Shown piece after piece: positions 1 through 20,219 of a stretch of DNA of 20,219 nucleotides. Under the pieces are notes generated by a model. The model had not been told where the DNA came from. It ran no database searches and saw only the letters and a program-made list of their open reading frames with translations. The translations under genes were made by a program, and so were the position numbers. Source of the DNA: a virus; the IMG/VR virus record IMGVR_UViG_3300009159_006031, positions 1 through 20,219 of that record; one strand, 5' to 3'. Positions within the stretch are counted from its first letter, which is position 1, and the number at the start of each line of letters is the position of its first letter.

Positions 1-118
1 AGTCACCATTGATTACGGTCAATGCAGCTTTTGACTGACCGCTACTGAGCATTAAAAAAGCCGCAATTAATTTTGCGGCTGTGCTTATTAGTAACCCTTT
101 TAGTAGGTTTATTTTCAT
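1..118 (-). CDS. N-terminus of an exported protein (partial, runs off the window start)
   Basis: The 39 readable residues begin MKINLLKGLLISTAAKLIAA and continue with a hydrophobic stretch ending SGQSKA-A, then LTVINGD. This is a clear Sec-type signal peptide: a short basic N-terminus, a hydrophobic core, and an A-x-A-like cleavage site near residue 31. The start is supported by AAGAAGGAG about 12 nt upstream, inside the end of the preceding gene, and by a 9-nt gap to that gene's stop. The mature protein is outside the window, so its function is unknown. Oddly, a perfect terminator-shaped hairpin lies inside the signal-peptide codons (separate entry). If that terminator works, expression of this gene would be attenuated; otherwise the hairpin is a coincidence of codon use. 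Confidence 0.7.
   Translation of the reverse strand, partial: MKINLLKGLLISTAAKLIAAFLMLSSGQSKAALTVINGD
54..80 (-). terminator. Terminator-like hairpin inside the exported-protein gene
   Basis: On the minus strand, AGCCGCAA and TTGCGGCT form a perfect 8-bp stem with a 6-nt AATTAA loop, followed directly by a run of five T. This is the form of a Rho-independent terminator. It lies about 38 nt downstream of the ATG at 118, within an open frame that codes a convincing signal peptide. It may be a real terminator for the minus-strand operon ending at 128, an attenuator, or chance. Confidence 0.5.
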
Positions 119-127
119 ATTATTAGT

Positions 128-664
128 TTACTCCTTCTTGTTTTCATCTAAATGTATAGACACCTCTTTATAGATTTTGTTCATTTTATTTTTCTTTATT
201 TTTTGGACGTATGTCCAATCATTTAACATAAAATCCTCTACTACTATTATAGGATAAGTTTTATTGATGTACAACTTTATTTTTTCCCTATATTCTTTTT
301 TATTTCCAATTTGACATATTGGTGATGTTCCCCAGTTTGGATCATAGATCCATAAGTTATTCTTATACTCAAAAACACAAACTGCATGACCAATTATATT
401 ATCTATGTCGTCTTTGTAGTAAAATGTAAAACCATAAACATTGTTCCATATATCATTGTTTGTTTCTAATAAGAGATTACATTGAGAAGCATAAATCATA
501 GCATCAACAAAACAAGAGTTTGGAAGGTTAGTTATGTTATTGTATTTTTTAAGTTCAAAACCAATTTTAAAACAAGCGACCCAAGATACGATTAATCCAA
601 CCCCAACAAGTAATGTTTTTGTTTTCCAGTTCCAGAGTTTACTTAATGTTTTTTTCACCTTCAA
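128..664 (-). CDS. Membrane-anchored cysteine-peptidase/transglutaminase-like protein
   Basis: This 178-residue protein has a basic N-terminus and one membrane segment at about residues 17-35, then a soluble domain. The soluble part holds Cys51 (NSCFVDA), His93 (GHAVCVFEY) and Asp108 (IYDPNWGT) in that order. That is the Cys-His-Asp order of papain-like and transglutaminase-like folds, where 'GHA' followed by a strand and 'DP.WG' is typical. It may cleave or cross-link peptide substrates at the membrane, but no family was identified with certainty. The first 26 nt overlap the 3' end of the upstream gene (639-1502), so the two are probably co-transcribed. Its last codons contain the ribosome-binding site for the exported protein downstream. 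The fold assignment rests on three motifs only. Confidence 0.6.
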   Translation of the reverse strand: MKVKKTLSKLWNWKTKTLLVGVGLIVSWVACFKIGFELKKYNNITNLPNSCFVDAMIYASQCNLLLETNNDIWNNVYGFTFYYKDDIDNIIGHAVCVFEYKNNLWIYDPNWGTSPICQIGNKKEYREKIKLYINKTYPIIVVEDFMLNDWTYVQKIKKNKMNKIYKEVSIHLDENKKE

Positions 665-1502
665 TTTGTTTAGCTTGCATTTCCTCTAAAGGATATTTAA
701 TATAATCTTTTACTGTTACAATATAATCTTCAATTAAAGCTATTTTATTCGTCACCCATCCTTCTGTTATTTCTAATGCTGCTTCTGGATTATTTTTTAA
801 CATTTCAATAATTTCAATCGCAGAATCTCTTATGACTTCAAATTGAGCAAGAGCCATATCAGCTGTATCTTCCGTATGATATTTCATTTCTTCTGGATCA
901 TCTGGGAGTTCTGCTACTTGAGCAAGTGTCGGATCTAATTTTAAAAATTCATTTTGATCAAATTCTGTTTCTCCATCCCATTCATAATTCTCATTTTCAT
1001 AATCAGAGCCTTGTGCTTTTTTAAGAGCTTCTTGGGTTGGTCGATCTTTCGACCCTGGTTTTGCTGGACGATAATTTTTACCCATTCTTTTTTTCTTTTG
1101 TTGGATGTTGTACCAAAGACCTTTATTCTTAGCTTGAACATCTATTTCCAAAGTGACTTCTTCTTCATTTTGAACTGAACCGCAGTTAGGCTTTCCGCAA
1201 CTCCCAGCGATTTTACTAACTGGTTTTGCGCTCCACATTTTGCAACTCCAATAATTGGCTTTGTACTTTGGACCAGGATTATCGCAACCGTGTCTTGCTC
1301 TGTAAGCTTTGCGTCTTTCGGGATTATCTCTTTTGATAGACATATTTGGATCGCCGAAAGTAACCTTAACAATATTACCTTTATCGTTTTTGACATAAAC
1401 ACCAAATTTCTTTTTGCTCCCAGAAGGAAGACGAAATGGTTTATTAAGTGGTGCTTTGCCTTTTTTAGCTGCTTGAATATCGTTGCTAAAATCAATTTCC
1501 AT
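639..1502 (-). CDS. Conserved phage protein, possibly head/structure-associated
   Basis: 287 residues. Residues 23-90 form a basic, conserved-looking block (FRLPSGSKKKFGVYV, then VTFGDPNMSIKRDNP, RARHGCD and YWSCKMW) that I recall as recurrent in proteins of tailed phages from environmental samples, often near or fused to head-morphogenesis proteins. Two further Cys (SCGKPNC, about 102-107) follow. The middle is charged and low-complexity. The C-terminus (about 225-280) is helical and contains GWVTNKIALIEDYIVTVKDY, a variant of the 'W..KI..A.DY' helix also common in such phage proteins. No catalytic motif is apparent. It overlaps the following gene by 26 nt. No clear promoter or Shine-Dalgarno precedes the ATG. 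A structural or assembly role is inference. Confidence 0.6.
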   Translation of the reverse strand: MEIDFSNDIQAAKKGKAPLNKPFRLPSGSKKKFGVYVKNDKGNIVKVTFGDPNMSIKRDNPERRKAYRARHGCDNPGPKYKANYWSCKMWSAKPVSKIAGSCGKPNCGSVQNEEEVTLEIDVQAKNKGLWYNIQQKKKRMGKNYRPAKPGSKDRPTQEALKKAQGSDYENENYEWDGETEFDQNEFLKLDPTLAQVAELPDDPEEMKYHTEDTADMALAQFEVIRDSAIEIIEMLKNNPEAALEITEGWVTNKIALIEDYIVTVKDYIKYPLEEMQAKQIEGEKNIK

Positions 1503-1523
1503 GATATATTGATTACACTAGTT

Positions 1524-2267
1524 TTATGGGCGTATAGCTTTTAAATTTATAATATCCTTATCGTAGTTCTCTATGATTTTACACTCTCCCCAACCTTTAC
1601 TCTTATTAGCTACAAATTTTCCATTCATAATATTTTCTTGACTAATTTTTCTATTTTTTTGTTGCATGCTAAACCAGTCCTCTCTTAAGTATCTATTTTT
1701 CGCATAAAGGTTATTAGCTATAACTTCAGATTCTAAAGGACGAAGGCCATAGGTCATGCCCAATGCCTTTGCTCTATTGATTAAGTCTGTATCCTGATGT
1801 GAATGTTCCAATAGATCTTCATCGTAACCGCCCAATTTATAAAAATTACTTTTTGTCAAAGCTATCCTGCCAAAAGACCCTCCTTGTGGTTCAAAATACA
1901 TATGAAGTAAACTATTTTTATTTTTATTAAAAGCTTTATCGATTTCTTCCCGCATTCCTAATAAAAAATTATCCACATCTAAATTTACTAAAATTTCTCC
2001 AGAGCCTAACCTATGAGCTATATTTTTAGATTTTGGACAATTATACTCTTTTACATCTAAGACTTTTATAAATTTTAATTTTTCTTCCTCTATATATTTT
2101 TTAAAAGTTTTTGTGCCTAAAACAAAAATCATAGTATCATCTGGACTATTATAGTCTACCAGAACAAGCTCTTCGTCTTCTTTAAGGTTATCTAAATTAG
2201 ATTTTAATGTAAACGCTAATTGCCATAATCTACCATAGCATACTGTACAATAGGAAACTTTTTTCAT
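1524..2267 (-). CDS. Glycosyltransferase, GT-A fold (GT2/GT7-C-like)
   Basis: 247 residues. The N-terminus (VSYCTVCYGR) begins a Rossmann-like nucleotide-sugar-binding half. The DxD metal/nucleotide motif is at Asp97-Val-Asp99 (VNLDVDNF). The acceptor half contains GRIALTKSNFYKLGGYDEDL (residues about 133-152) and HQDTDL, the 'GG-D/E' and acidic motifs of galactosyltransferase-type C-terminal domains. It should move a sugar from a nucleotide donor to an unknown acceptor, perhaps a virion protein, DNA base or host glycan. It is the first gene after a promoter whose -10 box lies 7 nt before the ATG, with no Shine-Dalgarno, so a leaderless mRNA is predicted. It is one of five glycosyltransferases scattered through the window. 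Confidence 0.8.
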   Translation of the reverse strand: MKKVSYCTVCYGRLWQLAFTLKSNLDNLKEDEELVLVDYNSPDDTMIFVLGTKTFKKYIEEEKLKFIKVLDVKEYNCPKSKNIAHRLGSGEILVNLDVDNFLLGMREEIDKAFNKNKNSLLHMYFEPQGGSFGRIALTKSNFYKLGGYDEDLLEHSHQDTDLINRAKALGMTYGLRPLESEVIANNLYAKNRYLREDWFSMQQKNRKISQENIMNGKFVANKSKGWGECKIIENYDKDIINLKAIRP

Positions 2268-2274
2268 TATTTAC

Positions 2275-2303
2275 ATTATAATTAAATTAAATTTATTTGA
2301 CAA
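2275..2303 (-). promoter_or_regulatory. Sigma70-type promoter for the 2267 glycosyltransferase, shared -35
   Basis: On the minus strand, TTGTCA (2303-2298), a 17-nt spacer and a perfect TATAAT (2280-2275) end 7 nt before the ATG at 2267. Its -35 box overlaps the -35 of the divergent plus-strand promoter because the sequence TTTGACAAA is close to palindromic. Confidence 0.75.
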
Positions 2304-2325
2304 ATGTAAATATGTATAATACTAT
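2297..2325 (+). promoter_or_regulatory. Promoter of the structured RNA / nrdAB leader
   Basis: A perfect TTGACA (2297-2302), a 17-nt spacer and TACTAT (2320-2325) fit a sigma70 promoter with a weak -10. Directly overlapping, 2325-2332 reads TATAAATA, the consensus of T4-type late promoters. Either would start transcription near 2332-2340, just before the first hairpin of the RNA. Confidence 0.6.
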
Positions 2326-2331
2326 ATAAAT

Positions 2332-2612
2332 ACATACCGCCCAATTAGCGGATAAGGTTTGTCGTACTCCGTTAAACGATAAGTCTCATTAGTTCGAAAC
2401 GTGGGCAACGCTTAGGAGCTTGCGACCCAGAAACCACTAGCAATAGTGGGAGTGTAGGTGTAAGGGCTAACACGCGATGGATGATCCTACCGACATCCGA
2501 TAAGTGTTAGGGACCGAAAGGTTTACAGACTCAATTGGGAAGTAGAACTAATAGGCTTTCACCAACCCTGCGCAAAGCACAGGGAAAGCTCCGCTTTGAA
2601 GAGCTCATTGGG
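2332..2612 (+). ncRNA. Structured RNA of unknown class upstream of nrdA
   Basis: No reading frame covers this stretch, yet by hand count G+C is 114/240 (about 48%) in 2341-2580, well above the flanks. Helices seen: CCGC 2337-2340 with GCGG 2348-2351; GTCG/CTCC (2361-2370) with GGAG/CGAC (2415-2426); CCACTA-GCAA-TAGTGG (2434-2449); CTAACAC 2467-2473 with GTGTTAG 2504-2510, enclosing GGATG/CATCC; ACC-GAAA-GGT (2513-2522); CCCTG/CAGGG (2566-2584); AGCTC/GAGCT (2587-2605). GTAGG (2454-2458) can pair with CCTAC (2486-2490) in a loop, making a pseudoknot. GNRA loops (GCAA, GAAA) occur only in the plus-strand reading. It may be a freestanding RNA or an nrdAB leader. I could not match it to RNase P, tmRNA, group I intron, cobalamin or purine riboswitch signatures. 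The stretch 2613-2742 is AT-rich and shows no clear terminator or Shine-Dalgarno. Confidence 0.65.
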
Positions 2613-2742
2613 AAGTTGTTATAAAAATACAGATTAGTACACTCTTTATTGAGTTAAATAATAAATGTTAATAAAACTAAATTTTTTTCTTTTTAAATTT
2701 TAAAAAACACTGTAATATAGAGTTCCCCCTATTTTATATAAA

Positions 2743-4989
2743 ATGAATGTTAAGAAAAGAAATAATACTACTGAAAAATTTGATATAGAAAAAATTAACA
2801 AAGTTATTAATTGGGCTATAGATGGATATTCTGGAGTTAGTTTAACAGACATAGAGATAAATGCTAAAATTAATATAACCGATGGAGTTCATACAAAAGA
2901 AATTCATAGCTTATTGATTGAAAGTGCGGCAAATTTAATTTCTATAGAAAAACCAAACTATCAATATGTTGCAGCTAGGCTTCTTAATTATCAATTAAGA
3001 AAAGACGTTTGGAAGGGCAAACATGCGCCAAGACTTTCTGAATTTATAAATAATGGTTTAAAAAATAAGATATATGACCCTGCTATCCTAGAAAAATACA
3101 CAGAAGATGAAATAAATAAACTGGGCGAAATTATAGATCACGAAAGAGACTTTATCTTTACCTATGCTGGTATAAAACAATTATGTGATAAATATTTAAT
3201 AAAAAATAGAACTACCCAACAAATTTACGAAACACCACAGTTTGCTTATATATTAATCTCTGCTTATGCATTTATAAATTATCCAAGCGAAACTAGATTG
3301 ACTTATGTAAGGAAATTTTACGATGCTATTAGTAAGCATAAAATAAATTTGCCAACTCCAATTATGGCAGGAGTAAGAACTTCTAGTAAAAATTACGCGA
3401 GTTGTTGCTTGATTGGGGTAGACGATACGAAAGAAAGCATTACTGCTAGTGCTACGGCAGTTAGTATGGCTACGGCAAATAGATGTGGAATTGGAATTGA
3501 TGTTAGCAGGATTAGAGCAATTGGCGCCCCAATTAAAAATGGGGAAGTCGTCCATACGGGGTTAATTCCATTCTTAAAAATTTATGAGAGTAGCGTGAAA
3601 GCTTGGCAACAAAATGGTTTAAGAGGAGGAAGTGCAACCTGCAATATACAATGGTGGCATTACGAAATTGAAGATGTTGTAGTATTGAAAAATAATGCTG
3701 GAACAGACGACAATCGAGTTCGTAAACTTGATTATACGGTTGGTATGAGCAAATTATTTTATGATAGGGTTTTAAAAGATGAAGATATCATGCTATTTAA
3801 TACTGCCGAAGTGCCAGAGCTTTATGAAGCTTGGGGGACAAAAGACTTTGATAAGATTTATAAAGAATGCGAGTCTAAGAAACTAAAAATTAAAAAGAAA
3901 ATTTCTGCTCGTAAATTATTCTCTCTTATAATAAAAGAAAGAGTTGAAACTGGAAGAATTTATATTCTAAATGTAGATCATGCTAACAATCATGGAGCTT
4001 GGTCTGATAAAGTAACCATGAGCAATCTTTGCACAGAAGTTATTCACCCCACAATTCCACTTAATGACTACCATGATAAAGATGCAGAAATTGGTATGTG
4101 TATTCTTTCGGCAGTTAATATGTTAGAAGTAAAAAACTGGCAAGATTTAGAAAAAGTTTGTGATTTAATTGTAAGATTCCTTGAAGAAATTATAGACATT
4201 CAAGACTACTTCAATTTCGCAGCAGAAAATTTTGCTAAAAAGCGTAGAAGCCTTGGAGTTGGAATCACCAATCTTGCAGCTTTTCTTGCTAAAAATGAAT
4301 TAAAATATAATTCAGATAAGTCTCTTTCGGTAATAGATGAGTGGATGGAGCATTTTCAATACTATCTTTTAAAGAGTAGTTGCCAATTGTCTAAAGAAAA
4401 AGGCAGATGCGAAAAATTTGAAAATACAAAATACTCTAAAGGTATCTTGCCAATAGATACATACAAAGATAAAGTAGACGAATTAGTAAAAAGAAAACTA
4501 TCACTTGATTGGGAGAAACTAAGAAAAGATATCAAAGAATTTGGATTAAGACATTCGACATTATCCTCCTGTATGCCTTGTGAGAGTAGCTCTGTAATTC
4601 AATCTTCTACAAACGGTGTCGAGCCTATTCGTAGTCTTATTACTTATAAAACAAGCAAAATGGGTAAACTTCCAGTTATGGTTCCAGGAATTGGAAAATA
4701 TGATCATAATTATGAATTAGCTTTTGATTTTAAAGATAATTTAGGTTTATTAAAAATAAACGCAGTAATTCAAAAATATATTGATATGGCTATTTCTACT
4801 AATGTGTATTATAATTACAGTCACTATGAAAATCATATATTACCAGACAGCAAAGTTATGAAAGAAATAATGTATGCTTATAGCCTTGGACTAATTAGTT
4901 TGTATTATAATAATACAGACGATGGAGATAAAGAGCAGTCTATGACACAAAAAGAAGATGACTGTGCTAGTGGAGCTTGTAAATTATGA
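2743..4989 (+). CDS. nrdA: Class Ia ribonucleoside-diphosphate reductase, large subunit
   Basis: NrdA reduces ribonucleoside diphosphates to deoxy forms with the NrdB radical subunit. The 748 residues match T4-type NrdA throughout. An ATP-cone-like N-terminus (about 1-92) precedes the barrel. Redox cysteines are Cys221 (NYASC) and Cys453 (GMCILSAVN). The active site holds Asn428, Cys430 and Glu432 (MSNLCTE). PCESSSVIQSSTNG is the usual substrate-loop region. Tyr721-Tyr722 (LYYNN) are the radical-transfer pair, and the shuttle cysteines Cys741 and Cys746 sit in the tail CASGACKL. It appears complete, with no intron or intein. The ATG has no Shine-Dalgarno. It overlaps nrdB by 4 nt (ATGA). The structured RNA lies directly upstream. 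Confidence 0.97.
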   Translation: MNVKKRNNTTEKFDIEKINKVINWAIDGYSGVSLTDIEINAKINITDGVHTKEIHSLLIESAANLISIEKPNYQYVAARLLNYQLRKDVWKGKHAPRLSEFINNGLKNKIYDPAILEKYTEDEINKLGEIIDHERDFIFTYAGIKQLCDKYLIKNRTTQQIYETPQFAYILISAYAFINYPSETRLTYVRKFYDAISKHKINLPTPIMAGVRTSSKNYASCCLIGVDDTKESITASATAVSMATANRCGIGIDVSRIRAIGAPIKNGEVVHTGLIPFLKIYESSVKAWQQNGLRGGSATCNIQWWHYEIEDVVVLKNNAGTDDNRVRKLDYTVGMSKLFYDRVLKDEDIMLFNTAEVPELYEAWGTKDFDKIYKECESKKLKIKKKISARKLFSLIIKERVETGRIYILNVDHANNHGAWSDKVTMSNLCTEVIHPTIPLNDYHDKDAEIGMCILSAVNMLEVKNWQDLEKVCDLIVRFLEEIIDIQDYFNFAAENFAKKRRSLGVGITNLAAFLAKNELKYNSDKSLSVIDEWMEHFQYYLLKSSCQLSKEKGRCEKFENTKYSKGILPIDTYKDKVDELVKRKLSLDWEKLRKDIKEFGLRHSTLSSCMPCESSSVIQSSTNGVEPIRSLITYKTSKMGKLPVMVPGIGKYDHNYELAFDFKDNLGLLKINAVIQKYIDMAISTNVYYNYSHYENHILPDSKVMKEIMYAYSLGLISLYYNNTDDGDKEQSMTQKEDDCASGACKL

Positions 4990-6050
4990 AAACAGTATTA
5001 AATTTTAAAAACGTAGACTTTACTAAACAACCATTGTTTCTTGGCGAGGATTTAAATTTGCAAAGATATGATAGGTTTAAATATCCAATATTTTTTGAGC
5101 TATTCAAAAAACAAAATGAAAACTTCTGGTGGCCACATGAAATAGCTTTAGGAAAAGATAGAAGCGATTATAAAAATTTGACTGACACCGAAAGATTTGT
5201 ATTTGATAGTAATTTAAGATTCCAAACTCTTGGAGATAGTATGTTATCTAGAAGCATACACTCATTAAAAGATTACGTTAGTAATCCAGAGCTAGAAATA
5301 TGCATGAATACTTGGGCTCAATTTGAAGGCATTCATAGTTATTCTTATTCTTATCTTTTAAATAATGTTCATCCAGATCCTACTAAATTTTTTGATAGTA
5401 TCATGGAGGATAAAGAAATAACAGGTCGCGCTCAATTAATTAGAGATAATTTTGATAAAATTCTTGGTAGCGACGAAAAGAAAGACCCTAAACAAAAGAT
5501 TTTTGATGCTATTCTTTCTATTAATGTAATGGAAGGACTCGTGTTTTATGTTTCTTTTGCTTGTTCTTTTTATTTTGGATATCGGGGAAAGATGGAAGGT
5601 AATTCTAAAATTATAAAATTCATTCAAAGAGATGAAGCTTTGCATTTTGCTACCTCTCAAAATCTATTGAAGATACTTCGTGACGAAGATAAAGAAGGCT
5701 TTACATCTATTGTAAAGAAAAATGAAGATAAGATATACGCTTTCTATGAACAGGCCGCGAAGAACGAAAGTGAATGGTCTCAGTATCTCTTTAGTAAAGG
5801 CAGTTTACTTGGATTAAATGCTGACGTTCTAGATGGCTACTCTAAGTGGCTTTGTGATAGCCGATTAAGAAGCTTAGGCTATAAGAAGATATTTAATCAA
5901 AAAGATAATCCTATAGCTGGATGGCATGACAGCTATTTGGACAGTAGCAAAGTGCAAGTTGCGCCACAAGAAACTGAGATATCAAGCTATAAAGTGGGCG
6001 CAAGGAAGACGGACATAGAAGACGAAGATTTTGGTGATTTAAAACTCTAA
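4986..6050 (+). CDS. nrdB: Class Ia ribonucleotide reductase, small (radical) subunit
   Basis: NrdB carries the diiron centre and tyrosyl radical for NrdA. In the 354 residues the metal ligands are visible as Asp84 (TLGDSM), Glu114 and His117 (FEGIHS), Glu183 (NVMEG), and Glu217 and His220 (RDEALH). The radical tyrosine is Tyr121 (IHSYSY), the place of Tyr122 in E. coli, so this is a canonical class Ia subunit, not a metal-only or Tyr-less variant. The C-terminal tail EDEDFGDLKL should dock on NrdA. Translation is coupled to nrdA by the ATGA overlap. Confidence 0.97.
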   Translation: MKTVLNFKNVDFTKQPLFLGEDLNLQRYDRFKYPIFFELFKKQNENFWWPHEIALGKDRSDYKNLTDTERFVFDSNLRFQTLGDSMLSRSIHSLKDYVSNPELEICMNTWAQFEGIHSYSYSYLLNNVHPDPTKFFDSIMEDKEITGRAQLIRDNFDKILGSDEKKDPKQKIFDAILSINVMEGLVFYVSFACSFYFGYRGKMEGNSKIIKFIQRDEALHFATSQNLLKILRDEDKEGFTSIVKKNEDKIYAFYEQAAKNESEWSQYLFSKGSLLGLNADVLDGYSKWLCDSRLRSLGYKKIFNQKDNPIAGWHDSYLDSSKVQVAPQETEISSYKVGARKTDIEDEDFGDLKL

Positions 6051-6079
6051 TATCTATATATTAATGTGTAATTATCTAT

Positions 6080-6412
6080 GTGAATTTAGATATTACTATT
6101 ATATTTAACTTAGTCTTAGGGGCACTTTCTTTCTTAGGGGGATGGCTATTCACTAGAGTATTTTCTCTTTTTGACAAACAAGAGACTTTAATGAAAGATA
6201 TAAATGATAAAACATTTAGCGATTTTATAACATTAAGAAAAGAAATGGAATTAGAAGGCAGAAAACATCAACAAGAGATAGCAGATCTAGCTTTAAAAAT
6301 TTCAACTACTTATGTAACGAAAGAATCATTTGAAACTTATTTTGATAGAATAGAAGCTAAATTAGATCGTAATTTTGATATAATACAAAATCATTTTAAT
6401 AGAAAAAATTAG
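6080..6412 (+). CDS. Small membrane protein with coiled coil
   Basis: 110 residues: one transmembrane helix at about 8-30 (IIFNLVLGALSFLGGWLF), then a long charged helix (about 33-75) and a second charged segment, likely a coiled coil. The layout resembles small phage inner-membrane proteins such as holin- or spanin-like accessories, but there is no diagnostic motif. The start is GTG at 6080; the ATG two bases earlier is immediately closed by a stop in its frame. TGTAAT lies 7 nt upstream, a weak version of the leaderless-promoter layout seen elsewhere here. It lies 29 nt after nrdB. Its stop codon overlaps that of the convergent gene (TTAG at 6409-6412). Confidence 0.65.
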   Translation: MNLDITIIFNLVLGALSFLGGWLFTRVFSLFDKQETLMKDINDKTFSDFITLRKEMELEGRKHQQEIADLALKISTTYVTKESFETYFDRIEAKLDRNFDIIQNHFNRKN

Positions 6413-6759
6413 TCTTGTCTAGATGAAGGGTGCTTTTTGCCTTTTCTTTTCTTGCTCCAATTATCAAAATATTTCTGTTTTAATGGGTCTTTACCAAGGA
6501 GCTTTTCTCTTTTTGCTGATAACTCAGCACTTCTATCCCAAAGATCACCTACGGTGCCTTTTTTTCTGCCAGTGAAATCACTAAACTCTTTTGCTGTACA
6601 ATCAGCTTTCAAAGTCCCTTCTGTATTCAACTGAGGCGAAGTAAAAATCCTGTTCCATTTAACTCCAGAATCGTCTTGATATTCATGTTTTTCATGAATA
6701 CTTTGAATTAAAGATATGATTTTATTACTTTTGGGATGTTGATATAAATATTCAGGCAT
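6409..6759 (-). CDS. FmdB-like phage protein lacking zinc-ribbon cysteines
   Basis: 116 residues starting MPEYLYQHP, the 'P.Y.Y' opening of FmdB-type small regulatory proteins. The remainder (WNRIFTSPQL, KKGTVGDLWDRSAELSAKR, DPLKQKYFDNWSKKRKGKKH) fits a recurrent phage version of that family in which a basic tail follows. Only one cysteine is present, so the zinc ribbon of cellular FmdB proteins is not formed. The role is unknown; the lysine-rich C-terminus suggests nucleic-acid or capsid contact. The ATG overlaps the end of the upstream glycosyltransferase by 8 nt, so it is probably translated from the same mRNA. Confidence 0.6.
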   Translation of the reverse strand: MPEYLYQHPKSNKIISLIQSIHEKHEYQDDSGVKWNRIFTSPQLNTEGTLKADCTAKEFSDFTGRKKGTVGDLWDRSAELSAKREKLLGKDPLKQKYFDNWSKKRKGKKHPSSRQD

Positions 6760-7834
6760 AATGTTTTAATATATTATCAACTAGTCTTGTAGCAGAAAAC
6801 TCTTCTTGCAATTTTAAACCATTTTTATTTATTTTATTTGATTTTATTTTTTTAATAGCTTTTTCGCATCCATCTATAAAATCATCATCATTGAATGTAT
6901 AAATATTACCTTGATTAAACCTTTGCCCTTTGTGAAAAAACATGTTGTCATATGCTTCAATTTTACCAGATGGTTCTACTAACACAGAGTTATCTTTATT
7001 AGCCCAAGATTTATAAGAATGAGCATTTAAGATTACAGCCTGTTTTCCTAGAGCTACAGAATGAAATTCTGGTAATCCCCAGCCCTCTCCACCGCTCATG
7101 CCAATTATTACATCTGCACTATTTAAATAGTCATTATATAAAGCATTATTTTCCATAAAATTTAAAAATGATATATTAAAGTACTCTTTACCTTCTAAAA
7201 TAGAATTTAATAATTGTTGTTGATCTTGAGGTTTTAAGAATGGATTATAGATTGCACATTGTAGAAAATAGTCTCTATTATTACCGTATTTCTTAAGCCA
7301 ACTCTGTATAACCTTTTTATGATTTTTTCTTTTTTCTAATTTACCTGCTAAATTAAAAGTTATACGATCCTCCATATATGTTTTATTAGTATTAAAAAAG
7401 TTATATTTATCAAAAGCTAATGGTACATATTCTATATTGTTGCAACCAGCATTTTTAAAAACTTCACAAGTGTACTCAGAAGAGAACAAGACTTTGTGGT
7501 TATTTTTTACAATATTTATTTCGGCTTGCGTAGGTTGATCAAGTTCATAAAAAGAAAATAATAATTGCTCTTTAGCGAAAGACTCTAGGGAGCCGTTGAT
7601 ATGCCATAATTTAAAAATCCTATCATTCCTAGAATATCTGGAGTCATTATCTTTTAATGATATATTAACCCAATCAAGAAATTTCTTTTCGACATTTTGA
7701 GTAGAAAAATCTATCTGACTTCCAATTGGAAATAGAATTACATCTGTTTCCCTTTTGAAGAGTTCTTTTAAAATTAACGCAGAAGTTTGCCCAAAAGATA
7801 CGGAGTTAATTGGCAAATTCAAGCATAAACTCAC
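6752..7834 (-). CDS. Glycosyltransferase, GT-B fold (family 4-like)
   Basis: 360 residues. The N-terminal half begins LNLPINSVSFGQTS. The C-terminal donor-binding half opens with FNLAGKLEKRKNHKKVI (about 160-176) and contains GMSGGEGWGLPEFHSVALGK (residues 245-264), the acidic-glycine-rich nucleotide-sugar motif of family 4 (Glyco_transf_1) enzymes. The probable start is GTG at 7834, inside a GTGA overlap with the upstream gene, so translation is coupled. An in-frame ATG is not available nearby. Donor and acceptor are unknown. Confidence 0.85.
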   Translation of the reverse strand: MSLCLNLPINSVSFGQTSALILKELFKRETDVILFPIGSQIDFSTQNVEKKFLDWVNISLKDNDSRYSRNDRIFKLWHINGSLESFAKEQLLFSFYELDQPTQAEINIVKNNHKVLFSSEYTCEVFKNAGCNNIEYVPLAFDKYNFFNTNKTYMEDRITFNLAGKLEKRKNHKKVIQSWLKKYGNNRDYFLQCAIYNPFLKPQDQQQLLNSILEGKEYFNISFLNFMENNALYNDYLNSADVIIGMSGGEGWGLPEFHSVALGKQAVILNAHSYKSWANKDNSVLVEPSGKIEAYDNMFFHKGQRFNQGNIYTFNDDDFIDGCEKAIKKIKSNKINKNGLKLQEEFSATRLVDNILKHYA

Positions 7835-8157
7835 AGCAGATCTTCTTCCTCTTCAATTACTTTCTCTACAACCTTTTCGACAACTTTCTTTTGGGCCTTG
7901 ACAGGGACTTCAGAAGCGGTAGGCGCTTCAACTTGTGTTTTTTTAGATCCATCAATTTTTGACGAGAGATATACTCTGTAATCTGGAGCTTTAGGATTCT
8001 CTTTTTTAAATTTATTAGCAAAAATAACGATCTCTACTTGTTCCCCAAGTTCATCTTTAAAATAACCAGAAAGATATTTCTGAGTTTTCCCTTCTCTTTT
8101 CCACAATGCACCGATGTCTCTTTTTTGCCAATCATTTTGTTGTTTATTGTTTTCCAT
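7831..8157 (-). CDS. DUF736-like phage protein with acidic tail
   Basis: 108 residues. Positions about 14-66 (IGALWKREGKTQKYLSGYF, then VIFANKFKKENPKAPDYRVY) match the DUF736 pattern, a small OB-like domain found in phages and mobile elements. Residues 67-95 are a flexible Pro/Lys/Val-rich stretch, and the protein ends VIEEEEDLL, an acidic tip reminiscent of single-stranded-DNA-binding proteins. A role in DNA metabolism is plausible but inferred. It has its own perfect promoter and a Shine-Dalgarno (AGGAGA 4 nt before the ATG), the strongest expression signals in the window, suggesting an abundant product. GTGA overlap with the next gene. Confidence 0.7.
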   Translation of the reverse strand: MENNKQQNDWQKRDIGALWKREGKTQKYLSGYFKDELGEQVEIVIFANKFKKENPKAPDYRVYLSSKIDGSKKTQVEAPTASEVPVKAQKKVVEKVVEKVIEEEEDLL

Positions 8158-8205
8158 ATTGTCTCCTATTGTTTATATTATATCCGAGTTAGTGTTACTT
8201 GTCAA
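8158..8205 (-). promoter_or_regulatory. Perfect sigma70 promoter plus Shine-Dalgarno leader
   Basis: On the minus strand, TTGACA (8205-8200), exactly 17 nt, then TATAAT (8182-8177). The predicted start near 8170 gives a 13-nt leader containing AGGAGA before the ATG at 8157. The promoter sits inside the last codons of the upstream sigma-factor gene. It is the one strong promoter here that has a proper ribosome-binding leader. Confidence 0.88.
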
Positions 8206-8802
8206 TTTATTCTTTAAGAAATCTTTGCCCTTATTATGAATATTAATGACAGTTTGAGTGCTTAATTTCATTTTCTCGCCAATATCTGCCCAAGACATCA
8301 ATCTCTTACTGTTGAAATATCTTAATTTATATATTTTTTTAATTCTTTTATCTTTGCATCTATTTAGGATAGAGAATATCATATCAGCTTTTTCTTTAAA
8401 AGCTATAGTTTCATTATTAGCTTTGATTTGATTTTTTTCTATAATATGTTTGATTGCGGTGTCTTCCATAGTTATGTGACGATTGTTTTTATTGATTGTA
8501 TTTAGACAATGATATCTCATTTGATTACCTAACCAAGTAGAAAATTTAACATTTTTATCAGGGTTAAAGTTCATTACTGATTTATATATGATATAAGTTT
8601 TCTCTGCGATTACATCTTCTGGGTCAATCCCAGACTGCACCATATTATAATAATATTTTTTAATCATTTTATGGCATATGCCGCTATGTCTTAATTCGAG
8701 TTCTTTAAGAGCATGGCTATTGTTTCGATTCAATACATCTTGAATCAAGGCGTTATCATTTGTTGTTTTTATATTCATATTAAAGTTGTGAAATTCTTTC
8801 AT
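8173..8802 (-). CDS. Phage sigma-70-family factor (late-sigma-like)
   Basis: 209 residues from the upstream ATG. Residues about 20-110 look like sigma region 2: a helix with LKELELRHSGICHKMIKKYY, then DPEDVIAEKTYIIYKSVMNF and FSTWLGNQMRYHCLNTINK, the '-10 recognition/core-binding' layout. Residues about 155-200 are a region 4 helix-turn-helix (YFNSKRLMSWADIGEKMKLS, then TQTVINIHNKGKDFL). Size and architecture resemble T4 gp55 and related factors that direct late transcription. An alternative start at 8778 (MNIKTTND) begins one base after the kinase stop; neither start has a Shine-Dalgarno. The gene overlaps the upstream kinase by 23 nt if 8802 is used. Confidence 0.8.
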   Translation of the reverse strand: MKEFHNFNMNIKTTNDNALIQDVLNRNNSHALKELELRHSGICHKMIKKYYYNMVQSGIDPEDVIAEKTYIIYKSVMNFNPDKNVKFSTWLGNQMRYHCLNTINKNNRHITMEDTAIKHIIEKNQIKANNETIAFKEKADMIFSILNRCKDKRIKKIYKLRYFNSKRLMSWADIGEKMKLSTQTVINIHNKGKDFLKNKLTSNTNSDII

Positions 8803-9364
8803 AAATTGATTTTAAATGTCTTTGAGTTAATTCATATAAAACATTTGTATCTTGGCAAGTATCCCAGCACACAGAGATATCTGCAACGGCTTTTAATTTA
8901 TTATCATTTGATTTTTCCTCTATATTAGCTGGTGGCACGAAAGATCCGTCATCCAGTTTTCTAGATAAATGTATTAAAACTCCGTTATAAGACTTAAGCC
9001 ATGCATATTCATCGTCTTTATATTCGATATATCTGACATCAGTTATAATTGGTATTGTTTTATCTTTTTTAAGCCTTTCTATTTTTTTGTCTAATTGAGA
9101 AGTCCAGTAGGTTCCTTGACTTTGAGATCTTCTGCATTTACCATAAGCAACCATTAAAGGTCTAATAGTTTCTTTTTCTTGGTCATTGCATTTAAATAGG
9201 TCTATTTTAAATTTGTCTTTAGTAAAATCATTAAGTTCATTTTTTAAATCATCAGCGAAAGCTAATCTTTCAGACTTTATATTTCTTTCTTCTAAATATT
9301 TCTTTAGGATAGAATAAAAAGTGTCTTTCCCAGACCTTGCTACTCCAGTAATGCCTATTATCAT
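8780..9364 (-). CDS. Deoxynucleoside monophosphate kinase (T4 gp1-like)
   Basis: 194 residues with a P-loop GVARSGKD at residues 7-14. AFADDLKNEL is a substrate-side helix as in T4 gp1. RPLMVAYGKCRRSQSQGTYW fits the 'R.LMQ.LG...R' motif of that family. IPIITDVRY supplies the Walker-B-like acidic strand, and NGVLIHLSRK follows. The expected reaction is dNMP plus ATP to dNDP, feeding the RNR and deaminase products into the dNTP pool. The length is slightly below T4 gp1 (241). A perfect promoter ends 6 nt before the ATG, so the mRNA should be leaderless. The gene is divergent from the dCMP deaminase, 57 nt away. Confidence 0.82.
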   Translation of the reverse strand: MIIGITGVARSGKDTFYSILKKYLEERNIKSERLAFADDLKNELNDFTKDKFKIDLFKCNDQEKETIRPLMVAYGKCRRSQSQGTYWTSQLDKKIERLKKDKTIPIITDVRYIEYKDDEYAWLKSYNGVLIHLSRKLDDGSFVPPANIEEKSNDNKLKAVADISVCWDTCQDTNVLYELTQRHLKSIYERISQL

Positions 9365-9370
9365 TTAATG

Positions 9371-9399
9371 ATTATAGACATAATAAATTACCTTGTCAA
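9371..9399 (-). promoter_or_regulatory. Perfect sigma70 promoter, leaderless layout, for the dNMP kinase
   Basis: On the minus strand, TTGACA (9399-9394), a 17-nt spacer, TATAAT (9376-9371), then 6 nt and the ATG at 9364. Transcription starting about 7 nt after the -10 box would begin at the A of the start codon. A weaker divergent box, TATGAT (9411-9416), lies 5 nt before the dCMP deaminase ATG on the other strand. Confidence 0.88.
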
Positions 9400-9421
9400 G
9401 GCGTAACTTCTATGATAATAT

Positions 9422-9853
9422 ATGAGTATGCAAAATAGAATTTCTTTTGAAGAAATGGCAATAAATATTGCTGTGGAATGTGCAAAAAGATCAGAGGACA
9501 TGCACAGAAAAGTGGGATGTTGTATTTTGAATAAAGAAGGTAAGATACTTTCCACAGGATATAATGGGTTATTGCCCAAAGTAGACAAAAACGATCTTTT
9601 TTGGAAAGATAGAGATTATAGAAGAAAGTTCATTATCCATGCAGAAATAAATGCTTTAGCAAGAATAAATAGAGACGATGAGCCTTATATTGCAGCCTGC
9701 ACTTTACTTCCATGCTCAAGCTGCGCCCTAAATATAGCCTCATATGGAATTAAAAAAATCATTTATACAGAAGACTATAGTTTTGATGAAGGCGCTAAGG
9801 AGATATTTAAGTTCTATAATATGGATCTTTTAAAACTTGACAGAAAAATATAA
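9422..9853 (+). CDS. Deoxycytidylate (dCMP) deaminase
   Basis: 143 residues of the zinc-dependent cytidine/deoxycytidylate deaminase family. Zinc and catalytic residues are His73 and Glu75 (HAEINA) and Cys98 and Cys101 (PCSSC). The N-terminal SEDMHRKVGCCILNKEGKIL and STGYNGL are typical of dCMP deaminases. The reaction dCMP to dUMP supplies thymidylate synthase (not in this window). It is shorter than the T4 enzyme (193). No Shine-Dalgarno; TATGAT ends 5 nt before the ATG. A second in-frame ATG lies at 9428. The last codons contain the -35 box of the next gene's promoter. Confidence 0.93.
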   Translation: MSMQNRISFEEMAINIAVECAKRSEDMHRKVGCCILNKEGKILSTGYNGLLPKVDKNDLFWKDRDYRRKFIIHAEINALARINRDDEPYIAACTLLPCSSCALNIASYGIKKIIYTEDYSFDEGAKEIFKFYNMDLLKLDRKI

Positions 9854-9865
9854 AAATATTAGTAT
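9837..9865 (+). promoter_or_regulatory. Promoter for the IMPDH/GMPR-family gene, leaderless layout
   Basis: Perfect TTGACA (9837-9842) within the last codons of the dCMP deaminase gene, a 17-nt spacer, TAGTAT (9860-9865), then 6 nt before the ATG at 9872. There is no Shine-Dalgarno between. Confidence 0.72.
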
Positions 9866-9871
9866 TCATAT

Positions 9872-10978
9872 ATGCAACAAAACTTCAAAGAAGCTCTAGG
9901 CTACGACGATATTTCTCTTTTGCCTAATTTTTCAGATATCTCTTCTAGAAAAGAAGTTGATACGTCCACAAAAATTTCTAGAAATAATCAGATTAAAATA
10001 CCAATTATTTTATCTCCTATGGATACCGTTTCTTCAGTCAAGTCATGCATTAAAATGAATAAAATTGGTGCGGCTGGCGTTTTGCATAGATTTATGCCAA
10101 TCGAAGAGCAAAAAGTTAAATCAAAGATGATTAAAGACGAAAGTGGTTTATCCATAAATGCAATTGGATTAAAAGACGCAGAAGAAAGAATTAATCTCAC
10201 TAAGAAATATACAGACATTTACTTTCTTGACACAGCGAATGGATTATCAAAAAACGCAGAAGACTTTCTCAGATGGTACAAGACTAGTAATTTTACTCAA
10301 GATATTATAATTGGAAATACTCTAACTAAAGAAAGCGTTTATAGACTAGCAAATTTAAAAGCAGACGGATTTAGACACCTTATCGGGCCAGGCTCGATGT
10401 GCTTAACGCAAGTAAAAACTGGCATTGGTTGCCCAAGCGTAACTGGTAATTTTTACGCTTGGCAATCAGTAAAAAATTGGGAACTTTCTCAAGTCGATTT
10501 ATTTAAGCAAGACAAACCAAATCCAGACCATAGGCCAAGTATATTAGCAGATGGTGGAATTCGTTATCCAAAAGATTTAGTTAAAGCTATAGCGAGTGGG
10601 TGTGACGCAATAATATGCGGTAAAATCTTTGCTGGATTGCAAGACACGGTCGATGACGAAGACATAGTGGAAAAGAATGGCAAAAAATATGCAAAATATA
10701 GAGGCATGGCTTCTAAAGATGTCGTAGAAGATTATCAATTATACGACGGGACGAAAAAGAATCTCTTCGTAGAAGGAGACAACACTTTAATTCCATTATC
10801 AGACAATACCATAGAAGATGTTGTTTACGATTTCGCAAATGGACTAAGAAGCGCCATGAGTTATCTAGGTTTTAGAAAAATGGAAGATATGCGTGGTGGA
10901 CTTTGGACGAATAAAATCATCGCAGTTAGATCAACAATAAATAATATGTACGAGGGATTTTCTCATGGAAAAATGTGA
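9872..10978 (+). CDS. IMP dehydrogenase/GMP reductase family enzyme, CBS-less, GMP-reductase-like
   Basis: 368 residues forming a single TIM barrel. EALGYDDISLLPNF opens the family signature, PMDTV is at 49-53, and the catalytic loop GPGSMCLTQ (172-180) holds Cys177. ADGG (226-229) and ICGKIFAG (248-255) bind phosphate. There are no CBS domains, and the length fits GMP reductase (about 345). KTGIGCPS after the catalytic loop and NGKKYAKYRGMAS (269-281) resemble GMP reductases, and the IMPDH flap Arg-Tyr pair is not evident in YQLYDGTKKN (288-297). GMP reductase converts GMP to IMP plus ammonia using NADPH; IMPDH runs IMP to XMP. I favour the former, but sequence alone leaves this open. The adenylosuccinate synthetase downstream would use the IMP. 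Confidence 0.8.
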   Translation: MQQNFKEALGYDDISLLPNFSDISSRKEVDTSTKISRNNQIKIPIILSPMDTVSSVKSCIKMNKIGAAGVLHRFMPIEEQKVKSKMIKDESGLSINAIGLKDAEERINLTKKYTDIYFLDTANGLSKNAEDFLRWYKTSNFTQDIIIGNTLTKESVYRLANLKADGFRHLIGPGSMCLTQVKTGIGCPSVTGNFYAWQSVKNWELSQVDLFKQDKPNPDHRPSILADGGIRYPKDLVKAIASGCDAIICGKIFAGLQDTVDDEDIVEKNGKKYAKYRGMASKDVVEDYQLYDGTKKNLFVEGDNTLIPLSDNTIEDVVYDFANGLRSAMSYLGFRKMEDMRGGLWTNKIIAVRSTINNMYEGFSHGKM

Positions 10979-11306
10979 TATTAAATACGTAAAATACATA
11001 TGCTTGATTCTCATAGCTTTTTGGACTATGAATAAATCTCAGGCACAAGTAGCTTATCAAAAAATGGACCAATCCACAAGATCAGTAGAACTTTATATAG
11101 TTAAGGCTCAGGTTCAATCAAATGCCGAGCAAATTAAATACTTGAACGAACAAAAGAAGTCATACTCCTTGTTTAATAAAAATGAGTCGATAGCAAGGTC
11201 TAGACAACAAGCAATTATTTCCGCCAAAGAAAATGAAACTTTTAGATTAAATCATAAGATTTTTCTTATAAATAAAGCACAGCAAACGCCGTTGACAATA
11301 AGATAA
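10965..11306 (+). CDS. Small exported protein of unknown function
   Basis: 113 residues. The N-terminus has a basic start, a hydrophobic core (YICLILIAFWTM) and SQA-Q at about 25-28, a convincing signal peptide. The mature part is about 85 residues, polar and predicted helical (KAQVQSNAEQIKYLNEQKKS), without cysteine after cleavage. It overlaps the previous gene by 14 nt and has GAGGG 8 nt before the ATG, one of the few Shine-Dalgarno sites here, as expected for an internal operon gene. It might act in the periplasm or in lysis; no family is recognised. The -35 of the next promoter lies in its last codons. Confidence 0.65.
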   Translation: MEKCDIKYVKYICLILIAFWTMNKSQAQVAYQKMDQSTRSVELYIVKAQVQSNAEQIKYLNEQKKSYSLFNKNESIARSRQQAIISAKENETFRLNHKIFLINKAQQTPLTIR

Positions 11307-11320
11307 TTTATTTGTATAAT
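11292..11320 (+). promoter_or_regulatory. Perfect sigma70 promoter, leaderless layout, for the SEC-C gene
   Basis: TTGACA (11292-11297), exactly 17 nt, TATAAT (11315-11320), then AAAACC and the ATG at 11327. This geometry decides the start: the open frame begins earlier at 11312, but that ATG-less extension would lie inside the -10 box. The promoter would drive the SEC-C protein and the overlapping adenylosuccinate synthetase. Confidence 0.88.
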
Positions 11321-11326
11321 AAAACC

Positions 11327-11551
11327 ATGGAACAGTCGTCTTTGTTTAAATCTGATGTACCGCTATATGTAAGAGGAACAGATAGCTCTCCAATACATAG
11401 ACTCGCCCCAAAGCTAGGTAGAAATTATCTCTGTCCATTCGAAGGAAAGAAATTTAAAAGATGCTGCGGAATAGACGGATCAAATTTTTGTAAAAAACTG
11501 TTAAATGAATTTATAGAAAAAAATACGCCTAAAAATGATCAAAGCAGTTGA
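11327..11551 (+). CDS. SEC-C motif mini-protein with one zinc ligand missing
   Basis: 74 residues. Residues 30-48 (LGRNYLCPFEGKKFKRCCG) are a SEC-C motif, the zinc-binding tail seen on SecA and many small proteins, whose usual form is GRN..CPCGSGKK.K.CCG. Here Cys36 and Cys46-Cys47 remain, but the second Cys of 'CPC' is Phe and one residue is lost. Zinc binding may therefore be impaired or use another ligand, such as Cys55. SEC-C motifs generally mediate protein or ribosome contacts; the role here is unknown. The start was chosen from the promoter 6 nt upstream. The 3' end overlaps the synthetase gene by 17 nt. Confidence 0.75.
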   Translation: MEQSSLFKSDVPLYVRGTDSSPIHRLAPKLGRNYLCPFEGKKFKRCCGIDGSNFCKKLLNEFIEKNTPKNDQSS

Positions 11552-12527
11552 TATTATATTTGGTTTAGCTTGGGGAGATGAAGGAAAAGGAAAGATAAGC
11601 AACGCTATATCTAAAAATTACGATATAGTTTGTCGCTGGAATGGTGGCCCCAATGCAGGTCACACAGTTTATATTAATGATAAAAAATATAAAACTCATG
11701 TCATACCGTGCGGGATTTTCCAAAACAAACTTAGCGTTATAGGGCCTAATTGTGTGATTAATGTAGACAAATTTTATGACGAAATAGATTATCTTGAAAA
11801 AGAAGGATTTGATACATCTTTAATTAAAGTTAGCCCCAAGGCTCATATTATAACAGAAAAACATATTGAATATGATCTTAAATTCTTAAAAACAAAATTT
11901 GGAACCACTGGCCAAGGTATTGCTCCAGCATATTCAGATAAGGCATTAAGAATTGGGAAACTTGCTCAAAACTATTTAGATAAAAAATATCTTTGGGACG
12001 GAAGACTCTATGGAGAAATTCTTTGCGAAGGAGCTCAAAGTTTTTGGCTAGATATAAATTATGGAGATTATCCTTATGTTACTAGTAGTGAAACTCTTCC
12101 ATATTCAGCTTGCTCTTTAGGTTTTAGTCCAAAAAAAGTAAGGAATATAATTGGCGTAGCAAAAATTTATGATACAAAAAGTGGGGTAGATCCATTATTT
12201 CCAGAATCTCTATGGCAAGACCAGGAATTGAATATGATAATTGAACTAGGTAAAGAGTTTGGCTCAACAACTGGTAGAAAGAGAATGGTAAATTGGCTTA
12301 ATTTAAATAAACTAATTGATGCAATTAGAATTTCTGGAGTAACAAAACTTATAATTAATAAATGCGATATTTTCGAGCAAATGGACACTTACAAATTATA
12401 TCAAAATAATGATTTATACAAATTTGATACGTTAAGCGCAATGCAGTCTTTTATTAAAACATATCTAAACCATTCCATTAATGATTATATAGAAGTTATC
12501 TTTTCTGGAAACAAAGAATCTATTTAA
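11535..12527 (+). CDS. purA: Adenylosuccinate synthetase (PurA/PurZ family, short form)
   Basis: 330 residues. PurA joins IMP and aspartate using GTP. Seen: WGDEGKGK (13-20) with Asp15 in the place of E. coli Asp13; NAGHT with catalytic His43; GTTGQGIAPAYSDK (123-136); EGAQ and YPYVTSSET (179-187); GSTTGRKR (243-250) with Arg248 and Arg250 of the aspartate-binding loop; and NKCD (275-278) for guanine. The length is about 100 below bacterial PurA, like archaeal enzymes and phage PurZ. PurZ, which makes the precursor of 2-aminoadenine from dGMP, typically replaces the catalytic Asp by Ser or Thr; this protein does not. The loop normally TRVG.GPFPTE reads TKSGVDPLFPES, a departure near the nucleotide site. 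It overlaps the SEC-C gene and probably shares its promoter. Confidence 0.88.
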   Translation: MIKAVDIIFGLAWGDEGKGKISNAISKNYDIVCRWNGGPNAGHTVYINDKKYKTHVIPCGIFQNKLSVIGPNCVINVDKFYDEIDYLEKEGFDTSLIKVSPKAHIITEKHIEYDLKFLKTKFGTTGQGIAPAYSDKALRIGKLAQNYLDKKYLWDGRLYGEILCEGAQSFWLDINYGDYPYVTSSETLPYSACSLGFSPKKVRNIIGVAKIYDTKSGVDPLFPESLWQDQELNMIIELGKEFGSTTGRKRMVNWLNLNKLIDAIRISGVTKLIINKCDIFEQMDTYKLYQNNDLYKFDTLSAMQSFIKTYLNHSINDYIEVIFSGNKESI

Positions 12528-12545
12528 AATAGTGTAAACTATTAT

Positions 12546-12761
12546 GTGAGTAACCAAAGCGAAGCCTTGGCAATATGCTCTGAATTTTCAGACGAATACG
12601 GGGTTGATTCAAAAGATTCAAACACTATTATAGTCTATACTAAAGGCGAATATACAAACGAATTAACAAATCTTCTTGATAGAAAAAATTATAAATTAAA
12701 GAAATTTCAAACATACGGGGACGAAGTCATAATATACTTTGTCCCAAAAAATAAAAATTAA
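12546..12761 (+). CDS. Small protein of unknown function
   Basis: 71 residues with a GTG start; the overlapping ATG at 12544 is closed at once by a stop. The sequence alternates helix and strand (EALAICSEFSDEYGV, NTIIVYTKGEY, KKFQTYGDEVIIYFVPK), consistent with a compact alpha/beta domain. No motif is recognised. TAAACT ends 5 nt before the GTG, a weak leaderless-type -10. The stop codon overlaps that of the convergent thioredoxin gene (TTAA at 12758-12761). Confidence 0.55.
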   Translation: MSNQSEALAICSEFSDEYGVDSKDSNTIIVYTKGEYTNELTNLLDRKNYKLKKFQTYGDEVIIYFVPKNKN

Positions 12762-13030
12762 TTTAAAATTTGATTTAATCTAGCCTGACTCACCATCCCA
12801 TTGAATCTGTCCACTAAAGCTCCGTCTTTTAATACTACAAAAGCTGGCACGGAGTTTATTTGATAAGCTTGAGCCATATGGCGATCAGAATCTACGTCGA
12901 TCTTCATTAGATTCACTTTATCTGAATTACGGGTAATAAAACTATCAATTAGAGGCTTCATCATTTTGCATGGCCCACACCAAGAAGCACTAAAATACAT
13001 TAAATCAATTTTTTTTTGTGCGCGCGGCAT
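12758..13030 (-). CDS. Thioredoxin
   Basis: 90 residues, a short single-domain thioredoxin. The active site is WCGPC with Cys18 and Cys21. INSVPAFVVLKDG (58-70) supplies the cis-Pro (Pro62), and MKIDVDSD is the usual central strand. It may reduce the phage ribonucleotide reductase, which keeps its C-terminal shuttle cysteines, or other disulfides. It is last in a minus-strand set, beginning 2 nt after the DUF1360-like gene's stop, with only a weak AAAGAG ahead of the ATG. Confidence 0.93.
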   Translation of the reverse strand: MPRAQKKIDLMYFSASWCGPCKMMKPLIDSFITRNSDKVNLMKIDVDSDRHMAQAYQINSVPAFVVLKDGALVDRFNGMVSQARLNQILN

Positions 13031-13032
13031 CT

Positions 13033-13323
13033 TTACTCTTTGTATTTAATAAAATGGTTTCGAACAAAAATTAAATTAATAAAAAACCCAGTGAAACTAC
13101 AAAGTATGTTAGAGACGATTGGATAAGTCAATTCTTGTAGTGGATTGATAAAAAAAGACAGAGCCAGAGAAACCCAGAAACTACTGCACTCATGACAAAG
13201 CAAGGGTCGTCGAATGTAAGGTATTTTTGCTATAAAATTTCTAAATGGTCTTGAGACTTCAGTATCAGACCAAGCGTAAGTTAATCCTAAACAGAGAAAT
13301 AAATATATTACAAAAGTCAACAT
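13033..13323 (-). CDS. DUF1360-like membrane protein
   Basis: 96 residues with an N-terminal membrane segment (about 2-18), a central LLCHECSSFWVSLALSFF (41-58), and a C-terminal hydrophobic stretch (about 68-86). A 'C..C..FW' pair at the start of a membrane helix after a polar 'SRPFR' segment is the DUF1360 pattern, found in phage and bacterial membrane proteins of unknown role. Start and preceding stop overlap as TAATG. Lying beside thioredoxin, the Cys43/Cys46 pair could be redox-active or bind metal; this is inference. Confidence 0.65.
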   Translation of the reverse strand: MLTFVIYLFLCLGLTYAWSDTEVSRPFRNFIAKIPYIRRPLLCHECSSFWVSLALSFFINPLQELTYPIVSNILCSFTGFFINLIFVRNHFIKYKE

Positions 13324-13760
13324 TATAAGAAATAAACTTCTAGAAACTCACCTTTGTCTAGAACAGAAAATGATCTAAAAGGTATGCCTTTTTCATTTAC
13401 AAACTTATTAAAATCTTCCCAAGCTTTTGGACCTTTAGGGACTTGATAAATATTACTAATGCTTATGTCTTTTGCATTTTCAAGTTTTTGTCTATTGGCC
13501 TCTTCTGATTCTTTAATAATCTTATCCATTGTAGCTTTTTGCTCTTTTATTTCTTCCATATTCAAGATGAAATCAATAAAATCCTTGTCGCCCTCTACAT
13601 ATTTTTTATTCAAATGGGCAGAAACTCTACCTCGGCATGAACAGTTCGGGTTGAATTTAGCGCTAGTCAGATCAGCTAAAATATCTGGATATTTTGCTTT
13701 TAAGGCTTCAAAAATTTTCTCATTTTTTACAAGAATGTCTAAATATGGTGATATATTCAT
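13323..13760 (-). CDS. Protein of unknown function
   Basis: 145 residues. The N-terminal third is helical with a CSCRGRV patch (40-46). Residues about 60-98 are a charged helix (MEEIKEQKATMDKIIKESEE), possibly a coiled coil. The C-terminal segment (GPKAWEDFNKFVNEKGIPFR, then VLDKGEFLEVYFL) looks like a small alpha/beta unit. No family is recognised. TATAAT ends 6 nt before the ATG without a Shine-Dalgarno, so it is probably the first, leaderless gene of the set running to thioredoxin. Confidence 0.6.
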   Translation of the reverse strand: MNISPYLDILVKNEKIFEALKAKYPDILADLTSAKFNPNCSCRGRVSAHLNKKYVEGDKDFIDFILNMEEIKEQKATMDKIIKESEEANRQKLENAKDISISNIYQVPKGPKAWEDFNKFVNEKGIPFRSFSVLDKGEFLEVYFL

Positions 13761-13766
13761 ATTTGT

Positions 13767-13795
13767 ATTATACTAAGTCAAGTTTTTAATTTCTA
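13767..13795 (-). promoter_or_regulatory. Promoter for the 13760-12758 gene set, leaderless layout
   Basis: On the minus strand, TAGAAA (13795-13790), 17 nt, TATAAT (13772-13767), then 6 nt and the ATG at 13760. The nearby TTGACT at 13783-13778 is too close to the -10 to serve as its -35. Confidence 0.65.
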
Positions 13796-14337
13796 ATTTT
13801 TTTAATAAATTCTACCATCTTTTGTTTTGAAAAGTCATTTTTCATAACATTAACACAATAACATACAAATTCAACATTTCCCTTGATATATCCTATATTT
13901 GGATCGATCCTATCAAGGCTTAATTTAGTTGGGCTTTTCTTTATATCCGCATCTTGAGAGCTTCTGGGTAATTCAAGAACTATACTTGTATAAGAGCATA
14001 ATCCATTTTGTTTTTCTAAGAGTTGTTTCAAATATTCAAGAGTTAAATCCGTTTCTTCCCCCCTCTCTTTGCTTCTTGACCTGGCTTTATTTAAAGAATA
14101 CTTAAATGGACTATATTCATCTAATCTATTCGCTTCATGACCCTTCAATAAATTAATATTTCCTTTGTTTTTTTCTAATTTTTGAGGATTATTCTTATAA
14201 TCAGCTTTTCCAGAACATTTTAAACTACAATAAAACTTACTTTGACCAGCTTTAATTTTTCTATTATAATCGCTTTGCCTTACTTCGCGTTCTTTGCTAC
14301 AAGTGGCGCAAATTATTTTTGTTTTTTTGATATTCAT
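13786..14337 (-). CDS. HNH-family endonuclease with zinc-ribbon N-terminus
   Basis: 183 residues. Cys10, Cys13, Cys37 and Cys41 (CATC and CSLKC) form a likely zinc ribbon. The C-terminal part (about 95-180) contains LCSYTSI, then LSLDRIDPNIGYIKGNVEFV (139-158) and NVMKNDF with Asn163. This is the form of the HNH subfamily in which 'DRID....GY..GNV..V...N..K' replaces the usual His-Asn-His. Such genes are common in phages as freestanding homing endonucleases or small nucleases. It sits just downstream of the tmRNA on the same strand. TATAAT ends 6 nt before the ATG. Confidence 0.78.
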   Translation of the reverse strand: MNIKKTKIICATCSKEREVRQSDYNRKIKAGQSKFYCSLKCSGKADYKNNPQKLEKNKGNINLLKGHEANRLDEYSPFKYSLNKARSRSKERGEETDLTLEYLKQLLEKQNGLCSYTSIVLELPRSSQDADIKKSPTKLSLDRIDPNIGYIKGNVEFVCYCVNVMKNDFSKQKMVEFIKKIRN

Positions 14338-14343
14338 ATAAGG

Positions 14344-14349
14344 ATTATA
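14344..14349 (-). promoter_or_regulatory. -10 box for the HNH gene
   Basis: TATAAT on the minus strand ends 6 nt (CCTTAT) before the ATG at 14337. No convincing -35 is present at 16-18 nt spacing (AGAAAA at 17). It follows the leaderless geometry of the other first genes. Confidence 0.5.
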
Positions 14350-14375
14350 TATAGTTACGATACGTTTTTTCTAAT

Positions 14376-14433
14376 AAAAATGCAGACAGAGGGATTCGTT
14401 TACTTGGACCCGAGAGGAATTGAACCTCTGTCT
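14376..14433 (-). terminator. Terminator-like hairpin competing with the tmRNA 3' end
   Basis: On the minus strand AGACAGAGG (14433-14425) can pair with CCTCTGTCT (14392-14384), a perfect 9-bp stem across a loop of about 32 nt, followed by GCA and five T (14380-14376). The 5' arm is the start of the tmRNA T-arm, so this terminator and the tRNA-like fold exclude each other. It could end tmRNA transcription before processing. Confidence 0.5.
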
Positions 14434-14791
14434 TTTAAAAATCTAAATTAAAATACTACAAGTTTAGTTCTTTTTGTTTTTAGCTTTGTATAGATAAAGA
14501 GCAAACATACTCAGCGATTTTATTTTTGATACTTAATATTAATAGAATAAAAAAACTACTAATAATAAGACATCTAATTACGCAATATCCCAATAGATGT
14601 GTCAAGGGTATCACGCTGTAACTTAAGCTACAGAAGCGGTCATCTCAACAAGAGAAACTCTTGCTGAAATATGACCTTTATATTTTGCTGTTTTGGCAGT
14701 TAATATAAATTGAAACTTTTTAAGGAGTCCTCGATTCAACCTCCACTTGCATTTCAATTTATTTCTTTAAAATCGAAACCAGTACGGGCCC
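14405..14791 (-). ncRNA. ssrA: tmRNA (transfer-messenger RNA)
   Basis: tmRNA rescues stalled ribosomes by adding a degradation tag. The 5' end GGGCCCG pairs with CGGGTCC (14412-14406) as a 7-bp acceptor stem with G3-U70, the alanine identity pair, and discriminator A; CCA is not encoded. TACTGGTTTCGAT after the 5' strand is the conserved tmRNA start. The T-arm is AGAGG-TTCAATT-CCTCT, preceded by ACTAAACTTGTAGTA, as in E. coli tmRNA. Pseudoknot 1 is GGAG/CTCC with GTTGAA/TTCAAT, then 11 nt to the resume codon GCC (14697). The tag frame has 24 codons, starting AKTAKYKGHI and ending EMTASVA, with TAA at 14625-14623. That stop lies in a CTGTA/TACAG hairpin, as usual. The 387-nt length is normal. 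Confidence 0.93.
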
Positions 14792-14811
14792 AATTAGAAT
14801 GAACTATCTTT

Positions 14812-14840
14812 ATATTACATTAGATTTTGGATTTTATCAA
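14812..14840 (-). promoter_or_regulatory. Promoter of the tmRNA
   Basis: On the minus strand, TTGATA (14840-14835), 17 nt, TAATAT (14817-14812). Transcription would begin near 14805, about 14 nt before the mature 5' end, leaving a short leader for RNase P to remove. Confidence 0.55.
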
Positions 14841-14850
14841 TATTTTTTAG

Positions 14851-14856
14851 TATAAT
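14851..14856 (+). promoter_or_regulatory. -10 box for the two small genes and following glycosyltransferases
   Basis: TATAAT ends 5 nt before the ATG at 14862. TTGGAT at 18-nt spacing is a poor -35. It overlaps the divergent tmRNA promoter region. Confidence 0.5.
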
Positions 14857-14861
14857 TCACT

Positions 14862-15020
14862 ATGGACAAAATATTAAACTTATTAAACCAAATATTAGAA
14901 AAAAAGGAATATGATGATTCTTTGGTAAGGGAGGCTTTACAAACTGGCGATAATTGGGATATTTATCATTTAAAATTATTAAAAACGCTATTAGAGGAAT
15001 ATAACAATGCCAAAAAGTAA
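14862..15020 (+). CDS. Small protein, 52 residues, unknown function
   Basis: An open frame of 52 codons beginning MDKILNLLNQILEKKEYDDS, predicted almost wholly helical, with a conserved-looking TGDNWDIYHL and a leucine-rich end (KLLKTLLEEY). It may be a small regulator or adaptor. Support: TATAAT 5 nt before the ATG and a 14-nt overlap with the next small gene, whose Shine-Dalgarno it contains. No family is recognised. Confidence 0.55.
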   Translation: MDKILNLLNQILEKKEYDDSLVREALQTGDNWDIYHLKLLKTLLEEYNNAKK

Positions 15021-15168
15021 AAAGAAAAAATATTATGGTATATATTCAATTGAAAATTTTCTTTATGGAGTATTTCCATTCTCAAAAGAGGGATATGCTT
15101 TAGCAAAAAATTACATTAATAAACTTAATCCTAAAAGAAAAAAAAACTACTTCATTAGAGAGAAATAA
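15007..15168 (+). CDS. Small basic protein, 53 residues, unknown function
   Basis: Starts MPKSKKKKYYGIYSIENFLY, then GVFPFSKEGYALAKNYINKL, and ends with a lysine-rich stretch. Net charge is strongly positive, suggesting RNA, DNA or acidic-protein binding. GAGG lies 9 nt before the ATG, inside the preceding small gene. It ends 3 nt before the glycosyltransferase start, so all are probably co-transcribed. Confidence 0.6.
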   Translation: MPKSKKKKYYGIYSIENFLYGVFPFSKEGYALAKNYINKLNPKRKKNYFIREK

Positions 15169-15171
15169 TAT

Positions 15172-16374
15172 ATGAGATTTCATGTATTAGGTTTGCCTCA
15201 TACAGTTTCAAGTAAACTATTCAACGCTTGCGCTTATACTCAAAAAGTAGTTAAGTTTTGCAAGATGATGAAAGCCAGAGGCCACTATATAATTCATTAT
15301 GGCCACGAAGATTCAGAGGTGATTTGTGACGAGCATGTTACAGTTTTGACAAATAAAGATTTTGAAATATCTTATGGTTCGCACGATTGGAAAAATAATT
15401 TTTTTAAATTTGATACAAATGATCACGCTTATCAAACTTTTTATAAAAATGCGATTCTTGAAATTCACAAAAGAAAACAAAAATTAGATTTTCTTTTACC
15501 ATTTTGGGGGAGTGGAGTTAGAACGATTTGCGATGCTCATGAAGATATGATAGTTGTCGAACCAGGAATTGGTTATGCTGGAGGTCATTGGGCTAAATTT
15601 AAAATTTTTGAATCTTATGCTATTTATCATGCATATTACGGCTTAGAAGCGATAGGAACCTGCAAACAAGGCTGGTATGATGTAGTTATACCAAACTATT
15701 TTGATTTAGACGATTTTGAATACTCAGAAGAAAAAGAAGATTATTTTTTATATCTAGGACGGGTTTACAGCGGTAAAGGAGTTCATATAGCTCATCAAGT
15801 TTGTGAGCACTTAAAGCAGAAACTTATAATCGCAGGTCAAGGCAATTTAAAAGAGATGAACATAAACTCTGAATACGTAGAACATATTGGCTATGCAGAC
15901 ATAGAAACTAGAAGAAAATTAATGTCAAAAGCTAAAGGCACTTTTGTTGCCTCGCAATATATAGAACCATTTGGTGGAGTTCAAGTAGAGAGTCTTTTAA
16001 GCGGGACTCCTACAATAACAACAGATTGGGGGTCTTTTGCAGAGAATAATATTCATGGGTTGACTGGATATAGGTGCAAAAGTTTTGAAGATTTTATATA
16101 CGCTGCGCAAAATATAAATAAAATTAAGCCAATAAATTGTAGAAAATTTGGTGAAAATTTTTCTTTAGAAAAAGTGGCTACGATGTATGAAAAATATTTT
16201 GAAGACGTTTTAAACATTTATACTGGCAAAGGATGGTACGAAGTCAAATCAAATAAATTAGATGTCTTAAAAAAGTATATTCCAAATGATAATCCATTCT
16301 TTTATAATGTAACGAAAGATGATATCTTAAAAAGTAAAGTGGACTCTTTGAAAGAATTTTTAAAACAATATTGA
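15172..16374 (+). CDS. Glycosyltransferase, GT-B fold (family 4)
   Basis: 400 residues. The N-terminal acceptor half begins [11 protein letters not shown] and contains [11 protein letters not shown] (130-140). The donor half starts [17 protein letters not shown] (191-207), followed by LIIAGQG (218-224) and the family-4 EX7E motif [10 protein letters not shown] (Glu265 to Glu273), which binds the nucleotide sugar. The final 60 residues (WYEVKSN onward) are an extension that may carry acceptor specificity. It should transfer a hexose-type sugar; donor and acceptor are unknown. It overlaps the next glycosyltransferase by one base (TGATG), so the two probably act on one glycan. Confidence 0.9.
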
Positions 16375-17000
16375 TGGAACATATAAATATAATATTAATT
16401 AATTTAAAAGAAAGAAAGGATCGGCTAACAAGGTGTTTAGATCTTTTTAATAATTATTTCGATAATAATTTTTCTATACATATAATTGAGGCATTTTTAA
16501 ATAAAAAAAATGGACATAAAGGTTGCGCTTTCAGTCATTTTTTAGCGATGGAATATGCAACTCAAAAAGGTTTTGATAAAGTTATTATCATAGAAGACGA
16601 TGTGTTTTTTCCTTATTCTTTAATAGAATTGAAATTACTTTTGTTGAAATTAAAAGAAATAGAATGGGATCTTATTGCTATGGGAAGCAATTTTGATATA
16701 AACTCAAAGATAAATGATTTTTTTTTAAAGCCTTCAAGAATATGGCAATCTACAATGCAAATTGTAAATAAACCATATTATAAAAAATATACAAATTTTT
16801 TATTTTGGAGCTATATAAAACAAAAAGATACATATGAAGGAGTTAATGATCATTCAGATTCATGGATTCTTGATCAAGCATGGAATAGATATTTAGTCGA
16901 AACAGATAAAATATATTGTCCGCACAATAGATTCGCATATCAAATAGCAAATATGTCGAATACGACAAACGTGATGATGGATGGAATAAGAGATTTTTAA
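16374..17000 (+). CDS. Glycosyltransferase family 25-like
   Basis: 208 residues from the ATG at 16374, chosen over the TTG at 16371 because it forms a TGATG overlap with the preceding gene. The opening INLKERKDRL (9-18), GHKGCAFSHFLAMEYA (47-62) and IIIEDDVFF (71-79) with Glu74-Asp75-Asp76 are the family 25 signature (lipooligosaccharide or collagen galactosyltransferase type). DSWILDQAWNRY gives the later acidic motif. It transfers a sugar, often galactose, to an acceptor. It ends one base before the stop of the convergent SET-domain gene. Confidence 0.9.
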   Translation: MEHINIILINLKERKDRLTRCLDLFNNYFDNNFSIHIIEAFLNKKNGHKGCAFSHFLAMEYATQKGFDKVIIIEDDVFFPYSLIELKLLLLKLKEIEWDLIAMGSNFDINSKINDFFLKPSRIWQSTMQIVNKPYYKKYTNFLFWSYIKQKDTYEGVNDHSDSWILDQAWNRYLVETDKIYCPHNRFAYQIANMSNTTNVMMDGIRDF

Positions 17001-17001
17001 A

Positions 17002-17532
17002 TTATTTTGTTGGTGTTAAAGGTATCTTTGACCAATCTATATCTTCTATTGATTTAGGCGTACTTGATTTATTTTGATAGCGGTTCATATCATAACCGTC
17101 TCCGTAGTAAGTAAATATTTCATTTCCTCTTTTTATATCTTTTACAGCGACCAAGAACCAAGCTCTATGCTTTGGAGATACGAACCAATCTGCATCACGA
17201 TCTTTTTTGCTATTGTAAATAGAGCCATACCCCAAAGAGATATAATAATTGAATCCATGAGTTTTACATTCATTGCATTGACATTGACGATTATGAGTGA
17301 ACGCATATTGACTTATCACAGGGTCACGATGATAGTTTGATCGCCAACCTAATTGAAAAATTGGACTACATTCTATTAATTCATTTTTTGAAAAATTTCT
17401 TTTTGCAAAAACTCCTAAATTTGCTGTATTATCTATATTTTTAGACTGAAGGACTTGAAGATCTTTTAAAGAGGAATATATAAGATTTTTTTCAAAATTT
17501 TCTATATATTTTTTTTGTAGTTCTGGAATCAT
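17002..17532 (-). CDS. SET-domain protein (lysine methyltransferase-like)
   Basis: 176 residues. NLGVFAKRNFSKNELIE (39-54) is the SET N-terminal strand that binds S-adenosylmethionine. SLGYGSIYNSKKDRDADW (99-116) stands where cellular proteins have 'G.GS.YNHS..PN', and VKDIKRGNEIFTYYGDGYD (130-148) is the C-terminal motif with the catalytic-type tyrosine. The His-Ser of 'NHS' is replaced by Ser-Lys, so activity or cofactor binding may differ. A Cys cluster (CQCNEC, 84-89) is inserted in the middle and might bind zinc. The substrate could be a host or virion protein. No clear promoter was found. Confidence 0.8.
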   Translation of the reverse strand: MIPELQKKYIENFEKNLIYSSLKDLQVLQSKNIDNTANLGVFAKRNFSKNELIECSPIFQLGWRSNYHRDPVISQYAFTHNRQCQCNECKTHGFNYYISLGYGSIYNSKKDRDADWFVSPKHRAWFLVAVKDIKRGNEIFTYYGDGYDMNRYQNKSSTPKSIEDIDWSKIPLTPTK

Positions 17533-17625
17533 ATTACGAATACTCTATATAATATATTTGTAATTTATTTATTTCTAAATTATTGTATAATTTTGATTTA
17601 AAATTAAGTGTAACCTAGTTAAATC

Positions 17626-19560
17626 ATGGACAACTCTAAAAATAAAGACATAGTTGAGTTAATATCTCAAATATTAGAGTATACAGAAGATCACAGGCAG
17701 TCTGACCATCAACAAGGAGCATCTAATGAGCCTAGGCCACCCGAATGTAGATGTAAAAGTGAAAACGGATTTTGCGGAGATGATCCACCAGTAGATTGTC
17801 CAGAAGCACTTTTTCCCACAGAAGAACTTTGTTTGTGTGCAGAAGATCCATTAATGAAATGTCCAAAATGTCCTCCTACGCCAACTTGTGGATGCAAAGA
17901 TACTGGGGATGGTCCTTGTGGAGACGACACTAGCACATGCCCAGCGAATGAATTTGGAGCGTATGACATAGCGGGTTGTGGTGGTTTTTGTGATCCGCCA
18001 GTTTGTCCTAAATGTTGGCCTCCAAGCGACACACCAACATCATCATCTACACCTTGTTATTGTTTTGATTGCGGATATAGTGCTTTTAATAGTGGTGATT
18101 GTACAAAGGTAACGTGTCAATCAGGAGATTGCAGTCCACCTAAAGATGACTGTTATGATTGCCCAACGAACTCTCCAACTCCAAGCTGCGATAATGCTGG
18201 TGATCCTTGCGTTTGTGATTCAGGCACAGATTGTGGTAATTGTGCTGCTCCAGATTATAAATGCGTAAATCAACATTCAGAAACATGTTCTAACGGATGT
18301 GTTATATTTTGTGGATCGTGTGAGAAAGTTCCTACCGTAACTCCTACACCTCCAACGCCCACAGACACGAGGCTTTGTCCTTGCGATTGTGCAATGTATC
18401 CTTCGATGAGCGCATGTAATGATGCTAAACGTAAATACTGCAGTCTTAACTGTGAATGTTCACCTAATCCATGCTCTGGGGACGATTGCAAAACAAATAG
18501 TGAATGTACAGATTTAATAATTGACCCTACTCCTACTCCTTGTGAGACTCCTACGCCGACATGTCCCGAAGGATGCGAAGATGTTGGCTGTCGCGATCCT
18601 GGCGATTGTAATTCAGGCAACTGTTCGCCTAATGGGAACGACGTGGCTGCATGTTGCCGAACTGGACCTTGTGGAATTAATCGGTGTCCACTTTTCACCT
18701 GCGATATATGTGTGCACCAGCGTAAAACATGCAGAGATAAGGGAGGATTTAGCAGCAAATCCGCTTGCGACAAAAGCGTTGCTGGAAGTACACTTGATAT
18801 GTGCGAAGATTGCGGTGTAACAGGTGAGTGCGGTATCTTTGAGCCCTGTTGGTGCATAGTTCCAATACCCACAGGCTCACCTTCGTTGACTCCTTGCAAT
18901 TGCGAGAATTCAGGTTATACTTCTCCTGGACATTGCGGCCAAGCTGGAACTTGTGAGGGCGTAGACTTGGTTTGTAAAGATGGTAGTACGATACCTTGCG
19001 ATATATGTTGTACTCCTACTCCATCAAGTACGTGCGTATGCCAAAGCGGTTGCTATGAATATGGTCCAGATTGTCAATCAGCCAAAGAAGATATTGAAAA
19101 TAATAATAAATATGCACAGTGTAGTTGCTCACCCAAGGCCTGCTCTTCGGATTCCAACAAAGAATGTACCTGCCTTACATGCACATACATTACTCCTACT
19201 CCAGAAACTCAAAGTCCCAGTTGTGCGCCTCGTCCAGGCGATTGTTGTTATTATGGAATTTGTAATGGGAAAAACGTAGGATGCCAAAAATGTAGGGAGT
19301 GGGGAGAACATAGAAAAGTCCCAGGTGATGATCCTAGGTGTCCAGGTTTTGATTGTTATAAGAAAGAAATAACAGGTAGCGCCGCATTTAGAAGGGATAT
19401 AGGACACGCAGTATGGAATCCCAATACAGGCAAAATGGACTGTAATCTAGACGGCGTAGACTGCACGACCGCGCAGGCGCCTGTATGCAATACGTACCGA
19501 AAGGCCCTCTATGGACTTCAAAATGAACCTGGACCAAATGATGGAGTATCAAATTGCTAG
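17626..19560 (+). CDS. Giant cysteine-rich protein with Pro/Thr linkers, unknown family
   Basis: 644 residues with about 93 cysteines (hand count, near 14%). Residues 1-40 have none and look helical (DIVELISQILEYTEDH). The rest consists of short Cys-rich modules joined by linkers rich in Thr-Pro-Thr-Pro (TVTPTPPTPTDT, DPTPTPCETPTP). Two modules resemble each other (about 18373-18511 and 19029-19172: C.C..C..Y....C..AK...C.CSP..CS.D). The C-terminal part (GSAAFRRDIGHAVWNPNTGK onward) is less Cys-rich. There is no signal peptide, so it is made in the cytoplasm and could bind metal there or form disulfides after release. Ser/Thr linkers flanked by glycosyltransferase genes suggest, but do not show, a glycosylated virion or spike protein. 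Regional G+C is raised, which the amino-acid composition may explain. TTGATT-N17-TAGTTA ends 4 nt before the ATG, a weak promoter. Confidence 0.8.
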   Translation: MDNSKNKDIVELISQILEYTEDHRQSDHQQGASNEPRPPECRCKSENGFCGDDPPVDCPEALFPTEELCLCAEDPLMKCPKCPPTPTCGCKDTGDGPCGDDTSTCPANEFGAYDIAGCGGFCDPPVCPKCWPPSDTPTSSSTPCYCFDCGYSAFNSGDCTKVTCQSGDCSPPKDDCYDCPTNSPTPSCDNAGDPCVCDSGTDCGNCAAPDYKCVNQHSETCSNGCVIFCGSCEKVPTVTPTPPTPTDTRLCPCDCAMYPSMSACNDAKRKYCSLNCECSPNPCSGDDCKTNSECTDLIIDPTPTPCETPTPTCPEGCEDVGCRDPGDCNSGNCSPNGNDVAACCRTGPCGINRCPLFTCDICVHQRKTCRDKGGFSSKSACDKSVAGSTLDMCEDCGVTGECGIFEPCWCIVPIPTGSPSLTPCNCENSGYTSPGHCGQAGTCEGVDLVCKDGSTIPCDICCTPTPSSTCVCQSGCYEYGPDCQSAKEDIENNNKYAQCSCSPKACSSDSNKECTCLTCTYITPTPETQSPSCAPRPGDCCYYGICNGKNVGCQKCREWGEHRKVPGDDPRCPGFDCYKKEITGSAAFRRDIGHAVWNPNTGKMDCNLDGVDCTTAQAPVCNTYRKALYGLQNEPGPNDGVSNC

Positions 19561-19656
19561 AAATTTTATAAATGATACTTTATAGAGGATTAAAAACCAC
19601 AATTAACAAATATATAAATTGAGATAATTTTTTTTATTTATATAATATAGTAGTAT

Positions 19657-20219
19657 ATGTTATATTTAATATTACCGTATTTTGATTTTAATCAATCCAC
19701 TTTACCCAAAAAGAATTTAGATTTATTTATTTCAAATTATGCTCAAAGGGCCAACTTGAGAATAGTATTATGTGAAGGAATACACAATCAAGAATTGCCA
19801 GACTATTCAAATAAGGTATTCAAACATTTAAAATTTAAACTTAATGATATTTTATGGGTAAAAGAAAATTTAATTAATCTTGCTATAAAAGATTTACCAG
19901 ATGATGCAAAATTTATTGCTTGGTCAGATAGAGATATACATTTTCTTAATCCGTTGTGGGTAGAGGATACAATTGAAAAATTAAAAATATACGACATAGT
20001 ACAACCATGGTCAGAAATTATACATTTAAATTCGTCTCATAAATTAGACGTGATAAGCAAACGAGAGGATGAGTTAACGTTTTCTAATAAAAGCATATTG
20101 TGCGCAGATATTAATCATAAAAATCATAACAACAAAATCAAGACATCAACTGGCCAAATTTGGGCGATTACTAAATCGTTTTATGAAAAAATTGGTAAAA
20201 TAAATGATATAGAAATAAT
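19657..20219 (+). CDS. Glycosyltransferase, GT-A-like (partial, runs off the window end)
   Basis: 187 codons are readable from the ATG at 19657 and remain open to the last base. The protein starts MLYLILPYFDFNQSTLPKKN. FIAWSDRDIHF (87-97) contains Asp91-Arg-Asp93, a DxD-type metal/nucleotide-sugar motif, and TGQIWAITKSFYEKIGKIND resembles the acceptor motif of GT2/GT7-C enzymes ('G..WA..+..+..+GG'). It follows the Cys-rich gene by 96 nt. TATAAT (19641-19646) ends 10 nt before the ATG. Confidence 0.7.
   Translation, partial: MLYLILPYFDFNQSTLPKKNLDLFISNYAQRANLRIVLCEGIHNQELPDYSNKVFKHLKFKLNDILWVKENLINLAIKDLPDDAKFIAWSDRDIHFLNPLWVEDTIEKLKIYDIVQPWSEIIHLNSSHKLDVISKREDELTFSNKSILCADINHKNHNNKIKTSTGQIWAITKSFYEKIGKINDIEI

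Follow-up and report, generated by a model that had tools for sequence, protein, structure and literature searches.

In phage lambda, the cI transcript made from PRM has the A of its AUG codon as the first nucleotide. The late promoters of phage T4 have only a −10 element, TATAAATA, which is read by gp55. The published precedent for a leaderless phage is the Thermus phage phiYS40 (Sevostyanova et al. 2007, listed in PMC12340547), whose middle and late transcripts are reported to be mostly leaderless, with IF2 raised and IF3 lowered (PMC3594737). Among cellular genomes, those of Actinobacteria and Deinococcus-Thermus commonly contain TA-led leaderless genes, in which a TA-like signal precedes the start by about 10 bp (PMC3160421, PMC12340547).

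The DNA studied here (the window), virus record IMGVR_UViG_3300009159_006031, is 20.2 kb long and has a G+C content of about 32%. It appears to come from a phage that, like phiYS40, is large and AT-rich and has predicted promoters abutting the start codons of many genes. Both phiYS40 and the clade of the window carry IMPDH/GMP reductase-like and nucleotide-metabolism genes, and the kinship seen between them is confined to these shared genes. On the other hand, the leaderless transcripts of phiYS40 were shown by experiment, and its host belongs to a phylum in which leaderless genes abound, whereas the clade is known from sequence. The clade resembles the cellular TA-led genes in having a −10-like box some 10 bp ahead of the start and no Shine-Dalgarno (SD) sequence, and differs from them in being a phage lineage, in its strong −35 box at a 17-bp spacing, and in a second motif, GTGTAA(T). 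The cI gene has the same start geometry, but it is one gene, compared to dozens of gene families in the clade. The second motif resembles the T4 late promoters in being −10-only, in its AT-rich context, and in the presence of a phage sigma factor. In comparison with T4, however, GTGTAA(T) takes the place of the late-promoter sequence and abuts the start codon, a placement that is absent from a 50-kb stretch of T4.

With the same gene caller, no leaderless peak was observed in T4, P-SSM2, Cr30 and phage G (50 kb each) or in the whole of HTVC008M. There is a modest leaderless −10 peak in phiYS40, and the GTGTAA motif is absent from the 50 kb tested. P23-45 was dropped as a comparator, as TATAAT-like sites are almost absent from it. 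An earlier reading of the window, made from the sequence only, called phage-wide use of such promoters less described; this is fair, although phiYS40 had already been published (PMC3594737). No description of the phage clade or of the GTGTAA motif was found in the literature searched, an absence that is not proof.

Sigma-70-type boxes in the window

The sequence-only reading placed exact TATAAT boxes 5–7 nt before six start codons, and TAGTAT similarly before a seventh, at 9872. All seven boxes are present (Table 1). For the 27 gene starts of the window, 0.13–0.2 exact TATAAT boxes are expected at gaps of 5–7 (about 0.1 in the earlier estimate), and the Poisson probability of six is about 6e-9 to 7e-8, or 1.4e-6 under an assumed 80% AT, so the boxes are far more frequent than by chance, as had been claimed. 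The TTGACA or near-TTGACA boxes reported at 17 nt are also confirmed. A 17-bp spacing of the two boxes, within the 16–18 bp of sigma-70 promoters, is found at 9364, 9872 and 11327 (with TTGACA) and at 2267 (with TTGTCA), and is not found at 13760, 14337 and 14862.

Table 1. Promoter boxes, motifs and the sigma factor gene of the window. The gap is the number of nucleotides separating the box from the start codon.
Feature	Position	Strand	−35 box	Spacing	−10 box or motif	Gap	Start codon	Remarks
Sigma-70 site, glycosyltransferase-like gene (1524-2267)	2265..2303	-	TTGTCA 2303-2298	17 bp	TATAAT 2280-2275	7	ATG 2267	
Sigma-70 site, dNMP kinase	9362..9399	-	TTGACA 9399-9394	17 bp	TATAAT 9376-9371	6	ATG 9364	
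Sigma-70 site, dCMP deaminase	9393..9430	+	TTGTCA 9393-9398	17 bp	TAATAT 9416-9421	6	ATG 9428	
Sigma-70 site, IMP dehydrogenase/GMP reductase-like gene	9837..9874	+	TTGACA 9837-9842	17 bp	TAGTAT 9860-9865	6	ATG 9872	
Sigma-70 site	11292..11329	+	TTGACA 11292-11297	17 bp	TATAAT 11315-11320	6	ATG 11327	
−10 box	13758..13772	-			TATAAT 13772-13767	6	ATG 13760	No convincing −35
−10 box	14335..14349	-			TATAAT 14349-14344	6	ATG 14337	No convincing −35
−10 box	14851..14864	+			TATAAT 14851-14856	5	ATG 14862	No convincing −35
Non-leaderless consensus promoter	8155..8205	-	TTGACA 8205-8200	17 bp	TATAAT 8182-8177		ATG 8157	19-nt leader with AGGAG
GTGTAA	6066..6082	+			GTGTAA 6066-6071	8	GTG 6080	
GTGTAA	12532..12548	+			GTGTAA 12532-12537	8	GTG 12546	ATG at equal distance in relatives
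GTGTAA	1500..1518	-			GTGTAA 1518-1513	10	ATG 1502	
GTGTAA, looser	17608..17628	+			GTGTAA 17608-17613	12	ATG 17626	
Phage-encoded sigma factor (Sigma70_r2)	8173..8802	-						Candidate reader of GTGTAA

The −35 boxes of the divergent dNMP kinase (9364) and dCMP deaminase (9428) genes overlap in the palindrome CCTTGTCAAGG (9391–9401). The dCMP deaminase gene has two in-frame ATG codons after its TTGTCA-17-TAATAT promoter, at gap 0 (9422) and at gap 6 (9428). The latter is preferred, as the homologs begin with M..RISF, which fits 9428; the longest-ORF start at 9422 is probably wrong and 9428 the true start. Position 9422 was one of three weaker versions of the pattern listed in the earlier reading. 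The sites are present at all three, but 9422 probably stands for 9428, and the other two (6080 and 12546) carry the GTGTAA motif (see below).

One consensus promoter in the window is of the SD-led kind and belongs to the gene at 7831–8157. Both layouts are present among the relatives of this gene family. In the window and some relatives, TTGACA-17-TATAAT is followed by a short leader with AGGAG. In other relatives, which have the leaderless-type form, TTGACA-17 is followed by a TATAAT-like box located 6–7 nt before the ATG.

Placement of the boxes across the clade

The clade sample comprises 104 related loci, which came from two protein-level searches of viral contigs; in addition, four long relatives (132–172 kb) were analyzed whole. 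The genome-wide −10 peak proposed earlier is observed in these relatives. Among 1665 de-duplicated ATG starts, TATAAT is found at gap 6 before 80, compared to a background of about 6–10, and TTGACA-like boxes at gap 29 (6 + 6 + 17) before 120; the modal spacing of the two boxes is 17. With both boxes required, and at most one mismatch in each, gap 6 accounts for 116 starts (43 protein families) and gaps 5–8 together for 194 (61 families). No single gap from 13 to 40 exceeds 5 starts or 4 families. In single contigs the exact TATAAT peak is small, and the −35 peak at gap 28–30 is clear in all four long contigs. Internal ATG codons have no comparable TATAAT peak at gaps 5–8; the exception is an effect of codon phase, seen at gaps 3 and 6.

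The four contigs were also scanned from the promoter side, without gene calls. An ATG is located at gap 6 from 56 of the 521 sigma-70-like sites and at gap 7 from 24, with a background of 8.5 for each, while GTG, TTG, CTG, ATA and ATT show no enrichment at gap 6. An in-frame stop codon is present within 60 nt upstream of 183 of the 194 leaderless-type genes (within 36 nt for 165), and the reading frame therefore has no long upstream extension.

SD cores (scored as AGGA, GGAG or GAGG) are found at 3% of the leaderless-type genes, at 16% of starts without a sigma-70 site, and at 40% of genes with a promoter 15–40 nt upstream, with 4.5% in shuffled sequence. The difference between 40% and 3% indicates that SD sequences are used where a leader exists. 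Among all genes of the four long contigs, 18–27% have an SD core, compared to 46–49% in HTVC008M and T4, and no recognized signal is found at 60–72% of the starts. The promoter-to-start sequence pattern is established both in the window and in the clade.

Two other explanations of this pattern concern the boxes and the starts themselves. TATAAT is a frequent word in the window (65 matches, with 48.5 expected), and single window sites without a −35 box could still be chance matches in AT-rich sequence. At the level of the clade, however, such an origin is refuted and has hardly any probability left, as the −10 and −35 peaks each span just a few positions, co-occur at 17 bp, unite 43 families at one gap, and are missing before internal ATGs. 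It is also very unlikely that the starts are misassigned, with the true starts downstream and ordinary leaders on the mRNAs. The caller picks the first ATG in each frame, and the 9422/9428 case shows that errors of a few codons are possible, but this correction creates a leaderless start and removes none. Moreover, the P-loop of dNMP kinase begins at residue 4, three residues past the Met, which places the start codon no further downstream than 9364. The relatives of the IMPDH-like protein align from residue 1–5 onward, those of the PurA-like protein align from residue 1, and only ATG among the tested codons peaks at gap 6 from the promoter.

The GTGTAA motif and the phage sigma factor

GTGTAA is enriched at gaps 8–10 before starts in the clade and is nearly absent before internal ATGs. 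The class precedes about 57 families (with the nrdA C-terminus left out), has no −35 box, and has an SD core in 0 of 129 cases. A T is favored after the core, and a T is present at position −1 in 80%, the preference for this base before starts being strongest in this class. Of 192 GTGTAA sites in the four contigs, a scan that, like the per-contig counts of the comparator test, still includes nrdB, 27 have an ATG at gap 8, 18 at gap 9 and 15 at gap 10, compared to 3.2 expected, and nine have a GTG at gap 8, compared to 1.0. The apparent rank of nrdB as the commonest GTGTAA gene was rejected. The word there corresponds to conserved C-terminal codons of nrdA (G-A-C-K-L), and nrdB was left out of later family counts because its GTGTAA is nrdA coding sequence.

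The long contigs contain 60, 35, 52 and 45 copies of GTGTAA, with 75, 51, 45 and 50 expected. The word is therefore not over-represented genome-wide and is unusual in its placement only. It is mostly located outside the small-gene-rich region where the sigma-70 sites cluster (odds ratio 8.9), with a p value of 8e-8 that is optimistic because the regions were picked after the map was viewed. In both window genes of this class that start with GTG, the start codon is overlapped by ATGTGA, an ATG with an immediate stop codon (6078–6083 and 12544–12549).

A protein with a Sigma70_r2 domain is found in all eight large relatives. That of the window has weak matches to PHROG sigma families and no tblastn match in the phage collection. 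Our hypothesis is that GTGTAA(T) is probably read by this sigma factor of the phage. The assignment of the class to many late genes is a guess, as few of its genes have an assigned function.

Proposed leaderless expression and other features of the clade

We consider it probable (about 0.8) that a substantial fraction of the mRNAs of this phage lineage have no 5′ leader and are made from two promoter classes. In the first, TTGACA-17-TATAAT would be recognized by host RNA polymerase of the sigma-70 type. The usual start point, the seventh base past the −10 box, would then be the A of the ATG, and ribosomes would initiate at the 5′-terminal AUG without an SD sequence. Both the exact start of transcription and translation from the bare AUG are predictions from this well-known promoter geometry. 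In the second class, which lacks a −35 box, GTGTAA(T) would act from the corresponding position in front of other genes, many of them probably late, with a phage sigma factor as the probable reader. Operon-internal genes and a minority of first genes would keep SD sequences. The leaderless strategy put forward in the sequence-only reading is thus backed, as a prediction, by the −10 and −35 peaks, the SD depletion, the upstream stop codons and the ATG peak, as a substantial yet not an exclusive mode of expression. Against this reading, three of the seven window sites have no −35 box, most starts in the long contigs (the 60–72% given above) have neither signal, and genes for IF3 and S21, possible aids to leaderless translation, were not found in eight relatives. 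We see even odds for a broader proposal, in which start-abutting promoters would be a general design in two programs, host sigma-70 and a phage sigma factor on an undescribed −10-only GTGTAA(T) element, with much of the proteome leaderless and genes switching between leaderless and SD-led forms in evolution.

GTGTAA could instead be a signal other than a promoter, such as an element for translation initiation or mRNA processing, which is the less probable view but carries some weight. The motif is without a −35 box and a proven reader, also occurs in tightly packed structural genes at a distance of about 14 nt from the start, and tolerates GTG starts at gap 8. However, its position is that of the leaderless −10 box, the class has no SD core and a prevalent T at −1, the AT-rich flanks without a −35 box resemble those of −10-only promoters, the T4 late promoters among them, and the clade conserves a phage sigma factor. 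Very short leaders of 1–5 nt, with short-leader initiation, are rather improbable in place of leaderless mRNAs. They would accord with the range of gaps, which extends from 5 to 9 for the sigma-70 sites and from 7 to 12 for the GTGTAA sites. On the other hand, the modal gap of 6, with T at −1 and A at +1, fits transcription beginning with the A of the ATG, and RNA polymerase could pick this A at gaps 6–8 alike.

The two promoter classes suggest that leaderless expression can be a genome-wide habit in uncultured AT-rich phages; if so, the clade would be among few such phage lineages. The promoter-start rule helps to set start codons in annotating the clade, and homologous genes in leaderless and SD-led forms make exchange between the forms open to study. 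If GTGTAA is a true sigma-dependent promoter, it would represent a new promoter specificity with the cognate sigma factor already in hand.

When genome contigs were searched for the host with the IMPDH-like protein, the only match was a distant one, to an archaeal MAG, at 30% identity. One relative (L129:9301-11760, + strand) encodes an 819-residue protein with a PATR repeat and a sub-threshold PEP-CTERM motif, which is unusual in a phage and is possibly a weak hint to the host. Kinship to T4-like phages was hinted at by NrdA/NrdB (nearest HTVC008M, 64% DNA identity) and is not supported by the search for the contractile sheath (PF04984), which gave no match while its control was detected. A search for the T4-type capsid protein Gp23 had no match, but its control likewise gave none.

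A one-piece tmRNA gene is located at 14405–14791 on the − strand of the window (Rfam RF00023, 107.6 bits), with the tag AKTAKYKGHISARVSLVEMTASVA. All eight large relatives also have a tmRNA, and the 24-residue tag is conserved in those examined. The tmRNA gene and the gene at 14862 are divergent (14791–14862), and by eye a TTGATA-17-TAATAT sequence upstream of tmRNA resembles its promoter. The IMP dehydrogenase/GMP reductase-like (9872–10978) and adenylosuccinate synthetase-like PurA (11535–12527) genes co-occur in the clade, and the latter matches a PHROG of 2-aminoadenine phages. A SET-domain protein, usually a lysine methyltransferase fold, is encoded at 17002–17532 (− strand). The gene at 17626–19560 (+ strand) lies in a stretch of raised G+C content (0.45) and encodes a cysteine- and proline-rich protein of 644 residues with no Pfam match.

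Follow-up and report, generated by a model that had tools for sequence, protein, structure and literature searches.

The genomes of phages frequently have a higher AT content than those of their hosts, and there is debate over whether phages remodel nucleotide pools actively. Two members of one enzyme family matter here. GMP reductase (GMPR, GuaC; EC 1.7.1.7), of which E. coli and Firmicutes types are known, is a TIM barrel without CBS domains. It shares a catalytic Cys, Thr, and Glu with IMP dehydrogenase (IMPDH, GuaB; EC 1.1.1.205), which correspond to Cys319, Thr321, and Glu431 in T. foetus IMPDH. An Arg418–Tyr419 dyad hydrolyses the covalent XMP intermediate in IMPDH, and mutation of Arg418 to Ala or Gln lowers hydrolysis by about 1000-fold, whereas GMPR has no such dyad and its flap is shortened (PMC2525682).

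GMPR-family genes are known in Caulobacter phage Cr30, Bacillus phage G, and Xanthomonas phage XacN1, all without PurA (adenylosuccinate synthetase). GMP reductase has also been reported in deep-ecotype pelagimyophages, in an article that does not mention adenylosuccinate (PMC7029224). The PurZ and PurZ0 enzymes of Z-genome phages belong to the same superfamily as phage PurA and have a similar length, but PurZ carries Ser in place of Asp13 and uses dGMP. Each of the two, GMP reductase and PurA/PurZ, is thus already known singly from phages. In the literature searched, no report of a GMPR–PurA pair in phages was found.

A precedent for a logic based on AT content is provided by cyanophage MazG. 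The enzyme prefers dGTP and dCTP, which was interpreted as recycling of G and C from a GC-rich host for use in an AT-rich phage; MazG hydrolyses dNTPs and does not convert one base to another, unlike the route proposed below (PMC6850273). What appears to be new here is a nucleotide-metabolism module that combines a divergent GMPR-like enzyme with a near-constant PurA partner.

Gene organization of the locus

The window analysed is a viral record of 20,219 bases with a GC content of 31.9%. It had been predicted to hold an enzyme set that could convert G and C nucleotides to A and T, composed of dCMP deaminase, a GMP-reductase-like enzyme, and adenylosuccinate synthetase, with dNMP kinase and ribonucleotide reductase (RNR) nearby. 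The three central genes lie where the prediction had placed them and are supported by Pfam and PHROGs, and the kinase and both RNR subunits are indeed encoded in the vicinity (Table 1). The central ORFs, of which the IMPDH/GMPR-family member is termed GuaX, all lie on the plus strand and are tightly packed. The zinc motifs of dCMP deaminase (HxE and PCxxC) can be read in its sequence as HAE and PCSSC.

Table 1. Features of the window relevant to nucleotide metabolism
Feature	Position	Strand	Evidence and remarks
NrdA, class Ia ribonucleotide reductase large subunit	2743–4989	+	NF006578, 874.8 bits (cut-off 813)
NrdB, ribonucleotide reductase small subunit	4986–6050	+	PF00268, 2.5e-56
Deoxynucleoside monophosphate (dNMP) kinase	8780–9364	−	phrog_139, 5.5e-22; PF21448, 1.6e-6
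dCMP deaminase, 143 aa	9422–9853	+	PF00383, 4.7e-18; phrog_174, 5e-34
GuaX, CBS-less IMPDH/GMP reductase-family enzyme	9872–10978	+	PF00478, 1.8e-62
Small ORF, signal-peptide-like N terminus	10965–11306	+	Overlaps the end of GuaX
Small SEC-C-like ORF	11312–11551	+	CPFxGKKFKRCCG, read from sequence; overlaps the start of purA
PurA, short adenylosuccinate synthetase, 330 aa	11535–12527	+	PF00709, 1.6e-80

A scan with GuaX retrieved 43 related viral contigs, whose loci have a GC content of 26–32%. The recurrent content of these contigs comprises nrdA, nrdB, a sigma factor, dNMP kinase, dCMP deaminase (with a homologue in all 43 loci), GuaX, the SEC-C-like ORF, and PurA. The gene set is therefore not a chance assembly, since the same genes recur in the related contigs; their order and strand differ.

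Two small ORFs between GuaX and PurA were absent from the original prediction. The first, at the end of GuaX, is found in only 13 of the 43 related loci. The second, SEC-C-like ORF is conserved in 40 of the 43 and has no Pfam match.

PurA retains nearly all active-site residues checked

The phage PurA falls short of E. coli PurA (EC 6.3.4.4) by about 100 residues, as archaeal PurA does. Of 14 E. coli active-site positions checked, 13 are identical in the phage protein. The residues kept include Asp13 and His41, which are catalytic in the E. coli enzyme, as well as Lys16, Arg143, Gln224, Arg303, and the guanine-binding NKxD motif; the phosphate and GTP motifs are thereby present.

The short length is common to PurZ, and the PHROG match of the protein is labelled 2-aminooxy adenylosuccinate synthetase. 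Both features would fit a pathway for a Z genome, which contains 2-aminoadenine, with a PurZ-type enzyme. Asp13 speaks strongly against this reading. PurZ is recognized by Ser or Gly replacing Asp13, and Ser occupies the position in all 147 phage PurZ/PurZ0 sequences (100%) (PMC12884076), whereas Asp13 is present in 81 of 81 distinct sequences of the phage PurA family. The profile scores agree, with 262.5 bits for PurA against 100.2 for PurZ, whose model has a cut-off of 300. The Z-genome pathway was rejected on Asp13 and is most improbable. Because Asp13 is kept throughout the family, the 11535–12527 product is classified from its sequence as a true PurA, as originally predicted, and not as a Z-genome enzyme.

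GuaX lacks the hydrolytic dyad of IMPDH

The overall similarity of GuaX is closest to IMPDH. Its best PDB match is an IMPDH (E 4e-46), followed by the CBS-type T. brucei GMPR (E ~3e-37) and classical GMPR (E about 4e-30 to 1e-29). Among NCBIfam models, the IMPDH model TIGR01302 also scores GuaX higher (176.6 bits, 481.5 needed) than the GMP reductase models do (117–142 bits, 344–675 needed; 142 of 344 for the best model). GuaX falls under every NCBIfam equivalog cut-off, and therefore no name can be taken from the database; naming GuaX in this way was dropped. The same GMPR models also fail the annotated GMP reductase of Cr30 and dyad-less homologues from Ignavibacteria/Bacteroidota, so these thresholds are no guide to family membership among phage sequences.

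The active site gives a different picture. The catalytic residues Cys177 and Thr179 (C-x-T) and Glu301 (EG motif) are invariant in 37 aligned sequences. The Arg–Tyr flap dyad is present in every IMPDH compared and in none of the 74 distinct full sequences of the GuaX clade. It is the Arg before the flap aromatic residue that is absent from all 74; the aromatic position itself varies, being mostly Tyr, His or Ser in some, and Trp in the outgroup L253. On the alignment, the flap comprises 23 residues in GuaX; E. coli GuaB has 28, E. coli GuaC about 21, and short bacterial forms 14–15.

Other features of GuaX also resemble GMPR. GuaX has no CBS domain, and shares a DxANG motif with E. coli GuaC. 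It has GMAS where IMPDH has GMGS, with an invariant Ala280 in place of the IMPDH Gly. The Met and Ala of GMAS align with Met401 and Ala402 of T. brucei GMPR, two residues in contact with the base of GMP (PMC7160140), and this match is counted in favour of GMPR. GuaX differs from GuaC in that it carries one insertion behind the catalytic-loop helix (residues ~199–222) and another towards the C terminus, and its identity to members known from outside the phage clade is ~25–35%.

Five Ignavibacteria/Bacteroidota genomes encode both an IMPDH of 490–496 aa with a DRYFQ flap and a separate dyad-less homologue of 358–364 aa. A sixth contains the short form and an IMPDH fragment. The coexistence of the long and the short form in the same genomes serves as an internal control and supports the dyad rule.

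Phylogeny and predicted structure of GuaX

Nine IMPDHs group together in the tree (100/99) to the exclusion of GuaX. GuaX and L253 constitute their own branch (100/100), and the tree leaves the deeper order and the sister group unsettled. A single clade of GuaX and the IMPDHs is not rejected (p-AU 0.19).

The AlphaFold2 (AF2) model of GuaX, calculated from 37 sequences, has a pLDDT of 83.9; a model from 16 close relatives was poor (pLDDT 43.6). When known structures are ranked against the GuaX fold, IMPDHs and T. brucei GMPR tie, and the 50 matches listed contain neither classical GMPR1 nor GMPR2, which excludes nothing. Owing to the tie, the structure is not decisive and was rejected as an arbiter between GMPR and IMPDH.

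GuaX may instead be an IMPDH with an unusual flap, in which case GuaX and PurA would stand at both exits from IMP and raise GMP as well as AMP. The peak of sequence and profile similarity with IMPDH, the flap longer than that of type 2 GMPR, the Tyr kept in the flap of most members, and the p-AU value for an origin beside IMPDH all favour this assignment. It is nonetheless unlikely, as the missing Arg is the residue whose replacement is so costly to IMPDH, Ala280 stands invariant where IMPDHs have Gly, and CBS domains are lacking. Given the absence of the dyad in 74 of 74 sequences and the position of GuaX outside the IMPDH clade, GMP reductase is the better call, and GuaX quite probably has this activity. 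The catalytic residues thus point to the same assignment as the original prediction.

Joint occurrence of GuaX and PurA in an AT-rich phage clade

The pair belongs to a clade of uncultivated, AT-rich large phages from environmental metagenomes, with a GC content of 25–34%. PurA is present in 40 of the 43 contigs selected by GuaX in the first scan, and the three exceptions are fragments of 64, 11.6, and 11.2 kb. All five additional GuaX contigs from a second scan contain PurA, giving a total of 45 of 48. In the reverse direction, 70 of 79 contigs selected by PurA contain GuaX, 38 of the 79 being members of the first GuaX set. Seven of the nine PurA contigs without GuaX are 13.4 kb or shorter. 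In the other two, of 33–35 kb and 37.5% GC, PurA is at its most divergent (68% identity). In this respect the original prediction is supported, as the two genes occur together throughout an AT-rich clade.

Outside the clade the two genes part. PurA is lacking in the nearest outgroup, L253 (84 kb, GuaX 49%), and likewise in 11 further phages that carry a homologue of GuaX, Cr30, G, XacN1, and phiYS40 among them.

Between close relatives, dN/dS is 0.01–0.09 for GuaX and 0.03–0.24 for PurA. Both genes are under purifying selection, an observation that stands alongside gene presence, active-site residues, and co-occurrence.

SD-like sites precede only 17% of genes (4% expected), a weak signal that does not decide on the host. 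In a 172-kb relative, the structural-protein candidates have no or only remote named relatives, and the DNA polymerase has only distant ones.

Probable completion of the proposed route by phage and host

Eighteen large contigs, namely 17 clade members and L253, were surveyed for the remaining steps. ThyX is encoded in 17 of them, and ThyA and dUTPase gave no match above cut-off in any. ThyX is missing from the window, itself a fragment. From its frequency in the large contigs, the thymidylate step is likely phage-encoded in the clade, and the host thymidylate synthase invoked originally need not be assumed. A PurB-type lyase was found in none of the 18 contigs and must therefore be supplied by the host, as had been anticipated.

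A proposed module for converting G and C to A and T

It is reasonably likely, on these sequences, that the phage carries a diversion from guanine to adenine, in which GuaX is a divergent phage GMP reductase and G and C are moved to A and T. We infer the direction of the reactions, their substrates, the flux in vivo, and the purpose. GuaX would convert GMP and NADPH to IMP and NH3, and PurA would condense IMP with aspartate, using GTP, to adenylosuccinate. Host PurB would then free AMP, which would proceed through ADP and the phage RNR to dADP and dATP. In a parallel arm, dCMP deaminase would convert dCMP to dUMP, and the ThyX of the phage family would form dTMP. The last steps would be carried out by dNMP kinase and host kinases. 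The net effect would be to supply an AT-rich phage genome with A and T made from the G and C of host RNA and DNA.

That the pair exists owing to the AT-rich genome is plausible as a hypothesis. The stretches analysed from phages bearing GMPR-family genes have GC contents of 33% (phiYS40), 38% (Cr30), 31.5% (G), 42.5% (RAS14), and 49% (XacN1). Cr30, phiYS40, XacN1, and RAS14 infect hosts of much higher GC content. AT-rich stretches in GMPR-family phages of GC-rich hosts are no more than suggestive of a link to AT content.

The pair might alternatively be a general aid to purine salvage that supplies ATP and dATP, or lowers the pools of GTP or ppGpp in infected cells, irrespective of base composition. 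Consistent with this, many large phages have GMPR-family genes without PurA, and the gene occurs in a phage of moderate GC content, XacN1. AT-rich pelagimyophages with a related RNR, such as HTVC008M, are not among the GuaX matches; the pair is therefore not required for an AT-rich genome. On the other hand, GuaX and PurA are found together only in the clade at 25–34% GC, and the relatives checked that have one gene only, which are few and related, are near 37% GC. A general salvage role is a serious possibility, though less probable than the diversion to A and T.

Within the proposed diversion, GuaX and PurA could also act on deoxynucleotides, from dGMP through dIMP to dAMP, beside the path from dCMP to dTMP. 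This variant is improbable. If true, such a line would rewrite the G and C of host DNA into the A and T of the phage, bypassing RNR and tuned to genome composition.

The conserved occurrence of a GMPR-like enzyme and PurA next to dCMP deaminase and RNR, together with ThyX in relatives, offers a concrete test of pool reshaping by phages. According to the module, label from guanine should pass into adenine in a defined flow in infected cells. The module also predicts a further GMPR-like subfamily, whose catalytic flap would be unlike those of the textbook types.

A small ORF beside purA and unusual PurA copies

A small SEC-C-like ORF lies beside purA in the window and is found in 40 of the 43 GuaX-selected viral relatives. 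In two loci (L011 and L017), PurA has been relocated and the ORF still adjoins GuaX, the likely GMP reductase; it may therefore be a third member of the GuaX-PurA module. A single 66-kb contig (L193 / G053) carries two PurA paralogues. Both contain Asp13, and in one of them TTNRKR replaces TTGRKR. The PurA reading frame of G010, the record of L011, is interrupted by one internal TAA; the contig is misassembled there or this copy of the gene is broken.

Features of the window and of related contigs
Feature	Record	Positions	Strand	Remarks
SEC-C-like ORF	window	11312-11551	+	LCPFEGKKFKRCCG; overlaps purA start
tmRNA, one-piece, phage-encoded	window	14404-14791	-	Rfam RF00023, 107.6 bits
644-aa repetitive ORF	window	17626-19560	+	Cys-rich, Pro/Thr-rich
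PurA-family match	L193 / G053	14679-15554	-	
PurA-family match	L193 / G053	25846-26691	+	
PurA frame with TAA	G010	109016-110005		

Other features of the window and its relatives

The window tmRNA encodes a 24-residue tag, AKTAKYKGHISARVSLVEMTASVA. The tag is kept across the clade of AT-rich phage contigs (L003, L005, L007, L009, L013, L021, L040, L044, L087, L099, L154, L239, and L274) and ends in -SVA, in contrast to the usual -ALAA. Glycosyltransferase-like and SET-like ORFs precede the Cys-rich ORF.

G065, a large relative of 172 kb (L271-L279), encodes a DnaE-like (PolIIIalpha) DNA polymerase. Its candidate structural proteins have at most remote named relatives, and G065 seems to represent an undescribed lineage.

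Dyad-less homologues in Ignavibacteria/Bacteroidota

Six Ignavibacteria/Bacteroidota genomes (L288-L293) encode a CBS-less IMPDH/GMP reductase homologue that lacks the Arg-Tyr dyad and has the flap CGSAS. Five also contain a full IMPDH, and the sixth an IMPDH fragment. The two homologues scored fell below all NCBIfam cut-offs. This homologue is probably an unnamed type of GMP reductase.

Follow-up and report, generated by a model that had tools for sequence, protein, structure and literature searches.

Phage proteins that contact the host are mostly cysteine-poor, beta-structured fibres. Conotoxins and the Kazal and EGF-type modules, on the other hand, are disulfide-scaffold proteins with variable loops. 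In the L-shaped fibre of phage T5, pb1, residues 1-40 anchor the protein under the collar (PMC12750041). The family described here, which was reached from a gene in a 20,219-nt stretch of viral DNA (the window, i.e., the whole stretch analysed), resembles phage tail fibres and receptor-binding proteins such as T5 pb1 in its proposed short N-terminal anchor and long modular exterior. It also resembles tail fibres in its fast evolution, and the cyanophage homologue of a glycosyltransferase neighbour in the window lies among tail-fibre genes. Unlike tail fibres, the family has 14% Cys, with putative disulfide modules in place of beta-structured trimers, and no detectable fibre, lectin, beta-helix, chaperone or depolymerase domain. 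With conotoxins, Kazal and EGF-type modules it shares a fixed Cys framework, variable inter-Cys residues and tandem small modules, while it differs from them in being phage-encoded and in having neither a signal peptide nor a convincing Pfam or fold match.

The gene is an open reading frame at positions 17626-19560 (+ strand), from ATG to stop with no internal stop codon. The sequence-only reading had described 644 residues with about 93 cysteines and Thr-Pro linkers, and this is confirmed, as the 644-aa product contains exactly 93 Cys (14.4%), together with 70 Pro and 53 Thr; at the background Cys rate of the window (1.8%), the probability of at least 93 Cys is 7e-53. At least seven TP-type linkers are present (starting at aa 83, 183, 235, 300, 307, 463 and 523), and looser Thr-Pro linkers lie near aa 137 and 415. 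Its GC3 (0.28) is like that of the neighbouring genes (0.15-0.32), which marks it as a normal coding frame of the phage; total GC is higher (0.44) because Cys, Pro, Gly and Thr raise codon positions 1 and 2. As judged by reading the sequence, the protein starts with an amphipathic helix and has no signal peptide, and the same reading of six members bore out the earlier statement on this point. The gene had also been placed between a SET-domain gene and glycosyltransferases; the SET-domain gene does adjoin it, whereas both glycosyltransferase genes lie past the SET gene as seen from the Cys-rich ORF, which they do not flank. The opposite neighbour, which is truncated where the contig ends (19657-20217), has no Pfam match, and no recognisable virion protein gene stands beside the Cys-rich ORF in the window. 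The thioredoxin said to be encoded elsewhere in the window is found there as a WCGPCK ORF. We give the thioredoxin and SET neighbours little weight for function, in the case of SET because it is absent beside both Cys-rich copies in a 106-kb contig (G002). Coordinates are collected in Table 1.

Table 1. Features of the Cys-rich gene and of other genes in the window (aa, residues of the 644-aa protein).
Feature	Positions	Strand	Remarks
GTGTAA motif, 18 nt before ATG, structural-gene-type upstream motif	17608-17613	+	before 6/6 family members
N-terminal amphipathic helix, aa 4-21, proposed anchor/oligomerisation tag	17635-17688	+	AF2 model, hydrophobic moment
Module A1, aa 41-82, 8 Cys	17746-17871	+	resembles A2 (CGDD...CPKC)
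Module A2, aa 88-130, 8 Cys	17887-18015	+	
Module B, aa 144-179, 8 Cys, begins CxCxxCGY	18055-18162	+	
Module C, aa 188-232, 10 Cys	18187-18321	+	
Longest Thr-Pro linker VPTVTPTPPTPTDT, aa 235-248	18328-18369	+	
Module D, aa 251-294, 10 Cys	18376-18507	+	best match to G002 paralogue repeat unit
Module E, aa 313-410, 18 Cys	18562-18855	+	
Module F, aa 424-462, 8 Cys	18895-19011	+	
Module G, aa 470-519, 10 Cys	19033-19182	+	
Module H/C-terminal region, aa 533-644, 12 Cys	19222-19557	+	
SET-domain protein, divergent neighbour, adjoins the Cys-rich ORF	17002-17532	-	Pfam SET E 6.5e-7
Group 1 glycosyltransferase (GT1)	15172-16374	+	Pfam/PHROGs
Glycosyltransferase family 25-like protein (GT25)	16371-17000	+	Pfam/PHROGs
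WCGPCK thioredoxin-like ORF	12758-13030		
Phage-encoded sigma factor	8173-8802	-	Pfam Sigma70_r2 1e-8; PHROG RNA polymerase sigma factor 5e-14

The protein had no match in Pfam, PHROGs, PDB sequences, phage records or plasmids, and its relatives were reached via the SET and glycosyltransferase neighbour genes in IMG/VR contigs. These relatives are a protein of 669 aa with 86 Cys (L002/G001, E 1e-77), one of 545 aa with 78 Cys (L010/G003), one of 544 aa with 77 Cys (L071/G031) and, in G002, two tandem paralogues of 933 and 952 aa with 127 and 144 Cys. The family therefore comprises six proteins over five contigs (the window and four other IMG/VR contigs), and it is synteny, the N-terminal helix and full-length alignment that carry the claim of a family. 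Modules A1 and A2, which are similar to each other, are present in the window and L002 and absent from L010 and L071; modules have thus been gained or lost.

Beyond these five contigs, no homologues of the protein or its relatives were found in the phages, plasmids, viral contigs and GTDB genomes searched, nor was the family found in 34 other contigs (often partial) carrying a related glycosyltransferase. A search with the N-terminal ILEYTE pattern returned only the family, one GIY-YIG-like ORF and one 37-aa ORF. No tail-fibre family was matched by sequence or profile in PHROGs, Pfam, PDB sequences or phage records, and the literature on Cys-rich phage fibres yielded no comparable phage protein. 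Frequent database homologues with known function, which would have spoken against the protein being unusual, were searched for and did not appear. In the libraries searched, no described family includes these proteins, and given its spread over five contigs and its absence from annotated libraries, ordinary annotation leaves an unnamed hypothetical protein. The NrdA of the window matches phage reductases and suggested HTVC008M as a relative, in which there is no such Cys-rich protein. The phage group is not T4-like, because G002 encodes a tape measure of 2,191 aa along with a DNA polymerase of the phrog_405 type.

The link to the virion comes from signals that the family has in common with structural genes of the phage group. 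A short N-terminal helix is present in all six members, and in the window protein its hydrophobic moment is significant (P 0.003). In G002, the motif [IL]Nx[IVL]L[DN][IVL]LQN occurs at residues 7-10 of four proteins and nowhere else in the 242 ORFs, with none expected in shuffles; its carriers are both Cys-rich paralogues, a 1,775-aa structural-region protein and a 291-aa protein. The window helix (LISQILEYTED) occupies the same place as this ILQN type and is likewise amphipathic, although in sequence the two are only loosely alike.

Besides the shared N-terminal motif, the 1,775-aa protein (G002 95090-100417, L096/L097) has patches of Cys and TPTPTST linkers of great length, and its only domain match is a single weak one to a PHROG whose function is unknown. 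It resembles the Cys-rich paralogues of the same phage in the motif, and it and a 921-aa G002 protein resemble the family in Cys patches and Thr-Pro linkers, as does a 1,292-aa protein in Cys patches. These large proteins differ from the family in having only 1.5-3.9% Cys and a repeat-unit profile match not above decoys. In the same contig the tape measure and the probable major capsid protein contain 0 Cys, and the large fibre-like proteins 27-36. Apparently related Cys-containing proteins with differing N-terminal parts (the shared motif or TKPP/TPTP linkers) are encoded at G002 18978-21109 and G031 18300-21570; they adjoin a paralogue of a gene that borders the one for the probable capsid protein, and this is possibly an interchangeable appendage locus.

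The second shared signal is the hexamer GTGTAA, which precedes all six family genes. It stands roughly 12-30 nt before the starts of 32 of 242 ORFs, about 15-fold more than hexamers of the same composition (2.1 on average). In G002, it lies before 12 of 39 structural-region genes, the tape measure among them, as compared with 0 of 21 replication/GT genes (P 0.005), and outside the structural region it also precedes a tail fibre gene. GTGTAA was seen before structural and other genes in the window, G001, G002, G003 and G031. GTGTAA may serve this phage group as a late promoter or as a signal for translation, and the phage-encoded sigma factor is possibly its reader. T4-type late promoters (TATAAATA) were not found near the gene start, and a literature search on GTGTAA gave nothing relevant.

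Evidence on selection comes from the pair G003 and G031, whose flanks are mostly 97-100% identical, while the Cys-rich ORF falls to 86-97% and recovers at its ends. The ORF differs by 96 nonsynonymous and 21 synonymous changes (45, 36 and 36 at codon positions 1, 2 and 3). For non-Cys codons there are 94 nonsynonymous changes over 1,089 sites and 14 synonymous over 303 sites, i.e., dN/dS = 1.93 (one-sided Fisher P 0.011, one phage pair), whereas the all-codon value for the same pair (dN/dS = 1.17, P 0.30) is not significantly above 1. The diversifying selection expected of a host-contact protein was therefore found in one pair only, at non-Cys codons. The divergent NrdB, PurA and HNH alleles of the same two phages, with more synonymous change, have dN/dS of 0.03-0.18. 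Among neighbouring genes of the pair, dS ranges from 0.004 to 0.62, and we read this unevenness as recent single-gene allele replacement. Between the window and L002, the Cys-rich protein is 44% identical, and its neighbours 61-89%. Because the replacement rate is high, a diversity-generating element was considered, and it was rejected as the changes occur all along the gene, are of mixed type and are not limited to a short repeat.

Taken with the cysteine pattern described below, these observations make it fairly probable, in our opinion, that the protein is a disulfide-braced appendage exposed on the virion, probably a fibre of the tail or head in contact with the host or with host glycans. 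Among the options of the sequence-only reading, the disulfide-armoured virion fibre is thus the best supported, by the N-terminal motif, GTGTAA, paired Cys and diversifying selection, although the searches matched no fibre family. The short N-terminal helix would anchor or oligomerise the protein on the particle, and about nine small Cys-rich modules would follow it, connected by stiff Thr-Pro linkers that the neighbouring glycosyltransferases may modify. Synthesis, with no signal peptide, would fall in the late phase of infection, and the Cys would form disulfides, probably as the protein leaves the reducing cytoplasm or afterwards. With the fold kept by these bonds, the inter-Cys residues would diversify under host selection. 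It counts against the appendage that the cytoplasm in which the protein is made is reducing, that the ORF has no recognisable virion gene beside it, and that the window helix is only loosely like the ILQN type.

In a different explanation, a soluble disulfide-rich protein is released at lysis, or acts as a decoy, off the particle, and targets host surfaces, competitors or grazers. Disulfides require an oxidising site outside the cell, and quick change around fixed Cys is also typical of secreted effectors. Such a protein would not be expected to share its N-terminal motif with a structural-region protein or to carry the structural-type GTGTAA, and none of the six members has a signal peptide, which speaks in particular against the decoy that had been proposed earlier; we retain the decoy within this explanation, which we consider unlikely as a whole. 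Even less probable is a capsid or tail armour or cementing protein, purely structural and without host contact, whose Cys would brace the particle against the environment. Disulfide bracing and growth by repeats are compatible with such a role, as is the motif shared with a large structural-region protein, but the non-Cys dN/dS above 1, unlike that of the other divergent genes of the pair, and the low identity between the window and L002 in comparison with the neighbours argue against it.

The cysteine pattern bears on whether the modules hold disulfides or metal. When cut at the TP linkers, the modules of the window protein contain 8, 8, 8, 10, 11, 18, 8, 10 and 12 Cys, and over four sequences, 30 of 32 module counts are even (49% for random cuts, P about 0.001), this P being only approximate as the cuts were set by eye at linkers and CxC starts. 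The two exceptions are an extra Cys within a linker of the window protein (C306) and one Cys lost in L071. Orthologous modules with unequal counts mostly differ by two. In the alignment of G002 repeat units, the sixth Cys is missing from the unit that has lost the third, and the tenth from two units that have lost one vicinal Cys, while two others lack the tenth only; this joint loss suggests specific pairs, the third Cys with the sixth and the seventh with the tenth. Cys is kept above other residues, at 77 of 78 positions between G003 and G031 and at 77 of 93 between the window and L002. Thus the properties of disulfide-rich modules, conserved Cys in even numbers per module, are present, while those of metallothioneins or Zn-Cys4 sites, multiples of four and enrichment in CxxC/CxC, are absent, the modules having 8, 10 and 18 Cys and CxxC and CxC being near the shuffled expectation.

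From these counts, disulfides are favoured over four-Cys zinc sites or other metal sites. A protein of the infected cell that binds zinc or another metal, with Cys as Cys4 or cluster ligands, had been among the first suggestions. Several modules do end in CxxC (CPKC, CDIC, CGSC) and a reducing cytoplasm would maintain free thiols; nevertheless, four-ligand sites do not agree with modules that hold 10 or 18 Cys or with orthologues that differ by two, there are only 2-7 His, and no Pfam metal-binding family scored above threshold, which leaves this suggestion with a small chance. The eukaryotic look noted at first is not accompanied by any sign of eukaryotic origin, and contamination is ruled out by the phage neighbours, the phage-like GC3 and the relatives in independent phage contigs.

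Structure prediction was informative at the level of the repeat unit. Full-length AlphaFold models (four sequences) had a pLDDT of 32.5 and were unusable except for helix 4-21, while the G002 repeat unit, from 15 aligned units, was modelled with fair confidence (pLDDT 81.5, pTM 0.61). Prediction by module, which had been recommended, hence gave a model of the unit but no known fold, since Foldseek returned no PDB or BFVD match for it (best E 9.1 and 4.9). Comparison with Kazal, EGF and scorpion-toxin-like folds gave only weak one-unit Pfam hits (best E 0.007; Foldseek best E 4.9), and from the model the fold of the family may be new. A held-out G002-unit profile scored module D at 25.4 bits without bias correction (with it, the window protein is missed), as against 23.5 and 26.4 for the best decoys (300 of each kind); as this is within the decoy range, the profile no more than suggests that single units of the window protein and of G002 are homologous.

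A further-reaching claim is that the family represents a new class of phage adhesins, in which arrays of a small new disulfide fold are set on a helix anchor, with frozen Cys, diversifying selection between them, no signal peptide and oxidation on exit from the cell. We hold this claim tentatively, at somewhat less than even confidence. If true, disulfide-scaffolded and quickly changing modules would be an unrelated, added solution to host contact, resting on a scaffold tolerant of much sequence change, and the question would arise how a virus that is put together in a reducing cytoplasm comes to have disulfides.

The surroundings of the gene include further glycosyltransferases. In addition to the two in Table 1, weaker Pfam/PHROGs matches are at 6752-7834 and 1524-2267, giving four glycosyltransferase-like genes within the 20-kb window, and G001 has a sugar-metabolism-like cluster at 167-8493; together they point to a phage with large glycan-building capacity. 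The GT1 has its closest named-phage homologue in Synechococcus phages (71%), and in one of these, S-CAM7, the homologue sits among baseplate, tail and tail-fibre genes. By sequence reading, the window also encodes NrdB, the thioredoxin-like protein and purine-synthesis enzymes resembling GuaB and PurA. Also conserved in all five contigs is a small protein, encoded at 10965-11306 of the window, whose start (CLILIAFWTMNKSQAQ) resembles a signal peptide.
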